The notes under the pieces were generated by a model. It was not told where the DNA came from. It made no database searches and was given only the letters and a program-made list of their open reading frames with translations. A stretch of DNA of 64,000 nt from a virus, in IMG/VR virus record IMGVR_UViG_3300021963_000040, positions 1 through 64,000 of that record. One strand, written 5' to 3'. A program made the translations under genes and the position numbers. Numbering within the stretch: the stretch's first letter is position 1; every line of letters begins with the position of its first letter. Shown here one piece after another: positions 1 to 64,000 of the stretch.

Positions 1-1
1 A

Positions 2-2359
2 GATTTAATTAAGGCAATTGGCGGACTTGCTCCTAAAGGTGGTGCCGCCGGTGCCGGCGGGCAAGGTGCTGGCTCTGCAAAAGATGATCCACAAAAAGCA
101 TCTAAAATGTTAGCAGAAAGTCTTGGCGAAGTTGATGATGAAAGTAAAAAATTAATTAAACGGTTTGGATCATTATACGACGAAAACGGCAAAAAGAAAC
201 TTAGCGGATTTGAAGCAGGAATAGCAGGCTCTGTTAATAGCTTAAAACAAATGACTAACATGGCCGCAGGTTTTTCGGATATTACTTCGGTTACCTCTTT
301 AGCTGGTGGTGCCATGGTTGAGTTTGCGGCCGCGGCCGGCCCATTAGCACCATTAGTTGTAGCCGTAGGCGGCGCATTTATGTTATTGGCTGATCTACTA
401 GGTCAATATAACAAAATATTAGGCCAAGCAATTGATGTAGGTTTAGGTTATAGCGACAGTTTAGGTAAAGCCGCAACATTAGCCGGCGCTAGTGGTTTAG
501 CCCTGGGCGATTTTTACGAAGCAGTAAAAGAAGCCGGCCAAGGTATGCGAGCTTTGGGCGGTAACGGTGAAGAAGCCGCACAAAACTTTGCAAAAATGCA
601 AACAGAAGTACGCAATACTTACGGTACTTTTGGAATGTCTAATGCAGAAATGGCCAAAGCATCAGGTACTTTTGTAAACTTGATGGGAGCGGCCGGTCAC
701 AAAGGTGCAACTGCGGCGTCATTAGCCGCTGAAGCCCAAGGCAAGACGATGAATGAAATGCGTAAGATTAGTATAGCTACTGGCATTTCAATGGGTAAAG
801 TAATGGGTAGTTTTAAAGATTTATTTGCAGGTCGTGACGGTGCATTACTTACAGCAAGCCTAAGTAAAATGGGTCAAAATACCGCAGAAGCCGCAATGAA
901 ACTAGCTAGAGGTGCAAGTAGCTTTGAAGCAGTATTTGGTGACTTAGGTAAAGATCTTTATAAACAAATGAAACAAGCACAGGCCGCAGGTCTGAGCATT
1001 ATTAATACATCATTAGGCGCAGAAATTGCACCTTATATTGATGTACGAGTATTTGAACAATTTGCAAAAGCATCAGAAGAGGGTGGTTCTGCTATGGTTC
1101 ATGCTAGTCAGCAGTTTGCTAAGAGCATTGAACCTAACCTAGCTACACTAAAACTACAAGCCGCAACAGGCGACAAAGCCGCAATGCAAATGCTTGAAAT
1201 GTATAACAACTCTAAAAAGTTCACTTCAATGGCTGACGATGAAATAGCGGCATTAGATTCTAAGAAACGTTCAGAAGAAAAGTTTGCTACTATTCAACAA
1301 AAAATGTCAGCCGCATTTGAAACCATGTATAATAAATTATTTGGATTTATAGACGCTATTCCTTTAGAAGTATTTGAAACTATAGGTGCTGTCTTTGAAG
1401 CCGCGGCCACTGCAATTGGATGGTTTACAGATGGATTAGTTACTATCTTTAAAGTGCTAGGACCTGTGATAGCAGTACTAGGGGGATTATTTGTTGCATT
1501 TAAAGCAATTACTGTAGCAATAGGATTACTTAGTAATCCTGTAGGTTGGGTAATAGCCGGTATAACCGCATTAGGATTAATTGTAAGTAACTGGGACTGG
1601 ATTTCAGAAGGGTTGATGAGTTTATTAAGTACTATTGGAGATGGTTTGGCGGCTGGTGTTAAACTAATATGGGATATAATGACATGGCCTTATAGAACAT
1701 TTTACAAATATATGTCAGGCTGGATTGAATCTATTGGCGAATGGTTTAGTAGTAGTTGGCTTAAAGAAGGATTAATGAGTCTATTAAGTAGTATCGGAGA
1801 TGGTTTAGCATCTGGTGTTAAAATGTTATGGGATACAATGACATGGCCATATAGAACATTTTACAAATATATGTCAGGCTGGATTGAATCTATAGGCGAT
1901 TGGTTTAGTGGCAGTTGGATTAAAGAAGGATTGATGAGTCTAATAGGTAGTATCGGAGATGGTTTAGCATCTGGCGTTAAACAGTTATGGGATATAATGA
2001 CATGGCCTTATAGAACATTTTACGAATTTGTGTCGGGCTGGATTAACTCTATAGGCGATTGGTTTAAGAGCAGTTGGCTAGGTAAGAAGATTTTTGGGGA
2101 TAGCGGTAACAGTTCTAGTAGTTCTAATGGTTCGGTACTAGCTAGCCAAGGAAGTTCTGCAGGTACTACAGCCAGCAATGCCCAAATGACAGCAAAAGCA
2201 AATGTTCAAGCAGACCAAGCCAAAACACAATCTCAAACCAGCGAAGATATGCGTAGATTAGTTGATATTAACGCGGCCCAACATGCACAAATGGAAAGAG
2301 TCGCAAGCAATACTGGACAAACTAAAGAAGCTGTCGAAAGAAACGGCTCTACTTATTAA
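2..2359 (+). CDS. Tail tape-measure-like protein (5' partial)
   Basis: The frame is open from the window edge, so the first Met at 107 may be internal and the gene is truncated at its 5' end; 785 residues are visible. The protein is Ala/Gly/Lys rich. It has a hydrophobic stretch near its start (FAAAAGPLAPLVVAVGGAF) and a second long one ending in NPVGWVIAGITALGLIV, a motif typical of phage tail tape-measure proteins. Three 53-residue repeats rich in Trp and Tyr follow, then a Ser/Gln-rich tail. Tape-measure proteins fill the tail tube, set its length and can help DNA cross the host membrane. Its position directly before the portal gene differs from T4, whose tape measure is gp29. The role is inferred from composition and the NPVGW motif; another tail or hub protein is possible. 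Confidence 0.6.
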   Translation, partial: DLIKAIGGLAPKGGAAGAGGQGAGSAKDDPQKASKMLAESLGEVDDESKKLIKRFGSLYDENGKKKLSGFEAGIAGSVNSLKQMTNMAAGFSDITSVTSLAGGAMVEFAAAAGPLAPLVVAVGGAFMLLADLLGQYNKILGQAIDVGLGYSDSLGKAATLAGASGLALGDFYEAVKEAGQGMRALGGNGEEAAQNFAKMQTEVRNTYGTFGMSNAEMAKASGTFVNLMGAAGHKGATAASLAAEAQGKTMNEMRKISIATGISMGKVMGSFKDLFAGRDGALLTASLSKMGQNTAEAAMKLARGASSFEAVFGDLGKDLYKQMKQAQAAGLSIINTSLGAEIAPYIDVRVFEQFAKASEEGGSAMVHASQQFAKSIEPNLATLKLQAATGDKAAMQMLEMYNNSKKFTSMADDEIAALDSKKRSEEKFATIQQKMSAAFETMYNKLFGFIDAIPLEVFETIGAVFEAAATAIGWFTDGLVTIFKVLGPVIAVLGGLFVAFKAITVAIGLLSNPVGWVIAGITALGLIVSNWDWISEGLMSLLSTIGDGLAAGVKLIWDIMTWPYRTFYKYMSGWIESIGEWFSSSWLKEGLMSLLSSIGDGLASGVKMLWDTMTWPYRTFYKYMSGWIESIGDWFSGSWIKEGLMSLIGSIGDGLASGVKQLWDIMTWPYRTFYEFVSGWINSIGDWFKSSWLGKKIFGDSGNSSSSSNGSVLASQGSSAGTTASNAQMTAKANVQADQAKTQSQTSEDMRRLVDINAAQHAQMERVASNTGQTKEAVERNGSTY
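1604..2080 (+). repeat. Three in-frame 159-bp tandem repeats in the tape-measure-like gene
   Basis: Three consecutive units begin at 1604, 1763 and 1922. Each encodes 53 residues with the core GLMSL..IGDGLA.GVK, then W(D)xMTWPYRTFY and SGWI.SIGDWF. The repeats are close but not identical in DNA, so they are diverged duplications. Unequal exchange here would change protein length in 53-residue steps. Confidence 0.9.
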
Positions 2360-2366
2360 CTAAATA
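2360..2366 (+). promoter_or_regulatory. Possible late promoter CTAAATA before gp20
   Basis: CTAAATA lies in the short gap between the tape-measure stop and the portal start, 28 bp upstream of the portal ATG. It matches the core of the T4 late -10 box TATAAATA but not its first bases, so the call is tentative. Confidence 0.35.
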
Positions 2367-2394
2367 TACTACTAATATAGGGTAATCTCGCATA

Positions 2395-4107
2395 ATGTCT
2401 TGGAAAAAATACTTCAATACGGTACCGACAAAAAGTCCACTAAGCGGTAACGGGCAACGTAGCCAGCACGGTGGTGCAATGCAATCTGCTAAGTTTAACA
2501 ACTATCTTAACGAAGTATATACAGGTACTCCCAACCGTGTTGACCGTTATTCACAATACGATCAAATGGACATGGATAGCGAGATTAACGCGGCTTTAGA
2601 TACTATTGCAGAATTTTGTACACAATTCGATCCAAAAACACACGTTCCTTTTGATGTACACTTTAATGATACGCCTACTGATAGCGAAGTTAAAGTTATT
2701 AAAAAGGCACTACAACAATGGTGCCGCGTAAATGATTGGGACAAGCGTTTATTCCGTTTAGTGCGTAGTACACTAAAGTACGGAGACCAATTCTTTGTTC
2801 GTGATCCTGAAACCTTTGAATGGATTTGGATTGATCCGTCTAGCTTAACAAAAGTCATTATCAACCAAACTAAGGGCAAAAGACCCGAGCAGTACATTAT
2901 TAAAAATCTAAATTTAGATTTAGTTGATAAAACTGCTACAGCGCCGCTAAAACACGATACACAGTATATGTCAATGAGTGCGTCCGCACGTTTAGGTAGT
3001 TTGCCTAGCAATGTGTTACAACAATATACTGGCGGAACTGGCAATAATCCTAAAGATGAACTAGCCGTTGATAGTGAACATATGGTACACTTATCAATGA
3101 CTGAAGGCATGGATGTTAATTGGCCTTTTGGTACAAGTTTATTAGATGCTATCTTTAAAATCTTTAAACAAAAAGAATTACTAGAAGATGCGATTCTAAT
3201 TTATCGTATTCAACGTGCGCCAGAAAGACGTATTTTCTATATTGATACGGGTAATATGCCAGCGCACATGGCTATGCAATTTGTAGAACGTGTTAAAAAC
3301 GAAATTCACCAAAGACGTATTCCTAGCAGATCTGGTGGTGGCCAAACAGTTATGGATAGTAGCTATAATCCGCTATCTATCATGGAAGACTACTTCTTTG
3401 CTACAACAGCAGATGGTAGAGGTAGTAAAGTCGAAACATTACCGGGCGGTGAAAATCTAGGTCAAATTGACGACTTAAAGTTCTTTACTAACAAAATGAT
3501 GCGAGCTTTACGTATCCCTAGTAGCTATTTGCCTACTGGTCCAGACGATGGTACAGCGGCCTATCAGGATGGTAAGGTAGGTACAGCATTCATTCAAGAA
3601 TTCCGTTTTAACAAATATTGTCAGCGTATACAGAGCTTGTTAGCACCACGTTTTGACGAGGAATTTAAACTATTCTTAAAGTTTAAAGGTATTGAAATTG
3701 ATGCTAGTACATTTGATTTACGCTTCTTAGCACCTCAAAACTTTGCGGCTTATCGTGAAATTGATCTAAATGCCAGCAGAGCAGGAGTTTTCACACAGCT
3801 AGCAGAAGTACCTTTCTTAAGCAGACGTTTCGTTCTAAGCAAATACTTAGGTTTAGAAGAAGACGAAATTGTAGAAAACGAACAATTATGGTTAGAAGAA
3901 AATCCGCAAGCTAAAGAAGCCGCAGGTCCAGGGGCAGAAGCCGCACAAGCAGGAACACAAGCCGGAGGAATTAATTCTAGCGATCTTGGAGCAGTAGGTG
4001 TAACCGCACCACCTGAGGGCGGTATGGATATGGGAGGCGGAGAAGCCGCACCTCCAGAGGCTGGCGCAGAAGCCGCACCTCCACCAGAAGGAGCACCCCC
4101 ACAATGA
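2395..4107 (+). CDS. gp20: Portal protein (T4 gp20 family)
   Basis: This 570-aa protein forms the dodecameric portal at the head vertex, through which DNA is packaged and to which the neck attaches. The N-terminal half has the gp20-type pattern (YDQMDMDSEINAALDTIAEF, then DPSSLTKVI). The middle holds the conserved stretch with RAPERRIFYIDTGNMP, MEDYFF and TLPGGENLGQIDD. The last 60 residues form an Ala/Pro/Gly-rich acidic tail, which looks like a disordered extension beyond the portal core. Length is close to T4 gp20 (524 aa). The order portal, core proteins, protease, scaffold, capsid follows, as in T4. The stop overlaps the next start as ATGA, suggesting translational coupling. Confidence 0.96.
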   Translation: MSWKKYFNTVPTKSPLSGNGQRSQHGGAMQSAKFNNYLNEVYTGTPNRVDRYSQYDQMDMDSEINAALDTIAEFCTQFDPKTHVPFDVHFNDTPTDSEVKVIKKALQQWCRVNDWDKRLFRLVRSTLKYGDQFFVRDPETFEWIWIDPSSLTKVIINQTKGKRPEQYIIKNLNLDLVDKTATAPLKHDTQYMSMSASARLGSLPSNVLQQYTGGTGNNPKDELAVDSEHMVHLSMTEGMDVNWPFGTSLLDAIFKIFKQKELLEDAILIYRIQRAPERRIFYIDTGNMPAHMAMQFVERVKNEIHQRRIPSRSGGGQTVMDSSYNPLSIMEDYFFATTADGRGSKVETLPGGENLGQIDDLKFFTNKMMRALRIPSSYLPTGPDDGTAAYQDGKVGTAFIQEFRFNKYCQRIQSLLAPRFDEEFKLFLKFKGIEIDASTFDLRFLAPQNFAAYREIDLNASRAGVFTQLAEVPFLSRRFVLSKYLGLEEDEIVENEQLWLEENPQAKEAAGPGAEAAQAGTQAGGINSSDLGAVGVTAPPEGGMDMGGGEAAPPEAGAEAAPPPEGAPPQ

Positions 4108-4337
4108 AATTTTTAGAAGTAAAACAACTTAACGAAAGCTACGAAGAAGGCGCTGAAACTAAAAGCGATGAATTTAAAAATCAGCTAGGGCAACTTAAAC
4201 TAGCAGATACACGTAGGGGTCGTTTAACACTAATGCATCTAAACAAACTACGTAAAATCCGCGAACGCAAAAAAGCAGAGATAGACGAAAAGTCAAAATA
4301 TCTAGGCGTAATTTACGCTAGAGCCGCCGCACAATAA
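4104..4337 (+). CDS. Small basic protein after the portal, possible prohead core protein
   Basis: A 77-aa charged protein that starts inside the portal stop (ATGA overlap). The first half is acidic. The second half contains the basic helix-like stretch RRGRLTLMHLNKLRKIRERK. In T4 the small core proteins gp67 and gp68 lie between portal and protease; this gene has the position and size expected of gp68 or an analogue, but I see no diagnostic motif. A role in the scaffold core is inferred from location only. No transmembrane segment or signal peptide is seen. Confidence 0.7.
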   Translation: MKFLEVKQLNESYEEGAETKSDEFKNQLGQLKLADTRRGRLTLMHLNKLRKIRERKKAEIDEKSKYLGVIYARAAAQ

Positions 4338-4370
4338 GCCAAAGAGCTTACTTATCTAACGGCCGGAAAT

Positions 4371-4390
4371 CAAAAAAACACGTTTTTTTG
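4371..4390 (+). terminator. Weak A/T hairpin with T tract
   Basis: CAAAAAAA and TTTTTTTG form an 8-bp stem around a CACG loop, in the gap between the small core gene and the gp67-like gene. The T-rich right arm could act as a weak terminator or attenuator. The stem is almost all A-T, so function is uncertain. Confidence 0.3.
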
Positions 4391-4473
4391 GCCATTATCC
4401 ACTAATTAAATAACATCTTTTGTAAATATCTTTACGAAGATATCGCTATCTTTTGGCCAATTGGAGAATAACG

Positions 4474-5289
4474 ATGCCTAAACAGATTTTAGAACAAGTG
4501 CTAGAGCACATCCTCAACAAAGAGGAATCCCAGGCTCAAGATTTATTACACTCTTTCTTTGTAGAGAAAGGTCGTAACATTTATGAAAGCCTAATTACCA
4601 GTGACGAACTTGCAGAAGAAGAAGTTACTGAAACCGAAGAATTAGTCGATGATGCATCTGAAGATTTCGCCGATGACATTTCGTCTGCAAAAGATGAAAT
4701 TAACAACGAAGAAATGTTCAGTGAAGAAGACGAAGACCTAGAAGACGAAGATAACCTAGAAATGGGTGATGAAGACGGCGACATGGGCGACGAAGACATG
4801 GGTGACATGGGCGACGAAGCCGCCGACGAAGATAAAATCGATGATGCTATTCTAGATGTAGAAGATGCATTAGACGAATTAAAAAGCCTATTTGCTCAAC
4901 TAAAGGGCGATGAAGCAGGCGAAGAAGCAGGCGAAGAAGAAATGGGTCCAGAAATGGGCGACGAAGAAGTTGGCGAAGCCGTTGACTTTGACGAATTAGA
5001 CGAAAGCGCAAGCCTAATCGCTGTACCTGCCCCAAAGCACGGTGACAACGGTCAACAAACAAAAAGCCCAGTAGCCGCTAATAGCGGTCAAAAAGGTATG
5101 GCCGCTAAGCCATTCTCAATGGGTAATGGTAAAGGCGAAAGCGGACGTGGTGCTCCTTCTACTAAAGAAGAAAATGCAGGCAACGTAAATGTTCCTGGTA
5201 ATAAAAAGTCCCCAAGCCTATCAAGCGTTGCTAAGCCAGCTAAAGGTGAAGCCGCAGGTAATACACGTTCACCAATCGCAGGACGTTAA
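4474..5289 (+). CDS. gp67: Acidic prohead core protein (gp67-like)
   Basis: A 271-aa protein. The ATG at 4474 is chosen because TTGGAGAA lies 5-12 bp upstream; an in-frame TTG at 4453 is a less likely start. The first 40 residues form an amphipathic helix region (MPKQILEQVLEHILNKEE). About 110 residues extremely rich in Asp, Glu and Gly with repeated GDEDMGD-type units follow, then a Lys/Gly/Ser-rich tail. T4 gp67 (80 aa) has the same plan, a short helical head followed by a poly-acidic segment, and works in the prohead core before gp21 cleaves it. This version is over three times longer. Family assignment rests on architecture and position, not a specific motif. Confidence 0.7.
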   Translation: MPKQILEQVLEHILNKEESQAQDLLHSFFVEKGRNIYESLITSDELAEEEVTETEELVDDASEDFADDISSAKDEINNEEMFSEEDEDLEDEDNLEMGDEDGDMGDEDMGDMGDEAADEDKIDDAILDVEDALDELKSLFAQLKGDEAGEEAGEEEMGPEMGDEEVGEAVDFDELDESASLIAVPAPKHGDNGQQTKSPVAANSGQKGMAAKPFSMGNGKGESGRGAPSTKEENAGNVNVPGNKKSPSLSSVAKPAKGEAAGNTRSPIAGR

Positions 5290-5291
5290 TT

Positions 5292-5930
5292 ATGAGCTTT
5301 ATTCCACTTAGAGAATCACTAACATTTGATCAAGCTAAGATCGTTGTGGAGGCTAAAGAATCCGCAGACGGTAAAGGCCGTGATATCTATATGAGTGGTA
5401 TTATGATGCAAGGTGGCATTCCAAATCAAAATGGTAGAAACTATCCTATCAACGAGATTTCGAAGGCCTGCAAAAGCATTAAGGAACGCCTCGACAAGGG
5501 ATATAGCGTTCTTGGCGAAGCCGATCACCCAGATGACTTACAGGTTAACTTAGACCGCGTAAGTCATATGATTACAGACGTCTACATGGACGGCTCGAAC
5601 GGCATGGGCAAGATGAAAATCCTCCCAACACCAATGGGTAACATTGTTAAAACTTTGTTAGAGAGTGGTGTAAAGTTAGGGGTGTCAACCAGAGGTTCAG
5701 GGAATGTTGCAGAAAGTGGCGAAGTCAAAGATTTTGAAATCGTTACAGTTGACATTGTTGCGAATCCAAGTGCGCCAGATGCGTATCCAAAAGCTATCTA
5801 CGAACGTGTCATGATGAGCAATCGTCAACGACAAATTATAGACGTAGCAGAGGCTGTTAAGTACGATCCCAAAGCACAAAAGTATCTCCAAGAAGAGATG
5901 CTAAAATTTATCAATAACCTGAAGATCTAG
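5292..5930 (+). CDS. gp21: Prohead core protease (T4 gp21 family)
   Basis: This 212-aa serine protease is packaged in the prohead core and cleaves scaffold, core proteins and the capsid N-terminus during maturation. Conserved segments are visible: GEADHP with probable catalytic His79, KLGVSTRGSG with probable nucleophile Ser132, and VDIVANPSAP just after, typical of the gp21/herpesvirus-protease fold. Length equals T4 gp21 (212 aa). It starts 2 bp after the gp67-like stop and precedes scaffold and capsid genes, as in T4. The catalytic residue assignment is inferred from family pattern. Confidence 0.95.
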   Translation: MSFIPLRESLTFDQAKIVVEAKESADGKGRDIYMSGIMMQGGIPNQNGRNYPINEISKACKSIKERLDKGYSVLGEADHPDDLQVNLDRVSHMITDVYMDGSNGMGKMKILPTPMGNIVKTLLESGVKLGVSTRGSGNVAESGEVKDFEIVTVDIVANPSAPDAYPKAIYERVMMSNRQRQIIDVAEAVKYDPKAQKYLQEEMLKFINNLKI

Positions 5931-5941
5931 GAGAAACGAAA

Positions 5942-7042
5942 ATGACAAGTTTTTCAGAACTACTAGGTTCAGAGGTACTATCAGAAGACGTTAAGACTAA
6001 ACTAGCAGAGGCTTTCGAACAAAAGATTGCTGAAGCTCGTGAAGAACTTACCGCTACATTACGCGAAGAATTCAGTCAGCGTTATGAACACGACAAGGGC
6101 TTACTCGTAGATGCCATGGATCAAATGATCGGTGAAGCTATCGAGAAAGAATTAGTAGAGTTCAAGCAAGACAAAGAAGCACTCGTACAAGCTCGTATTG
6201 GTTACAAGACTAAAGTTGCAGAACATGCCGAACTATTAAACAAGTTCGTTATGGAAGCACTTGCTCGTGAAATCAAAGAACTACGTAATGATCGCGATGC
6301 TAACAAACAAAATATGGCCCAGCTAGAAGAGTTTGTTCTCAAGCGTCTAACCAATGAACTTAATGAATTACACGAAGATGAGCAAGCACTACGTGCCGCT
6401 CGTGTTCGACTAGTTCAAGAAGGTAAAAAGACTATTGCTGAAGCTAAAGCGAAATTCGTTAAAGAAGCCGCAACTAAAGTTGAGAAGATTGTTTCATCAT
6501 CTCTCAAAACTGAGATCGGCCAACTTAAAGAAGATATCAAAGTTGCCCGTGAAAATGCGTTTGGTCGCAAGATCATGGAAACCTTTGCCGCTGAGTTCAT
6601 GGCAAGTCACTTTGCCGACGGAAGTCAAATTAAGAAAATCAGCACACAACTTGCTGACGTTCAAGCCAAGCTGGAAGAAACCAAGAAACAGCTTGATGAA
6701 AAAGACAATATGATTGCAGAGTCTGTACGTAAAGTAGCTATCGCCGAAGATGTTGCTAGACGTACTAACATTATGCAGGAGTTGGTAGCTCCATTGTCGA
6801 AAGAGAAAAGAGAAATTATGTCCGATCTGCTAAAAACAGTTAAGACAGAACGTCTAAAAGAATCTTTTGAAAAATACCTACCAGCTGTACTCAACGAAAC
6901 AGTGAAATCTTCTGAGAAGAAAGCCACCCTAGTTGAGAGCGCCGGATCACAGAGTACTGCGATCACTGGTAACAAAAAGCAGAGTGAAGAGGGCGGTTCC
7001 AAAGCCGACATTATCACTCTCAAGAAACTTGCAGGAATTTGA
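5942..7042 (+). CDS. gp22: Prohead scaffold protein (T4 gp22 family)
   Basis: A 366-aa, highly charged protein that is mostly predicted coiled coil (long runs rich in Glu, Lys, Ala and Leu between residues 10 and 280). The C-terminal third is less regular and ends in SKADIITLKKLAGI. Scaffold gp22 forms the inner core on which capsid gp23 assembles and is degraded by gp21. Many L/I-x-E tripeptides, the T4 protease preference, occur. RBS AGGAGAAAC lies just upstream. Its position between protease and major capsid gene is that of T4 gene 22. Confidence 0.9.
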   Translation: MTSFSELLGSEVLSEDVKTKLAEAFEQKIAEAREELTATLREEFSQRYEHDKGLLVDAMDQMIGEAIEKELVEFKQDKEALVQARIGYKTKVAEHAELLNKFVMEALAREIKELRNDRDANKQNMAQLEEFVLKRLTNELNELHEDEQALRAARVRLVQEGKKTIAEAKAKFVKEAATKVEKIVSSSLKTEIGQLKEDIKVARENAFGRKIMETFAAEFMASHFADGSQIKKISTQLADVQAKLEETKKQLDEKDNMIAESVRKVAIAEDVARRTNIMQELVAPLSKEKREIMSDLLKTVKTERLKESFEKYLPAVLNETVKSSEKKATLVESAGSQSTAITGNKKQSEEGGSKADIITLKKLAGI

Positions 7043-7053
7043 GGAGATAAGTG

Positions 7054-8217
7054 ATGTCTAGTCCACTTTTCGAGTCCCAAAACTGGTCAGCTACCAAAGA
7101 AGCTCTCCTAGAAGGACTCTCAGGAAATAAAAAGGTTGTTATGGAATCAACCTTAGAAAATACACGTAAGTACCTAGCAGAAAGCGTAACAGCTGGTGCT
7201 ACTACTTCTGGTAACGTTGCCGTTTTAAACAAGGTAATTCTACCAGTAATCCGTCGTGTTATGCCTACAGTTATTGCTAACGAAATCGTTGGCGTACAAC
7301 CTATGACAGGTCCAGTAGGTCAAATCCACACTCTACGTGTGCGTTATGCTCAGAACTCTACTGGCGTTAGTGCTGGTGATGAAGCTCTAAGCCCATTCAA
7401 GATTGCTGAAGCTTATTCCGGTACATCCGCTGGTAAAGCCGCCGCAACAAGCGCACTTGAAGGTGAAGCTGGTAACAAGTTAAGCATTCAAGTATTGAAG
7501 CAAACTGTTGAAGCTAAAACTCGTAAGTTAAGCGCACGTTGGACATTTGAAGCCGCGCAAGATGCACAAGCAATGCACGGTTTAGATGTTGAAGCCGAAG
7601 TAATGGCCGCTCTAGCTCAAGAAATTACAGCTGAAATCGATCAAGAAATTATCGGTTCTTTACTAGCTCTTGCTGGTACAGCAGTAAGCACATTTGACCA
7701 GAACGGTACATTCACAGGTACACCTACATACGTTGGTGACCAACACGCTGTTCTAGCTATACAAATCAACAACGCCGCTAACCTAATCGCCCAACGTACA
7801 CGTCGTGGCGCTGGTAACTACGTTGTTGTTAGCCCAACAGCATTGACAGTACTACAATCTGCTACTACAAGCGCATTTGCTCGTACAACAGAAGGTACTT
7901 TCGAAGCCCCAACAAACACCAAGTTCGTTGGTACATTAAACAGCTCTATGCGTGTTTACGTAAACGCCTATGCCGACAGCACAGCTCCTGTTCTAGTTGG
8001 TTACAAGGGTCCTAACGAGATGGATGCGGCCGCTTTCTACTGCCCATACATTCCTCTAATGAGCTCTGGCGTTGTTCTAGACCCAGCTACATTTGAGCCA
8101 GTAGTAAGCTTCATGACACGTTATGGTTATGTAGAACTTACAAATACTGCAAGCTCTCTAGGTAATGCCGCTGACTACGTTGCTAAAATTGCAATTAACA
8201 ACGTTAAGTTCCAGTAA
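7054..8217 (+). CDS. gp23: Major capsid protein (T4 gp23 family)
   Basis: The 387-aa capsid subunit. The ATG at 7054 is preferred over the GTG at 7051 because GAGGAG ends 7 bp before it. The N-terminus (SSPLFESQNW) and the block VLNKVILPVIRRVMPTVIAN followed by VGVQPM.GPVGQI are hallmarks of gp23. Other gp23-type segments include LSARWTFEAAQD and RRGAGNYVVVSP. A gp21-type cleavage site L-A-E/S occurs at residues 41-44 and would remove a short N-terminal arm; this is inferred. It is shorter than T4 gp23 (521 aa), as in cyanophage relatives. A strong terminator follows, closing the head operon. Confidence 0.97.
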   Translation: MSSPLFESQNWSATKEALLEGLSGNKKVVMESTLENTRKYLAESVTAGATTSGNVAVLNKVILPVIRRVMPTVIANEIVGVQPMTGPVGQIHTLRVRYAQNSTGVSAGDEALSPFKIAEAYSGTSAGKAAATSALEGEAGNKLSIQVLKQTVEAKTRKLSARWTFEAAQDAQAMHGLDVEAEVMAALAQEITAEIDQEIIGSLLALAGTAVSTFDQNGTFTGTPTYVGDQHAVLAIQINNAANLIAQRTRRGAGNYVVVSPTALTVLQSATTSAFARTTEGTFEAPTNTKFVGTLNSSMRVYVNAYADSTAPVLVGYKGPNEMDAAAFYCPYIPLMSSGVVLDPATFEPVVSFMTRYGYVELTNTASSLGNAADYVAKIAINNVKFQ

Positions 8218-8240
8218 TTTACCAGTTGGTTTAGTATCAA

Positions 8241-8270
8241 AAAAGCCCACTTCGGTGGGCTTTTCTTTTA
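8241..8270 (+). terminator. Rho-independent terminator after gp23
   Basis: A 10-bp stem (AAAAGCCCAC / GTGGGCTTTT) with a TTCG tetraloop is followed by a T-rich run. It closes the head operon and insulates it from the giant fibre gene. Confidence 0.95.
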
Positions 8271-8301
8271 TCTGAATTTCAAAAACCTATGAACCAAAAG
8301 C

Positions 8302-8309
8302 GATAAATA
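8302..8309 (+). promoter_or_regulatory. T4-like late promoter for the fibre island
   Basis: GATAAATA, one base from the T4 late consensus TATAAATA, lies 32 bp before the giant fibre ATG and directly after the gp23 terminator. The same GATAAATA form precedes gp18, gp19 and the gene at 40138, which supports it as this phage's late box. Confidence 0.75.
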
Positions 8310-8341
8310 TTGTATCGTAAGAACCTTAGTGGATCCAATAC

Positions 8342-11300
8342 ATGTATAAAATAAAGACCAACAACTCATTTGTTATCAACACAGCAGGAACCGATCAATT
8401 AGAAGTCGGTCCTAATGGTGATATTCAAGTTCTAACAGGTTACCTTTCAACAACAAAGAAACCTACTCAATCATTCCATGTCGCAACAAAAGAATATGTA
8501 GATAGCGTTGCACAAGGATTAGATGTTAAAGAATCATGTCAAGCGTTAGCAGATAGTAACGTTAACATTTCTAATCCGCCTAATACCATTGATACATGGA
8601 TATTAAGTATTGGTGATAGAATTCTATTAATTAACCAAGCAGAAAAAGCAGATAACGGTATTTGGGTATATAACGGTCCGGGCAATCCGCTAACTAGAGC
8701 AAGTGATGCAAATTCAAATGATTTAGTAACTAATGGCATGTATGCCTTAGTTACAGAAGGAACTTCTTATAGAGCAACAGGTTGGATTTTAACCACAGCC
8801 GGTGCTATAGATTTAGGCGTAACACATTTAACATTTGTACAGTTTACAGGTACAGGTGGTTTAACCGCAGGCAATGGTATTCAATTTGCCGGAAGAGTAA
8901 TTAGTGCTGTTTCTGCTAATGTTGATAACATTGATATTAGTTCAGCTGGTATTAATCTAGCACCGATTGGACCTGGTTACGGAACATATAACCACGTAAC
9001 AGCAGACGCATATGGTCGTATTGTTGCCGCTGAACATATTAACTATCTAACAGATAATAATATCATTACAATAGTAGGTGATGCATCTGGCTCTGGCAGA
9101 ACTACAATTAATTTAACACTAGCAAATACAGGTGTTACACCAGGTTTATATACGCCCGAACTAAACAAAGCTCCCACATTTAGCGTTGACAATCACGGTA
9201 GATTAACTTATGCAGGTTTAGGTAACGTTACTATTACAGCATCTAGTGTTACTGACTTTGCTGAAGCAGTACAAGATACTGTTAACGATTTTATTAATCT
9301 AGATCCTTCAACTGGACTGCAAACAACTTATAACGACGGAGCAAACACATATACTCTAAGTCTACGCACAACCGGCGTTGCCGCAGGTACTTATGGTGAT
9401 GATACACATACTGTAATTGCTACAGTCGATGCTCAAGGTCGTATTACCAATTTAGAAGAAGTATTAATTGATTTCCCTGTTAAATCTGTTAACGGTGCTA
9501 ACGGAGACGTTATTGTCGATGAATCCGGTAATTTAACATTAGACAAAACATCAGTTGGATTAGGTAACTTAGAAAACGCATTACAAGTTATCAATGCAGG
9601 CGGCGTGCCTCGTATGCTAGTTGGCACAACAGCAACAAGACCTGCTAATAATTCTGCCGCACCTGGAACATTATTTGTTAATACAGATACATTTGCTATT
9701 GAACGCGATACTGGTGTTGTATGGACAACTATTAGACCTGCGGTAGCAGGAGATGTCAATATTCCTGCTGGATCAGGAAGTTCAGTATTATCAAATTCTG
9801 GCGTAACAGCGGGCACATACACTAAAGTTATTGTTGATGCTAAAGGTCGTGTAACATCAGGCACACAAGTAACTAATAATGATATAGTAACAGGTCTAGG
9901 GTACACTCCTCTAAACTTAGCCGGTGATACTATGACTGGCCCATTGGCTGTACAAGGCGGAGCATTAAACGATTTACCAATTACATTCTCTGGCAATACA
10001 ACAACTGGTATTTACAGTCCAGGTACAAATAGTATTGCTATTGTAACTAACGGTGTTGCACGTCAGCGTGTAACCAGCGGCGGCCGTACATTAATTGGTG
10101 CAGGTGTCGATAACAACGTTGACGTACTACAAGTATTTGGTAATATTAAAGCTAACGATCCTACCAGTACAAGTCATGTTGCTACAAAGAATTATGTTGA
10201 TACAAGTATTTCTGCCGCTATAGCAATTAGTACAACTGACGACGTTGATGAAGGTTTAGGTAATTTATATTACACTGATACTAGAGTAAGAAACGCATTA
10301 GGTGTAAGTGGTAATTTACAGTATAATGCACTAACTGGCGTATTCAGTTACATTACACCAAATACTGACGGTATTACAGAAGGTTCTACAAACAAATATT
10401 ATACTGACACTAGAGTAAGAAACGCATTAGCGGCTAGCGGCTCTGGACTGTTATACAATGCTGTAAATGGTACATTTACAGTTAACTCTACAGCAAATGC
10501 CACAGCTAACACACTAGTATTCCGCGATGTAAATGGAAACTTTAGCGCCGGCACAATTACTGCAACATTGCAAGGCAATGCCGCAACTTCTACTAGATTA
10601 GCAACAGCACGTACTATTGCAATCTCCGGTGATGCAACTTGGTCAACATCATTTGACGGATCAACAAACGTTACATCTGGATTGACATTGTCAACTGTTA
10701 ATTCTGCTCCTGGGTCATTTGGTGCTACAAATAAAACATTATCAGCAACAGTTGATGCAAAAGGTCGTATTACAGCACTAAGTCATGCAGACATTAATAT
10801 TGTATCTGCACAAATTTCAGATTGGGCTTCTTCTGTAAGAACTACTGCCGGCGGCATGTTTACTAGTAACGCAGAATCTGGCGTAGCCGCAGTATATAAC
10901 AGTACTACTGGAAAAGTAGATTTTGATGTTGCAGACTTTGATTTAACATTTACAGGTGATGCAACAGGTACAAATTCTGTTATTAATCTAACAAATACCA
11001 GTATAGCATTAACATTAGCCGATACTGGCATTACTGCTGGTGTTGTTGGTGGTGCAAACGCTATTCCAGTCCTAACATTGGACAGCAAAGGTCGTGTAAT
11101 TGGTGTTAATACTACAGTACCAAACATTACTGCATCTAACGTAAGCAACTTTGTTGAAGCCGCACAAGATGCTACAGCAAGTTTAATCACAGCCGCAACA
11201 CATGAAGGTGTAAGTGTAGCATATGATGATGACAATAACAAGTTAGCATTTACCAATACTGATAAAGGTTCAACACAACAGATATTTAAGAACATTTTTG

Positions 11301-14300
11301 TTGCAGGTAGCTCTACATTAACAGCAGGTGTTAATAACGACAACTTAACATTTGAAGCAGGCTCTGGTATTAACATTACAACCAATGCCGGTATTAAGTC
11401 AGTTGTTATATCTAATACTGGTGTTAATGGATTAGTTGGTACACCTAATAGAGTTACAGTTTCTAATTCTACAGGAACTGTAACATTAACAACACCTCAA
11501 GATATTCACACAGGTGCGAGCCCAACATTTAACAACATCACTGCAACAGGTGGTGTAATTAATACTGGTGCTACTACATCATTCTTATTCCCAACAGTAG
11601 CAACAACTGTTAACATTGCTTCTGTGGCTAACGCTATTAACATTGGTAGAGCAAGTACTACAGTTACTATTCCTGGTAACTTAGTAGTTCAAGGTTCAAG
11701 CAGTATTGTTAACTCAACAGTAACATCTGTTCAAGATCCAATGATGGAACTTGGTGGCGGTCCTGACGGTGCATTACTAACTAGCGACGATGGTAAAGAT
11801 AGAGGTATTGCTTATCAATATTATTCAACAACAGCCAAGAAAGGCTTCTTTGGTCGTTCTGCATCAAACGGTAAGTTTGTTTATATTCCGACAGCTACTA
11901 TCTCCAGCGACATTGCAACAGGAGCAATTGGTGCATTTGATCTAAGCGGTACAGATGTATTAACTATTGCAGGTAATACTGGTTCTAAGACTCTAAAAGG
12001 TGGGGAAACATTTACTATCAGCGGTGGTTCATTACTAAGCACAACCGTAAGTAACAACACATTAACATTAGGTCTAAACAATACAGCAGTATCAGCAGGT
12101 ACATATGGTTCTGCAACACAAACTGTAACATTTACAGTTGATGCACAAGGTAGACTAACTGGTGCAAGTCAGCAAAGTATTGCTATTCCTAGCACACAAA
12201 TTACTGACTTTACTGAAGCCGCACAAGATGCCGCATCAGCATTGTTCACTAACGGAACACACACTGGTATTACTGCGGCCTATGATGATAACAACGGTAA
12301 AATTAATCTAAGCCTAAATACAACTGGTGTAACAACTGGTACATGGACAAAAGTAACAGTAGATACATACGGTAGAATTACAGCGGGTACAAATTTAACC
12401 GGCACAGACATTACTAATACATTAGGTTATACTCCACTTAATAAAGCCGGAGATGGCATGTCTGGTTTCTTAACATTAAGTGCCGATCCAACTAATAGTT
12501 TACATGCCGCTACTAAAGGTTATGTTGATACTAGTATTAATACTTTAACTACATTAGTTAATTTAGTAAGTAAACCTGCGGTTAAAGTAGCAACAATTTC
12601 TAACTTAGCATCACTAAGCGGAACTCAAACCATTGACGGTTATGCTACATCTGTAGGTGACAGAGTTTTAGTCAAAGACCAAAATACACCTAGCCAAAAC
12701 GGTATTTACATTGTTGCATCTGGTTCATGGACTCGCGCCGCAGATGCAAGCCAAGGTACATTGGTTCCTGGTGCATACGTAACAGTATTAAATGGTAATA
12801 CATGGTCTGGATATTCCTTTATTTGTAACAACGGAACACAGATTACAGTTGGTACAACTGATGTAACATTTAACATCTTCCAAGCACCTGTAGCATTCAT
12901 GGGCGGTGCTGGCTTAGTACGTAATAGTTTAACATTTGATGTAGGAACAGCAAGCTCAAATCGTATTGTAGTTAACGCCGACAATATCGACTTGGCAACA
13001 ACAGGTGTAGTTTCAGGCACATATAATACTGTTACAGTAGATGCGTATGGTCGTGTTACAACGGGTGCTAACACAGCATACTTAACACAGAACGAAGTAA
13101 TTAACGTAACAGGTGATGTTACTGGTTCCGGTCGTCAATCATTAGGTTTAACCTTAGTTAATAGTGGCGTAACAGCAGGTACATATGGTACATCAATGGC
13201 CGTTCCACGTATTACCGTTGACGCAAAAGGTCGTGTAACTAATGTTACAACTGAAGCATTTGTTGCTCCAGTTAATAGCGTTGCAGGTAAAGTTGGTAAT
13301 ATTACACTAACTGCGGCTGATGTTGGATTGACTAACTTGGCTAATAGCTTACAAGTTATCAACGATGGTTCAACCCCAAGCATTGCGGCCGGTCTAGAAT
13401 CTGCCAAAGGTAGTCCGGACATTACCAAGGTTGGTAGAATTTGGATAGCAACAGATACAACAACACTATGGAGAGATACTGGTACTGCATGGATTCCATT
13501 GATTCCGCAATTTACTGGTGATGTTACAAAACCATTAGGTAGTACAGCATTAACATTATCTAACACTGGTGTTACTGCCGGCGTATACGGTAACGGCGCC
13601 CAAATTCCTATTGTAACAGTTGACGCTAAGGGCCGTGTAACAAGCATTTCTACAAGCCCAATTACAGGTTCATTCACATTGATTATGCAAGGTGACATGA
13701 CTGCTAGCGGTACTTCTGAACAAACTATTACAGCAACATTAGCAAATACTGGCGTAGTTGCTGGTAACTATGGTACAGGTACAACTATTCCTGCAATAAC
13801 AGTAGATACAAAAGGTCGAATTACTTCTGCAACTACAACACCAATTTCATTCCCAGTAGCCAGCGTTGCTGGCAAGACTGGCACAGTTACACTATCTGCA
13901 TCTGACGTTGGACTAAGTGCGGTTGCTAACAACCTACAAGTTATCAACGCTGGCAATGCCGTAAGTATTGCAACAGGTCTAAACAGTGGTAAGCCTGCGG
14001 CCGCAACAGCAGGTCGTTTATACTTCTCAACAGACACCGGCGGCATCTACTACGATACTGGTAGTGCTTGGACACTAATGACTCCTGCGTTAAGCGGAGA
14101 TGCTACTACATCTGCAAACGGTACAACAATTACTCTTGCTAACACAGGTGTAACAGCAGGTACATATGGTAGTTCCAGCGTTGTTCCGGTTGTAACAGTA
14201 GACTCAAAAGGACGTATTACTGGTGTAAGCACAGCAAGCATTCCTTCTAGTTCAATTACTATAACAGGTGATATTAGCGTAAGCGGCACCGCAGGTACAT

Positions 14301-17300
14301 CAATGACTGCTACACTAGCTACTAGTGGCGTAACAGCAGGCTCATATGGTAGCTCAACATCTATTCCGGTAATTACAGTTGATAGTAAAGGTCGTGTAAC
14401 AAGTTTATCTACAAGTTCTATATCTAGTACAATTACACTAACAGGAGATGTAACAGCTACAGGCTCAACTGGTTCTAGTTTTGCTACTACATTAGCGGCA
14501 AGCGGTGTAACAGCAGGCTCATACGGTTCTACAACACAAGTTGGTGTAGTAACAGTTGATACCAAAGGTCGTGTAACCAGTGCAAGCAATTCTTCTATAG
14601 CGTTCCCTGTAACTAGCGTTGCAAGCCGTACTGGTGCAGTTACATTAACAAAAACTGATGTTGGACTTGCTAACGTTTCAAATAGTTTACAAGTTATTAA
14701 TAGTGGTAGCGCAAATACATTACAAGTTGGCACAGCCGCAAGCCGCCCAACAGCAGGTACTAGTGGTAGAATTTATATTACCAGCGATACTAACACATTG
14801 TTCTGGGATAACGGTACAAGCTGGACAAGCATTACGCCAGCATATACAGGCGATGCAACAGTTGCGGCCGGCGCAACAACTATTACATTAGCCAATAGCG
14901 GTGTATCAGCGGGTACATATGGTTCTGCTACAGCCATTCCAACAATTACTGTAGATGCAAAAGGTCGTGTAACTAGTGTATCTACATCAAGTATTTCTAG
15001 CGCATTGACATTCACCGGCGATGCAACTGGATCTGGTTCAACTGGCGGTTCAGTGGCATTGACACTAGCCAATAGCGGTGTAACAGCAGGTACATATACA
15101 AAGGTAACTGTAAACGCTAAAGGCTTAGTAACAGCAGGTGCAACAGCCACAGCTGATGATATGGCTGAAGGTGCAACCAACAAGTATTATACTGATGCTA
15201 GAGCAAGAGCCGCAGTAAGTGCCGGCACAGGCATTAGTTATAATAGTTCAACTGGGGTATTCAGTTTACCACAATCAATAGCAACAACAGACGGTGTTAC
15301 ATTTGGTTCCGCTACAATTACAGGTAACCTAAGTGTTGGTGGTACATTAACTGTAACTGGAGGTACTACTACTATTCAAAGCTCTACGCTAAACGTTACA
15401 GATCCAATGATTTATCTAGCTAGCGGTAATAGTGCAAACTTAGCAGACATTGGTTTTGTTGGTAGTAGTGTTATCAGCAGTACAACCAAATATACAGGTT
15501 TAGTAAAAGTTGCGGCAGATGGTAAGTGGCGCTTGTTTGGCGGTATTACCAGCGTTCCTACTACAACTATTAATACCGCAGATGTTGGCTTTACTAAAGA
15601 TACATTATTAGCTAACATTGAAGGTAACGTTACTGGTAACCTTACTGGTGCAGTAACAGGTAACGCTGACACAGCAACCAAGTTAGCAACAGCACGTACT
15701 ATTACCTTAGCCGGTGACGTATCTGGTAGCGCATCTTTTGACGGTAGTGCAAATATAAGCATTACTACAACTGGCGTATCTTCTCCTAAGTGGAGTACAG
15801 CACGTACATTGAGCTTTACTGGTGATGCAACAGGTAGCATGTCAGTTGACGGTAGTGCAAATGCAAGCACCGCACTAACATTAGCCGCATCCGGTGTAGC
15901 GGCAGGCGTTTACGGTAGCTCAACAGCTATTCCATTAATCACAGTTAACTCCAAAGGTTTAATTACCAGCGTAAGCACAAGTAATATTTCTGTAACATCT
16001 AGTAGTATCAGCGACTTTACAACAGCGGCTCGTGCAGTTAACTCTGCAGGCTCTGGTATTACATATAGCGGCGGCGTAATTACTAATACTGGTGTATTGG
16101 CAGTAAGCGCAGGCACCGGCATTAGTGTAAGCACAACAGGCGGTACAGCAACTATTACTAACGGTGACTTAGGTTCATCACAAATGATCTATAAGAACAT
16201 TAGTGATGGCACAACAACAGCATCTGCAGGTTCTAACAACGATACAATTAAATTTAGAGCAAGTACAGGTGTTACAGTAACAGTAGGTAGTAATGATGCA
16301 ACTCACGGCGATAACGTGTTAATTGGATTAAGTTCTATTCCAAACTCTTCGTTAGCTAACAGTTCAGTAACTGTAACAGCAGGTACCGGCTTAAGTGGCG
16401 GTGGTTCAGTTGGTTTAGGTAGTTCTATTACATTAACCAACGCAGGTGTAACAAGCATCAGCGGTACAGCTAACCAAGTTGTTGCTACCGGAAGTACAGG
16501 TGCTGTAACATTAAGTTTACCACAAAGCATTGCGACGGCTTCAAGTCCTACTTTTGCAGGTATGACATTAAGCGGTTTAACAGGATATGTTTATGCTAAC
16601 GGTGCTGGGGTAATGACAGCCAGTGCCACAATACCTGCCGCGGCAATCAGTGGTTCAATTCCAAGTACAACTAACGCAGTTAACACTGGTATTACTGACG
16701 ACACAACTACAGCGGCCACAAAGTATATTACATGGGTAGATGCAACAAGTGGTAATCAACCACAGAAGGTAAGCTCTACTAAGTTAACATTTAACCCAAG
16801 CACAGGCGATCTAACAGCAACTAGGTTTGTTGGTTCTGGTGCAGGATTAACAAGCATTCCAACAAGCGCATTAGCAAGCAGTTCAGTAACTATTACAGCA
16901 GGTTCTGGCTTAACTGGTGGCGGTACTGTTTCATTAGGTAATAGTATTACAATTACCAATGCTGGTGTAACTAGTATTACTGCCGGTACAGGCATGAGTG
17001 TGTCCGCATCTACTGGTGCGTTGACTGTTAATAACACAGGTGTAACAAGTATTACTGGTACAGCTAACCAAATTACCGCAAGCGCAAGCACAGGCGGTAT
17101 TACACTAAGTCTACCACAAAGTATTGCAACAGGGTCTACACCGACATTTGCTGGTGTAATTGCTGGTAACTTCTATGACAGCACAGGCACATATAACAGT
17201 AACTTAGGTAGCGGTAACTCTGCAGGCCGAGGTGTTGTTGCAGGTTATAGCGGTGGCGCATATGGCGGTATTGGTTATAACATTACTCATACTGGAACAA

Positions 17301-18796
17301 GCTCAGTATACAACAAACCATTAAACGATACAACAAGTTATCTACGTTTTGATACAGGTGGATTTAACTTCTTAACTAATACCAGCGCAACAGCCGCAAG
17401 TAGTATTTCAATGACATCTATTGCTTCTCTAAGCAGTGGTGGTGTGTTCAATGCTACTGGTGGTTTACAAGTTAACGGTGTTAACGTAGTTACAACTGGT
17501 ACCATATCAGGCCTAGCACCTAGCTTAACAGGTTCAGGTGCAAGCGGTACATGGGGTATTAGTATTTCAGGTAATGCGGCTACAGTAACCAGTGGTGTTT
17601 ATACAACCGGTTCATATGCAGATCCTGCATGGATTACAAGCCTAGCAGGTTCAAAAATTACAGGTACTATTTCCGGTACCGTAGCTTCAGCTACTAATGC
17701 AACCACAGTAGGCGGCGTATCTAAGTCTCAGTTGTTTAATAACACAGGTAACAACCATAGTACATATCAGTCATTTGGCGCTATACCTGACTTTGGCTTC
17801 TATCACATACAAAACAACGCGGCCGCAGATCGCCCATCTAACCACCAACAGTATTCGTTGACTTTTGGTTTAGGTAACGATTATGCGCTAAGTTCTTATG
17901 CACACCAAGTTGCGTTCCCTCGTATCGGTACATATAGCGGCTCTGGTGGTGATAACAACAACTACATGTGGATTCGTCAGCGTGAAGGCGGCACCTGGAG
18001 TAACTGGGGCAAGGTATATGCAGGTTATGCAGATACTGCCGGCACAGCAAGTAACATCAGTGCATACACTATTAACCAAAACGTTGGTTCTAGTAACGCT
18101 CCTACATTTGCTGGTCTAACCTTAACCGGTGCAGTAACAAATAGTAGCACAACTACTTTCAACGGCGCAGTTAACGTTGGCACAAGCACTAACTTATCAT
18201 TCGGTAGCCAAACACGCCAGATGATTAACTTATGGAGTACATCATATGGTTTAGGTGTACAGTCAAGTACAACTTATATCCGCTCTGGTGGTAGATTCAG
18301 CTTCCACAGAGGCGGCACACATAGTGATACTGAAAACGATCCAGGATCTGGTGGTACAGTAGCAATGAGCTTAGACAGCTCTAGCAACTTAAACGTTACT
18401 GGTGACGTTGTAACAGCATTCTCAGATATCCGCTTAAAAGTTATAGAAGGTAAGATTCTAAGTGCAGTTGACAAAGTTAAACAGCTTGACGGTTTCTACT
18501 ATACAGACAATGACCTAGCTAAAGAAATTGGTGCCGGCAACGGTAAACGTAAAGTCGGTCTAAGTGCTCAACAAGTACAGGCCGTATTGCCAGAAGCTAC
18601 ACAAATTGCACCATTTGACCAAGACGAGAACGGTAACAGTAAGAGCGGCAAGGATTACCTAACCGTTCAATACGAAAAACTAGCACCATTGTTTGTTGAA
18701 GCGATCAAAGAACAAGATGCTAAGATCGAAGCACAGGCAAAAGAAATTGCTGATCTTAAAAATCTTGTTGCTCAGCTCATGGATAAATTAAAGTAA
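8342..18796 (+). CDS. Giant repetitive tail fibre with C-terminal S74 chaperone/peptidase domain
   Basis: A 3484-aa fibre. The N-terminal region contains the fibre motif ATKEYVD, and related ATK.YVD motifs recur near residues 616 and 1393. From about residue 215 to 2550 at least 18 copies of a module with core TVD.KGRVTS occur, usually preceded by GVTAGTYG. Several copies of a larger unit contain VAGKTG.VTL..DVGL and LQVIN. The C-terminus is a peptidase S74 intramolecular chaperone domain beginning at SDIRLK. Ser3361 and Lys3366 match the catalytic dyad, so self-cleavage would release the last 124 residues after trimer folding. KVGLSAQQVQAVLPEA and a terminal coiled coil complete this domain. 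Adsorption role is inferred from family. RBS is weak; a late promoter lies upstream. Confidence 0.92.
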   Translation: MYKIKTNNSFVINTAGTDQLEVGPNGDIQVLTGYLSTTKKPTQSFHVATKEYVDSVAQGLDVKESCQALADSNVNISNPPNTIDTWILSIGDRILLINQAEKADNGIWVYNGPGNPLTRASDANSNDLVTNGMYALVTEGTSYRATGWILTTAGAIDLGVTHLTFVQFTGTGGLTAGNGIQFAGRVISAVSANVDNIDISSAGINLAPIGPGYGTYNHVTADAYGRIVAAEHINYLTDNNIITIVGDASGSGRTTINLTLANTGVTPGLYTPELNKAPTFSVDNHGRLTYAGLGNVTITASSVTDFAEAVQDTVNDFINLDPSTGLQTTYNDGANTYTLSLRTTGVAAGTYGDDTHTVIATVDAQGRITNLEEVLIDFPVKSVNGANGDVIVDESGNLTLDKTSVGLGNLENALQVINAGGVPRMLVGTTATRPANNSAAPGTLFVNTDTFAIERDTGVVWTTIRPAVAGDVNIPAGSGSSVLSNSGVTAGTYTKVIVDAKGRVTSGTQVTNNDIVTGLGYTPLNLAGDTMTGPLAVQGGALNDLPITFSGNTTTGIYSPGTNSIAIVTNGVARQRVTSGGRTLIGAGVDNNVDVLQVFGNIKANDPTSTSHVATKNYVDTSISAAIAISTTDDVDEGLGNLYYTDTRVRNALGVSGNLQYNALTGVFSYITPNTDGITEGSTNKYYTDTRVRNALAASGSGLLYNAVNGTFTVNSTANATANTLVFRDVNGNFSAGTITATLQGNAATSTRLATARTIAISGDATWSTSFDGSTNVTSGLTLSTVNSAPGSFGATNKTLSATVDAKGRITALSHADINIVSAQISDWASSVRTTAGGMFTSNAESGVAAVYNSTTGKVDFDVADFDLTFTGDATGTNSVINLTNTSIALTLADTGITAGVVGGANAIPVLTLDSKGRVIGVNTTVPNITASNVSNFVEAAQDATASLITAATHEGVSVAYDDDNNKLAFTNTDKGSTQQIFKNIFVAGSSTLTAGVNNDNLTFEAGSGINITTNAGIKSVVISNTGVNGLVGTPNRVTVSNSTGTVTLTTPQDIHTGASPTFNNITATGGVINTGATTSFLFPTVATTVNIASVANAINIGRASTTVTIPGNLVVQGSSSIVNSTVTSVQDPMMELGGGPDGALLTSDDGKDRGIAYQYYSTTAKKGFFGRSASNGKFVYIPTATISSDIATGAIGAFDLSGTDVLTIAGNTGSKTLKGGETFTISGGSLLSTTVSNNTLTLGLNNTAVSAGTYGSATQTVTFTVDAQGRLTGASQQSIAIPSTQITDFTEAAQDAASALFTNGTHTGITAAYDDNNGKINLSLNTTGVTTGTWTKVTVDTYGRITAGTNLTGTDITNTLGYTPLNKAGDGMSGFLTLSADPTNSLHAATKGYVDTSINTLTTLVNLVSKPAVKVATISNLASLSGTQTIDGYATSVGDRVLVKDQNTPSQNGIYIVASGSWTRAADASQGTLVPGAYVTVLNGNTWSGYSFICNNGTQITVGTTDVTFNIFQAPVAFMGGAGLVRNSLTFDVGTASSNRIVVNADNIDLATTGVVSGTYNTVTVDAYGRVTTGANTAYLTQNEVINVTGDVTGSGRQSLGLTLVNSGVTAGTYGTSMAVPRITVDAKGRVTNVTTEAFVAPVNSVAGKVGNITLTAADVGLTNLANSLQVINDGSTPSIAAGLESAKGSPDITKVGRIWIATDTTTLWRDTGTAWIPLIPQFTGDVTKPLGSTALTLSNTGVTAGVYGNGAQIPIVTVDAKGRVTSISTSPITGSFTLIMQGDMTASGTSEQTITATLANTGVVAGNYGTGTTIPAITVDTKGRITSATTTPISFPVASVAGKTGTVTLSASDVGLSAVANNLQVINAGNAVSIATGLNSGKPAAATAGRLYFSTDTGGIYYDTGSAWTLMTPALSGDATTSANGTTITLANTGVTAGTYGSSSVVPVVTVDSKGRITGVSTASIPSSSITITGDISVSGTAGTSMTATLATSGVTAGSYGSSTSIPVITVDSKGRVTSLSTSSISSTITLTGDVTATGSTGSSFATTLAASGVTAGSYGSTTQVGVVTVDTKGRVTSASNSSIAFPVTSVASRTGAVTLTKTDVGLANVSNSLQVINSGSANTLQVGTAASRPTAGTSGRIYITSDTNTLFWDNGTSWTSITPAYTGDATVAAGATTITLANSGVSAGTYGSATAIPTITVDAKGRVTSVSTSSISSALTFTGDATGSGSTGGSVALTLANSGVTAGTYTKVTVNAKGLVTAGATATADDMAEGATNKYYTDARARAAVSAGTGISYNSSTGVFSLPQSIATTDGVTFGSATITGNLSVGGTLTVTGGTTTIQSSTLNVTDPMIYLASGNSANLADIGFVGSSVISSTTKYTGLVKVAADGKWRLFGGITSVPTTTINTADVGFTKDTLLANIEGNVTGNLTGAVTGNADTATKLATARTITLAGDVSGSASFDGSANISITTTGVSSPKWSTARTLSFTGDATGSMSVDGSANASTALTLAASGVAAGVYGSSTAIPLITVNSKGLITSVSTSNISVTSSSISDFTTAARAVNSAGSGITYSGGVITNTGVLAVSAGTGISVSTTGGTATITNGDLGSSQMIYKNISDGTTTASAGSNNDTIKFRASTGVTVTVGSNDATHGDNVLIGLSSIPNSSLANSSVTVTAGTGLSGGGSVGLGSSITLTNAGVTSISGTANQVVATGSTGAVTLSLPQSIATASSPTFAGMTLSGLTGYVYANGAGVMTASATIPAAAISGSIPSTTNAVNTGITDDTTTAATKYITWVDATSGNQPQKVSSTKLTFNPSTGDLTATRFVGSGAGLTSIPTSALASSSVTITAGSGLTGGGTVSLGNSITITNAGVTSITAGTGMSVSASTGALTVNNTGVTSITGTANQITASASTGGITLSLPQSIATGSTPTFAGVIAGNFYDSTGTYNSNLGSGNSAGRGVVAGYSGGAYGGIGYNITHTGTSSVYNKPLNDTTSYLRFDTGGFNFLTNTSATAASSISMTSIASLSSGGVFNATGGLQVNGVNVVTTGTISGLAPSLTGSGASGTWGISISGNAATVTSGVYTTGSYADPAWITSLAGSKITGTISGTVASATNATTVGGVSKSQLFNNTGNNHSTYQSFGAIPDFGFYHIQNNAAADRPSNHQQYSLTFGLGNDYALSSYAHQVAFPRIGTYSGSGGDNNNYMWIRQREGGTWSNWGKVYAGYADTAGTASNISAYTINQNVGSSNAPTFAGLTLTGAVTNSSTTTFNGAVNVGTSTNLSFGSQTRQMINLWSTSYGLGVQSSTTYIRSGGRFSFHRGGTHSDTENDPGSGGTVAMSLDSSSNLNVTGDVVTAFSDIRLKVIEGKILSAVDKVKQLDGFYYTDNDLAKEIGAGNGKRKVGLSAQQVQAVLPEATQIAPFDQDENGNSKSGKDYLTVQYEKLAPLFVEAIKEQDAKIEAQAKEIADLKNLVAQLMDKLK

Positions 18797-18806
18797 AGGA
18801 ATAAAA

Positions 18807-19109
18807 ATGGCAGTTAAAGTAAATGCAACCACAGTAGTTGATAACTCAGGTAACGTAACACCTAGTGGTAGTTTTTCTACATCAGGAAATATTACAGCTA
18901 CAGGAACTGTTACAGCGGCCAGTGCCAGTGTAACGGGTAACGCAACGGTTGTTGGTACTACACAATCATTGGCTTTTTATAATTTAAACACAATAAGTTC
19001 AAACTTAACGATCCCGGCAAATACTAATGCAATGTTAGCTGGCCCTTTAACAATAGCAAGCGGGGTTACAGTTACAGTAAGTAGCGGATCGGGCCTAGCT
19101 ATTGTTTAA
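18807..19109 (+). CDS. Small repetitive fibre-like structural protein
   Basis: A 100-aa Thr/Ser/Val/Gly/Asn-rich protein, composed of short beta-type repeats (for example GNITATGTVTAASASVTGNA) that resemble fibre shaft or beta-helix modules of the preceding giant fibre. AAAGGA 8 bp before the ATG serves as RBS, and the gene starts 10 bp after the fibre stop. It has no signal peptide or membrane segment. It may be a fibre tip subunit or a piece split from a longer fibre; no specific family is recognised. Confidence 0.75.
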   Translation: MAVKVNATTVVDNSGNVTPSGSFSTSGNITATGTVTAASASVTGNATVVGTTQSLAFYNLNTISSNLTIPANTNAMLAGPLTIASGVTVTVSSGSGLAIV

Positions 19110-19117
19110 GGGACAAA

Positions 19118-19696
19118 ATGAGCAATTTGATAACTAACAATTTACAGGGTCCTAGTAACTTAATTAATATTAATCCTGGATCAACATTAAATGCCGCAAC
19201 CACAGGCGGCATTGTTGCCCCCGGAATGATTATTCAATCAGTTTGGAACAGCACTTCTAGTAGAAGAACATACACAAGTCCACAATCGGGTAGTGGACAA
19301 CCAATATATGAATTAGAATTAAAAATTACCCCTGTCAGATCAACTAGTCAAATATATTTGCAATGGATGTTATTTTATGAAATGCATCATGATAACGTTT
19401 TTACAATTTTACGTAATGGCAGTCTAGTTGGGTATAATACACAAATGGGAGACTATATGTGGTCCGGAGTACAAGGTGGTAGATATGATCAGGATGCGGC
19501 CAGTACTCCACAAAATATAGCAATAACATTTATAGATGCCCCTGGTGGAACAAGTACTTACAATTATCAGTTAGCTGTACGTTGCAGTTCAAATACCAGT
19601 TATACATTTGCGTTGAATAGGCCTCTTAACAGTTGGGGCGGAGACAGTAACGAAACAGGTGTTAGCATGGGAATAGCTATGGAGATTGCACAATGA
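19118..19696 (+). CDS. Paralogous tail/adhesin protein 1 of 6 (subfamily A)
   Basis: A 192-aa protein, first of six tandem paralogues. Shared plan: an N-terminal segment ending in V.PGM.IQ (here IVAPGMIIQ), a central beta-rich part, and a C-terminal GVSMGIAMEIAQ. Subfamily A is marked by an E..H.NVF.I..NGSL-type block (EMHHDNVFTILRNGSL) and ALNR near the C-terminus. Ala/Gly/Ser/Asn richness and no signal peptide fit a virion surface protein. RBS AGGGAC precedes the ATG. The stop overlaps the next start as ATGA. Function as receptor-binding or decorating protein is inferred from its place in the fibre island. Confidence 0.8.
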   Translation: MSNLITNNLQGPSNLININPGSTLNAATTGGIVAPGMIIQSVWNSTSSRRTYTSPQSGSGQPIYELELKITPVRSTSQIYLQWMLFYEMHHDNVFTILRNGSLVGYNTQMGDYMWSGVQGGRYDQDAASTPQNIAITFIDAPGGTSTYNYQLAVRCSSNTSYTFALNRPLNSWGGDSNETGVSMGIAMEIAQ

Positions 19697-20286
19697 GTAC
19701 CTTAGTCACAGGCATGATTATGGCCCCTGGCGGCCTAGGCGGTGCTATCCAAGTAACTCCGGATACAAGATTAGTTGGCGCCGCGGCCGGTGCGTTTGTT
19801 GCAAGGGGAATGGTTATTCAAACTGTAATTAATAAACAAAATAATAGATCTACTTGGTCATCGCCTCCTACGGGCAACGGTACAACAATTACTGATATGA
19901 ATTTGACTATTAGTCCTAAGCGTGCCGGTAGTATTATTTTGTGTGAATGGACAATGTTTGGCGAAATTCAACATAACAATGTATTTGTTATACATAAGAA
20001 TGGTAGTTTAGCGCCAGGCGGGTACAACTTAAATGCAGGCAATAACCGCTGGTCCGGTTATCATACTTGCGTGTATGATGGTGACGATAATAGTACACCA
20101 GCCACACATCACATGATGTATTGGGATAGCCCTGCCTCTACTGCATCTGTAACTTATGCACCAGCGATAAGATGTTCTAACGGCAATACTTACACATTTG
20201 CGTTAAATCGTACTTTAGGCAGTACAGGCCAATGGGCATATGAGAACGGTGTAAGTATTGGTATAGCATGGGAGATAGCGGCATGA
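19693..20286 (+). CDS. Paralogous tail/adhesin protein 2 of 6 (subfamily A)
   Basis: A 197-aa paralogue of the preceding gene, starting in its stop codon (ATGA). It carries the same landmarks: FVARGMVIQ, EIQHNNVFVIHKNGSL, then the C-terminal part with FALNRTLGS and GVSIGIAWEIAA. It is clearly closer to gene 1 than to genes 4-6. Translational coupling with both neighbours suggests the array is made in fixed ratio. The product is probably exposed on the tail; no enzymatic motif is seen. Confidence 0.8.
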   Translation: MSTLVTGMIMAPGGLGGAIQVTPDTRLVGAAAGAFVARGMVIQTVINKQNNRSTWSSPPTGNGTTITDMNLTISPKRAGSIILCEWTMFGEIQHNNVFVIHKNGSLAPGGYNLNAGNNRWSGYHTCVYDGDDNSTPATHHMMYWDSPASTASVTYAPAIRCSNGNTYTFALNRTLGSTGQWAYENGVSIGIAWEIAA

Positions 20287-20879
20287 GTTTTACAGAAGTA
20301 GGATCACTAACAGCATTATCAAGCAATCAGATTAACGTACCCTCAGGTCATGTAATTCTAGGAGAAGCCGGAAGTATAGTAACCCCAGGTTCGGTAATTC
20401 AAACGGCTTTTTCAAGAACAGATGTAAGAACAAGTTATTATAACTATACTCAAAATGACTATGTTCAATCATGGACTCCTATTCGTCAACTACAATTAAG
20501 AATAAAGCCGCTGTATGCTAGTTCTGCTATTTTTGTAAAGTTTGTTGTAAACTATGAAATGGAATACAATAGTATTTGGAATTTGTTAAAAGATGAACAG
20601 CCTTTTATTAGTACTATGAATGAATCATATCCTAGACGTTGGGCCGGTATGTGCGCCACTAACTATGATATGGGCGATCATAGTTCTACACCAAACCAAT
20701 TAACAATGATGTGGGTAGATATGCCAGGATCTGATCAAGCGCAGTCTTATAGTCCTGGCTTTAGACGAGCCGACGGCGGCGGTGTAACCTGTTGGTTAAA
20801 TAGAACATACAGTAGTTCTGGACAAGATTCATATGAGGTAGGAGTTAGTTACGGGGTTGCTATGGAGATTGCACAATGA
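20283..20879 (+). CDS. Paralogous tail/adhesin protein 3 of 6 (subfamily A, divergent)
   Basis: A 198-aa protein. The ATG at 20283 is chosen because it gives the ATGA overlap seen across the array; a start at 20268 would run further into the upstream gene. Landmarks are IVTPGSVIQ, NYEMEYNSIWNLLKDEQPF in place of the NGSL block, CWLNRTYSSSG and GVSYGVAMEIAQ. It belongs to subfamily A but has diverged in the presumed loop regions. Role inferred as for its neighbours. Confidence 0.8.
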   Translation: MSFTEVGSLTALSSNQINVPSGHVILGEAGSIVTPGSVIQTAFSRTDVRTSYYNYTQNDYVQSWTPIRQLQLRIKPLYASSAIFVKFVVNYEMEYNSIWNLLKDEQPFISTMNESYPRRWAGMCATNYDMGDHSSTPNQLTMMWVDMPGSDQAQSYSPGFRRADGGGVTCWLNRTYSSSGQDSYEVGVSYGVAMEIAQ

Positions 20880-21523
20880 GTAATTATCTTAACGTTGACA
20901 ACTTTACTGCCTTGGGCGGTTCTGGAACAATTAATGTTAAAGCAGGAACGTCAATAAACGGGACTGGAGGTTCTATTCAATGTCCCGGACAAATTGCTCA
21001 AGTTAAATTTAAGCATCTAGGTCCCAGTAGGTTAGGTGTTAGAAACGACAACTTAACTTTAGTTCCAGGAACAGAATTAGATTTTCGTTGTTATAGAGGT
21101 AATAGTAAAGTTTTATTAACGGCAACAATATGTGCTAATGCTCCTTATGTAACATCTTTTGGATTTTTAGTTGACGGGGCCACAATGTGGGACGCAACAG
21201 GAAATAGTAATGCCGCTGGTGCAATAGTTACACAATATGTAGGAACAGCCGCGCCTAATACAAGCGGCTATTTATGGTACGGTGGTACAACGGCGGCGCA
21301 ACAAACAACATCAAGAAACACCAACTCTGCAGGACAAGAACAAGTATATCAATTTTCAATGCAATATGTTTATACTCCGGGTGATGGTTCTTTAAAAACA
21401 TACTCTATAGGAGCAACTTGTTCTTGGGCCGGTCAAGGTGGATATATGTTACTAATTAATGATAGATGGTCGTATGACATGAGAGGCACAAGTACTATCA
21501 GTGCCATGGAGATAACACAATGA
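20876..21523 (+). CDS. Paralogous tail/adhesin protein 4 of 6 (subfamily B)
   Basis: A 215-aa protein starting in the previous stop (ATGA). It keeps the N-terminal pattern (IQCPGQIAQV) but belongs to subfamily B, marked by YVTSFGFLVDG in the centre and a C-terminal INDRWSYDMRGTSTISAMEI. These features recur in genes 5 and 6. The family resembles small beta-sandwich tail proteins, but I recognise no named domain. Receptor binding is inferred only from context. Confidence 0.8.
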   Translation: MSNYLNVDNFTALGGSGTINVKAGTSINGTGGSIQCPGQIAQVKFKHLGPSRLGVRNDNLTLVPGTELDFRCYRGNSKVLLTATICANAPYVTSFGFLVDGATMWDATGNSNAAGAIVTQYVGTAAPNTSGYLWYGGTTAAQQTTSRNTNSAGQEQVYQFSMQYVYTPGDGSLKTYSIGATCSWAGQGGYMLLINDRWSYDMRGTSTISAMEITQ

Positions 21524-22146
21524 GTACTATTCAATTTAGTAACTTGCGAGCAAGAAGCGATTTAGTATATGGCGGCGGCGGGGCCCGAAGCCAAACAACA
21601 TATGGATTAGGTGGTACAGGGTCCGGTGCTGGTTATATTTACTTAAAACCCAATTGCTCTTTAGAAGCTCCTACAGTTGGGCAAATTGCGGCGCCAGGAA
21701 TGGTAGTACAAACAGCATGGGTTAATAGCTCTAGAAATAGACAAAATGTGTTTAGTGATAGTCTTGCTAACATCCCAGAATTGTCTATTGCTTTTGCGGC
21801 AAAATATTCAAACAGCTGGTTATTGTTAAGAGCTAACATTCAAGCAACCGGACGTCATGTAAGTACATTTGGTTTCAAAGCCAACGGTGCTAACATATAT
21901 AACTTAACCAATACAAACAGTGACGGATCGGTAACAACTACTTATTTTGGCGACGATAGTGATAGTTATCTGCGTACATTTTTTATCATGGGTAGATATT
22001 ATCCTGGTACAACTGGTACCATTACATATACATGTGCGGCTTCTGCGTCTTGGTCGGGCGGCACAAGAAACTGTTACATTAACGATAGAGATTCGAATGA
22101 TATGAGAGGTTCTAGTACTTTTACTATAATGGAGATTGCGGTATGA
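21520..22146 (+). CDS. Paralogous tail/adhesin protein 5 of 6 (subfamily B)
   Basis: A 208-aa protein joined to the upstream gene by ATGA. It has a longer N-terminal Gly/Ser-rich lead (YGGGGARSQTTYGLGGTGSG) before IAAPGMVVQTAW. It then shows the subfamily B marks HVSTFGFKANG and YINDRDSNDMRGSSTFTIMEI. The Gly-rich lead is unique in the array and may be an insertion that changes spacing from the attachment point. Confidence 0.8.
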   Translation: MSTIQFSNLRARSDLVYGGGGARSQTTYGLGGTGSGAGYIYLKPNCSLEAPTVGQIAAPGMVVQTAWVNSSRNRQNVFSDSLANIPELSIAFAAKYSNSWLLLRANIQATGRHVSTFGFKANGANIYNLTNTNSDGSVTTTYFGDDSDSYLRTFFIMGRYYPGTTGTITYTCAASASWSGGTRNCYINDRDSNDMRGSSTFTIMEIAV

Positions 22147-22799
22147 GTACACTTCAACCCGTTGGTCTAGACGGTGCAACAGGCGCTAACATTAAGATTA
22201 CATCTGGTACTACCCTTAAAGGTGAAGTACCTGGTGCATTCTCGGCTGAAGGATTAGTAATTCAAGTTGCTTACGCAGAAACACCAGTAGGTAACTATTA
22301 TGATTTAAACTATACTCTTGAACTAAGTGCCATTCCTGATATGTTCATTGATTTTAAACCAGTTTATGCTACTTCTAAAATTCTTTTAACGTCAATGATT
22401 AGTATTAATCAACCACATGTTACAAGTTTTGGATTTTTAAGAGACGGGCTCAATATTACAGCAAGACAATTTTCACTGGGTCCAACCCCGGCGGCGGTCA
22501 CTGCATCAGACTATACAGGTGCTGTAACTTATGCCCCAGGATCAATGTCTACACTACAACAAAATAGTAACGTGGTTGGTGGGTTACATACCGTTTATAT
22601 GAACTGGGATGCGGCTGATAAAATGTGTAATTTTTTCTTGCAACAACAAGATTTTGATAATCGATCAAATGCTACTAGAAGATATCAAGTAGGCGTTAAC
22701 GCATCTTGGGGCGATAGTGTTAGAAGTTTGCGTATTAATGATAGAAGCAGTGGCGATATGAGAGCAATCTCTAATTTATGTGTTATGGAGATTGTATAA
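22143..22799 (+). CDS. Paralogous tail/adhesin protein 6 of 6 (subfamily B)
   Basis: A 218-aa protein, last of the array, starting by ATGA overlap. Landmarks are FSAEGLVIQVAYAE, HVTSFGFLRDGLN and RINDRSSGDMRAISNLCVMEI. Its stop overlaps the next start by one base (TAATG), extending coupling into the glycine-rich adhesin genes. It is slightly longer than its paralogues through extra sequence in the central region. Confidence 0.8.
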   Translation: MSTLQPVGLDGATGANIKITSGTTLKGEVPGAFSAEGLVIQVAYAETPVGNYYDLNYTLELSAIPDMFIDFKPVYATSKILLTSMISINQPHVTSFGFLRDGLNITARQFSLGPTPAAVTASDYTGAVTYAPGSMSTLQQNSNVVGGLHTVYMNWDAADKMCNFFLQQQDFDNRSNATRRYQVGVNASWGDSVRSLRINDRSSGDMRAISNLCVMEIV

Positions 22800-23893
22800 T
22801 GCCTATTCCTGTAAGTCAAGCAACAACTAGTTTTGTAAGGGTTGATCAAGTACAAGGTACTACCGGTGATGTTGGTATACAGACATTATCGCCTTATTGG
22901 GGGACTGCTACATTTTTAGGTCCGGGAAATTTTAACTTTAAAAAAACCGGTAGAGTAGTTATGCCAACTGATTGTAAAAAAGTTGTTTTTAACACTTTTG
23001 CAAGCGGCGGAAGTCAAAATTGGACCGTGCCACCTGGGGTGTCTTATGTATACATTAAAGTGTGGGGCTCTGGTGGCGGTGGTGGCCAGCAAGGTGGTTG
23101 GACACATGGTGCAGAAGGCGGAGCAGGCGGCCATAGTAGGGGATTATTAAGAGTATCGCCTGACGATGTATTATCTATTTCTGTTGCTCCTGGCGGCATT
23201 TCATTACCGCCTTACGGAAAGCCAGTAGCTCAAGGTGGCGGCGGTATGATTTTAGACAACCAACCAAATGTACCATCACAACAAGTTACAGGTGCATACG
23301 GTCCACAGGATCATAGATATTGTGGAGGTGGAGGTGGATATTCTGCTGTTTTTAGTGGAGGCCTACCTATGATAATAGCCGGTGGCGGCGGCGGCGGCGG
23401 AAGCCATAGCGGAACATGGAATCATTGGCCTAGGGGAGGTGCTGGCGGAGGAATTCGAGGACAAAACGGCTGGTCTAGCGCAGTTAACTGGGATTATCAA
23501 GCACGTGATCAAGCAGGCGGTGGAGGAAGCCAGTCTGGTGGTGGACACGGTTCATCTGCTCATAATAGTCATCAAGGAACCGCAGGTTTGTTCTTACAAG
23601 GTGGTCATGCTTTTGGCAGATATATGTATGGCGGAACAGGTGGCGGTGGCTTCTATGGCGGTGGTGCAGGTAGTCACACTCAGGGTGGCGCAGTAATGTG
23701 CGGCGGTGGTGGCGGATCTGGATTTTTACACCCTAGAATTTTAATGGGCGAAACCTTTACAGGTCACAGACAGTTTCCACCTTTAACAGAAGATCCTGAT
23801 TATCAAGCGAACGGCGGGAAACAAGCTAATATAGCACATGGCGGTGATATTGGTAATTACGGCGGCGAAGGTTTAATTATTATATATTATTAA
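22799..23893 (+). CDS. Glycine-rich adhesin 1 (ALK-type Gly-rich domain)
   Basis: A 364-aa protein. The ATG at 22799 is preferred over 22778 because it gives a TAATG junction with the upstream stop. About 90 N-terminal residues lead to QNWTVPPGVSYVYIKVWGSG, then a domain of very Gly-rich runs (GGGGGG, GGAGG, YGGGAGS) with regularly spaced aromatics, ending in GGEGLIIIYY. This pattern matches glycine-rich domains (Pfam Gly_rich type, as in ALK/LTK kinases) and resembles the polyglycine-helix tips of T4-like gp38 adhesins. It likely contacts the host receptor; function is inferred. Confidence 0.8.
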   Translation: MPIPVSQATTSFVRVDQVQGTTGDVGIQTLSPYWGTATFLGPGNFNFKKTGRVVMPTDCKKVVFNTFASGGSQNWTVPPGVSYVYIKVWGSGGGGGQQGGWTHGAEGGAGGHSRGLLRVSPDDVLSISVAPGGISLPPYGKPVAQGGGGMILDNQPNVPSQQVTGAYGPQDHRYCGGGGGYSAVFSGGLPMIIAGGGGGGGSHSGTWNHWPRGGAGGGIRGQNGWSSAVNWDYQARDQAGGGGSQSGGGHGSSAHNSHQGTAGLFLQGGHAFGRYMYGGTGGGGFYGGGAGSHTQGGAVMCGGGGGSGFLHPRILMGETFTGHRQFPPLTEDPDYQANGGKQANIAHGGDIGNYGGEGLIIIYY

Positions 23894-23902
23894 GGAAATA
23901 GA

Positions 23903-24904
23903 ATGCCAGGCATTATTAAAGTTGATCAAATTAGATCGCCTCAAGGAACTAACGGATTTAGATTTAATACCAGTACAAAGCAGGTAGAACAAATTGCTCC
24001 TGGTGATTTTTATTTACAGGTTGAAGGCGAGACATTTACGCCAAATAATAAAGTGTTTATGGCTTTCTTTTATAATGAAGCTCAAACAGGCTCTTATGAT
24101 CAAACTTGGACAGTACCTACTGGAGTAACACACATATATTGTAAATTATGGGGTTCCGGGGGAGGTGGCGGATGTCAAGGTGGATGGAATCACGGAGGCC
24201 GCGGCGGCGGTGGCGGCCATACCAGGGGATTAATACCAGTCTCAGCCGGACAAACGGTAACTATTAGAGTACCAAGAGGAGGAAACAATCAACCGGGCAC
24301 AACAAACGCTCCTTTTGGTGGTGGTTCTAGTACTGCGGGCGGCGATAATCAATACGCCGCCGGCGGTGGTGGATATGCGGCTGTGCTAGTAGCTGGTACT
24401 GTATATTTGGTTGCAGGCGGCGGTGGTGGTGGCGGAAGTACAACATCGGGCGGATTTAATCACGAACAACATGGAGGCGCCGGCGGAGGAATAACTGGTC
24501 AAACAGGATATGATCTTAATACATTGTCCGAAGCTGGTAGAGGAGGAACACAATCAGGTGGTGGCGCAGGAGGTACAGGCGGCAATACTACCGGCCAAGC
24601 AGGAAGCGCATATCAAGGAGGATCCACTAACGGAAACCCATACGGTGGTGGAGGTGGTGGTGGCTATTATGGAGGCGGTGCGGGCAGTTACGGCGGCGCA
24701 GGTAACATGGGCGGAGGTGGCGGTGGTTCTGGGTACGTACACAGTTCAGTCCTTTTAGGCGGTACATTTTCGGGCGCATACGATAGACCGGCCTTTCATT
24801 GGGATAATGACTTACCCAAGTATAGATCTACATACACTGAATTTGCAGTAGGTGGGGATTATTGTAATCCAGGTGGCGACGGATTCGTCTGCATTTATTA
24901 TTGA
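23903..24904 (+). CDS. Glycine-rich adhesin 2
   Basis: A 333-aa paralogue of the upstream adhesin with RBS AAGGAAAT. It starts with PGIIKVDQIRSPQGTNGFRF, an N-terminal form common in phage tail proteins that attach to a fibre. The Gly-rich domain starts at QTWTVPTGVTHIYCKLWGSG and ends with GGDGFVCIYY. Runs such as AGGGGGGGGST and GGGGGGGYYGGGAGSYGG are interrupted by Asn/Tyr/His residues that may be receptor-contact loops. A second adhesin of the same fold suggests alternative or combined receptor use. Confidence 0.8.
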   Translation: MPGIIKVDQIRSPQGTNGFRFNTSTKQVEQIAPGDFYLQVEGETFTPNNKVFMAFFYNEAQTGSYDQTWTVPTGVTHIYCKLWGSGGGGGCQGGWNHGGRGGGGGHTRGLIPVSAGQTVTIRVPRGGNNQPGTTNAPFGGGSSTAGGDNQYAAGGGGYAAVLVAGTVYLVAGGGGGGGSTTSGGFNHEQHGGAGGGITGQTGYDLNTLSEAGRGGTQSGGGAGGTGGNTTGQAGSAYQGGSTNGNPYGGGGGGGYYGGGAGSYGGAGNMGGGGGGSGYVHSSVLLGGTFSGAYDRPAFHWDNDLPKYRSTYTEFAVGGDYCNPGGDGFVCIYY

Positions 24905-24927
24905 TAAGTATAGTATAAAGGAATTTT

Positions 24928-26604
24928 ATGCCACGTAATGTTGTTAGATCAGGTTTAGTATCATACATTGATCCGAGAGATTCTGCTAGCTATAACGGAT
25001 CAGGTACAACTGTGACCGATTTAAGTGGTAAAGGCAACGATTGGATAATCCAGGGCAATGTAAGCTGGGATAGTACAAACGGTTTTGGTAACTTTACAGG
25101 TAACAGCACTGGATCTGGTAACAAGTTATATGCAAAAGTATCATCGGCTTATTACAACTTAAAAACCAGTCAAAACGGAACAGGATATACTATTTGTATT
25201 TGGGCAAAAAGTACAGGTGGTACGGGTGCATGGAGAGGTCTAATTAAAAACGCTGACGGCGAGAACTATATTGATTTATATCAAAGTCCTACCGGTCTTT
25301 GGCACCAAGACGGATCAGGTGAATACTTATATTATAACGATGGCAATTATGTTGCCAACGACTCATTAACAATGTCTGACTCTGTTTGGCGTATGTATGT
25401 TGCTACAAATTTAAATAATGGAACTACTACTAACCCATCAACAGGTTTAACAATAGGTAACGAACCAAACGGTTCTGGTACTGGCGCAAACGCTTATCCT
25501 TGGGTAGGACAAGTAGGCGCCGTATTAATTTATAATAGAGTATTATCTAAGCAAGAACTAGTTAACAATTTTGCGGCTTTTAGTTCTGTATATGGTGTAT
25601 CTGGATCAAGCGGTATTCCTGCCGCAGGATTTTTAGTAGCAAATGAAATTAATAGCTCAATATCCGAAGGTGGAGTGTATGCAAGCCCGGGCGTTGATTC
25701 AGTTGTCGGGCTAAAAGTTATAGGTAATAAAGATATGGTTTTGAATTTCCAAGGATTCAAAACTCCTACAAATAAAACCAAAGCAACATGGAGCTATACT
25801 GGCGGTGATCAAAGCTGGACTGTGCCAGCAAATGTATTTTATGTATGGGCAAAAATATGGGGAGCCGGCGGGGGTGGTGGATGTGCTGGCGGTTGGACTC
25901 ACGGGGCACAGGGAGGTGCAGGAGGATTTAGTGACGGCCTCATACCAGTAACTCCGGGTGAAGTACTTACTATACGTGTTCCGAGAGGGGGGTATAGAAC
26001 TCCTGGTGCAACTAATGCTCCATACGGCGGTGGTTCTAGCACTTCGGGCGGCGATAATCAATATGCCGGCGGGGGCGGTGGCTACTGCGGTATTTTTAGA
26101 AGTTCACAGCCTTTATTAATTGCAGGCGGAGGCGCAGGCGGAGGATCCACTACAAATTGGAACCAATGGTGCCATGGTGGTGCAGGCGGTGGAGTAGAAG
26201 GAGAACACGGTTATTGTGAAATTTATACTTACGCAGGTACAGGGGGCGGCCCTGGCGCAGGTGGTACCGGAGGCAATGGTAACAATACAGGCGGTGGTGG
26301 TGGATCATCATTGCAAGGCGGATCAGTACAAGGTAACGTTTATGGTGGCGGAGGCGGTGGTGGCTATTTTGGTGGTGGCTCCGGTAGCTACGGCAATGGC
26401 TATATAATGGGTGGCGGCGGTGGTGGATCTGGATATGTACATACTACTGTACTACTAGGCGGCACATATACTGGTAGTAGAACTACACCACCATTTGCTG
26501 AAGACCCAGATTTACCTAAAACCGGATCAACTTATCAAACACATGCTTTTGGTGGCCAAACATGCGGCCATGGCGGTGATGGGTATTGTGTAATATATTA
26601 TTAA
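24928..26604 (+). CDS. LamG-like plus glycine-rich adhesin 3
   Basis: A 558-aa two-domain protein. Residues about 5-220 look like a concanavalin/LamG jelly roll (GLVSYIDPRDSASY at the start; YTICIWAKS, WRMYVATN and QVGAVLIYNRVLSKQEL further on), a fold that often binds carbohydrate. Residues about 290-558 are the same Gly-rich domain as the two upstream genes (QSWTVPANVFYVWAKIWGAG to GGDGYCVIYY). RBS AAGGAATTT precedes the ATG. The fusion gives one protein a probable sugar-binding module and a polyglycine tip. Virion location is inferred. Confidence 0.82.
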   Translation: MPRNVVRSGLVSYIDPRDSASYNGSGTTVTDLSGKGNDWIIQGNVSWDSTNGFGNFTGNSTGSGNKLYAKVSSAYYNLKTSQNGTGYTICIWAKSTGGTGAWRGLIKNADGENYIDLYQSPTGLWHQDGSGEYLYYNDGNYVANDSLTMSDSVWRMYVATNLNNGTTTNPSTGLTIGNEPNGSGTGANAYPWVGQVGAVLIYNRVLSKQELVNNFAAFSSVYGVSGSSGIPAAGFLVANEINSSISEGGVYASPGVDSVVGLKVIGNKDMVLNFQGFKTPTNKTKATWSYTGGDQSWTVPANVFYVWAKIWGAGGGGGCAGGWTHGAQGGAGGFSDGLIPVTPGEVLTIRVPRGGYRTPGATNAPYGGGSSTSGGDNQYAGGGGGYCGIFRSSQPLLIAGGGAGGGSTTNWNQWCHGGAGGGVEGEHGYCEIYTYAGTGGGPGAGGTGGNGNNTGGGGGSSLQGGSVQGNVYGGGGGGGYFGGGSGSYGNGYIMGGGGGGSGYVHTTVLLGGTYTGSRTTPPFAEDPDLPKTGSTYQTHAFGGQTCGHGGDGYCVIYY

Positions 26605-26616
26605 GGAAATAAAATC

Positions 26617-26997
26617 ATGATGGATTATGTTAAAGAAGCCTTAAACATCTTAGCCCCTAATAAGTCATGGGTTAATAGAGGCGATTATATAGAATGGGCA
26701 GATGCAGAATGGGGTGCTAATGAATACAAACCTACTTGGGCAGAGATTAACCCTGTAATAGCACAACTACGTGCGGCAGAGCCTATGAGATTACTGCGTG
26801 AAGAACGTGACCGAAGACTTGCTTTATCTGATTGGATTGTAGTAAAGTCTTTAGAAAATGGTGTAGCAGTACCACAAGCATGGAAAAATTATAGACAAGC
26901 ACTACGAGACTTGCCTACAACTAGCTCTCCGCAATGCTGGCCTACAGATATATTGATAATGGAATCAATTAATTGGCCAACACCCCCTAACGCTTAA
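26617..26997 (+). CDS. Tail fibre assembly chaperone-like protein (APC type)
   Basis: A 126-aa protein; AAGGAAAT supports the ATG at 26617 over that at 26620. The C-terminal half carries RLLREERDRRLALSDWIVV and AWKNYRQALRDLP. This RD..L..SDW....W..YRQALRD pattern is characteristic of phage tail assembly chaperones (Phage_tail_APC type). The N-terminal half contains repeated Trp motifs (WADAEWG, PTWAEINP). It probably helps fold or trimerise the fibres or adhesins encoded upstream. It is cytoplasmic, with no signal or membrane segment. Confidence 0.75.
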   Translation: MMDYVKEALNILAPNKSWVNRGDYIEWADAEWGANEYKPTWAEINPVIAQLRAAEPMRLLREERDRRLALSDWIVVKSLENGVAVPQAWKNYRQALRDLPTTSSPQCWPTDILIMESINWPTPPNA

Positions 26998-27000
26998 ATA
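26994..27000 (+). promoter_or_regulatory. Possible late promoter TTAAATA
   Basis: TTAAATA overlaps the stop region of the first chaperone gene and lies 27 bp before the second chaperone start. It matches the late-box core; the assignment is tentative. Confidence 0.3.
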
Positions 27001-27027
27001 CAATATTAAAAATACAAAGGAATTATT

Positions 27028-27363
27028 ATGCCACTAGATCCAAATATGAGAGTAGAAAAAAGATTCGGCATAGGTGATGCACTAATAGTGTTAGCACCAA
27101 CCGCTCGTTGGTCAATGACCAACGATGAGTACGAATCAATTGATTGGATGGAAGATTCTGTTCCAAAACCAAGTAAATCAGCTTGCCTTGAAAAAGTAGC
27201 AGAATTGCAAGCAGAATATGATGCAATGCGCTATGCTAGGGATCGTTTATATGCTTATCCTAGTGTAGAAGAACAACTGGATACATTGTTCCATGGCGGA
27301 TATGATGCGTGGAAAACAATGATCCAATCAGTAAAAGATCAATACCCTAAACCAGGTAATTAA
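27028..27363 (+). CDS. Second tail fibre chaperone-like protein
   Basis: A 111-aa protein with RBS AAAGGAAT. The C-terminal part reads ARDRLYAYPSVEEQLDTLFH, then GYDAWKTMIQSVKDQYPKP. This YPS.E.QLD.L.H.G.D.WK..I..VK..YPKP pattern is common at the C-terminus of phage tail proteins and fibre chaperones. With the upstream APC-like gene it forms a chaperone pair at the end of the fibre island. It meets a convergent minus-strand gene, with a hairpin terminator at the junction. Confidence 0.7.
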   Translation: MPLDPNMRVEKRFGIGDALIVLAPTARWSMTNDEYESIDWMEDSVPKPSKSACLEKVAELQAEYDAMRYARDRLYAYPSVEEQLDTLFHGGYDAWKTMIQSVKDQYPKPGN

Positions 27364-27746
27364 GCAACTAACCTACTGGCGTGGATTTTCCCACGCCATT
27401 TTCTTATCTTAGTTATCCATTGTTGACCTACTATAGAGTATTCTTCTAACTCTATCATTTTTTTGCAAAGTTCTAGGTCTAAGTCACAAGCACGTATTAA
27501 TCTCCCTCTAAAATCGTCATCGAATACAACCATTTTAGAAATGTTGTTTAATTTTTCAACGTTAAAGGCATGAGAGATTTCATAGTACCATCTTTGTACA
27601 TATGGTATATGGTCTTGGTATAATGTATTAAGGTAAGGGTTTTTAAACTGACTATCCCAACAATGGATAAGCTCAAAACTTTTGTGTACAAGGGGCTTAT
27701 TAATTGCTTGCGGCTGTACAGGGAAAGGCAATATCTTTGCTGTCAT
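27360..27746 (-). CDS. Hypothetical protein, last gene of the minus-strand neck operon
   Basis: A 128-aa protein. I start it at MTAKILPFPVQ (27746); an upstream Met at 27779 is possible and neither has a clear RBS. The gene overlaps the Nudix gene by 47 bp. The protein is mixed charged with several Trp and Cys residues and ends in a basic segment (WITKIRKWRGKIHASR). No motif, signal or membrane segment is recognised. Placement behind neck genes suggests late expression but gives no function. Confidence 0.6.
   Translation of the reverse strand: MTAKILPFPVQPQAINKPLVHKSFELIHCWDSQFKNPYLNTLYQDHIPYVQRWYYEISHAFNVEKLNNISKMVVFDDDFRGRLIRACDLDLELCKKMIELEEYSIVGQQWITKIRKWRGKIHASRLVA
27377..27405 (+). terminator. 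Terminator at the convergent end of the fibre island
   Basis: An 8-bp stem TGGCGTGG/CCACGCCA with a 6-nt loop is followed by TTTTCTT. It would stop plus-strand transcription from the fibre island, although it lies within the 3' coding end of the minus-strand gene. Confidence 0.75.
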
Positions 27747-28182
27747 AGTCTTCGCTATGTATATGGGCAATAATAGCATCTAGCTTATGTCTAAAAGTCT
27801 TGCTAAAAAGTAAATTCTTAGCACCATTGTGTAACGGCTTTGGCCAGCATCCGGTGTTAACCCAGCAGTAGCCTGCAGACTCTTTGTTTAATACAGGAAT
27901 AAACTCTTCCTCTACTAAACAACAAAATGTATCATATATAAAATAATTGTCTTTACTTTTATATTGATGTAATGGATAAACTTTAATCATGTCGGGCATG
28001 ACCTTAAGTTCTTCTTGTAATTCTCTTTGTAATGCTTGAAACGGTCTTTCACCTTCTTCTACTTTTCCTCCCCACAAACTCCATGTGAGAGGAAAGTTAC
28101 AAATATGAGATCGTAGTTGCATTAATATTCTGTTAGTAGAAGTACAGTATATTATTGCACCGCAAGCGTGTATTTGTTTCAT
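27700..28182 (-). CDS. Nudix hydrolase
   Basis: A 160-aa protein whose ATG at 28182 overlaps the gp15 stop as ATGA. It has a near-complete Nudix box: G39, E45 and R53-E54-L55-Q56-E57-E58, preceded by LTWSLWGGKVEEGE. The Gly expected after the EE pair is Lys60. Nudix enzymes hydrolyse nucleoside diphosphates linked to another group, such as modified dNTPs, ADP-ribose or capped RNA; the substrate cannot be read from the motif. Location in a neck-protein operon is unusual, since phage Nudix genes usually sit with nucleotide metabolism genes. It is soluble, without a signal peptide. Confidence 0.9.
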   Translation of the reverse strand: MKQIHACGAIIYCTSTNRILMQLRSHICNFPLTWSLWGGKVEEGERPFQALQRELQEELKVMPDMIKVYPLHQYKSKDNYFIYDTFCCLVEEEFIPVLNKESAGYCWVNTGCWPKPLHNGAKNLLFSKTFRHKLDAIIAHIHSEDYDSKDIAFPCTAASN

Positions 28183-29633
28183 AGATATACCTGCCAATTT
28201 CCTACACCATACAGGCCTTGATAAACATCTACCCACTTACCGTGTATCCATTGATTATCGGTTGCGGCAGGAGGAATCCATTCATATTTTTTCATGGTAT
28301 AACTGTTAGTTAAAATACAAGCGGTTAGTTCTTGATGGCTACGACTAACAAACCATTCGCTTCCATTGAACTCGATAATATCATTAGCGTATGCTTCTAA
28401 GTTGGTCCAGTAATTAGTAAATGGTAAGTCTTTAATAATTAAGTAACGTTGGCCAGGAAGTGCTTCTGGCAATGGGCCATGACCCGGCCAATCTTTAGTT
28501 GGATCAATAATACCATTCACAGGAGCAACAGTATCGCTTGGCAATGTGTCTGGATTTAATGTAAAGATCAATGTATTGTCATCTTCTGGATTAAAGTCAA
28601 TCAAGCCAATAATCTCTCCGTCACAATTATGCCCCGGTAGCATACCAGACTTGCGTAATCTAATATGACTAGTTCCTGGACGCATTTCGCCGTACGGCTT
28701 TAATTCATCGTGCCACATTAGTTTAGGACGGTCTGCAGGCAAATCTGCCGCACAATCACAATCACCATAAGCAGTACCTCCTGCTTCGGTTAATAAGTAT
28801 ACACGATCGTCTTCTACAAATATTTTATGTCCGCGGAAACTAACGCTAGTAAAAAATCCTGACATACCTTGTCCTGCACCGTTGCCGTCTTGGTTACCAG
28901 TACCACCAGTACCACCAGTACCACCAGTAGAACCTTGGAAATTAGATGTATTACTTGCATTACCGAACACTACGTTTCGAACAATGTTTATACGCTTAAC
29001 TTTAGCAGGAGGGTTAATGTAAATTGGAACATGGAACTGTAGTGAGGCAATATCAATATTATCTTCTGTACCTATAGGAATAGATCTACTTGACCAAGTT
29101 AAACCTTTCATCTCTACGTAAGTAAGTGCAGACCAATCAAAAGCATTTGAACTAGAACGAATATTTACACTAGGGTTGAATAGTACTAGTAATTGTTCTA
29201 ACAACTGTAATTTTTGTTCAGTATTGCTAGTCCATACATCTACATTTATTGTTAAATCGTAAGGAACAGGCATGTAGCGTTCAATAGTATATGTATCACC
29301 AACTTGGCCGCTGACATATTTTCCTGTACTTGGATTATATTTTTTCTCGTATACTTGTACCTTCTCTTGATGAGTAGGGTTCATTCTACGATTATCCGCT
29401 AATGCCATATCACTGATATATACAGCCATTGCCGGAACACTTTGCATAAAGTTTTCGCTATTTTGGCGCAATACAGCACTAGCCATTCTGCTAGAATCAC
29501 CGTAGCGTACAGGTACACGTTGGAATGTTTCAATGCCGTGTTCGTCTACACCAATGCGAACAGACAATCCGCTAAACAATCTTATAAATTGTTCGAGATA
29601 TCTTCTGACTTGTGAATCATAAAAATGTTCCAT
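28179..29633 (-). CDS. gp15: Tail sheath stabiliser / tail terminator (T4 gp15 family), extended
   Basis: A 484-aa protein. The first 235 residues match the gp15 pattern: HFYDSQVRRYLEQFIRLFSG at the start, then FQRVPVRYGD, YNPSTGKY, PYDLTINVDVWTSNTEQKL with LEQLL.LFNPS, and a beta segment ending in FHVPIYINPP. T4 gp15 (272 aa) caps the tail at the head-proximal end and binds the neck. A Gly/Thr-rich linker (TGGTGGTGG) then joins an extra C-terminal region of about 220 residues, absent from T4 gp15, that includes a CDCAAD motif. The gene follows gp14 with TAATG overlap on the minus strand. Confidence 0.88.
   Translation of the reverse strand: MEHFYDSQVRRYLEQFIRLFSGLSVRIGVDEHGIETFQRVPVRYGDSSRMASAVLRQNSENFMQSVPAMAVYISDMALADNRRMNPTHQEKVQVYEKKYNPSTGKYVSGQVGDTYTIERYMPVPYDLTINVDVWTSNTEQKLQLLEQLLVLFNPSVNIRSSSNAFDWSALTYVEMKGLTWSSRSIPIGTEDNIDIASLQFHVPIYINPPAKVKRINIVRNVVFGNASNTSNFQGSTGGTGGTGGTGNQDGNGAGQGMSGFFTSVSFRGHKIFVEDDRVYLLTEAGGTAYGDCDCAADLPADRPKLMWHDELKPYGEMRPGTSHIRLRKSGMLPGHNCDGEIIGLIDFNPEDDNTLIFTLNPDTLPSDTVAPVNGIIDPTKDWPGHGPLPEALPGQRYLIIKDLPFTNYWTNLEAYANDIIEFNGSEWFVSRSHQELTACILTNSYTMKKYEWIPPAATDNQWIHGKWVDVYQGLYGVGNWQVYL
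28896..28929. repeat. 9-bp simple repeat encoding a Gly/Thr linker in gp15
   Basis: TACCACCAG is repeated about 3-4 times. On the coding (minus) strand it gives the (GGT)n linker between the gp15 core and its C-terminal extension. Slippage here would change linker length in 3-residue steps without a frameshift. Confidence 0.85.
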
Positions 29634-30637
29634 TAATTATCTGCCTTAGGTGTAATTACTTTACTTATTGCCTGACGTTCTGCAAATTCATTGCCACCTA
29701 CTACAGTAGTGCGAGGATTATGAATAAACGGACCTGCGTTAAGAGTGCGCGATTCCCATGTACTTATGTCTACATTGTCATAGCGTCTAAACCAGCGTTG
29801 ATCTCTAAACTCAAATAATCTATTAGGCTCGTAGTCTGTGCGTAGGAACATTTGTCCATTAACGGGATTGTTTGGAAATGTATCACCTGTTGGCACTTCA
29901 CAGCCGTAATCCCATGTAGGAGGAGGTTCCTTGCCATTAACCAGCATACTAGTATCTGCTTCAAGAGTAGGACTACTTTTAATTGCGGCCTCAATAATTT
30001 CATCAGTAATTTCTAATGCTTCTAATAAACCAGTTTGATTAACCGCAATGCTATCCGGATCGTTAAGATCTCCTAGAATGTCTTTGAATTCTTGACTGTC
30101 ATTTAATGGAGTACACTTAATACGCCAAATATGAGGATACCACGTTTGGCTGTAACCCTCACTGCCTCTTTGTGCATCTTGTACTACATAAAACTTTTTT
30201 AAGGGTTTCTTATTACCATCAGGATCTAATGCAGTATCGTCAAGTTGATGGGGGAGTTCTACTACATCACCGCTCATAATTCTACGACCCATACGAGCAA
30301 TCATATCGTTTAAATGGAGGGTAATAAAGACAGTATCGCTAGCTAAAAATAAACCAAATTGACTTAAATCAAAGTCGCTATCGCTAACGTTGTAAACACC
30401 ACTTAGTTGATAAATGTCAGGATCATACTTACGGTCGCGATTTTCTAAAAACAACACATCTTGAATTGTTGTTTCATCTGTAGGTATGGGATTACCGTCC
30501 TTGTCTGACTTTTTAGGGCCAACATATTTGTGTACTAAAACATCAGTACCACCTATATCAAACTGCTCACGTACTGCACGATCGATATAGTTATAATCTG
30601 CACCCTTTTCTGGTTTATATAAACGCAAACGTGGCAT
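29633..30637 (-). CDS. gp14: Neck protein (T4 gp14 family)
   Basis: A 334-aa protein. With gp13 it forms the neck that closes the filled head and joins the tail. Visible gp14-like traits are an early segment listing outputs (VLVHKYVGPKK, then TTIQDVLFLENRDRKYDPDI), a central DVVELPHQL..KKFYVVQDAQRG...TWYPHIWRIKC block, and an Asp/Pro-rich C-terminus. It is longer than T4 gp14 (256 aa), as in cyanophages. RBS AAGGAAT precedes the ATG, and a minus-strand TAAATA box lies 18 bp upstream. It is immediately followed by gp15, but both are inverted relative to gp13 at 32209. Confidence 0.85.
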   Translation of the reverse strand: MPRLRLYKPEKGADYNYIDRAVREQFDIGGTDVLVHKYVGPKKSDKDGNPIPTDETTIQDVLFLENRDRKYDPDIYQLSGVYNVSDSDFDLSQFGLFLASDTVFITLHLNDMIARMGRRIMSGDVVELPHQLDDTALDPDGNKKPLKKFYVVQDAQRGSEGYSQTWYPHIWRIKCTPLNDSQEFKDILGDLNDPDSIAVNQTGLLEALEITDEIIEAAIKSSPTLEADTSMLVNGKEPPPTWDYGCEVPTGDTFPNNPVNGQMFLRTDYEPNRLFEFRDQRWFRRYDNVDISTWESRTLNAGPFIHNPRTTVVGGNEFAERQAISKVITPKADN

Positions 30638-30655
30638 AACTATTCCTTATTACAA

Positions 30656-30662
30656 TATTTAC
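30656..30662 (-). promoter_or_regulatory. Late-type promoter for the minus-strand neck operon
   Basis: On the minus strand GTAAATA lies 18 bp before the gp14 ATG, with the AAGGA RBS between them. It sits next to the plus-strand sigma70-like promoter beginning at 30668, forming a divergent early/late control region. Confidence 0.55.
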
Positions 30663-30667
30663 CTGAT

Positions 30668-30696
30668 TTGACAGTTAATAAGTTTGGTGTTATAAT
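30668..30696 (+). promoter_or_regulatory. Consensus sigma70 promoter (leaderless gene)
   Basis: TTGACA, a 17-bp spacer and TATAAT: a perfect sigma70 consensus. The -10 box ends 6 nt before the ATG at 30703, so transcription should begin at or within a base or two of the start codon. Confidence 0.9.
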
Positions 30697-30702
30697 AGCA
30701 AA

Positions 30703-30966
30703 ATGCAACTAAATTCTAGCTTAGATTGGACTGATATTTCCTATAACTTGCGTAAAATTGGCATTCGCTCAGTAATGCAAACCGGGCAACTTACTAAGTA
30801 TCTGTCTAACATTAGTACCCAAGTAGCTAAGTTGGGTAATATGGAAGTAGAGCTTAGACGCACAAAACGCCCGCCAGGGCAACAATATAAAGATCTTGTA
30901 GCCCAAATAAACGAAAGTATTACAGAATTGGAAATGTTGCTAATGATGTCAGCACTATCCAAATAG
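30703..30966 (+). CDS. Small hypothetical protein, predicted leaderless
   Basis: An 87-aa soluble protein with an Ile/Leu-rich helical pattern and a basic centre (ELRRTKRPPGQQYKDL). No known domain is recognised. There is no Shine-Dalgarno, and the perfect -10 box ends 6 nt before the ATG, so the mRNA should be leaderless. The strong host-type promoter suggests early expression. The next gene has its own perfect promoter beginning right at this stop codon. Confidence 0.75.
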   Translation: MQLNSSLDWTDISYNLRKIGIRSVMQTGQLTKYLSNISTQVAKLGNMEVELRRTKRPPGQQYKDLVAQINESITELEMLLMMSALSK

Positions 30967-30967
30967 A

Positions 30968-30996
30968 TTGACAAAAATTGAAAACGGATATATAAT
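30968..30996 (+). promoter_or_regulatory. Consensus sigma70 promoter for the 31019 gene
   Basis: TTGACA and TATAAT with an exact 17-bp spacer. The transcript would have a short leader containing CTGGAG before the ATG at 31019. Confidence 0.9.
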
Positions 30997-31018
30997 ATGA
31001 CTTTTACTGGAGATTCGT

Positions 31019-32164
31019 ATGGCAACTAAACGTCCCGTAGACCCCCACGCCCGCCCTAAACAAATTCATGCTCGTGCAGGTGATGGCAAATTTGTTGGCG
31101 ATGAGCCGATTTGGGAAAAAGAAGCAATGCCCAGTAATCGAAAGACTGCTCTTCTAAAATCATTTAACTGGTATAACTATAACTGCGATAACAAGCAGGC
31201 TATTGAATTTATTGTTAACTGGCTTGAAACCATGCCTAAGCGTAAAAAGCTAGCCAGTGCAGTTAAAAATAACCCTGACCGTATGTCTAGTACTATTGGT
31301 TGGTTGTGTCGGATGCTTCGCATGGGTTGGAAAGCGAACATGACAGAGATGCGTCATGTTGTTCGTGCCCTACGACGAGTCCCGGTCGAAAAACCACAAG
31401 CCAAAGTTGAAAAAGAAGAAGTAGTATACAAGCCAAACATTCAAGATCGCTTGCGAGAAATAATGCACGAAACCGCCGGTGAAATTGAAGGACGGATTGA
31501 TGATTTTGTCCTTAGCGGTTGCAAGGAAGATAATATCAGTGCATTTGCTTATCTCAAAGAAGTTAACTTGCCGCAAGTCCAAGCCGCAAAATTGCCTCAA
31601 TTATTTGCTCGTACTATTGCAGAGCTTGAAGAAGCCGTTGAAGGTAAAGATCCACAACTCAAAGAAGGTTACAGTAACTTTACTAAGGTGCAACTCAAGG
31701 CTCTAATAAAAGCATACCATCTTATCCTTAAGGATATTGAAAGCTATGTAGCCACTAAAAAGGTACAACGTAAGCCACGTAAAGCTAAACCTAAGAGCAT
31801 TGATAAAATTGTTGCTAAAGTTAAGTACAAAGTCGATGACAACGAACTTAAGGTATCTAGCGCAAAGCCTGTTACTATTCCAGGTGCATCTGAAGTATGG
31901 GTGTTTAACACTAAGACTCGCAAGATTGGACGCTATGTTAGCGAATTTCCTGGAGGCCTAGGAATCAAAGGTACTAGTATTACAGGATACAACGAAGTAG
32001 AAAGTATCCAAAAAACTATCCGTAAGCCCGCCGAAAAGATCAAAGAGTTTATGACTGTTACAAAAGCACAAACTAAGAAGTTTATGGCCGGTATCAAAGC
32101 TGTGGATATTAAGCTAAACGGACGTTTGAGCACAGACATTCTGATTCTTAAAGTATTCAAATAA
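31019..32164 (+). CDS. Hypothetical basic protein
   Basis: A 381-aa Lys/Ala/Val-rich protein with RBS CTGGAG. The N-terminal 120 residues contain MGWKANMTEMRHVVRALRRV; residues about 135-240 are helical. A strongly basic linker (KKVQRKPRKAKPKSIDK) leads to a C-terminal domain with VWVFNTKTRKIGRY and FPGGLGIKGTSITGYN. It has the look of a nucleic-acid-interacting protein, but I recognise no family. A perfect sigma70 promoter precedes it, while the neighbouring neck genes have late boxes, so it is probably made early. Confidence 0.75.
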   Translation: MATKRPVDPHARPKQIHARAGDGKFVGDEPIWEKEAMPSNRKTALLKSFNWYNYNCDNKQAIEFIVNWLETMPKRKKLASAVKNNPDRMSSTIGWLCRMLRMGWKANMTEMRHVVRALRRVPVEKPQAKVEKEEVVYKPNIQDRLREIMHETAGEIEGRIDDFVLSGCKEDNISAFAYLKEVNLPQVQAAKLPQLFARTIAELEEAVEGKDPQLKEGYSNFTKVQLKALIKAYHLILKDIESYVATKKVQRKPRKAKPKSIDKIVAKVKYKVDDNELKVSSAKPVTIPGASEVWVFNTKTRKIGRYVSEFPGGLGIKGTSITGYNEVESIQKTIRKPAEKIKEFMTVTKAQTKKFMAGIKAVDIKLNGRLSTDILILKVFK

Positions 32165-32177
32165 GCCCACAGGGCCA

Positions 32178-32185
32178 TATAAATA
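32178..32185 (+). promoter_or_regulatory. T4 late promoter, exact consensus
   Basis: TATAAATA is identical to the T4 late -10 consensus and lies 23 bp before gp13, in the gap after the early-type gene. Confidence 0.85.
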
Positions 32186-32208
32186 CTAGATTAACATTTG
32201 GTGTATAT

Positions 32209-32943
32209 ATGGCCCGTGAAAGCATAATTAAAGAAATCGAACTCCGTTTAGGCGGGGGAATGGTAGACGTAGAGCTAGATAGAGAGCACTACGATTTAGC
32301 TATTGACAAGGCGTTGTCTAAATTCCGTCAGCGTAGTAGTCGCTCTGTTGAAGAAGCATTTATTGTACTGCCCTTAGTTCCAGGTGAAAGCGAATATATT
32401 CTTCCTAACGAAATCATGGAAGTACGTGTGGTATATCGTCGTGTAGCAGGCGGCCTAGCTACAGCAGGACAAGACATTGAACCATTCGAAGCAGGTTTTT
32501 TAAATACCTATCTATTAAGCTCTTATCGTGCAGGCGGTATTGCTACTTACGAACTATACACACAATATCGTGAAATGCTAGGACGTATGTTCGGCGCCCA
32601 TATGTTGTTTACGTGGTACCCGCAACAGCACAAGATCCTACTACACCGCAATATCAGAACCGACGACGAGTGTATTCTTCATGTCTATATGCACCGCCCG
32701 GAGGATTTCCTATTAGATGATCCGTATGGCGGCCCGTGGTTACGTGACTATGCACTAGCACAAGCTAAAATGATGCTAGGACAAGCACGTAGCAAATTCA
32801 GTCAAATTGCAGGGCCCCAAGGCGGAGGTCAACTAAATGGCGATGCCTTAAAGCAAGAAGCACTTGCAGAACTCGAAAAATTAGAAACAGATTTAATACA
32901 ATGGGTAGAAGGCGGTACACCTTATACCTTTGTTATTGGCTAA
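32209..32943 (+). CDS. gp13: Neck protein (T4 gp13 family)
   Basis: A 244-aa protein of the head-tail neck; with gp14 it stabilises packaged heads and provides the tail docking site. The N-terminal segment IIKEIELRLGGGMVDVELDREHY is typical of cyanophage gp13. Other landmarks are ALSKFRQRSSRS, YILPNEIMEVRVVYR, and LRDYALAQAKMMLGQAR with KF..I.GP.G near the C-terminus. It stands alone on the plus strand with its own late promoter, whereas gp14 and gp15 are on the minus strand upstream. Confidence 0.92.
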   Translation: MARESIIKEIELRLGGGMVDVELDREHYDLAIDKALSKFRQRSSRSVEEAFIVLPLVPGESEYILPNEIMEVRVVYRRVAGGLATAGQDIEPFEAGFLNTYLLSSYRAGGIATYELYTQYREMLGRMFGAHMLFTWYPQQHKILLHRNIRTDDECILHVYMHRPEDFLLDDPYGGPWLRDYALAQAKMMLGQARSKFSQIAGPQGGGQLNGDALKQEALAELEKLETDLIQWVEGGTPYTFVIG

Positions 32944-32951
32944 TTAATTTG

Positions 32952-32980
32952 TAGACAAAATTTGACATCAAGTATAAAAT
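32952..32980 (+). promoter_or_regulatory. Sigma70-like promoter (leaderless nucleotidase gene)
   Basis: TAGACA, a 17-bp spacer and TAAAAT. The -10 box ends 6 nt before the ATG at 32987, so the transcript should start at the initiation codon. Confidence 0.6.
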
Positions 32981-32986
32981 ACTTGT

Positions 32987-33484
32987 ATGGATATCTACTT
33001 AGACATGGACGATGTTGTAGCTGATTGGATGGGCTATGCTCGTGCATACTTAAAGCAACCCCAATGGAAAGAAGGGGAAATGCTTCCTGATACTACTTGG
33101 CGTAGACTTAAAGACGACCAACGTATGTATTCAAAACTCCCACTCAAAGAAGGCGCATATGATTTAGTCGATTGGTGTAGAACATACACTAAGAAAAATA
33201 ATTGTGGCTTATACTTTTTAAGTGCTATTCCTCACGGAAATGATATGCCATGGGCAGTACAGGACAAGGTATTTTGGGGACAAGAATACTTTCCAGATGT
33301 TCCTGTATTTCTAGGACCATACAGTCATCAGAAATATATGCACGTTCGGAATCCGGGCGATATATTAATTGACGACCGTAAAAGTAATTGCGAAGAATGG
33401 GAACGTGCCGGCGGTAAGGCACATAGATATAAAACTTGGCTAGAGTGCAAAGTTTGGCTAGAACACACATTGGGGTCACTATGA
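32987..33484 (+). CDS. 5'(3')-deoxyribonucleotidase-like HAD hydrolase
   Basis: A 165-aa HAD-superfamily enzyme. The catalytic motif DMDDVVADW begins at Asp6; Asp6 would be the nucleophile and Asp8 the acid/base. A later LIDDRKSNCEEW segment is HAD motif IV, and FLSAIP is a motif II-like Ser. This arrangement fits the small NT5C-type nucleotidases, which dephosphorylate (d)NMPs. The gene overlaps the dNMP kinase by ATGA, so the two act on the same nucleotide pool. There is no RBS; a -10 box ends 6 nt upstream of the ATG, implying a leaderless message. Confidence 0.85.
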   Translation: MDIYLDMDDVVADWMGYARAYLKQPQWKEGEMLPDTTWRRLKDDQRMYSKLPLKEGAYDLVDWCRTYTKKNNCGLYFLSAIPHGNDMPWAVQDKVFWGQEYFPDVPVFLGPYSHQKYMHVRNPGDILIDDRKSNCEEWERAGGKAHRYKTWLECKVWLEHTLGSL

Positions 33485-34131
33485 TTATAGGAATTTGCGG
33501 GTTCATTGGTAGCGGTAAAGATACTATTGCAGACTATCTAGTTAACACACATCAATTTAGGCGTGAGAGCTTTGCTAACACACTTAAAGATGCAGTTAGT
33601 TCTGTATTTGGTTGGGATAGAGATATGGTTGAAGGCCGTACTAAACAAGCACGTGAATGGCGCGAACAAGTGGACCCGTGGTGGGCAGAACGATTGAATA
33701 TACCTAAACTTACACCACGATGGGTACTGCAATATTGGGGCACAGAAGTATGCCGCAAAGGCTTCCATGACGACATTTGGATTGCTAGTTTAGAAAACAA
33801 ACTGCGTACCAGCAAAGACGATGTTGTTATAAGTGATTGCCGATTTCCTAATGAAATCAAAGCTATCAAAGATGCGGGCGGGATGATCGTATGGGTTAAA
33901 CGTGGTCCATTACCAGAGTGGTATGATGCCGCAGAAAGCATGAATCGCGGAGATCGAGGTAACCTAACTTGGGCCATAAGTTCAGACAAAATTAAAAAGC
34001 TAGGGATCCATGCTAGTGAAACTTCGTGGATAGGTACAAAGTTTGATTCAGAGCTAGACAATAATGGCAGTTTAGACGAGCTTTTTGTCCAAGTTGAAGC
34101 ACTATTAGCTAAAACAGCGGTGCAGGCCTGA
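33481..34131 (+). CDS. gp1: Deoxynucleoside monophosphate kinase (T4 gp1-like)
   Basis: A 216-aa P-loop kinase. The ATG at 33481 overlaps the nucleotidase stop as ATGA; the longer reading from 33436 has no support. The Walker A motif GFIGSGKDT lies at residues 7-15, as in T4 gp1 (GxKRSGKDT type). DCRFPNE with a preceding VVISD segment is the acidic motif typical of gp1-like dNMP kinases. It phosphorylates dNMPs to dNDPs for phage DNA synthesis. Length is close to T4 gp1 (241 aa). Confidence 0.88.
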   Translation: MIIGICGFIGSGKDTIADYLVNTHQFRRESFANTLKDAVSSVFGWDRDMVEGRTKQAREWREQVDPWWAERLNIPKLTPRWVLQYWGTEVCRKGFHDDIWIASLENKLRTSKDDVVISDCRFPNEIKAIKDAGGMIVWVKRGPLPEWYDAAESMNRGDRGNLTWAISSDKIKKLGIHASETSWIGTKFDSELDNNGSLDELFVQVEALLAKTAVQA

Positions 34132-34180
34132 TTGCTGATTTTTAAATTTTGGCTAAATAACCCGCTTTTCCTTAAAATAC

Positions 34181-34188
34181 GATAAATA
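34181..34188 (+). promoter_or_regulatory. Late promoter for gp18
   Basis: GATAAATA lies 40 bp upstream of the tail sheath ATG, with AAGGAA between them as RBS. Confidence 0.8.
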
Positions 34189-34228
34189 TTTGGAGTAATC
34201 CATATATGGATCGAACAAGGAAAAGAAT

Positions 34229-36598
34229 ATGCCAACACTAGTTTCCCCAGGCGTTGCAGTATCAGTTATTGATGAGAGTAGCTATGCTACCGCAGGTAAC
34301 GGTACTGTACCCTTAATTATTTTAGCAACAGCACAAGACAAAACAGTACCTGGCGGGACTGGTTTAGCTACAAAAACAGCAAAGTCAGCGGCCGCCCAAC
34401 CAGTACTGGTTACTAGCCAACGAGAGTTAGTACAATTATTTGGTACACCGATTTTCAAAACATTAAACGGTACACCACAACATGGTAACGAATTAAACGA
34501 ATACGGTTTATTAGCAACATACAGCTACTTAGGCATTGCTAACCGTGCTTATGTTTTACGTGCAGACATTGATGTAGGTCAATTAGAGCCTAATGCAGTA
34601 GAACCAAAAGGTCCACCAACAAATGGTACATACTGGTTAGATACAGCAGATACAGTATGGGGTCTATTTGAAGGTAACGGTGACGACTGGGTAGCAAAAG
34701 CAGTACATGTATATACTGCTTCTCAGGCAGGCCAAAACGGTGCTCCACTAAGCAACTTAGGCTCTGACGGCGACTATGCAGTATCAGTGGCAAACACTGA
34801 TAACAAATACTATAAAAAAGTTGTAGGCGCATGGTCTGAAGTTACAACAGGAGCCCTAACACAAGCAATGGGTCATTCAGTAACTGTAACAGCGGCCCCT
34901 CACTATCAAGTTCCTACTCCTAACGACGGTGACGTATGGTTTAAGTTAACAACTCCTAACAGCGGTTTTGCACCAGCAGTTAAGCGTTACAGCTCAACAA
35001 CTGGACAATTTACAGAACTATCAGTTAAGGCTTATATTGATGATGCCGCCGCAACAACTGGTTTTGGTTCTTCTTTAGTAGTAGGTAGTTTGTATGCTAA
35101 CTACGATGCAGATGCCGCTCGCTTTAGTCTAAAACGTTATGATGGCTCAACATGGTCAACATTAGTTTATGAAGCAAGTGCAACAGCACCTCAAGGTACA
35201 ACACCAGACGGTACGCTATGGTATAATCCAGACTTACAAGCCGACATTTACATCAAGCAAGCCGGTAAGTGGAGACCAGTAAGTGGTGAAGTAACCATTG
35301 ATACAGCTGAACCAGAAGGTGCTAGTACAGGCGACATTTGGGTTGATACTAACGATATTGAAAATTATCCACAAATTAAACGTTACAATGGTAGCGAGTG
35401 GATTCTACGTAATAATGCAGATCAAACAACACCACAGGGTGTTCTATTTGCTGACCTAACTTCAACAGCAGGTGATACAAGTGATAACGGTGGTGCAACT
35501 CCATACGATCTAGAAGACACACCTGATCCAGAAATTTACCCAGATGGTATGTTGCTATGGAACAGCATGGTATCTACTTACAACGTTAAGAAGTACAATG
35601 CCGCTACAGGTAAATGGAACACTATCAGCGGTAACATAAGTGCAGGTCCTAATGCAGGCGCTCCTTACATGGGCCGCAAAGCACAACGTCAATGTGTAGT
35701 TGTTGCTTTACAAAAGGCAGTAACAGAATGCCAAAAACTACGCGAAGAAACAATACGCTTTAGTTTAATTGCGGCACCTGGCTACCCTGAACTAATTGAC
35801 GAAATGTTAACTCTAAACGTAGACCGTAAAGAAACAGCATTTGTTATTGTTGACAGCCCATTACGTCTAACCACAGATGCACAAGGCTTAATTGATTGGG
35901 TAACTGGTGTTAACGCTGGTACAAACGGCGAAGACGGTATTGTTACTAAGTCAAGCGAAGCCGCAGTATACTATCCATCAGTTCTAACAACTGACCTAAA
36001 CGGTTATGATGTTACTGCTCCTGCTAGCCATGCAGTTCTACGTACATACGCATACAACGACAATGTGAGCTATCCATGGTTTGCTCCAGCTGGTTTAACA
36101 CGCGGTGTTGTAGCTAACTGCGCTAACTTTGGTTATGTAAACAATGAAGGCGAATTTGTACCAGTTGCACTAACACAAGGTCAACGTGATACACTATACG
36201 CTAACAAAGTAAACCCATTAGTTAACTTCCCAGGTCAAGGTCTTGTTGTTTGGGGTCAGAAGACACTAAGCCCAATCGCAAGCTCATTAGACCGCGTAAA
36301 CGTAGCACGTCTAGTTGCTTACTTACGTGAACAGTTTGACCCATTAGCTCGTCCGTTTGTGTTCGAACCTAACGATCAAAAAACACGTAGTAACGTTAAG
36401 ACACTATTTGACAACTTCCTAGCTGATATTCGTCAGAAGCGTGGTGTTTATGACTTCGTAGTAGTTTGCGATGATACAAACAACACACCAAGCCGTATTG
36501 ATGCTAACGAACTATGGATTGACATTGCGATTGAGCCAACAAAGGCCGCAGAATTTATCTACATTCCAATCCGCTTAGTCAATACAGGTACACTATAA
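34229..36598 (+). CDS. gp18: Tail sheath protein (T4 gp18 family)
   Basis: A 789-aa contractile sheath subunit. The N-terminus PTLVSPGVAVSVIDES is characteristic of gp18. The C-terminal 250 residues hold the conserved core, with PWFAPAGLTRGVVANC, LVVWGQKTL, RVNVARLVAYLREQFDPLARPFVFEPND and EFIYIPIRLV. The middle (residues about 115-460) contains repeated small domains with GD.W.K and GDIWVDT.D motifs, probably surface-exposed insertions that account for the length beyond T4 gp18 (659 aa). It has its own late promoter and a terminator, as expected for an abundant protein. Confidence 0.96.
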   Translation: MPTLVSPGVAVSVIDESSYATAGNGTVPLIILATAQDKTVPGGTGLATKTAKSAAAQPVLVTSQRELVQLFGTPIFKTLNGTPQHGNELNEYGLLATYSYLGIANRAYVLRADIDVGQLEPNAVEPKGPPTNGTYWLDTADTVWGLFEGNGDDWVAKAVHVYTASQAGQNGAPLSNLGSDGDYAVSVANTDNKYYKKVVGAWSEVTTGALTQAMGHSVTVTAAPHYQVPTPNDGDVWFKLTTPNSGFAPAVKRYSSTTGQFTELSVKAYIDDAAATTGFGSSLVVGSLYANYDADAARFSLKRYDGSTWSTLVYEASATAPQGTTPDGTLWYNPDLQADIYIKQAGKWRPVSGEVTIDTAEPEGASTGDIWVDTNDIENYPQIKRYNGSEWILRNNADQTTPQGVLFADLTSTAGDTSDNGGATPYDLEDTPDPEIYPDGMLLWNSMVSTYNVKKYNAATGKWNTISGNISAGPNAGAPYMGRKAQRQCVVVALQKAVTECQKLREETIRFSLIAAPGYPELIDEMLTLNVDRKETAFVIVDSPLRLTTDAQGLIDWVTGVNAGTNGEDGIVTKSSEAAVYYPSVLTTDLNGYDVTAPASHAVLRTYAYNDNVSYPWFAPAGLTRGVVANCANFGYVNNEGEFVPVALTQGQRDTLYANKVNPLVNFPGQGLVVWGQKTLSPIASSLDRVNVARLVAYLREQFDPLARPFVFEPNDQKTRSNVKTLFDNFLADIRQKRGVYDFVVVCDDTNNTPSRIDANELWIDIAIEPTKAAEFIYIPIRLVNTGTL

Positions 36599-36639
36599 AC
36601 AACCCAGGGATGGGAAGACAGACGCCGAAAAGGCGCTTT

Positions 36640-36665
36640 AGCCCGGAGAAATCCGGGCTTTTTTA
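36640..36665 (+). terminator. Rho-independent terminator after gp18
   Basis: An 8-bp GC-rich stem AGCCCGGA/TCCGGGCT with a GAAA tetraloop is followed by six T residues. Confidence 0.95.
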
Positions 36666-36694
36666 TGGGTATTTAATTTTTTGGTGAAGAATAG

Positions 36695-36702
36695 GATAAA
36701 TA
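36695..36702 (+). promoter_or_regulatory. Late promoter for gp19
   Basis: GATAAATA lies 29 bp before the tail tube ATG, just after the gp18 terminator; AAAGGAG provides the RBS. Confidence 0.8.
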
Positions 36703-36731
36703 GAATTATGTCCGTAAAGGAGTTAATCTAA

Positions 36732-37373
36732 ATGGCACAACTATCAAAATTCGGCGTACCTGGTGGTGAACTACCTGTACTAATGCCTAAATTAGCTTAT
36801 CGCTTCCGTGTATCCTTCTTAGGTGTCGGCGGTGCTGAGCTACCCCTAGTAAGTACATTTACTAGCCAAATCGTAAGCTGTGGTCGTCCTAACATGCAAA
36901 CCCAGGCTGTTGAAGTAGACGTTTACAACAGTAAAATCTACCTAGCTGGTAAGCACACATGGCAACCACTAAGCATTACAATCCGTGATGATATCAATAA
37001 CAACGTTGCAAGTTTAATTGCGGCACAAATTGGTCGTCAGATTGATATTGCTGAGCAAAGCGCGGCCCGTGCAGGTGCTAACTATAAGTTCGGTATGTTA
37101 ATTCAAACACTAGATGGCAGTCAAGATGATGTAACCGGCGTTTTAGACACATGGTCTATTAACGGTTGTTTCATTACTGATGTTAACTACGGTGAAATGA
37201 ACTACACTAGTAACGACGCTGTTCAAATTACACTAAGTATTCAGTACGATAGTGCTGATTATCATATCGGTAACATTGTTCTTGCTAACCTACCAGGTCA
37301 GCTTGGTGCTCTTGGTGGCGGCGTTGCTCTACGCGGCTTGAACGAAGGCGACACAGCAACCAACGCATTCTAA
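36732..37373 (+). CDS. gp19: Tail tube protein (T4 gp19 family)
   Basis: A 213-aa subunit of the inner tail tube. Landmarks are the N-terminal GGELPVLMPKLAYRFRVSFLG, then LVSTFTSQIVSCGRPN, YIAGKHTW-type YLAGKHTWQPL and IRDDINN. The C-terminal half has WSINGCFITDVNYGEMNYTSNDAVQITL, recognisable as gp19. It is somewhat longer than T4 gp19 (163 aa), as in cyanophages. It stands next to the sheath gene, the usual order in contractile tails. Confidence 0.95.
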   Translation: MAQLSKFGVPGGELPVLMPKLAYRFRVSFLGVGGAELPLVSTFTSQIVSCGRPNMQTQAVEVDVYNSKIYLAGKHTWQPLSITIRDDINNNVASLIAAQIGRQIDIAEQSAARAGANYKFGMLIQTLDGSQDDVTGVLDTWSINGCFITDVNYGEMNYTSNDAVQITLSIQYDSADYHIGNIVLANLPGQLGALGGGVALRGLNEGDTATNAF

Positions 37374-37385
37374 GGATTGGCTTAA

Positions 37386-38831
37386 ATGGCTTTAGTCCTT
37401 GGTTTCAAAAACCACGTTACAGAATACGTAGGCACAAATGAGTACGACACTGGGGAGTATAATACCCCCAGTGTTTGGCTCACTAACATCCCACGAATGA
37501 AGTTTAACTGGACTGTTGAGTTCATGTTAAACAATCCTGATCCTAAGATACAAGAATTGTTAGACGGCAACGACCTAGTCGGATCTATGACTAATGTTGC
37601 TAAAACAGTTCAGTTACCGGATCTAAATTTTGACACGCAAACATTAAACCAATATAACAAGCGCCGACACATACACGTTAAAGGCGAATATCAACCAATA
37701 CAAATGTCCTTCCAGGATGATGTAAGCGGTCGATTTGAAAAGGTATTAGAAGCATATAAAAAGTTTTATTGGGCCAGCGATTCTTATCCTGGCTTAGATC
37801 ATATTAGACAACGAGATCAAACCAGCGACCAATTTGTAAGTAACTTTGGTATGTTGGCCATTAACAACACTAACGATAATTTCTTTAAGTCTATTGCTAT
37901 TAATAGAGAATGGATGGGCAAAGCTGATCAGTACCTACTCATTAATCCTAAAATAACAGCAATCCAACATGATACATTAGATTATGCTAGCAATGATACA
38001 GCACAATGGACTATTACTGTTATATACGAAGCACTAGAAACAAGATGGCAACAACCTACAACAGGTTATAACCGCCCAGGACTGTCATCACTAACCTACG
38101 CTAGTTATCAAAGCGATGCACAAGCTCAAGCCGCGGTCGGTACCGGTTTAGAAAATGCTAGCAATACTGGTGGACAAGAACCTCCAGCTGGAGAAGTTGA
38201 TGGCGGCTTCTCAGGAGAAGATACTAGCGACCTTAACGACTGGAACGAAACTGGAGTAGGTGATGCCAGTCAAGATTCTATGGCGGCCTATGATGAGTTT
38301 GCAGGCCTTGACGAAGCAGTGGCAAAACAAGAAGCAGAAAAAGCAAGTTGGAAAAATCAACTAGCAGAAAAGTTCAGCAGTCTTAAAGAAAACGTTGCAG
38401 GCGCATATCAAAAAGCACAAGACTTTAGTGTAGGTGGAATTCCAGTTGGTAAAGCTATCAATCCACAAAACATAGGGACTACTATTGCATTAGGCACAGC
38501 TATAGCCACATCAAAAGGTAGAGCATTAAAAAATCCTGCATTCCTATTAGGCGCCGCAGGAAAAGTTGCTCAAGGTATCCCAGGAGCAAGCCAATATATG
38601 GGTGGCATTACAGCAGGTGTAGCTGGTTATTCTGCTTATAAAGCAGGTGGCTTAAAAGGTCTTGCCACAGTAGGCGCAGTTTCTGCGGCCTATTGGTTAG
38701 GTAATCAAAAGTCACCAAACACACGACCTGCACAAGCAGACTGGGCAACTAATCCTAGTAAAACTCCCTATTCACCTATGCAATCTTTTATTGGCGGTGA
38801 CGGTAATGCCGCAAATGGTAGGAGATTCTAA
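37386..38831 (+). CDS. Tail-tube-fold baseplate protein (gp48/gp54-like)
   Basis: A 481-aa protein. The first 240 residues have tube-protein character: MKFNWTVEFMLN, VAKTVQLPDLNFDTQTLNQY, HIHVKGEYQPIQMSFQDD and TAIQHDTLDYASNDTAQWTI, parallel to blocks in gp19. An Ala/Glu-rich linker follows. The C-terminal 100 residues are Gly/Ala-rich and hydrophobic (ITAGVAGYSAYKAGGLKG). In T4, gp48 and gp54 cap the baseplate hub, start tube polymerisation and share the tube fold. I infer that type of role; I cannot say which of the two it matches. Its stop overlaps the next start by one base. Confidence 0.7.
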   Translation: MALVLGFKNHVTEYVGTNEYDTGEYNTPSVWLTNIPRMKFNWTVEFMLNNPDPKIQELLDGNDLVGSMTNVAKTVQLPDLNFDTQTLNQYNKRRHIHVKGEYQPIQMSFQDDVSGRFEKVLEAYKKFYWASDSYPGLDHIRQRDQTSDQFVSNFGMLAINNTNDNFFKSIAINREWMGKADQYLLINPKITAIQHDTLDYASNDTAQWTITVIYEALETRWQQPTTGYNRPGLSSLTYASYQSDAQAQAAVGTGLENASNTGGQEPPAGEVDGGFSGEDTSDLNDWNETGVGDASQDSMAAYDEFAGLDEAVAKQEAEKASWKNQLAEKFSSLKENVAGAYQKAQDFSVGGIPVGKAINPQNIGTTIALGTAIATSKGRALKNPAFLLGAAGKVAQGIPGASQYMGGITAGVAGYSAYKAGGLKGLATVGAVSAAYWLGNQKSPNTRPAQADWATNPSKTPYSPMQSFIGGDGNAANGRRF

Positions 38832-39145
38832 TGGCTGGCACAATAGCAGGCACTGATACACCTATTGCAATTAATCAACAAAATTTTGAGTTTATTCTAG
38901 CTCAATTACAAAAGCGCGGCATAACAAATCAAATAGCAAAAATGTTAGCGTATGATATTCTTATCATTACACAGATCACAGGGCAAAATTACAGAGATGT
39001 TATTAACGAACAAATCTCTGAAAACGGATTAGCTATAAGCAAAGAGTTTATAGATCAACTTAACATCCTTAGATCAGCAACAAACAAATTACACATCGAG
39101 GACACTGAACAAACGAATGTCCATGTTGCTCGATCTATCGTCTAA
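38831..39145 (+). CDS. Hypothetical small late protein
   Basis: A 104-aa protein coupled on both sides by one-base TAATG overlaps. It has the helix-rich stretch QQNFEFILAQLQKRGITNQIAKM and no Cys or Trp. It lies between a baseplate-type gene and head completion gp4, so a virion assembly role is likely, but no family is recognised. Confidence 0.7.
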   Translation: MAGTIAGTDTPIAINQQNFEFILAQLQKRGITNQIAKMLAYDILIITQITGQNYRDVINEQISENGLAISKEFIDQLNILRSATNKLHIEDTEQTNVHVARSIV

Positions 39146-39582
39146 TGGCAAAGTATTCACAGGGTTACTATACTGTTCAAAATAGCACAAAATATGTAGG
39201 AAGAGGTGAGCCTACATATAGAAGCGGTTGGGAACTTACAGTAATGAGATATTGTGATAACCATCCAAATGTTATTAATTGGGCAAGTGAAAGCCTACGC
39301 ATTCCTTATGTAAATCCATTTACAGGAAAGCCTACATTTTATGTACCTGACTTTTTAATTATGTACAAAGACAAAAACGGACAGACAAAAACGGACGTAA
39401 TTGAAGTAAAGCCAAGAAAACAAGCAGTTATCGGGCTAGCACGTAGTCAACAGGAAAAAGCCGCAGTAGTATTGAATATGGCTAAATGGGAAGCCGCAAA
39501 AGCATGGTGTAAAAATCATGGCGCTACCTTTCGTATTCTGACTGAAGAGGATATATACAACAGAATGGGTGAAAAACGATGA
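39145..39582 (+). CDS. gp4: Head completion protein (T4 gp4/gp50 family)
   Basis: A 145-aa protein. Landmarks are YRSGWELTVMRYCDNHPNVINW (position 27 onward), then IPYVNPFTGK, YVPDFLI and DVIEVKPRK, followed by WEAAKAWCKNHGATFRILTEEDI. T4 gp4 shows the same SGWE...WCD.HP.V and IEIKPKK pattern. The fold resembles TnsA/restriction-type nucleases: PDF and the E-x-K pair in IEVKPRK form a PD-(D/E)XK-like site. T4 gp4 is needed to complete packaged heads before tail joining. It overlaps gp16 by ATGA. Confidence 0.88.
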   Translation: MAKYSQGYYTVQNSTKYVGRGEPTYRSGWELTVMRYCDNHPNVINWASESLRIPYVNPFTGKPTFYVPDFLIMYKDKNGQTKTDVIEVKPRKQAVIGLARSQQEKAAVVLNMAKWEAAKAWCKNHGATFRILTEEDIYNRMGEKR

Positions 39583-40112
39583 CACGTAAACTAGACGATT
39601 TCTTTAATGTTCCTCCTATGCCAGATCAAGTTAATTTTGATCCTTTACCAATTGATGTTCCTCCGGTAGAACAATCATTACAACTTATCGAAGAACAGAA
39701 AGAAGCATTAGACTTAGCTAATAGAATTGAACAAGCATTGCCAAGAGTAAAAGACATAGAAAGTACCGATGTCGATTTTGACGAGTACGCTAAAAAAGCA
39801 ATGGAAACTTATGACAGGCTAGTAGATTTAGGAATGAATGTAGACGACCGCAATGCCGGTATGATTTTTGATGTTGCTAGCAAAATGATGGGAAACGCAA
39901 TCACAGCTAAAAATAGCAAATTAGATGCAAAATTACGTAGAGTAGAACTTCAACTCAAGGCCGCAAAATTACAATTAGAAAAAGATAAAGTACAAAACAG
40001 TAAAACGGGCGGCAATGGTCAAGTAGTCGAAGGTGAAGGGTACTTAGTTACTGATAGAAATGCTTTACTAGAATCCTTAGCTAAAAAAATTAAAAATGAA
40101 AGCCAAAACTGA
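39579..40112 (+). CDS. gp16: Terminase small subunit (T4 gp16-like)
   Basis: A 177-aa protein of T4 gp16 size (164 aa). The N-terminal 60 residues are Pro/Glu-rich and probably disordered. The central part (VDFDEYAKKAMETYDRLVDLG to MMGNAITAKNSKLDAKLRR) follows the coiled-coil core of gp16 (…AKIFLETA..., ...LMGQMTTTNREILKLHKDM). Small terminase forms rings that recognise DNA and stimulate gp17. It lies upstream of gp17, although two unknown genes separate them. Assignment is moderate because the family is short and divergent. Confidence 0.75.
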   Translation: MTRKLDDFFNVPPMPDQVNFDPLPIDVPPVEQSLQLIEEQKEALDLANRIEQALPRVKDIESTDVDFDEYAKKAMETYDRLVDLGMNVDDRNAGMIFDVASKMMGNAITAKNSKLDAKLRRVELQLKAAKLQLEKDKVQNSKTGGNGQVVEGEGYLVTDRNALLESLAKKIKNESQN

Positions 40113-40118
40113 TAAATA
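40111..40118 (+). promoter_or_regulatory. Late promoter before the 40138 gene
   Basis: GATAAATA overlaps the gp16 stop and lies 19 bp before the next ATG, with CCGGAG as RBS. Confidence 0.75.
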
Positions 40119-40137
40119 ACACTATCCGGAGCATATA

Positions 40138-40740
40138 ATGAAGAAAACTCTATTAGAATACGTACAAACAAACGAAAAAGAGTATCCTGTTCGAATTAAA
40201 ACAACATTTGAACTAGACGATGATAAACTTGATCGTATTGAACGTCACCTTAAAAAGTATGACGTAATTGAAGTTAATAAGCCCGAGCGTGTAATGCTCC
40301 AGGCTAACCCTATTGATTTCCCAGAAAACAACGGCTGGGAAATTTATATTATTGATGCAGTAACTCGTTTACCTGTAAGTTACGATGTTTTACAAGCAGA
40401 GCTTGTAAAAATGTTATGCGTACACGCTTCCCAAATTAAAGTTCGCAATCCTAATGCTCCGCGAGAAGAAGAAGCAGAAGCACAAGAAGAAACTAAAGAA
40501 GAAGAGTATCATGTACGCTTAACAGATCCAAAGTATGCTGAAATCGAGCAAGACAAAAAGAAATACTTTGGTGATGACTTTAATGCAGAATTTTTAAAAG
40601 GCTTACAATCTAAAGAACGTAAGCCAGTATTTGCTAAAAGATCAGATGTTAAACCATCTAAGCCTTTAAAGTCTGAAAAATCATTTAGTCCTATTAGCGG
40701 CCGTAACCAACGTCCTGATAGAAATCAACTAGGAAAATAA
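40138..40740 (+). CDS. Hypothetical charged protein, probably virion-associated
   Basis: A 200-aa protein. The first 110 residues look folded (VRIKTTFELDDDKLDRIERH, WEIYIIDAVTRLPVSYDVLQ). The second half is charged and low-complexity (EEEAEAQEETKEEEYHV) with a basic, Ser/Pro-rich tail. It is under a late promoter and lies between the terminase genes, so it is probably structural or needed for packaging. No family recognised. Confidence 0.72.
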   Translation: MKKTLLEYVQTNEKEYPVRIKTTFELDDDKLDRIERHLKKYDVIEVNKPERVMLQANPIDFPENNGWEIYIIDAVTRLPVSYDVLQAELVKMLCVHASQIKVRNPNAPREEEAEAQEETKEEEYHVRLTDPKYAEIEQDKKKYFGDDFNAEFLKGLQSKERKPVFAKRSDVKPSKPLKSEKSFSPISGRNQRPDRNQLGK

Positions 40741-40741
40741 T

Positions 40742-41860
40742 ATGACATCTAAAATTGATTACAGCATGGACCTTGGTGCTTTAGAAAAGCAAACAGTAGG
40801 CGCCGCTGTTAATAAACTTTTAAAACACGCCGGTGTTAAAGTAAACGAACAAGCACTTAAAGAATGTGGTATGGACATGGGTATGCCTATGCAACAAGAA
40901 GAAAAAGAGCGTTTCAGTTTAACCATCACTAGCAAAGATAGAACTATCACAGTTAGCACGACTGACCCAGAAGATGTTCTACACATGATGAAACTCGGCG
41001 GCATGGATATTGACAGCCACGAAGTAACACCAATGACCGTAGGTGGCGGTGGTGCAGGTTCTCTTGTACCTGCTGGCGGTATTGAGATTGATGTTCCTGT
41101 AACAGACTTATCTAGTATGCTAGGTGGTTCTGATCATGAGGAACACGAAGAACACGAAGAGGAAGAAAAAGAAGTGGACGAATCTGCTCGTATACTTCAG
41201 TTGGCTGGTTTAAGTGAAGCCGGTGCTACCTCAGGTGATTACATTGACTATGTAAACATGAAAGGTGAACAACCTTCTGAAGATTTAACCGGTCTACCTG
41301 GCGTCGAATATGATCCAGACACTGGTATTATCTCTGTTAGAAATGCTACATCATTAGCTAACACTCATAGAGCAATTGAAGCCGCAGGTTGGCAAAAACA
41401 TGCACTAGCCGCTCGCAAAAACCCTGCAAGCAATCGCCAAGCAGGAATCGCAGGTGATACTGCATATCAACTTGAAAGCTCAGACGTAGAAGAAGCTAAA
41501 GAGCCGTTTGGCAATAGTCCTGCTACAACTAATAATTTCCGTCCACGTGTAGTCGGTAATACAGAAGATTTCGGTATGACAGGTACTGGTGAAGGTAACG
41601 ACCAGTACGGTAAGCGCCGTGCTCCTGGCCAAGGTGACAATCCTATGGGTTGGGAAGACATGGAAGAAAGCTATAAATCATTTAAGGCACAAAAACTAGA
41701 CGAAGCTAAAAAGGCAAAGCCAGATTTCTTAGACGTCGATAAAGACGGCGATAAGAAAGAACCAATGAAGAAGGCACTCAAAGATAAAGAAGAAGTTAAA
41801 GAATCACAAGGTTTATTTGCAGAATCATTATCACTATTAAAGAAATACGCAGGCATTTAA
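40742..41860 (+). CDS. Hypothetical late protein with acidic linker and EF-hand-like loop
   Basis: A 372-aa protein that starts 1 bp after the upstream stop. The N-terminal 120 residues contain FSLTITSKDRTITVSTTDPE and a Gly-rich segment. A His/Glu-rich acidic linker (DHEEHEEHEEEEKEVDE) is followed by a possibly disordered region. Near the C-terminus FLDVDKDGDKKEP has the D-x-D-x-D-G spacing of a calcium-binding loop; similar loops occur in cyanophage virion proteins. Function is unknown; late timing is inferred from the upstream promoter and following terminator. Confidence 0.72.
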   Translation: MTSKIDYSMDLGALEKQTVGAAVNKLLKHAGVKVNEQALKECGMDMGMPMQQEEKERFSLTITSKDRTITVSTTDPEDVLHMMKLGGMDIDSHEVTPMTVGGGGAGSLVPAGGIEIDVPVTDLSSMLGGSDHEEHEEHEEEEKEVDESARILQLAGLSEAGATSGDYIDYVNMKGEQPSEDLTGLPGVEYDPDTGIISVRNATSLANTHRAIEAAGWQKHALAARKNPASNRQAGIAGDTAYQLESSDVEEAKEPFGNSPATTNNFRPRVVGNTEDFGMTGTGEGNDQYGKRRAPGQGDNPMGWEDMEESYKSFKAQKLDEAKKAKPDFLDVDKDGDKKEPMKKALKDKEEVKESQGLFAESLSLLKKYAGI

Positions 41861-41864
41861 TCAT

Positions 41865-41888
41865 AAGGGGACTTTGGTCCCCTTTCTT
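41865..41888 (+). terminator. Rho-independent terminator
   Basis: An 8-bp stem AAGGGGAC/GTCCCCTT with a TTTG loop, followed by TCTT. It separates the preceding late genes from gp17. Confidence 0.8.
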
Positions 41889-41903
41889 ACCTCCGCAAAT
41901 TTG

Positions 41904-41910
41904 TTAAATA
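41904..41910 (+). promoter_or_regulatory. Possible late promoter for gp17
   Basis: TTAAATA lies 8 nt before the ATG at 41919. No Shine-Dalgarno is present between them, which suggests a nearly leaderless transcript. Confidence 0.5.
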
Positions 41911-41918
41911 CATGTATA

Positions 41919-43469
41919 ATGGCACAACAACAAGAATACGTATTAGTTAAGAAACCTTATCAACAAGAAAGGTTTACGCCCGAACAAGTTGAAGAATTTG
42001 TTAGATGCGCCAGCGACGCAAAATATTTTATTAGCAATTATGTATGGGTACAGCATCCTACTAAAGGTAAAGTTAGATTCGAACTATACGATTATCAAAT
42101 AGAACTCATTGACGTTTATCACAACAATCGTTACAGCATTAATATGCTAGGGCGTCAGATGGGTAAGTCAACTTGCGCGGCCGCATACTTACTTTGGTAT
42201 GCTATGTTTAATCCAGATGCAACAATACTGATAGCGGCACACAAGCATACGGGCTCGCAAGAAATTATGCAACGTGTACGCTTTATGTATGAACACGTTG
42301 ATGATTTTATACGTGCAGGTAGCACAAGCTATAATAAAGGTAGTATTGAATTTGAAAACGGCAGTCGTATTGTTTCAGCAACAACTACTGAAACAACCGG
42401 TCGTGGTATGTCCTTAACACTAGTTTACCTAGACGAGTTTGCTTACGTTCCTCCACGTATTGCCAAAGAGTTCTGGACAGCAATTAGCCCTACATTATCA
42501 ACAGGTGGTAAGTGTATTATTACAAGTACTCCTAACCAAGACGATGACCAGTTTGCACAAATCTGGAAAGGTGCAGAAAAAACAGTTGACGAATTTGGCA
42601 ACGATACTGGTATTGGTGTTAACGGCTTTAAGGGCATTAAGTTTACTTGGGAAAAACATCCCGAGCGTGATCAGAAGTGGGCAGACGAAGAACGCTACAA
42701 GATTGGTGAAGAGCGTTTCCGTCGCGAGCACATGTGTGAATTCGTTACTAATGATGAAACACTAGTTAACCCAATGAAATTATTAATGCTACACGGTATT
42801 GATCCAATCATGAAAGCAGGACAAGTTCGCTGGTATAAAAATGTTGAAGCTAATCGTAGTTATGTTTGTGGATGGGATCCTAGTCTAGGTACAGGCGGCG
42901 ATATGGCGGCAATACAAGTGTATGAATTACCTACTATGATTCAAGTAGCAGAATGGCAACATAATAAAACAGACATTAGGGGACAATTACGAATCCTAAC
43001 CGGTATTACAACCTACTTAGTAGACGAAGTAAAAAAGCTAGGCAAGCAGGATGTATATTGGTCAGTAGAAAATAATACCCTAGGCGAAGCCGCCTTAGTA
43101 GCTATTACAGAGTACGGGGAAGATCGTATTCCTGGCCTGTTTATTAGTGAGCCCGGTAACAAACGTAGGGGATTTACTACAACACATAAAAGTAAGTTAC
43201 CATCATGTGCTACACTCAAGCACTGGATTGAAAGCGATAAACTAACTCTAAAGAGCAAAAATCTAATAAGAGAAGTTAAAAACTTTGTTGCTAAGGGCAA
43301 CAGTTTTTCGGCCAAGGAAGGCGAAACAGACGATTTAATTATGGCAACTATACTTTGTGTTCGTTTAATAGATTATTTGAGCAATTATGATCAAAATCTT
43401 TACGAATCATTAAAGCAAAACGGCGTAGAAACGCACGATTTGATAATGCCTATGCCCATAGCACTTTAA
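41919..43469 (+). CDS. gp17: Terminase large subunit (T4 gp17 family)
   Basis: A 516-aa packaging motor and nuclease. The ATG at 41919 is chosen because the in-frame codon at 41874 lies inside the upstream terminator hairpin. Walker A is GRQMGKST (residues 78-85); Walker B with catalytic Glu is LVYLDEFAYV (Asp172-Glu173); the coupling motif is ITSTPN. The nuclease domain shows CGWDPSLGTGGD, SVENNTLGEAAL and GETDDLIMATIL with the expected acidic residues. It cuts concatemers and drives DNA into the prohead through gp20. A late box precedes it without an RBS. Confidence 0.97.
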   Translation: MAQQQEYVLVKKPYQQERFTPEQVEEFVRCASDAKYFISNYVWVQHPTKGKVRFELYDYQIELIDVYHNNRYSINMLGRQMGKSTCAAAYLLWYAMFNPDATILIAAHKHTGSQEIMQRVRFMYEHVDDFIRAGSTSYNKGSIEFENGSRIVSATTTETTGRGMSLTLVYLDEFAYVPPRIAKEFWTAISPTLSTGGKCIITSTPNQDDDQFAQIWKGAEKTVDEFGNDTGIGVNGFKGIKFTWEKHPERDQKWADEERYKIGEERFRREHMCEFVTNDETLVNPMKLLMLHGIDPIMKAGQVRWYKNVEANRSYVCGWDPSLGTGGDMAAIQVYELPTMIQVAEWQHNKTDIRGQLRILTGITTYLVDEVKKLGKQDVYWSVENNTLGEAALVAITEYGEDRIPGLFISEPGNKRRGFTTTHKSKLPSCATLKHWIESDKLTLKSKNLIREVKNFVAKGNSFSAKEGETDDLIMATILCVRLIDYLSNYDQNLYESLKQNGVETHDLIMPMPIAL

Positions 43470-43476
43470 CTAAATA
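43470..43476 (+). promoter_or_regulatory. Late-type promoter (leaderless gene)
   Basis: CTAAATA overlaps the end of gp17 and ends 5 nt before the ATG at 43482; there is no RBS. Confidence 0.5.
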
Positions 43477-43481
43477 TACAT

Positions 43482-44756
43482 ATGGCAATTAACTATTCAC
43501 AAGTATCTAAAAGAATTTTTGACATTCTGACTGGCTCAGATTACGAAATTCTTATGGGCGATGCTGACGCTAAAAAAACATTAAACGTTAAGGAAGCAGA
43601 ACGTTTCTTTATAACAGATCTGCATAGCATGATTTTCCTTGATAAATCTACTAATACTTTAAAACTATACGTTAGTAACGCAGGAGATCCTGATGCTATA
43701 GAAAAGCTCATCGATTCATCTAAAAAGACAGCAGAGCATTTTATGATGAGATTTAGTGTTAAAAATTACGGTAAAAAGTTAGAGCCTAAAGATTTTGCGT
43801 TCCAGATTGCAGTTAAAGAAAGTCATGACATGACTGGTACTACTAAGAGTAGCTATCAACACATCAATGGCGGCAAACTTATTATTCGTCATACAAAGTC
43901 AATCAATACAGAAAATCGCGGCTCTCGTAGTCGCAGTATTAAAACACTTTATGTAGAAAACAAAGACGGCGAGCGTTTTCAGTTTCATCCTAAATGGCTT
44001 ACTGGTGCCCGTGCAATGGCACGTCACGTGGGCGCTGGCGGATATCCGTACGATGAAACAGGAACAACTATTAAAAGTTTAAGTGAAGAATATACTGCAT
44101 TACGTAAGTTTATTAGACACGCCACTGTAAAAGGTTTTGTTAACGAAGAAACCGAAGGCTTAATTGAGTTTGCTAAAAAGAAAACCATTGCAATTGAACA
44201 CGCAATGCGTCGAATGAATTTTGAAGGTCTTAAAGTAACACTAGCAGAAACAGATGCTGACCGCTCAGCTGAATTAAAAAATTCTTTTACCCAACATATC
44301 ACTAGTCAAGCAGTTGAATCAGCATTACCATACCTTCACCAACTAATGTTAGAAAAAGAAGAAATGGACGTTAGCCAGCAGGCCTTACAAACTATAGATG
44401 ATGTTGTACGCAACACGCCTAAGTTTGATGTAAGTACTATGGATAGAAATGATCATGACAACCCTATTAATTTAAGTTTCAATGATAACGATACAGCTAT
44501 TAAACATACAGCAAAATATATGATGAATCACATTACTGACCAACCAGCCAAAGATGCGATTGAGTCAGCACTACATCATTACGATCGTTGGGACCAAGAA
44601 AATAAAGACCAGTTCAACCAAATTATTAGAAACATGATTCGTAAGGTTGTACGTATAAATAAAGAAGATACACAGGTTCCAATTGACCTTGAAGTATTTG
44701 AATCAATCAAGAAGACCGCAATGGACTTTAAAGTTGAACGAATCCTTTCAAAATAA
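43482..44756 (+). CDS. Conserved-looking hypothetical protein
   Basis: A 424-aa protein located between gp17 and gp32. It starts INYSQVSKRIFDILTGSDYE. It has a basic central region (HTKSINTENRGSRSRSIKTL, then WLTGARAMARHVGAGGYPYD) and a helical C-terminal half rich in Asp, His and Met. No signal or membrane segment is seen. The RSRS-type basic patch could bind nucleic acid, but no family is recognised. There is no Shine-Dalgarno; a late-type box ends 5 nt before the ATG. Confidence 0.75.
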   Translation: MAINYSQVSKRIFDILTGSDYEILMGDADAKKTLNVKEAERFFITDLHSMIFLDKSTNTLKLYVSNAGDPDAIEKLIDSSKKTAEHFMMRFSVKNYGKKLEPKDFAFQIAVKESHDMTGTTKSSYQHINGGKLIIRHTKSINTENRGSRSRSIKTLYVENKDGERFQFHPKWLTGARAMARHVGAGGYPYDETGTTIKSLSEEYTALRKFIRHATVKGFVNEETEGLIEFAKKKTIAIEHAMRRMNFEGLKVTLAETDADRSAELKNSFTQHITSQAVESALPYLHQLMLEKEEMDVSQQALQTIDDVVRNTPKFDVSTMDRNDHDNPINLSFNDNDTAIKHTAKYMMNHITDQPAKDAIESALHHYDRWDQENKDQFNQIIRNMIRKVVRINKEDTQVPIDLEVFESIKKTAMDFKVERILSK

Positions 44757-44768
44757 TTGGAAAAAGAC

Positions 44769-44798
44769 TTGACTTACAGAGAGTGAATCAAGTATTAT
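44769..44798 (+). promoter_or_regulatory. Sigma70-like promoter for gp32
   Basis: TTGACT, an 18-bp spacer and TATTAT. Transcription would start near 44804, so the inverted repeat at 44804-44827 sits at the very 5' end of the mRNA. Confidence 0.7.
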
Positions 44799-44803
44799 TG
44801 TGG

Positions 44804-44827
44804 GACTGTACTACTTAAGGTACAGTC
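44804..44827 (+). promoter_or_regulatory. 5'-terminal stem-loop in the gp32 leader
   Basis: GACTGTAC and GTACAGTC form a perfect 8-bp stem with an 8-nt loop (TACTTAAG). It is followed by an unstructured A-rich leader and the RBS AGGAGAAA. In T4, gp32 represses its own mRNA by binding a 5' pseudoknot and the adjacent single-stranded leader. This stem-loop is in the matching place. No clear pseudoknot partner for the loop was found. Confidence 0.7.
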
Positions 44828-44864
44828 ACTCTTGGCACATAACGGCTAATATAGGAGAAACATT

Positions 44865-45824
44865 ATGGCAACTTTGGCTGAAATTAGAGCTCGACTAGCA
44901 GAGCAAGATCAAAAGTCCGGCAGAGCCGGCGGCGGTATGGATAATGCAATTTATCCGTTCTGGAACATTCCAGAGAATTCAACCGCAGTACTACGCTTCC
45001 TTCCTGATGGTGATGACAACAACACCTTCTTCTGGAAAGAACGTCAGATGATTAAGATTCCATTCGCTGGCGTTAAAGGTGGCGACACTAATAAACAAAT
45101 TTTTGTGCAAGTTCCTTGCGTTGAGATGTGGAATGAAACATGTCCTATCCACGCAGAGATCCGTCCTTGGTTTAAAGATCCACGTATGGAAGATACTGCA
45201 CGTAAGTACTGGAAGAAGAAATCTTACCTCTTCCAAGGGTTTGTAACATCTAACCCGCTCAAGGAAGAATCTACTCCTGAGAATCCAATCCGTCGATTTG
45301 TAATCAACCCATCTATCTTCACTATCATTAAGACTGCGTTGATGGATCCTGATATGGTTGAACTACCAACCGATTTCACACAAGGCACAGACTTCCGTCT
45401 TACCAAGACCACTAAAGGTCAATACGCTGACTACAGCACAAGTTCATGGGCACGTAAAGAACGTAGTTTGAACGAAGAAGAACTAGGCGCTGTTGCCCAG
45501 TTTGGCTTGTACAATCTAAACGACTTCATGCCTAAGAAACCTACAGCAGAAGAACTAAACTTGATCTTTGAAATGTTCGAAGCAAGTGTAGAAGGTGAGC
45601 TGTTTGATCCTGCACGTTTTGGTCAGTTCTATAAAGCGGCAGGGGCAACTCCCGCCGCACCTTCAACTGCTCATACAGATGACGATGAACCAGTAGCACC
45701 TCCAGCTCGTCCTGCACCAGTAGCACAACCTGCCCCGGTTGCAGAAGCTTCTGTTTCTGCACCAGCCGGCAATAAGCCAAGTGTAGATGAACTACTTAAT
45801 ATGATTCGTAATCGCAAGCAATAA
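44865..45824 (+). CDS. gp32: Single-stranded DNA-binding protein (T4 gp32 family)
   Basis: A 319-aa SSB that coats ssDNA in replication, recombination and repair. The N-terminal ARLAEQDQKSG segment is the cooperativity region. The core begins at IYPFWNIPENSTAVLRFLPD. A zinc-site-like cluster is seen in VPCVEMWNETCPIHAEI. Further gp32 blocks are YLFQGFV, PIRRFVINPSIF and FRL.KT.KGQYADY.TS.W. The C-terminus has a Pro/Ala/acidic tail (DDDEPVAPPARPAPVAQ) for partner contacts, ending in SVDELLNMIRNR. Strong RBS; a stem-loop leader upstream suggests autoregulation. A terminator follows. Confidence 0.95.
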   Translation: MATLAEIRARLAEQDQKSGRAGGGMDNAIYPFWNIPENSTAVLRFLPDGDDNNTFFWKERQMIKIPFAGVKGGDTNKQIFVQVPCVEMWNETCPIHAEIRPWFKDPRMEDTARKYWKKKSYLFQGFVTSNPLKEESTPENPIRRFVINPSIFTIIKTALMDPDMVELPTDFTQGTDFRLTKTTKGQYADYSTSSWARKERSLNEEELGAVAQFGLYNLNDFMPKKPTAEELNLIFEMFEASVEGELFDPARFGQFYKAAGATPAAPSTAHTDDDEPVAPPARPAPVAQPAPVAEASVSAPAGNKPSVDELLNMIRNRKQ

Positions 45825-45829
45825 ACCGG

Positions 45830-45856
45830 ACTTGGGTCTTCGGACCCAAGTTTTTT
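45830..45856 (+). terminator. Rho-independent terminator after gp32
   Basis: A 9-bp stem ACTTGGGTC/GACCCAAGT with a TTCG tetraloop is followed by a run of six T. Confidence 0.95.
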
Positions 45857-45895
45857 ATGCTTAAAAAACATTTACTTTCAAATAGTAGGTTTGAT

Positions 45896-46168
45896 ATGAC
45901 TTTACCAGACGAACGATATCGTGCTGTGGCTTCAGCCAGGGAATTGTTAACAGAAATTGCTAACCCCCGAGGCCAATGGAAGCGTGTACCAAAACTATTG
46001 CGTTTACACGCAATACATTGTTTACGACATTACCCTTCTGACTATGATATGGATCGAGTTTCTGAAAAATCACCTGAGACTTTCCAGAAGAGAATGGAAC
46101 CGTTGACAAGGATGCTTACAGAGTATAAAATAGAGCAAGAGGAAGAACAAAATGACAAAACCGTTTGA
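45896..46168 (+). CDS. BPSL0761-like small protein
   Basis: A 90-aa protein. I start at MTLPDERYRAV (45896), since the in-frame ATG at 45857 lies at the foot of the gp32 terminator. The MT.PDER.RA...A...L.E pattern followed by LRHYPSDYD matches the BPSL0761 family, small proteins of unknown function common in beta- and gammaproteobacteria. It overlaps the uvsX start by 17 bp, and a sigma70-like promoter for uvsX lies within its 3' end. Possible acquisition from a proteobacterial host is an inference. Confidence 0.7.
   Translation: MTLPDERYRAVASARELLTEIANPRGQWKRVPKLLRLHAIHCLRHYPSDYDMDRVSEKSPETFQKRMEPLTRMLTEYKIEQEEEQNDKTV
46103..46131 (+). promoter_or_regulatory. Sigma70-like promoter for uvsX inside the upstream gene
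   Basis: TTGACA, a 17-bp spacer and TAAAAT, located in the 3' coding end of the 45896 gene; GAGGAAGAA serves as RBS for uvsX. Confidence 0.6.
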
Positions 46169-47231
46169 CGTTTCAAAATTTAGAAAGACAATTACTAAGT
46201 CAATCGATGGACTAAGTGTTGGCTTTAATGATCCTACAGATTGGATCAGTACAGGTAACTATGTACTAAACTATCTAGTAAGTGGCGACTTTAATCGCGG
46301 GATTCCACTAGGTAAAGTTACAGTATTTGCAGGAGAGTCTGGCGCAGGTAAAAGTTTTATCTGTTCGGGCAATCTTGTACGTAACGCACAAGAGCAAGGC
46401 ATTTATGTATTTTTAATTGATACAGAAAATGCCCTTGATGAAGATTGGTTAAAGGCTCTAGGCGTTGACACACACGAAAGTAAGATGCTAAAACTTAATA
46501 TGGCTATGATTGACGATGTGGCTAAGCTAATTAGCGATTTTGTTAAGGAATATAGAGCCATCCCAGAGGAGGATAGACCTAAGGTCTTATTCGTACTAGA
46601 CTCTTTGGGAATGTTGCTAACACCAACAGACGTCAATCAGTTCGAGGGCGGCGACCTTAAAGGCGATATGGGTCGTAAGCCTAAGGCGCTTACTGCTTTG
46701 GTTCGTAATTGTGTCAATATGTTCGGTTCGCTGAACATTGGCCTAGTAGCTACAAACCATACCTATGCAAGCCAAGATATGTTTGATCCGGATGATAAAA
46801 TCTCCGGCGGACAAGGTTTTATCTATGCTTCTAGTATTGTTGTTGCTATGCGTAAACTCAAACTCAAAGAGGACGAGGATGGCAACAAAATTTCAGAAGT
46901 TAAAGGTATCCGTGCCGCTTGCAAGATTATGAAGACTCGCTACGCAAAGCCTTTTGAATCAGTGCAGGTCAAGATCCCATATGAAACAGGTATGAATCCA
47001 TACAGCGGACTCGTGGACATGTTTGAAGGCAAAGGCATGCTCAAGAAAGAAGGCAACAGCTTGGTCTATACTACCACAGACGGCGAAGTTATCAAACAAT
47101 TCCGAAAAGCATGGGAACGAAATGATAACGGATCATTGGATAAAGTAATGGCTGATGTTACATCGAACCCATCGTCACTTGATGGCACAGAGCTAAATAT
47201 CACCGATAGCGAATCATCTAATGAGGATTAA
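46152..47231 (+). CDS. uvsX: RecA-like recombinase UvsX
   Basis: A 359-aa strand-exchange ATPase that forms filaments on ssDNA in recombination-dependent replication. The Walker A motif is GESGAGKS (residues 61-68). VFLIDTENALDEDWL holds the catalytic Glu segment; Walker B is VLFVLDSLGML. GDMGRKPKALTALVRN and NIGLVATNH (loop and sensor Gln/His-type motif) match RecA-type recombinases. The C-terminus is acidic and Ser-rich. Length is close to T4 UvsX (391 aa). It is followed closely by a small acidic gene and uvsY, the T4 mediator. Confidence 0.95.
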   Translation: MTKPFDVSKFRKTITKSIDGLSVGFNDPTDWISTGNYVLNYLVSGDFNRGIPLGKVTVFAGESGAGKSFICSGNLVRNAQEQGIYVFLIDTENALDEDWLKALGVDTHESKMLKLNMAMIDDVAKLISDFVKEYRAIPEEDRPKVLFVLDSLGMLLTPTDVNQFEGGDLKGDMGRKPKALTALVRNCVNMFGSLNIGLVATNHTYASQDMFDPDDKISGGQGFIYASSIVVAMRKLKLKEDEDGNKISEVKGIRAACKIMKTRYAKPFESVQVKIPYETGMNPYSGLVDMFEGKGMLKKEGNSLVYTTTDGEVIKQFRKAWERNDNGSLDKVMADVTSNPSSLDGTELNITDSESSNED

Positions 47232-47234
47232 TTT

Positions 47235-47507
47235 ATGCAAGAGGATGCAGAATTTCTAGCAACAATATGGCAAAGTTTAAAGCCATACATTCCAAAAAAA
47301 GAAACACTTGAGGCCGCAAATGTATTTTTGCGTACATTAGAAGACTATGCCAACGTCGACGAAGTTATAGACGACTTACGTGGACACGACGGTACGTTAG
47401 ATGCGGCCATTAACGATATCTACGGTAAGCCCGAAGAAATCGAAAGTGATGATTATGAGGAAGAAGATCTAGATTTTGACGGCGATTACGACTACGATGA
47501 AGAGTAA
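47235..47507 (+). CDS. Small acidic protein between uvsX and uvsY
   Basis: A 90-aa protein. The first 65 residues are helical (TIWQSLKPYIPKKETLEAAN, LEDYANVDEVIDDL). The C-terminal 25 residues are almost all Asp/Glu/Tyr. It starts 3 bp after uvsX and ends 3 bp before uvsY. The acidic tail resembles DNA-mimic or SSB-tail sequences, so a recombination accessory role is possible, but this is an inference from context. Confidence 0.75.
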   Translation: MQEDAEFLATIWQSLKPYIPKKETLEAANVFLRTLEDYANVDEVIDDLRGHDGTLDAAINDIYGKPEEIESDDYEEEDLDFDGDYDYDEE

Positions 47508-47510
47508 TTA

Positions 47511-47972
47511 ATGTCTACATGGTTCTATAAAGTCACACAGGATCTAACTGAGCTACCTAATTGTATCGTTTGGTACGAAGCTCAGTTAGACGAGGCAAGA
47601 AAAGAAATCAAATTAAAAGGAAACCTAGAACAACACAGCCGTGAGCTTCCAGGAACTTTTGAATATAGATTTAATCAACTACAAGAAATTGAAGCAATAT
47701 TAGAACATCTGAACATTGACTTACGTAAGTTAAGATCAGAAAAATTTAAGAGATTTATAGAGCACTACAATCGCGCTCTAACTTCTCGAGATGCTGAAAA
47801 GTATGTCGACGGAGAAGCCGAAGTAGTCAGCCTAAGTAAACTCATTAACGAGTTTAGTCTTTTACGTAACAAGTATTTGGGGCTAATCAAAGCACTTGAT
47901 ACTAAACAATGGCAAGTTACAAATATTGTTAAACTACGTGTTGCTGGTATGGATGATGCTAATTTAGGTTAA
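47511..47972 (+). CDS. uvsY: Recombination mediator UvsY-like
   Basis: A 153-aa helical, basic protein, close in length to T4 UvsY (137 aa). UvsY loads UvsX onto gp32-coated ssDNA. The pattern EYRFNQLQEIEAILEHLNID, basic LRKLRSEKFKRFIEHYN and C-terminal ALDTKQWQVTNIVKLRVAG fits cyanophage-type UvsY (…L…R.FQIKN…W…F..G). It lies in the recombination operon after UvsX. The family is divergent, so confidence is moderate. Its stop overlaps the convergent 35-aa minus-strand gene. Confidence 0.75.
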   Translation: MSTWFYKVTQDLTELPNCIVWYEAQLDEARKEIKLKGNLEQHSRELPGTFEYRFNQLQEIEAILEHLNIDLRKLRSEKFKRFIEHYNRALTSRDAEKYVDGEAEVVSLSKLINEFSLLRNKYLGLIKALDTKQWQVTNIVKLRVAGMDDANLG

Positions 47973-48076
47973 TTATAGATTGCTTTAGCTTGAGCAACTT
48001 TACCTGAACGAGCTAGGGCCGCGGCAGTTCTTGCGGTAATAAATGCTTCGAGTATTGCTTTTAGATATTTTTTCAT
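47969..48076 (-). CDS. 35-aa small helical peptide
   Basis: A 35-aa basic, Ala-rich amphipathic peptide beginning MKKYLKAILEAFITARTA. It has a strong RBS (AAAGGAC, 5 nt before the ATG), and its start overlaps the upstream stop as ATGA. The end overlaps the uvsY stop on the other strand. Small Ala/Arg/Lys peptides of this kind occur in many aquatic phages and bacteria with no known role. Translation is supported by the RBS and coupling rather than homology. Confidence 0.65.
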   Translation of the reverse strand: MKKYLKAILEAFITARTAAALARSGKVAQAKAIYN

Positions 48077-48228
48077 AGTTGTCCTTTCATTTTTTGATCA
48101 TATTCTCTTTGCCAGTATTCTACATCTCCTGGACTTGTTGGGTTTTTTGATTTGATATATTCCTCTAAACGTGATTGATAGTCTTGCTTAGGAAACATTT
48201 CAGATAGTCTTTCTAACAATTTAATCAT
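48073..48228 (-). CDS. 51-aa small protein (LLERLSEMFP / SKNPTSPGDVE type)
   Basis: A 51-aa protein starting MIKLLERLSEMFPKQDYQS, then YIKSKNPTSPGDVEYWQREYD. AAGGA lies 8 nt before the ATG, and a minus-strand TATAAATA late box lies upstream. Its stop overlaps the next small gene (ATGA). The E.YI..KNP.SP.DVE.W.RE.D pattern resembles small proteins I associate with proteobacterial genomes; function unknown. With the 35-aa gene it forms a two-gene late operon opposed to uvsY. Confidence 0.75.
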   Translation of the reverse strand: MIKLLERLSEMFPKQDYQSRLEEYIKSKNPTSPGDVEYWQREYDQKMKGQL

Positions 48229-48258
48229 TATGGTTTTCCTTATTATGGTTACTACTGA

Positions 48259-48266
48259 TATTTATA
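48259..48266 (-). promoter_or_regulatory. Exact T4 late promoter, minus strand
   Basis: TATAAATA on the minus strand, 30 bp before the 51-aa gene. It is divergent from the plus-strand TATAAATA at 48293-48300; the two boxes are 26 bp apart. Confidence 0.85.
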
Positions 48267-48292
48267 TTGCATAGCAACATATTTTAACCCTA

Positions 48293-48300
48293 TATAAATA
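48293..48300 (+). promoter_or_regulatory. Exact T4 late promoter, plus strand (leaderless gene)
   Basis: TATAAATA ends 5 nt before the ATG at 48306. No RBS is present, so the message is probably leaderless. Confidence 0.8.
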
Positions 48301-48305
48301 AAGAT

Positions 48306-48554
48306 ATGAGTACTATATTTCCACCGAACATACAAGAAATTTTAGATCTACTAGAAGATGACCGTACTAGGACCAGTAGATTGTTTAGAGATTTGGCATA
48401 TAGAATTAAATTAGAACACGACACTGATAAAAGACGAAAGTTAGCAGAAGAAGTAGCATCATTATGCCAATCAAAATATCCTAGATTTGGCCGTTATAAT
48501 TTCATGATACAATGCGGCCTTGCTAGTGCAAGAGAAGCAGATAAAGACTTTTAA
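48306..48554 (+). CDS. Hypothetical small late protein
   Basis: An 82-aa charged helical protein (NIQEILDLLEDDRTRTSRLF, AYRIKLEHDTDKRRKLAEEV). No motif is recognised. An exact late promoter lies immediately upstream, no Shine-Dalgarno is seen, and a strong terminator follows, so it is a single-gene late unit. Confidence 0.75.
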   Translation: MSTIFPPNIQEILDLLEDDRTRTSRLFRDLAYRIKLEHDTDKRRKLAEEVASLCQSKYPRFGRYNFMIQCGLASAREADKDF

Positions 48555-48576
48555 AACCAAAGTATTACTTTTTACT

Positions 48577-48600
48577 AACCCTACAGACTGTAGGGTTTTT
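48577..48600 (+). terminator. Rho-independent terminator
   Basis: A 9-bp stem AACCCTACA/TGTAGGGTT with a 3-nt loop (GAC) and T-rich tail. It separates the late gene at 48306 from the accessory cluster downstream. Confidence 0.92.
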
Positions 48601-48601
48601 C

Positions 48602-48630
48602 TTGACTAAAAAATCGTTTGGCTTTACAAT
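48602..48630 (+). promoter_or_regulatory. Sigma70-like promoter of the accessory cluster
   Basis: TTGACT, a 17-bp spacer and TACAAT, placed directly after the terminator and 30 bp before the 40-aa gene. Confidence 0.85.
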
Positions 48631-48660
48631 ACACAAATCATGCACCAACAGGAGATCTTA

Positions 48661-48783
48661 TGCGTTTTGTAACTGACCGAATTCGTGTATTCCTGTTTGG
48701 AATTTGCATCAGCGTGATGGGACTGTTTAGCCCAAACAAAGCCCTACGAACTGCCCACGAAGTGCTAGATCGTCGTGGTTGAC
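48661..48783 (+). CDS. 40-aa small protein
   Basis: A 40-aa basic protein beginning MRFVTDRIRVFLFGICISVM with a short hydrophobic stretch (residues 10-23) that could be a membrane or amphipathic helix. The end, AHEVLDRRG, is polar. AGGAGATCT is a good RBS, and a consensus-like promoter precedes it, which supports real expression despite its size. The next promoter's -35 box overlaps its stop codon. Confidence 0.65.
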
Positions 48784-48807
48784 CAATAAATCCAATTCTG
48801 TTATAGT
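48779..48807 (+). promoter_or_regulatory. Sigma70-like promoter
   Basis: TTGACC, a 17-bp spacer and TATAGT, overlapping the stop of the 40-aa gene and driving the gene at 48833. Confidence 0.7.
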
Positions 48808-48832
48808 AGTTGAAACTAACAAGGAGTTAATA

Positions 48833-49231
48833 ATGGGTCTCGATATGTACGCATTTGCAGTCAAACCTGAAGATGCTATTGACGCTACTACACTTAAAGA
48901 TCGCGATGAACGTTCGGGCGATTTTGAAGAACTTTTTTATTGGCGCAAACATCATGACCTTCATGGCTGGATGGAAGAACTTTGGATTACTAAAACAGGC
49001 GGAAATCCTGCAGGTGAAACCTTTAACTGCCGGCCTGTACGTCTAGATGAAGATGACTTGTTTGAACTAGAACAAGACGTACGGCGCAAAGCATTACCCG
49101 AAACTACTGGTTTCTTTTTTGGTAATAACCCCCAAGATGCAGAATCTATTGAACGTGATTTGGAATTCATTGCTAAAGCACGTACAGCTATTAGCGAAGG
49201 CTATTTGGTCTACTATGATAGTTGGTGGTAA
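48833..49231 (+). CDS. MGLDMYA-type conserved phage/bacterial protein
   Basis: A 132-aa acidic protein. The ATG at 48833 follows AAGGAG; a longer in-frame reading from 48779 would run through the promoter. The N-terminus MGLDMYAFAVK, the FYWRKHHDLHGWMEELW block, ETTGFFFGNN and the C-terminal VYYDSWW form a pattern I have seen in phage and bacterial hypothetical proteins; no function is known to me. Conserved His and Trp residues in the HGWME block could be functional. It is the first larger gene of the early accessory cluster. Confidence 0.78.
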   Translation: MGLDMYAFAVKPEDAIDATTLKDRDERSGDFEELFYWRKHHDLHGWMEELWITKTGGNPAGETFNCRPVRLDEDDLFELEQDVRRKALPETTGFFFGNNPQDAESIERDLEFIAKARTAISEGYLVYYDSWW

Positions 49232-49247
49232 ATGGATAACTGCCTGC

Positions 49248-49276
49248 TTGACAAAATAAGCAGGCGGTGCTATACT
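49248..49276 (+). promoter_or_regulatory. Sigma70-like promoter
   Basis: TTGACA, a 17-bp spacer and TATACT, in the gap before the 51-aa gene. GCCTGCTTG and CAAAATAAGCAGGC around the -35 also form an inverted repeat (GCCTGCTT/AAGCAGGC) that could be an operator or weak hairpin. Confidence 0.85.
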
Positions 49277-49305
49277 ATGATTACTAAATTTGTGAAAGGA
49301 ACACT

Positions 49306-49461
49306 ATGTTCGAATCATTAGAAGTGCGAAACGTTAAAAACGGTGTTATTGTTACCTTGACTGACAATGACGGAGGTACAAGCGAATATGTCTTTGACAC
49401 TACTCGCAAGGCCTTGCGATTCATTAAACAGATCATCGAAGGCAACAAGGCCCCAGAATGA
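49306..49461 (+). CDS. 51-aa hypothetical protein
   Basis: A 51-aa protein beginning MFESLEVRNVKNGVIVTLTD, with beta-type first half and a basic helix (TTRKALRFIKQIIEG) at the end. RBS AAAGGAAC precedes the ATG. Its stop overlaps the next start by ATGA, so it is translated as part of a coupled trio. No family recognised. Confidence 0.7.
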   Translation: MFESLEVRNVKNGVIVTLTDNDGGTSEYVFDTTRKALRFIKQIIEGNKAPE

Positions 49462-49826
49462 AACTACTAGCAGTTATTCAAGCCGCAGATGGCAGAGTGT
49501 CAGGTGGCGATCCTTATCTGTGGGAGTGCTATGGTCCAAATGCACACTTTATGGAGTTTAGGGACGACCAGGGACAAGGATATTCGCATTGTGTCTTTGA
49601 CACTAAAACATACGATGTCTACGAAATTCATGCAGAAGTACCCCATAAAGATATTGCTTATCGTTGGGTACATCCTAAGTTTCTTAATAAGATGCTTGCA
49701 GAAGCCAAACGTCGACGAGTTGATCCTGATCTAGCATGGGACGAAGTAGTGTACAACAAAGTTGACGACTATTTTGTTATGTTGCAACACGTTAAAAATA
49801 TTGGTGTCACAAAGGAGGTAGTATGA
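49458..49826 (+). CDS. Hypothetical protein of the accessory cluster
   Basis: A 122-aa soluble protein (start by ATGA overlap). It has several aromatic and His residues (CYGPNAHFMEFRDD, YRWVHPKFLNKMLAEAKRRR). No catalytic motif is recognised. It is coupled at both ends, which implies co-regulation with the two very small neighbours. Confidence 0.75.
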   Translation: MKLLAVIQAADGRVSGGDPYLWECYGPNAHFMEFRDDQGQGYSHCVFDTKTYDVYEIHAEVPHKDIAYRWVHPKFLNKMLAEAKRRRVDPDLAWDEVVYNKVDDYFVMLQHVKNIGVTKEVV

Positions 49827-49969
49827 CTCAAGTAGAACTTCATGCATCAACTGAATCTAAACTAGCAGAAAAAGTTGACAGTTATACAAAGGATTATCCC
49901 GGGTGTAACTTTAAAATTTATTACTGTACTTCTCGTAAACTTTGGCGTGCCAGCGCCGTAAGGATTTAA
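49823..49969 (+). CDS. 48-aa hypothetical protein
   Basis: A 48-aa protein starting by ATGA overlap, with AAAGGAGG directly upstream, the strongest Shine-Dalgarno of this cluster. The sequence is mixed charged (TESKLAEKVDSYTKDYPGC) with two Cys residues. No family recognised; coding is supported by the RBS and coupling. Confidence 0.65.
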   Translation: MTQVELHASTESKLAEKVDSYTKDYPGCNFKIYYCTSRKLWRASAVRI

Positions 49970-49981
49970 TAAGGATTTAAA

Positions 49982-50170
49982 ATGAAATATCTTCTTATTG
50001 CACTATTTGTAATCTTTCTTTTTATCATTGGCCCATGTGCTACTATTTGGGCACTGAACACTTTGTTTCCGTCCTTGGCTATTCCACTTAACATTGAAAC
50101 CTGGGTAGCGGTTGTAGTCCTTTGGGCACCTCTAGGCGGAACGGGTATTTTTGGTTCTTCTAAGAAGTAA
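49982..50170 (+). CDS. Small membrane protein
   Basis: A 62-aa protein with two predicted transmembrane segments (residues about 4-28 and 40-58): LLIALFVIFLFIIG and WVAVVVLWAPLG. It ends in a Lys-rich tail, and RBS AAGGAT precedes the ATG. Small two-span proteins in phage early regions often act on the host envelope, but nothing here identifies a lysis or exclusion role. Confidence 0.75.
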   Translation: MKYLLIALFVIFLFIIGPCATIWALNTLFPSLAIPLNIETWVAVVVLWAPLGGTGIFGSSKK

Positions 50171-50175
50171 ATATT

Positions 50176-50415
50176 ATGATGCAAATTAACGAATTCACTC
50201 AATTCAATAAATTGGCCAAAGGCATCCACGAGGATTTACAAGCCGAGTTCAGGCAGTCTTGGATCGAAGACTTACAGTCAGTTTACGATGCAGACACATC
50301 AGGCCCTCTGATCAATGGTGCTAATTCCATTCTCAAATATTACGGATCTAAACTTCGTGTAAAGGACGTAGGCTGGGACGAAGCAACTAGTTCGTTAGTT
50401 TGGGAGATGAAATAA
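50176..50415 (+). CDS. Hypothetical small protein
   Basis: A 79-aa acidic soluble protein. The start could be the first or second of two adjacent ATGs (50176 or 50179); no clear RBS discriminates. It contains IHEDLQAEFRQSWIEDLQ and ends VGWDEATSSLVWEMK. Its stop overlaps the next start by one base. No family recognised. Confidence 0.7.
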   Translation: MMQINEFTQFNKLAKGIHEDLQAEFRQSWIEDLQSVYDADTSGPLINGANSILKYYGSKLRVKDVGWDEATSSLVWEMK

Positions 50416-50750
50416 TGGAATTTGATTTTGTAACATTATTGGTGGGGGTTGGTATTGGATTGGCTATTGCGCTCCATATTGGAATGTCTATCCTAACTAC
50501 CCTTGCTAAAAGACTTGAAGAAATTCACAAGCAAAGAAACTCACCTGAAATGATAAACGGCAAAAGTGTAGTAGAAGCAACTATTACAGAAGAAAAAGGC
50601 GTTTACTATATGTGGGGTAAAAATAACGACTTTTTAGCCCAAGGCAAAACTCTTCAAGAGTTACATGCTCATTTAGAAGCCCGATTTAAAGATAGCGTTT
50701 TTAGGGTAGAAAAAATCCCTGACGAGCTTAAATCCTCGCTTAAATCCTAA
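50415..50750 (+). CDS. Single-span membrane protein
   Basis: A 111-aa protein. The ATG at 50415 gives a TAATG junction with the upstream gene and is preferred to 50400. Residues about 5-28 (VTLLVGVGIGLAIALHIGMS) form a transmembrane segment, followed by a basic segment and a soluble domain with VVEATITEEKGVYYMWGKNN. Such a topology would place the soluble domain on the cytoplasmic side if positive-inside holds. Function unknown. A terminator follows. Confidence 0.75.
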   Translation: MEFDFVTLLVGVGIGLAIALHIGMSILTTLAKRLEEIHKQRNSPEMINGKSVVEATITEEKGVYYMWGKNNDFLAQGKTLQELHAHLEARFKDSVFRVEKIPDELKSSLKS

Positions 50751-50782
50751 AAGTAATACTTTTGTTGTATAAAAACAACACT

Positions 50783-50810
50783 AAAAACCCTTGTTTTTCA
50801 AGGGTTTTTC
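50783..50810 (+). terminator. Rho-independent terminator ending the accessory cluster
   Basis: An 11-bp stem AAAAACCCTTG/CAAGGGTTTTT with a T5 loop and T-rich tail. A smaller hairpin TGTTGT/ACAACA lies just upstream (50763-50780). Confidence 0.92.
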
Positions 50811-50816
50811 TTTCGG

Positions 50817-50845
50817 TTGACGGAAAATTCGTATTTTGCTATAAT
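50817..50845 (+). promoter_or_regulatory. Sigma70-like promoter P1 of a tandem pair
   Basis: TTGACG, a 17-bp spacer and TATAAT. The spacer and downstream bases (ATTTTGCTATAATACTTGTATTG) are nearly repeated in P2, 91 bp downstream. Confidence 0.85.
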
Positions 50846-50882
50846 ACTTGTATTGCGAAATTAGAAGTTAGCCAGTAAAAGA

Positions 50883-50900
50883 TGTTGCAAAAAAGCAACA
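50883..50900. repeat. Small hairpin between tandem promoters
   Basis: TGTTGC and GCAACA form a 6-bp stem with an A6 loop between P1 and P2. It resembles the TGTTGT/ACAACA hairpin at 50763-50780, which suggests a duplicated unit. Confidence 0.5.
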
Positions 50901-50907
50901 CAGCTAG

Positions 50908-50936
50908 TTGACACAAAATTCCAATTTTGCTATAAT
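50908..50936 (+). promoter_or_regulatory. Sigma70-like promoter P2 of a tandem pair
   Basis: TTGACA, a 17-bp spacer and TATAAT, about 30 bp before the ATPase RBS. Confidence 0.9.
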
Positions 50937-50974
50937 ACTTGTATTGTAAACAAATCCACTGCAAAGGACACAAA

Positions 50975-51994
50975 ATGGCTTCAGTAACAATTATCAAAGG
51001 TGTGTACGGTAAAAAAGAAGTAGTTAACACTACTTTCCCCCTTGTTAAACAACTTGCCTTTTTGCCCGACGGGCAAGGCTATGTTACTGTTGACGGTACT
51101 GCCGTAGACGGTTACCCCGATCGCCAACTTCGTATTAAAGTTGACAGCATTGCTGACTATACTATTGCAGGTGTAGAAGCTCAAGTTGGCAAGGCAGAAA
51201 CTGCTCCTGCTATCGAAGAGACAGACGAAGAAGTTATGACTCGTTTGCGTGAGCGTTTTAGCATCCTTGATGAGATGACCCAAGCAAGTGTGGACGGTGT
51301 CGTTCGTGCTATGATTGTGTCTGGCCCTCCCGGAGTTGGTAAGAGCTACGGTGTTGAACGTGTTCTTGAACAGAACTCGTTCTTTGACAAATTGGGTGAG
51401 CGTCCCGCTCGTTTCGAAGTTGTTAAAGGTGCGATGTCGGCTATTGGCTTGTATTGCAAACTGTTCAGCTTCGCTGACGCAGGTAACGTTCTTGTGTTTG
51501 ACGACTGTGACAGTATCTTGCTTGACGACCTGTCGCTGAACATTCTTAAGGCCGCACTTGACAGCGGTAGCAAACGTACTATCAGCTGGAACACTGACAG
51601 CTCTATGTTGCGTCGCGAGGGCGTGCCAGATCGTTTCGAGTTCAAAGGCTCTGTGATCTTTATTACCAACATCAAGTTTGAACACGTTCGTAGCCAAAAG
51701 CTCAAGGATCACTTGGACGCTCTTGAAAGCCGTTGCCACTACCTGGACCTGACTATGGACACGGTGCGTGACAAAATGCTTCGCATCAAGCAGATCATTC
51801 AAGACGGTATGCTTGACAAGTATGATTTTGAAGACGCTCAGAAAGAAGCTATTGTTAACTGGGTGTGGGAAAAGAAAGATCAATTGCGCGAGATTAGCTT
51901 GCGTACTGTTTTGAAGGTTGCTGACTTGGCTAAGATGAAGCCTATGGGTTGGGAGCGTTTGGCAGAAACTACCGTAATTAAGCGTCATGCTTAA
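50975..51994 (+). CDS. AAA-family ATPase
   Basis: A 339-aa protein. The ATG at 50975 follows AAAGGAC; an in-frame codon at 50939 lies at the transcription start and is unlikely. The N-terminal 90 residues form a beta-rich domain. The ATPase core has Walker A SGPPGVGKS (116-124), Walker B VLVFDDCDS and sensor-1-like VIFITN. DALESRCHYLDLT could carry an arginine finger. Such AAA proteins remodel protein complexes; the substrate is unknown. Leu and Arg codon choice (TTG, CTT, CTG, CGT) differs from the TTA/CTA-rich neighbours. Tandem strong promoters and a terminator isolate it as one unit. Confidence 0.88.
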   Translation: MASVTIIKGVYGKKEVVNTTFPLVKQLAFLPDGQGYVTVDGTAVDGYPDRQLRIKVDSIADYTIAGVEAQVGKAETAPAIEETDEEVMTRLRERFSILDEMTQASVDGVVRAMIVSGPPGVGKSYGVERVLEQNSFFDKLGERPARFEVVKGAMSAIGLYCKLFSFADAGNVLVFDDCDSILLDDLSLNILKAALDSGSKRTISWNTDSSMLRREGVPDRFEFKGSVIFITNIKFEHVRSQKLKDHLDALESRCHYLDLTMDTVRDKMLRIKQIIQDGMLDKYDFEDAQKEAIVNWVWEKKDQLREISLRTVLKVADLAKMKPMGWERLAETTVIKRHA

Positions 51995-52018
51995 TTAAAC
52001 TTTGCAGTGGTAGTGTTT

Positions 52019-52044
52019 AGAGCCCTTCGGGGCTCTTTTTTTTT
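52019..52044 (+). terminator. Rho-independent terminator after the AAA ATPase
   Basis: A 7-bp stem AGAGCCC/GGGCTCT with a TTCG loop is followed by eight T residues. Confidence 0.95.
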
Positions 52045-52067
52045 GGAGGAATTTGGTGAAGTAAAAC

Positions 52068-52096
52068 TTGGTTATTTATGATAACTAATATATACT
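52068..52096 (+). promoter_or_regulatory. Weak sigma70-like promoter (leaderless uvsW)
   Basis: TTGGTT, a 17-bp spacer and TATACT. The -10 box ends 7 nt before the uvsW ATG, and no RBS is present. Confidence 0.5.
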
Positions 52097-52103
52097 ACAC
52101 TAT

Positions 52104-53558
52104 ATGACTACTTGCACAATACACATTAAAGATGAAGTCAATGTAAAAGTAGCAGGTCTAGATGTGGGCACTCGCCGAGATCTAGAAAAGAAATTAAAGT
52201 TTTTTCAACCGTATGCGCGACATGTTCCGGCATTTAAACTAGGCCGCTGGGATGGATGCGTTAGTTTCTTTTCAGTAGGTGGCAACACTTATCTTAACCT
52301 GCTAGATCGTATCCTTCCAACTATCGTTGACGAAGGCTATACTATTGAGATTGATGATCAAAGAATAAAGCATGAACTTACTTTTCCTGTTGTAACAGAA
52401 ACATTCCACGACGGTAAGTTATGGCCTATAGGACATCCTGCTGAAGGTGAACAAATAATGTTACGCGACTATCAAGTCGAAATCATTAATCAGTTTTTAT
52501 CCAACCCACAAAGCATACAAGAGATTGCCACAGGCGCAGGCAAGACGTTGATGACTGCAACGTTGAGTCAGCTAGTTGAGCCCTACGGACGAAGTGTGGT
52601 AATTGTCCCAAACAAAGACCTTGTACGTCAAACCTATGATGACTATGTTAACCTTGGACTTGATGTAGGTGTTTACTTTGGGGATAAAAAAGAACTAGGT
52701 AAAACACATACCATTTGTACTTGGCAAAGCCTTAACAGTCTAGAAAAGAGATTCAAAGACGGCGAAAGTGAACTAGGTTTAGATGAATGGGGTAAGGATG
52801 TTAATTGTGTTATAGTAGATGAAGTGCATATGGCCAAAGCTGATGTACTACGGCAATTACTAACAGGACCCTTTGCTAACGTACCTATACGCTGGGGACT
52901 AACAGGAACGATCCCAAAAGAAGATCACGAATTTGTTAGTTTAATTGCTAGTATAGGCAATATAACAGCACGTTTAGGTGCAAAAGAACTTCAAGATCAA
53001 GGGGTATTAAGTAACTGCCATGTTAATGTAGTACAGCTACAAGATACAGTAGAATATCCTACCTATCAAGAAGAATTGACATATCTAACAACTAACAAAA
53101 AACGTATTGACCATATTGCAAAGATGGCTAACGCTATTGCCGAGTCAGGTAACACATTGATCCTAGTTGATCGAATTGAAGCAGGTAAGTTGCTAGCAGA
53201 ACGTATTCCGGACAGTATCTTTATTAGCGGTAACATGAAATCTACTACCCGTAAAGAGCACTACACCGAAGTGCAAGAAGCAGAAGGTAAAGTTATCATT
53301 GCTACATACGGTGTAGCGGCCGTTGGTATTAATATTCCCCGTATCTTTAATTTGATTTTAGTAGAACCAGGTAAGAGCTTTGTGCGAGTCATTCAGAGTA
53401 TTGGCCGAGGTATTCGTAAGGCCAAGGACAAAGATTTTGTACAGATCTGGGACATAACAAGTAGTGCTAAATTTGCTAAGAAGCATCTTACTATTAGAAA
53501 AAAATATTATGCGGACGCAGGTTATCCGTATGTTGTTGAAAAGGTAAATTATAAATGA
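52104..53558 (+). CDS. uvsW: DNA/RNA helicase UvsW
   Basis: A 484-aa SF2 helicase. The N-terminal 100 residues match the UvsW accessory domain (RRDLEKKLKFFQPYARHVPA). The helicase core shows LRDYQVEIINQFLSNPQ (Q-motif region), Walker A ATGAGKT (142-148), DEVH box (239-242), motif III LTGTIPK, and C-terminal motifs VIIATYGVAAVGINIPR and QSIGRGIRKAKDK. T4 UvsW unwinds R-loops and branched DNA and shifts replication from origins to recombination. Length is close to T4 UvsW (about 500 aa). The stop overlaps the next gene by ATGA. Confidence 0.95.
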   Translation: MTTCTIHIKDEVNVKVAGLDVGTRRDLEKKLKFFQPYARHVPAFKLGRWDGCVSFFSVGGNTYLNLLDRILPTIVDEGYTIEIDDQRIKHELTFPVVTETFHDGKLWPIGHPAEGEQIMLRDYQVEIINQFLSNPQSIQEIATGAGKTLMTATLSQLVEPYGRSVVIVPNKDLVRQTYDDYVNLGLDVGVYFGDKKELGKTHTICTWQSLNSLEKRFKDGESELGLDEWGKDVNCVIVDEVHMAKADVLRQLLTGPFANVPIRWGLTGTIPKEDHEFVSLIASIGNITARLGAKELQDQGVLSNCHVNVVQLQDTVEYPTYQEELTYLTTNKKRIDHIAKMANAIAESGNTLILVDRIEAGKLLAERIPDSIFISGNMKSTTRKEHYTEVQEAEGKVIIATYGVAAVGINIPRIFNLILVEPGKSFVRVIQSIGRGIRKAKDKDFVQIWDITSSAKFAKKHLTIRKKYYADAGYPYVVEKVNYK

Positions 53559-54058
53559 GCAGAATTTTAACAGTCGACAACGCATCGTTCGACATGAACA
53601 ATCTTCCGGACGAGATTGATGACCTACGTTACTGTGTTTTAGACTACAGTGATCCGGCTAATGCAGATTACCATTGGGTACCATTAGTGTTCTTAGAGTC
53701 ATTTAGTGCGCCCGCCGCAGTCTTAAAAATAGGCCAATATACTATTCAAATGCCTTTGGACTGGAGTATCGTTATCGGGGAACCAGAAATAGGCGAGCCC
53801 GAAGTTGTTCCTATCATGAGCGTAAACGATCGTGGCTTCAAAGCATTCCACTTCAATCCGTTTACCAGCTTCCGTCCTAACTTCCAAACCATTGAAATCG
53901 TAAATGTGTTCACTGAGATCAAATGGTACTTTCCTAAGTTAAAGTTTGGGCACATTTTAGCTGTACCATTATGCGACGGACCAAACCCGCCTTGTGCTTT
54001 CTTTATAAAAGAAACACAAAAGGTTCCTGAAGTACTTGCATTAGATAAGATGTTCTAA
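53555..54058 (+). CDS. Conserved-looking hypothetical between uvsW and gp62
   Basis: A 167-aa protein coupled to uvsW by ATGA. It has acidic, beta-rich character with MPLDWSIVIGEPEIGEPEVV, FHFNPFTSFRPNFQTIEI, FTEIKWYFPKLKFGHILAVPL and PPCAFFIKETQKVPEVL. I recall similar proteins in T4-like cyanophages without assigned function. The promoter for gp62 lies in its 3' end. Confidence 0.75.
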   Translation: MSRILTVDNASFDMNNLPDEIDDLRYCVLDYSDPANADYHWVPLVFLESFSAPAAVLKIGQYTIQMPLDWSIVIGEPEIGEPEVVPIMSVNDRGFKAFHFNPFTSFRPNFQTIEIVNVFTEIKWYFPKLKFGHILAVPLCDGPNPPCAFFIKETQKVPEVLALDKMF

Positions 54059-54064
54059 TATAAT
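54036..54064 (+). promoter_or_regulatory. Sigma70-like promoter (leaderless gp62)
   Basis: TTGCAT, a 17-bp spacer and TATAAT. The -10 ends 5 nt before the ATG at 54070, with no RBS between them. Confidence 0.55.
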
Positions 54065-54069
54065 ACTGT

Positions 54070-54552
54070 ATGGCAACTAAAAAAGAACCAGCTATCCCAT
54101 TAAGTGAAATGTTACTGGCCCTTGATCGCAGAGACCGAGGTTGGTATAGCCGCCTTACTGACGAACAGAAAAAAGCGTTTAGTCCGTGGCTGACTATGCG
54201 ATATGCGTCGAGTGTGCAAGATAGCCCTGTATTGGAGGAGCATTACTTACTACATACCAATGCGTTTTGTAATAGAAACTTTAGTGCTATTAGTGCAAAA
54301 GAACACGCAGAACTTCATTGGCTTACCATGCAAACCGCTGGCGTTGGTCGTAAGATGTTACATCCTTTTATTAAGCCCCCTAAAGGTATCAAGAAGAATA
54401 AAGTAATGAAGTGGGCAGAAACTGTCTGGCCTACTTTAAAAGACGATGAATTAGAACTGCTTATAAGTATGAACTCTACAGAGCAACTAGTAGACCTAGC
54501 AGAGCAGTTGGGAATGGAACCTAAAGAAATTAAAGATACGTTTGATGTTTAA
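54070..54552 (+). CDS. gp62: Clamp-loader small subunit (T4 gp62-like)
   Basis: A 160-aa protein, close to T4 gp62 (187 aa). With gp44 it loads the sliding clamp gp45. The region FSPWLTMRYASS, then YLLHTNAFCNRNFSAISAKE, HAELHWLTM and GVGRKMLHPFIKPPKG follows the gp62 pattern. The C-terminal part is helical (DDELELLISMNSTEQLVDLA). Homology is weak at this length, and gp44/gp45 are not in the window, so confidence is moderate. It appears leaderless. Its 3' end overlaps the zinc-finger gene by 8 bp. Confidence 0.72.
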   Translation: MATKKEPAIPLSEMLLALDRRDRGWYSRLTDEQKKAFSPWLTMRYASSVQDSPVLEEHYLLHTNAFCNRNFSAISAKEHAELHWLTMQTAGVGRKMLHPFIKPPKGIKKNKVMKWAETVWPTLKDDELELLISMNSTEQLVDLAEQLGMEPKEIKDTFDV

Positions 54553-55225
54553 GTGTAAATATTGTCCGGCAACGTTCGTTAAAGAAACTACACTTTCGGC
54601 TCATATGTGTGAAAGAAAGCGCAGGCTATTAGCTGAACATAATAGAGAAAATCAAATAGCATTACAGATCTGGCTCAAGTTTCTTAAGTTTACAACTCCT
54701 AACTCTAAAAAACAAAAGACCTATTCTGACTTTATTTCTAGTAGAGTGTACACTGGCTTTGTTAAATTTGCACGTCATGTTATTGACCTAAACCCTTATG
54801 ATTTTGAAAGCTTCATTGACTTTGTATTTCGGTATGGAGTAAAGTTAGATGATTGGTGTAAAGCCTATGTATATGAAGCATGGATTAGAGAGTACAACAA
54901 AAAAGAAACAGTAGATAGAGCCGCAGAAAGAAGCATATTGCTAATGCGTACTTGGGCAGAAACAACAGGGGAAGATTGGCACAAGTTTTTTAAATTAGTA
55001 AACACTAATCAAGCTGTACATTGGATTAGGACAGGTCGTATTAGTCCGTGGGTATTATATGCTACAAAAGCAGGCGAGAGCCTAGTAGACAGATTCAACG
55101 CAGAACAAATTGAAATGGTTGCAGAATACATTGAACCAAAGCACTGGCAATTTAAAGTAGCACGTCAGGCAGATGACGCCAATTGGATAGAAAAAACATT
55201 TGATAACGCAGGGATAGAAATATGA
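54545..55225 (+). CDS. Zinc-finger hypothetical protein
   Basis: A 226-aa protein starting with ATG at 54545 inside the gp62 3' end (a TTG one codon earlier is less likely). The N-terminus is a C2HC-type finger: C4-x2-C7, then H20 and C22 in CKYCPATF...LSAHMCERKRR. The rest is helical, rich in Trp, Arg and Tyr (VKFARHVIDLNPYDFESFID), with no further motif. It is coupled by ATGA to the DnaE-like gene. It occupies the slot that holds regA in T4 but does not resemble RegA. DNA binding is inferred from the finger. Confidence 0.75.
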   Translation: MFKCKYCPATFVKETTLSAHMCERKRRLLAEHNRENQIALQIWLKFLKFTTPNSKKQKTYSDFISSRVYTGFVKFARHVIDLNPYDFESFIDFVFRYGVKLDDWCKAYVYEAWIREYNKKETVDRAAERSILLMRTWAETTGEDWHKFFKLVNTNQAVHWIRTGRISPWVLYATKAGESLVDRFNAEQIEMVAEYIEPKHWQFKVARQADDANWIEKTFDNAGIEI

Positions 55226-55806
55226 AATTAGTATCTACGGATATTGACATTGACTTAGCAGACAGACAACTGTTACTGAATGTAGTACCTCATACACCTG
55301 CTATGATCAAAGACGGCCCAAAGAAACGTAAGCATAATACAGGTGTATATTTTCACGAAGTTCCTGCAGATCCGTTTAATGGATGGTGTACTGTTGACTA
55401 TAAGGAAGCAGAAGACATTGGATACTTTAAGATGGATATTCTTAATGTAAGTCTGTACAAGGATGTTAAGAGTCCTGCTCATTTAGATGAGCTAGCTAAC
55501 AAAGAACCTATGTGGGAATTATTAGAACAGCCGGAGATTGTATCTACACTATTTCATTTAAGTAATCATGCAGACATTACTTGTAAAATGAAACCTAAAA
55601 GTTTAGAAGAACTTGCTATGTTGCTGGCGATTATACGTCCCGGTAAAAAGCATTTACAGGGCAAATCATGGAACGACATAGCTAAAGACGTTTGGATTAA
55701 ACCCGAAGATGATACGTACTACTTTAAGAAGAGCCACAGTTTGGGTTATGCTTTGGCTATTATAGTACAACTTAATTTGCTTTGTGAGCAAGCAAATCTA
55801 GTCTAA
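55222..55806 (+). CDS. Miniature C-family (DnaE-like) DNA polymerase core protein
   Basis: A 194-aa protein whose motifs line up, in order, with bacterial DnaE palm and fingers. TDIDIDLADRQ (6-16) resembles PDFDVDFCMEKR, so Asp7 and Asp9 match E. coli catalytic D401 and D403. KHNTGVYF (37-44) resembles GKHAGGVV. IGYFKMDILN (66-75) resembles GLVKFDFLGL, so Asp72 matches D555. SLEELAMLLAIIRPGK (127-142) resembles CFEDMIALVALFRPGP. FKKSHSLGYALAI (168-180) resembles FNKSHSAAYALVS. PHP, thumb and tau-binding parts are missing. All three catalytic Asp residues are kept. It is coupled to the zinc-finger gene next to gp62. Activity is unproven; it may be a partial or regulatory homologue. Confidence 0.7.
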   Translation: MKLVSTDIDIDLADRQLLLNVVPHTPAMIKDGPKKRKHNTGVYFHEVPADPFNGWCTVDYKEAEDIGYFKMDILNVSLYKDVKSPAHLDELANKEPMWELLEQPEIVSTLFHLSNHADITCKMKPKSLEELAMLLAIIRPGKKHLQGKSWNDIAKDVWIKPEDDTYYFKKSHSLGYALAIIVQLNLLCEQANLV

Positions 55807-56178
55807 TTTTTTAACTAACTGAATTTGACGCCGCTTGATTCGTTTGGTAATTATGTTACTGAGCGATACAGAGTGTCCGTATACTATTTCAAAATCTTTA
55901 GCGTTAAAAGTTTTTAACGAGTAGCTAAAGATCTTAAACTTTTCCCCTAGGATGATATTAATGGGTAGCAACCTATTGCTGGCCCACCACCATTCGTCTC
56001 CAAATTCTAAAAATTGCTTCTTATGGTCAGGCGAGGTCAGCAGGCTATAGATGTACATACTAGCTATGCCTGCATCATGGTTTTGAATTATACCTACATA
56101 TTCGTTTCCGCCGTATCTACATAGGCTAAGAAAGGGAAAACGATCTAAAAGTTCTTGATATTCGTGTTTTATGGTCAT
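55798..56178 (-). CDS. Hypothetical minus-strand protein
   Basis: A 126-aa protein. The start at MTIKHEYQELLDRFPF (56178) looks natural; an upstream Met at 56199 is possible and neither has a clear RBS. A minus-strand TAAATA box lies near 56203. Motifs include YGGNEYVGIIQNHDAGIASM and FGDEWWWASNR, then a basic C-terminus (TKRIKRRQIQLVKKL). Its 3' end overlaps the DnaE-like gene by 9 bp. No known function. Confidence 0.68.
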   Translation of the reverse strand: MTIKHEYQELLDRFPFLSLCRYGGNEYVGIIQNHDAGIASMYIYSLLTSPDHKKQFLEFGDEWWWASNRLLPINIILGEKFKIFSYSLKTFNAKDFEIVYGHSVSLSNIITKRIKRRQIQLVKKLD

Positions 56179-56234
56179 TATTAACAATAATTGCGCCAAA
56201 GTTATTTAGCTCGCACCCAATTGATAAATTTTAG

Positions 56235-56241
56235 GTAAATA
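56235..56241 (+). promoter_or_regulatory. Possible late promoter (near-leaderless)
   Basis: GTAAATA ends 4 nt before the ATG at 56246; no RBS is present. Confidence 0.45.
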
Positions 56242-56245
56242 CAAG

Positions 56246-56785
56246 ATGATTACTATATTTCAGCATGTACCACGAATTCAGGTTCTGCTAGTGACTTCAC
56301 ACAAGAACTATAATACGCCTATGAACGACAAAAAATTACAAGCAGTCAAGGGGCTTGATAATCCCTTGGAGATTCAAATCCTTAACAGCGATCGTAAGCC
56401 AGTTGATCTAACAGGCAAAACAGTTAAGTTTACTATTAGCAGAATTAAAGCTAACAGCATATTTTTTGAAAAAGAAATGACAGCACAAAATGCCGCTAAA
56501 GGCATTTACAGCGGGGTAATTACAACAGACGAAATTTACGAAATTCCAGAAGGGCTAGCTCAGCTAGCTTTTTATGTAGAAGACGATGAGACAGGCATAA
56601 AAACCCCACTATTAAAGAATATATCTGGAGGATATACTATTGACCTTGACATTATTAACGGTCCTTATGTTATTCCAGAAGTTGATACTTATGACGATTA
56701 TGGTAGTGTATCTACATTTAACAACTCAGTAGAAGACCTAGGGTCAGTTAGCGATTATGTAGAACACACTGAAACGAATATTTAA
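56246..56785 (+). CDS. Baseplate/fibre-associated protein with Ig-like N-terminal domain
   Basis: A 179-aa protein. The start is taken at 56246; MNDKKLQAVKGLDNPLEIQI at 56321 is an alternative start, because a TATAAT-like box occurs shortly before it. The domain from residue 26 (DRKPVDLTGKTVKFTISR, then GIYSGVITTDEIYEIPEGL and YTIDLDI) resembles the BppU N-terminal / Ig-like domains that anchor tail fibres. The C-terminus is acidic and Ser/Tyr-rich. It precedes the collagen-like fibre, which it probably joins to the tail. Confidence 0.65.
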   Translation: MITIFQHVPRIQVLLVTSHKNYNTPMNDKKLQAVKGLDNPLEIQILNSDRKPVDLTGKTVKFTISRIKANSIFFEKEMTAQNAAKGIYSGVITTDEIYEIPEGLAQLAFYVEDDETGIKTPLLKNISGGYTIDLDIINGPYVIPEVDTYDDYGSVSTFNNSVEDLGSVSDYVEHTETNI

Positions 56786-56794
56786 GGAAAAAGA

Positions 56795-59700
56795 ATGCCA
56801 GTAGACCAAAATAATAAGCGCACAAAACAGTTACGTTTACGACGAGGAACAACTGCCGAACACGAAAATTTTGTAGGCGCATTAGGCGAAGTAACATTTG
56901 ATACTACAAAGAATACACTTAGAGTACACGACAGCACGTTAGAAGGCGGTCATGTCATTGCTACTGAATCTTTTGTCAGCGGTGTATTTGATGGTGTATT
57001 AGATATAATAGAAGGTCAAGTTGGACCACAAGGACCACAAGGACCACAGGGCGAAACTGGACCACAAGGACCGCAAGGCGAAACTGGCCCACAGGGCGAA
57101 ACTGGCCCACAAGGACCGCAAGGCGAAACTGGCCCTCAGGGTGTATCTATAACACTACAAGGAATGGTAGCAACATCTGCCGACTTACCAGAAACTTCTA
57201 CATTAAACAATGCCTACATAGCACAAGACACTGGAGATCTTTGGGTTTGGTCAGCCGCAAGCCAATGGGAAAATGCAGGTCATATTGTAGGACCACAAGG
57301 ATTACAAGGACCACAGGGCGAAACTGGCCCACAAGGACCACAGGGCGAAACTGGCCCACAAGGCGAAACCGGCCCACAAGGCGAAACTGGACCACAGGGC
57401 GAAACTGGCCCACAAGGCGATCCAGGACCTGCTCCTTATCAACAAGGTAATCCGTTTGCATGGTCAGGTACTGCCCTTTACAACGCCAACGATGTTGTTT
57501 CTTACGGTGGATCTTTTTGGATTCTAAGTGATCCTACTAACTATATACAAAGTCCTACTCCAGATGCTGGCTACGGCTGGACACAGTTTTATCTAACAGG
57601 AACAGGCACCGATACAGGTAATTTTAGATTTAATAATAACATTTTATATACTAATGCCGGACAAAGCATTTACATTGACCCTAGCAACGACGAAGGAGAT
57701 ACCGGATTTATCTTTGTGCCTGGGCCAGGCACAGCTGATATAGATCCTGTACAAATTTACAATCAATTGTCAGGCGGTGTACGAATTGGTAGTAGCAATA
57801 GTCTTTGGACATTTGGTTCAAGTGGTACATTAACATTACCAAATAACACAACTGTTGGCAACAATCTAGAAGGTACATATTCAAGTACATTCCTTTGTTT
57901 ACAATATGGTGTCACCGATCAAACCAGCGGATACTTTTCATCTAATAGTATCACACGCCCAATCTTTAATCCTCTTATCTCCACAATATCTGTTGGATGG
58001 TTTGTAAGTGGGCCGGGATTAACTGGCGTTAAAGAAATTATAGACATAGTAGAAATGGGCGAGGGGGATCGAGCATTCATAGTAGATCTAACCGATGGAT
58101 CACTTTGGGCAGATCTCAGCGTTGATATTCCTTACAGATTCTATTCACCAGATTATGCTCTTACACTCAATGGTACTAAATTAACAGTTAATTCAAACGA
58201 GTGGAAGTTTAATCAAGCCGGTCATCTAACTGTGCCTGGTGACATTCATGAAAAGGTCGGTAACGATTTAGAAATAGCCGTTCATAATAATCGAAACAAC
58301 GATGGTACACCCGGTAGCGCAGTTTTATCATTAACAAACAATGATGCCGTTGACTTCCAGACCTATACAACACTTGAAGTAGGCGCTTACGATATTAAAC
58401 TGAACACTGACTACGAGGGTGTGTTTACTGGTGCTAGACGCACATGGGAATTTAAACGAAACGGTACATTAACATTTCCAGATTTAACAGAACAAACTAC
58501 CGCTTGGACTGGTTCAGTATCTTCAATAAGTAGCGGACCTACGGCACCCGGTAGTGCTGTTGTGGCTGGCGAAAATGATGTAGATTTTAATTTTAGTGAC
58601 GGTGTTGGTACAGCAGTTAGTGTTACCAGAGACAGTGAAATTGTTTCATCAAAGCCAGTAGGATTAACACTAGCGTCAAATTATGATGTAAAGATTGTAA
58701 CAGATTTTACAGATAACAATCGTACCTGGACATTCGAAGGCTCAACAGGAAATGTAGAGTTACCGAGAGGTAGTATTATTGGAGAAACAAGCAATACTAC
58801 AATTATCACACCTCCTACAGCAACTCCAGACCAAAGCCTAGTTATTCGTCCAACTGCATCTCAGTGGACTATAGAGTCTAGTGGTTTTGTTGTTTACGGT
58901 AGTCCTATTACAATTACTTTAACTTTGCAAAACTGGACATACTTTGGAACAGTTAACTATGAAATTACTGGTCCGGGTGTAACCGAGCAATCGCTGGGTC
59001 GTCCATTGACTGGTAAATTAATTTATGCAGGAGTTGTGGGCGGGCCCGACGCACAGTCTGTTACCTGGACTATACCTGCTGACAGCGTTATCACTGAGTT
59101 TACTTTTACAGTAACTGGAGTTGATGGTACTCAATCTACTAATTATCTAACAGAAAATGATCCGGCGTTGTATTATAACTTCGAATGGAATGCAATGCCT
59201 ACTGGTTATTCTACTACAGTAACTAACAACGGCATATCTAACACAGAATTCAGTCATATACATTTAGTAGCCGGAGATCCTGCAACAGTTGACCTTTATC
59301 TAGGCGATGACGATCAATATGTTAAGATTGAAAAAAATGCTGGCGATGTAGTAATCGGCACTAACGCAAATACTAAAAATTGGAGATTTGACACAGACGG
59401 TACTACAACATTCCCTGCTGGTAGCAAGATATCTAACTATCCAGGATACCCAGGTGGTGACAGTTGGTTTGTAACTCCTGCCATCAACGCAGGCGGTGTA
59501 GCCAGTGCCGATGGTCAACAGTATATACAGGTAAACAATGGCTATGGTGTAGAAATAGGTACAGGATGGCCTGCAACTTCCCACGCTTGGCATTTTGGCT
59601 TAGATGGTAAGTTAACATTGCCAAGCGGAAGCAGTATTCTTGATCTTCAAATCACAGGAGGTCCAACTACTGATAGCTTAATGATATTGGGTGCCGGTGC

Positions 59701-61204
59701 CACTGTTGCTGAAAATCAAAGAGCGGCTCGTATAGCACTAAACGGTGATGTTGAGGGAGTTGCTATTGGTGCTGGTACTAAAGATTGGCAGTTTACTAAT
59801 AATGGTAATTTAACAGTTCCTAATAGCGGCATAATTACTACAACTCAAGATGGTTCATTAAGTGTTCGTGCTTATATTGAAAACACTAATCCTAATGATG
59901 GTGATATTTTATCAGGCGGACTATTTGTAAACGGACAACAAGTCAGCATTAGTTATACACAATATAGTACAATGCAAGGTGGCCCTTTCCCAGGTAAACA
60001 ATGGGATTTCAATCCTACTAGCGGTGAAACACAAATCCCTGGCGGTATTAGATTTAAAACAGACAACAGTCTGCAGACCACAGCCTGGACTGGTTCTATA
60101 TCTTTAAATCAAATAGAAAATTTTAACGTTTCGGCTACTCCTACAGCAGGACAAGTATTAAAGTTTGATGGTACTAACTGGGTCAACGGCGCAGACAACA
60201 CTGGTGCCGGCGGTAGTGGCATAGCACTAACAGATCTAAGTGTAGGTACTCCTAATGCCGCTAGCGGAAGCGGTGCTATTAGTTATAACAATACCAGCGG
60301 GGTATTTAAATACACCCCTCCTGATTTAAGCAGTTATGTAACTTCTAGCTCACTAACAACTACACTAGGTAATTACGCAACCACTAGCTCATTGAGTAAC
60401 TATGTAACCAGCAGTTCACTGACAACTACATTGGGCGACTATGTTACAAATAATTCATTAACAACTACATTAGGTAATTACGCGACTACTAGTTCGTTAA
60501 GCAATTACGTAACTTCTAGCTCACTAACAACTACATTAGGTAATTACGTTACAAGTTCAACTCTGTCAGGATATAATTACATTACTACAGGTAGCCTAAG
60601 TGTAACACAGAATAGTCCTGCTACTACAGGTTCTTTAACTTACAGTAACGGTGTCTTTACATTTACACCTACAGCACCTTATACTTTACCAACTGCAACA
60701 GGATCAGTGCTAGGCGGTGTTAAGATTGGGCCAGGTATTGCTATCGACGGTAACGGAGTAATCAGTACCACTAACACCACTAACCAAAATACATCTACAA
60801 CTAGCAACGTAACATTTAACAACGTTACAACAACAGGACAGATTGTAGAAAGTTTCCAAACATACAGTACTTCTATTAGTTCTGGTGCAACAGTAACCCT
60901 TAACTGTACTAATGGTAGCCTATGGAATATTACCAGTACAGTAGCAGGTAACTGGACTGCGGCTGTAACTAACCTTGCAATGACCTTGGGGCAAGCAACT
61001 AGTGTATCTTTAATTATTAACCAAGGTGCTACTGCTTATTTGCCAACAGCACTTTCAGTTAACGGTACATCAGTAACTATTAACTGGCAGGGCGGATCAG
61101 TTCCTACAGGTAACAACAGCAAGAAAGATATTGTATCATTTAGCATATTGCAAACAGGCGCTAGTGCATATCTAGTATTTGGTCAGTTAGTAACATTTGG
61201 ATAA
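56795..61204 (+). CDS. Tail fibre with collagen-like repeats
   Basis: A 1469-aa fibre with RBS AAGGAAAA. Residues 10-60 contain [20 protein letters not shown] and [16 protein letters not shown], a common tail-fibre N-terminal module. Two Gly-x-y blocks of [10 protein letters not shown] type follow (about residues 75-116 and 166-212), separated by a small domain with [10 protein letters not shown] and GDLWVWS. Repeated beta modules with [12 protein letters not shown] / WRFDTDGT / HFGLDGKL signatures continue. A segment of [20 protein letters not shown] repeats near residue 1190 precedes the C-terminal domain. No S74 domain is present. Collagen-like blocks make stiff triple helices. Host-recognition role is inferred. 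Confidence 0.9.
57014..57142 (+). repeat. Collagen-like (Gly-Pro-Gln / Gly-Glu-Thr) repeat block 1
   Basis: Tandem 9-bp units encoding Gly-x-y triplets, mainly GPQ and GET. They are nearly identical to block 2 and likely to vary by recombination. Confidence 0.95.
57288..57431 (+). repeat. Collagen-like repeat block 2
   Basis: A second series of GPQ/GET triplets with near-identical DNA to block 1, ending in GDPGP. Confidence 0.95.
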
Positions 61205-61207
61205 TAT

Positions 61208-61996
61208 ATGAGTTTTGGATTAACATCTAGTTTTAGTAGAGGTTTTGTTGCTGGTCAGAGGCCACTGGTAATTAGTTCTGCTAGTCAGTTACCTAACCTA
61301 GAAGTCTGGTACGATGCGGCCGGCGGCACTAACTTTAATAAGACTACATCTATTACCAATGGCACATCAATTACATCATGGCAAAACGGTGGCGGCTTAG
61401 TAAGCCATGATTGGAACTCAACTGGTGGCAACAGACCTGTGTGGAATAGTAATATTCAAAACGGTCTGGGCGTCGCACGTTTTAATCCAACTGGCGCGAC
61501 TACACAGTTTTTATCTATTAACCCTATTGCATACTTACAGGCATTGCCAGCCGCCACTATGGTGTTGTTGTTTAGAACATCTACAGTTGCGGCAGGTAGA
61601 AGAATTGCAACATCTACAAATACTGGAGGATTCCAATGGGGTCAAAACGGCACACAATGGGTAGGACAATTTTCTGGTGCGTCATTTACTGTGGATAACC
61701 ATATTGCCGATACTAACTTCCATCACATTGCTCTAACATTTGACGGCGCTCAAACAGGTAACACCAATAGACTAAAAGCACGTTTAGACGGTTCAGATAC
61801 TCCTATTACTTACACAACAAACGTTAACGCTACTACTAGCGCCGCGGCGTCAACATTTTATGGCGGGCTTGATCAAACTGGTAACAGCGGATATTGGCAA
61901 GGCGATATCGGCGAACTAATGATTTGGACTAGAGCACTAACAGTATCTGAATTATTATCAGTTGAAGGTTACCTAACTAACAAGTGGGCAGTATAA
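61208..61996 (+). CDS. LamG/concanavalin-like fibre-associated protein
   Basis: A 262-aa protein beginning 3 bp after the fibre stop. It has a jelly-roll pattern: LEVWYDAAGGTNFNKT, SITSWQN, ATMVLLFRTS, FHHIALTFDG, GDIGELMIWTRALTVSELLS and terminal YLTNKWAV. This matches LamG_3-type carbohydrate-binding domains, also seen in the N-terminal half of the adhesin at 24928. No signal peptide is present. It probably sits at or near the tip of the collagen-like fibre and binds a surface glycan; this is inferred. Confidence 0.82.
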   Translation: MSFGLTSSFSRGFVAGQRPLVISSASQLPNLEVWYDAAGGTNFNKTTSITNGTSITSWQNGGGLVSHDWNSTGGNRPVWNSNIQNGLGVARFNPTGATTQFLSINPIAYLQALPAATMVLLFRTSTVAAGRRIATSTNTGGFQWGQNGTQWVGQFSGASFTVDNHIADTNFHHIALTFDGAQTGNTNRLKARLDGSDTPITYTTNVNATTSAAASTFYGGLDQTGNSGYWQGDIGELMIWTRALTVSELLSVEGYLTNKWAV

Positions 61997-61999
61997 ACA

Positions 62000-62028
62000 T
62001 TGACTTATCTTGGCTAATAGTATAAACT
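62000..62028 (+). promoter_or_regulatory. Sigma70-like promoter (leaderless primase)
   Basis: TTGACT, a 17-bp spacer and TAAACT (or TATAAA with 15 bp). The -10 box ends 6 nt before the gp61 ATG; no RBS is present. Confidence 0.6.
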
Positions 62029-62034
62029 ATATAC

Positions 62035-63045
62035 ATGAGCCTTGTCCAGTCGACACTACGTCAATTCTTGCCTACACAAAAGGTAAGTTCTAGCGGCTGG
62101 TTAAGTTTCAATTGTCCAGTATGCACTCAAAATGGTCAAACTAGGCCAGACACTCGGAAACGTGGCGGGGTCCGTTTTCCGGATTCAGACAGTTTCCAAT
62201 ATAATTGTTTCAATTGCCATTTTACTACAGGTTGGAGTCCTGGTCGAGGATTAAGCAGTAGAGCAAAGTTATTATTCAAATCATTAGGTATGCAAGAAGC
62301 AGATGTACAGCGTTTGCAACTTGAATTAATGAGAGAACAAGAACAACAAAACCTACTTGCAGAATACAAACGTAAAGAAGAACGTGTTAAGTTTGTTCCA
62401 AATTGGAATGCAGTAAATTTACCAGCCGGAGCAGAACCTCTATTAAAATCAACTAGTCCTTTTGCTGAAGAAGGTAGAAAATATTTGGAGTCTAGAAACA
62501 TACTAGACTTGACCAATTGGTATTGGAGTGACTTAGAAGCATTTAACATGATGTGTCGAGTTATACTTCCATTAACATATAAAGGACAAGTAGTAGGATA
62601 TCATGCACGTTGGATAGGAACCCCTCCTACAAAAGAGAATGCCAAGGTAATTAAAGAACAGCCCAGGGATTATGTATTTGGTTACGACTTACAAGAAGAA
62701 ACTAGAGAATATGTAATTGTAGTAGAAGGTGAATATGATGCATTATCCATAGGTGGTATGGCTATTGGCAGTAACAGCATTTCAGAAAATCAAGCAGACG
62801 TCATAAACAGTTTAGGTAAACAGGTTATTGCCGTTGCCGACCGAGACAAAGCAGGATTCAAATTTAGCGGAGATGCTATCAAACATAATTGGGCCATGAG
62901 CTTTCCGGAGTGGGACAGTGACATTAAAGACGTTGCTGACGCATGCCAACGTTATGGTAGGTTATTTGTGTTGAGATCTATTCTTGACGCAGTAGAGACA
63001 AATCCAGTAAAATTACAAGTATTAGCGAGAACACATTGTGAGTGA
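62035..63045 (+). CDS. gp61: DNA primase (T4 gp61 family)
   Basis: A 336-aa primase, very close to T4 gp61 (342 aa). It has a zinc ribbon with Cys27-x2-Cys30 and Cys58-x2-Cys61 (CPVC, CFNC). A Toprim-type core follows: VVGYHARWIGTPPTKEN, YVIVVEGEYDALS with catalytic Glu231, and QVIAVADRDKAGF with the DxD-type acidic pair. It makes RNA primers for lagging-strand synthesis together with helicase gp41. The helicase start overlaps its stop by 8 bp. No RBS; the -10 box ends 6 nt upstream. Confidence 0.92.
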   Translation: MSLVQSTLRQFLPTQKVSSSGWLSFNCPVCTQNGQTRPDTRKRGGVRFPDSDSFQYNCFNCHFTTGWSPGRGLSSRAKLLFKSLGMQEADVQRLQLELMREQEQQNLLAEYKRKEERVKFVPNWNAVNLPAGAEPLLKSTSPFAEEGRKYLESRNILDLTNWYWSDLEAFNMMCRVILPLTYKGQVVGYHARWIGTPPTKENAKVIKEQPRDYVFGYDLQEETREYVIVVEGEYDALSIGGMAIGSNSISENQADVINSLGKQVIAVADRDKAGFKFSGDAIKHNWAMSFPEWDSDIKDVADACQRYGRLFVLRSILDAVETNPVKLQVLARTHCE

Positions 63046-64000
63046 TACAGTAGAATATTCAGAAGATATACAAAGGTTATTTTTAGAGTTCTTAGCCAGC
63101 GATAAAGAACTTGTTGCACGTTGCACAAGTATCTTAGATCCTGCTTTCTTTCATAGAACACTACAACCTACAGCAGAGTTTATTAAGAAGTTTGTAGACG
63201 AATACGGTGCAATCCCGTCAGTAGAACAAATACACGCAACCACAGGAGTTCAACTTAAAGGTGTAGGTGTAATTAGCGAAGAACACCAAAAATGGTTCTT
63301 AGATGAATTTGAGCAGTTTAGTAAGCACAAGGCTTTAGAAAAAGCTATTCTTAAGTCAGCAGACTTATTAGAAAAGAATGACTACGGTAAAGTAGAAAAG
63401 TTAATCAAAGAAGCAATAGAAGTAGGGCTTGCTAAGAGCTTTGGTACAGATTACTTTGCTGACCCAATGGGTCGTTTACAAAATTTAAAAAGTAAAAATG
63501 GTGCAACTAGTACAGGCTGGAAAAGCATGGATGAAAAGTTGTATGGCGGTTTTAACAGGGGCGAGCTTAATATTTTTGCTGGCGGATCTGGTGCAGGTAA
63601 ATCCCTGTTCTTACAAAACTTAGCACTAAACTGGGTGCGACAAGGATTAAACGTTGTTTATGTAAGTTTGGAACTTAGCGAAGGACTATGTAGTATGCGT
63701 ATGGACAGTATGCTTACTGGAACTAGTACCCGTGAAATTTACAAGCAATTAGAAGACGTTGATCTTAAAGTCCGAATGGCCGGTAAGAAAGCAGGTAAAC
63801 TACAAATTGTACAGCTACCCAACGGTATTACAGTTAACGACTTAAAAAGCTGGTTAAAAGAGTTTACTATTCAACAAGGTGCCAAAGTAGACTGCGTAGT
63901 TATTGACTATTTAGATTTAATGATGCCCGCAGGCCAAAAAATTAGTGTTGCTGACTTGTTTATTAAGGACAAGCTAGTATCCGAAGAATTACGTAATTTT
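63038..64000 (+). CDS. gp41: Replicative helicase (T4 gp41, DnaB family), 3' partial
   Basis: An open frame of 321 codons running off the window edge. The proposed start is GTG at 63038, overlapping the primase stop by 8 bp. The N-terminal domain is helical (DIQRLFLEFLASDKELVARC). The RecA-like core has GWKSMDEKLYGGFNRGELNI, Walker A GGSGAGKS (182-189), VVYVSLELSEGL with the catalytic Glu, and Walker B VVIDYLDLM. This is the hexameric 5'-3' helicase that pairs with primase gp61. T4 gp41 has 475 aa, so roughly a third is missing. Confidence 0.93.
   Translation, partial: MSDTVEYSEDIQRLFLEFLASDKELVARCTSILDPAFFHRTLQPTAEFIKKFVDEYGAIPSVEQIHATTGVQLKGVGVISEEHQKWFLDEFEQFSKHKALEKAILKSADLLEKNDYGKVEKLIKEAIEVGLAKSFGTDYFADPMGRLQNLKSKNGATSTGWKSMDEKLYGGFNRGELNIFAGGSGAGKSLFLQNLALNWVRQGLNVVYVSLELSEGLCSMRMDSMLTGTSTREIYKQLEDVDLKVRMAGKKAGKLQIVQLPNGITVNDLKSWLKEFTIQQGAKVDCVVIDYLDLMMPAGQKISVADLFIKDKLVSEELRNF

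Follow-up and report, generated by a model that had tools for sequence, protein, structure and literature searches.

What do six related genes, lying end to end downstream of a giant tail-fibre gene, do for the virus that carries them? They stand in a window of 64,000 nucleotides, taken from a metagenome-derived record that is 134,798 bases long. Matches to gp20, gp21 and gp23 mark it as T4-like. psbA, whose presence would have pointed to a cyanobacterial host, is absent, and a nucleotide search for close relatives found none among 50,697 phage records. The six genes most likely encode the knob-shaped tips of the fibres with which this T4-like bacterial virus grips its host. We put at about 0.8 the probability that their products are distal receptor-binding knobs of the tail fibre, in which case they would be present in the virion, bind receptors and act as trimers. 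The locus begins as follows:

8342..18796, plus strand: giant tail-fibre protein, 3484 amino acids (PF13884, E 5e-7, residues 3361-3419; several tail-fibre PHROGs)
18807..19109, plus strand: g0, putative docking stub, 100 amino acids, ending in AGPLTIASGVTVTVSSGSGLAIV (homologue S-TIM4 ORF37, E 5e-8)
19118..19696, plus strand: g1, putative knob subunit, subfamily A (phrog_6942 C-terminus, E 2e-17; paralogy)
19693..20286, plus strand: g2, putative knob subunit, subfamily A (phrog_6942, E 6e-22; AlphaFold2 pLDDT 84; TNF-like by Foldseek)
20283..20879, plus strand: g3, putative knob subunit, subfamily A (phrog_6942, E 9e-17; ATGA overlap)
20876..21523, plus strand: g4, putative knob subunit, subfamily B (phrog_7459, E 4e-24)
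21520..22146, plus strand: g5, putative knob subunit, subfamily B (phrog_7459, E 3e-28; AlphaFold2 pLDDT 81; TNF-like by Foldseek)
22143..22799, plus strand: g6, putative knob subunit, subfamily B (phrog_7459, E 4e-27)

The original prediction saw six tandem paralogues at 19118-22799, and the open reading frames and BLASTP comparisons confirm them. Each product has about 200 amino acids (192-218). A mechanical caller began g3 at 20268 and the gene after the array, g7, at 22778; in-frame ATGs at 20283 and 22799 instead give an ATGA overlap and a TAATG junction, and 20283 is the true start of g3. No extra knob copy was found outside the array in the whole 134.8-kb record. BLASTP E-values run from 1e-22 to 1e-50 among g1-g3 and from 1e-17 to 1e-22 among g4-g6; between the two groups the best pairs reach about 1e-7 to 1e-8 and the remaining pairs are weak. 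The profile of each subfamily detects three of three members of the other (28-64 bits), and the paralogy is well above chance. The proposed division into A (genes 1-3) and B (genes 4-6) stands. Both subfamilies occur in other phages, so the split is old. Repeated duplication holds for the family as a whole; in the tree, the grouping of genes 1-3 is weak.

The shared sequence patterns fared less well. An N-terminal PGM.IQ motif is exact in genes 1 (PGMIIQ) and 5 (PGMVVQ); its counterparts in the other four are RGMVIQ, PGSVIQ, PGQIAQ and EGLVIQ. Nor are the ends conserved around variable centres, as had been supposed: invariant columns are scattered along the whole length, 43 family members give a flat entropy profile, and length variation is confined to a linker at about residues 11-30. 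A six-way alignment was too diverse for a family search, for which separate subfamily alignments worked; IMG/VR scans with g1, g2 or g5 as single proteins gave no matches.

Pfam holds no model for any of the six genes, weak matches to YfzA, AllG and Orbi_VP3 falling below the cut-offs. AlphaFold2 models of two of the six chains, g2 and g5, built as monomers, both form a beta-sandwich of TNF topology and in Foldseek match TNF-like heads and lectins, among them the Pgp3 trimer head and the TNF-like lectin PLTL (probability 1.00); g5 also matches the TNF-like lectin BC2L-C (probability 1.00). Against solved structures the models reach moderate TM-scores (about 0.45-0.55 of the query). All six products are most likely trimer-type TNF/C1q-like jelly-roll knobs.

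Family matches point to tail fibres. The products of g1-g3 match the C-terminal 200 or so residues of the tail-fibre family phrog_6942 (E 9e-17 to 6e-22), reaching the end of the profile (707/708), and those of g4-g6 match the C-terminal half of phrog_7459 (E 4e-24 to 3e-28). The long shaft of phrog_6942 is missing from the A chains, in which about 35 residues precede the knob. The B chains lack the N-terminal stub of phrog_7459, which is here the separate gene g0. A-type sequence also matches orf22 of PDB 9efk at residues 496-657 of 658 (18 chains, E 2e-14); S-TIM4 ORF22, considered as the identity of that protein, was ruled out, being annotated as CP12. The knobs diverge faster than gp13.

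The gene g0 suggests where such knobs would attach. It lies directly upstream of g1, with a gap of 8 bp, and ends in a docking motif that occurs at 14 of 883 ORF C-termini, all 14 immediately upstream of a knob gene. The stub gene is found in 303 cyanophage records, and g0 weakly matches positions 77-138 of the phrog_7459 profile (E 0.005). S-TIM4 ORF37 is the stub alone; in P-TIM40 gp040, ACG-2014b gp033 and S-RIM50 gp211 it is the N-terminal half to which it aligns. In these phrog_7459-type proteins the docking motif lies in the stub, as in g0, and the C-terminal half is a B knob; unlike here, stub and knob are fused in a single gene and there is no array. Since a peptidase S74 domain, an intramolecular chaperone, already closes the giant fibre, it may be g0 and not that fibre which carries the knobs.

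Downstream of the array lie three adhesin genes and two chaperone genes:

22799..23893, plus strand: g7, glycine-rich adhesin, 364 amino acids (PF12810 ALK_LTK_GRD, E 1e-5)
23903..24904, plus strand: g8, glycine-rich adhesin, 333 amino acids (PF12810, E 8e-11; Gly_rich_2)
24928..26604, plus strand: g9, laminin-G-like domain and glycine-rich adhesin, 558 amino acids (PF13385, E 5e-7; PF12810, E 1e-8)
26617..26997, plus strand: tail-fibre assembly chaperone, 126 amino acids (PF16778 Phage_tail_APC, E 6e-15)
27028..27363, plus strand: second chaperone-like protein, 111 amino acids, C-terminal KDQYPKPGN (homologues E 1e-25 to 1e-31)

The first chaperone has homologues that immediately follow the knob arrays in relatives, and those of the second come after the arrays of L009, L011, L014 and L016. 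A sequence search of g8 against solved structures gave no match. That the six are tip proteins, as proposed, is supported by their fold, by the matches to tail-fibre families, by the gene for a docking stub and by relatives in which stub and knob are fused; receptor binding is suggested by family and position. Decoration proteins had been offered as the other choice, taken here as proteins of the capsid or tail sheath with no relation to the fibre. C1q/TNF-like domains do occur in non-fibre viral proteins, such as the collagen-like proteins of cedratviruses, but this array sits behind a fibre gene and beside tail-fibre-type chaperones, with a docking motif, and its relatives are located in tail-fibre loci and can be fused to fibre stubs; a decoration role is very improbable.

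Comparable heads are known from other phages. In the cyanophage Pam3, a TNF-like domain is part of the distal head with which the tail fibre gp24 faces the receptor, and gp24 has a tail-fibre chaperone, gp25, as its partner; gp24 differs in being a single gene with a helical domain docking to the baseplate and glycine-rich loops on the TNF-like domain (PMC9608196). It is nearer to g7-g9 than to the six knobs. The available part of another account places C1q/TNF-type domains of marine phages beside the tail fibre, as hypervariable proposed receptor-binding proteins; they are single genes, and that part describes neither an array nor a docking stub (PMC3909814).

How are the six genes expressed? 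As proposed, each of the five junctions inside the array is an ATGA overlap and the final one is TAATG. A repeat search picked out the five junctions independently, as copies of a 43-nt direct repeat that share 63-81% identity and are spaced 590-644 bp apart:

19657..19699, plus strand: junction element g1/g2 (GGAG within the MEI codons, followed by a spacer of 8 nt and the ATGA overlap; direct repeat D1/D2)
20247, 20840, 21484 and 22107, with a degenerate copy at 22781, plus strand: repeats of the junction element (direct repeat D1/D2)

The conserved C-terminal Met-Glu-Ile (MEI) carries the Shine-Dalgarno sequence (GGAG) of the next gene, an arrangement that is new here. Its glutamate codon is GAG at 50 of 73 adjacent junctions and at 0 of 22 sites elsewhere (Fisher 2e-9; 0.003 with orthologues collapsed), and at 6/6 in this array against a background of 19%. 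A promoter scan across the array gave counts near those of shuffles. Coordinated translation, also foreseen, is strongly supported by this embedded element. From one message the chains would be made in step by termination-reinitiation, the GGAG acting for the overlapping next start.

Do the chains then assemble each with its own kind or with one another? The best matches to subfamily A (32-45% identity) are tandem genes of Synechococcus phages S-WAM2 (BOW91_gp161-159) and ACG-2014j (M1M13_gp089-091), annotated merely as tail fiber or hypothetical protein. As in IMG/VR loci, these arrays lie directly after the giant tail fibre; like ours they have ATGA at some junctions and a chaperone downstream, but they comprise three genes against six, without B members or a separate g0. 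Marine relatives have three knob genes, no more and no fewer, always in the same order. The slot of a gene was recognised 33 times out of 33 from its N-terminal 42 residues (11 genera), with heads differing or missing, and in two marine phage groups every array position forms its own clade with 100% support. This combination of three genes, fixed order and slot-specific N-termini is likewise new here. It favours an ordered hetero-assembly over interchangeable spares and lends comparative support to the hetero-oligomer once listed as an option; the idea of an interchangeable set is not supported as it was put.

The chains of C1q, A, B and C, form a mixed trimer in which each has a place of its own. 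That the three A chains here form one such trimer and the three B chains another falls just short of an even chance. The 3 A + 3 B composition fits, as do the triplets, slot tags and headless chains of relatives. Like the slot-tagged three-gene sets of Kyanoviridae, this array directly follows a gene that ends in the docking motif; but it has six genes, not the exactly three N-terminally homologous chains of the Kyanoviridae type, the slot-signature scores of g1-g6 are low and not in the order 1-2-3, and freshwater relatives carry 2 A + 2 B or 4 knobs. Coupled -4 overlaps are enriched among heteromeric complexes (PMC10666635), and three consecutive related tail proteins of the virophage DSLV2 were shown to form a 1:1:1 heterotrimer, although they are of phage-collar (PF07484) / gp37-tip type and not TNF-like (PMC12724248).

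The varying copy number of freshwater relatives (2+2, 4 and 6) suits six homotrimeric tips that compete for one dock, giving each virion a mixture and a broader receptor range, the idea that the original prediction favoured. Phage fibre tips are usually regarded as homotrimers, swapped whole. Single knobs fused to a stub in P-TIM40, ACG-2014b, S-RIM50 and S-RIM8 must homotrimerise, and individual slots diverge at differing rates. Against such tips stand the marine arrays and their headless slots of 76-86 residues, senseless as an alternative tip; we rate them at somewhat less than even odds. In the branched tailspikes of Ackermannviridae, unlike the six knobs, large tailspikes bind one another in the branch, and we know of no ATGA-coupled small knobs there. 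The accessible part of one account describes several receptor-binding proteins whose genes lie together and whose N-terminal parts serve assembly, a likeness to this array (PMC11414711).

In S-SM1, S-MbCM100 and Syn33, only the first chain or the first two lack a head and the third always has one, as if the chains were successive segments of one fibre end with the true tip on the last only. T4 gp34-gp35-gp36-gp37 are successive segments of this kind. Yet all six chains here are full knobs whose C-termini lack the docking motif, and we know of no precedent for six stacked knobs; a serial stack is improbable.

On the favoured reading as a whole, each chain would begin with a short segment for docking and end in a jelly roll working as a trimer; trimers would form with the aid of the chaperones at 26617-27363 and attach to the motif at the C-terminus of g0, and g0 would cap the fibre. 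Only tentatively, at somewhat under even odds, do we extend this to C1q-like heterotrimeric tips made from two sets of three chains that are not equivalent, each with an address of its own in the fibre end and all kept in register by the C-terminal Shine-Dalgarno; the array would then be one instance of a general rule by which the docking-stub fibre end of T4-like cyanophages bears three different chains.

In large and well-studied cyanophage groups these knob genes bear no annotation beyond hypothetical or tail fiber, and the finding offers them a concrete function that can be tested. The protein motif that overlaps the Shine-Dalgarno sequence of the next gene clearly illustrates dual coding within a presumed virion operon. 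If tips are indeed built from three different address-tagged chains, one virion would present a composite binding site or several, and host-range predictions that score single tip genes would miss this.

Six open reading frames stand in tandem in the window at the positions originally predicted, as follows.

18807-19109: g0, a 100-aa docking-stub gene just before gene 1
19118-22799, + strand: genes 1-6, comprising subfamily A (genes 1-3) and subfamily B (genes 4-6)
20283, + strand: proper start of gene 3
22799: proper start of gene 7, a glycine-rich adhesin gene

With these two starts, ATGA is found at every junction within the array and TAATG at its exit, as had been claimed. The five junctions form a 43-nt direct repeat spaced at 590-644 bp, recovered by a repeat search blind to genes. 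The six proteins are indeed paralogues in two subfamilies, with E-values far past chance. The idea that conserved ends flank a variable centre fails: conserved positions are distributed over the whole chain. No additional family copies were found elsewhere in the 134,798-base virus contig that is the source record.

What do these genes encode? AlphaFold2 models of gene 2 (43 homologues, mean pLDDT 84) and gene 5 (21 homologues, mean pLDDT 81) both resemble two solved TNF-like structures, the trimer head of chlamydial Pgp3 and the lectin PLTL; gene 5 additionally resembles the BC2L-C lectin domain. Both lectins bind sugars. Unrelated folds had been named beforehand as grounds for rejecting the original prediction; the A and B models have related folds. 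Within the viral library, the homologues from S-WAM2 and ACG-2014j match best by structure. Sequence comparison links the family to the C-termini of tail-fibre phrog_6942 and of PDB 9efk orf22 (18 chains), the only solved chain matched in this way.

The junctions carry a second signal. The proteins end in Met-Glu-Ile (Trp-Glu-Ile in gene 2), and the Glu codon is GAG in all six genes, placing GGAG 8 nt upstream of the next ATG within the array. GAG makes up 19% of Glu codons among window genes; assuming independent sites, six of six has a probability of 4e-5. Family-wide, GAG encodes this Glu at 50 of the 73 junctions whose next gene overlaps or is adjacent, vs 0 of 22 with a more distant next gene (Fisher 2e-9); with orthologues collapsed by hand the ratios are 13:5 vs 0:6 (p = 0.003). 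The motif therefore plays a double role, as protein end and as embedded Shine-Dalgarno sequence. Short overlaps of the ATGA kind couple translation, and subunits of heteromeric complexes show a 4.5- to 8-fold enrichment for them in the two species examined (PMC10666635). That genes 1-6 are fibre-tip knob genes with coupled translation is well supported.

Judged by its genes for portal gp20, prohead protease, gp23 major capsid and tail sheath, the virus is of the T4 kind; psbA was not found in the record. The array is preceded by a 3484-aa fibre ending in an S74 chaperone domain and then by g0; downstream come three ALK/LTK-type glycine-rich adhesins and two chaperone-type genes. Farther on, the opposite strand carries 484-aa and 334-aa genes, both with homologues in IMG/VR contigs, beside a gene that by eye looks nudix-like from its sequence. 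Other members of the lineage have very different fibre genes between the fibre and these opposite-strand genes, and the region is therefore a variable island. Three further features were noted.

26617-28236: hypervariable island (with L098 and L105-L134), from fibre genes to the reverse-strand nudix-like and 484-aa genes; many contigs have unrelated fibre genes here
27377-27398: strong terminator-like hairpin, TGGCGTGGATTTTCCCACGCCA then T-rich, directly 3' of the second chaperone gene, where the fibre operon ends and the convergent genes start
50939-51994: long ORFs overlapping on opposite strands, 351 aa (+; sole match AAA_16, sub-threshold) and 335 aa (-)

The original prediction suggested that the tips are interchangeable. 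Their identity as tips is well supported; a set of interchangeable spares is, in view of the relatives, the less likely reading. All marine subfamily A arrays uncut by a contig end hold three genes (S-WAM2, ACG-2014j and IMG/VR loci), and in two marine groups each array position forms a separate clade with 100% bootstrap; gene order has therefore not been shuffled. In other relatives, which we take to be freshwater, copy number varies (2 A + 2 B, or 4). Genes 1-3 of the window cluster in the tree with weak support. One contig (L016:2199-8369) has a chain of cassettes, 2 A, 2 B and then two more sets of three; each of its first two sets is closed by a chaperone-like gene ending YPKPE. The slot just before gp13 holds a fibre and three knobs in S-WAM2 and ACG-2014j; in S-TIM4 (L166-L168) it holds the giant YadA-like fibre ORF108, without knobs. 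ORF108 mutated host-specifically in experimental evolution (PMC6224464).

The g0 protein ends in GPLTIASGVTVTVSSGSGLAIV. Of the 883 distinct ORF ends compared across the loci, 14 carry this motif, and in every case a knob gene begins 4-41 bp downstream; the count is descriptive because the pattern was drawn up after examples had been seen. A homologue of g0 (E 5e-8), the 138-aa S-TIM4 ORF37, shares this terminal motif and is ~50% identical to the N-terminal half of proteins from P-TIM40, ACG-2014b and S-RIM50 that carry a B knob as their C-terminal half. Stub and knob thus form a single chain in some phages but are encoded separately elsewhere, a usual hallmark of partners that bind each other, and we infer that the two would physically associate.

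A total of 303 phage records contain a homologue of the stub gene, cyanophages in almost every case. In 13 of 13 cyanophage isolates inspected with a motif-ended stub (T4-GC 347) or fibre (L168-L177, L180, L185, L186), exactly three N-terminally related genes come next; L178 and L179, the exceptions, end without the motif. S-RIM2 has two small genes between slots 1 and 2 (L177:7793-8562), one annotated 2OG-Fe(II) oxygenase. Even in very well-known phages (P-SSM4, Syn19, S-SM1, Syn33) most tip-set genes are labelled hypothetical proteins. With nothing but the N-terminal 42 residues, the right slot is recovered in 33 of 33 cases (11 of the 13 isolates, each genome left out in turn). Because slot orthology by descent alone would likewise yield good recovery, the triplet rule speaks for fixed roles but does not prove a mixed trimer. 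The slot tags have no clear mapping onto genes 1-6.

Behind these tags the heads vary among phages, and several slots lack one altogether: S-SM1 slots 1 and 2 (76 and 82 aa) and slot 1 of S-MbCM100 and Syn33 (79 and 86 aa). It is always the leading slots that lack a head, which leaves some room for a serial stack of chains. In the phages with stub and B head fused (P-TIM40, ACG-2014b, S-RIM50, S-RIM8), the head is present once. Taken together, the slot tags, the variable or missing heads and the single fused head favour an ordered assembly that would comprise three different chains. A precedent exists in a virophage, in which three consecutive tail proteins form a biochemically demonstrated heterotrimer (PMC12724248). 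For the window itself, mixed trimers of 3 A and 3 B chains have a probability that we put a little below one half (0.42-0.45).

Fibre heads of the TNF-like type, and phages with several tips, were already known. What is new is the six-gene knob array together with its separate docking stub, embedded Shine-Dalgarno sequence and triplet context.
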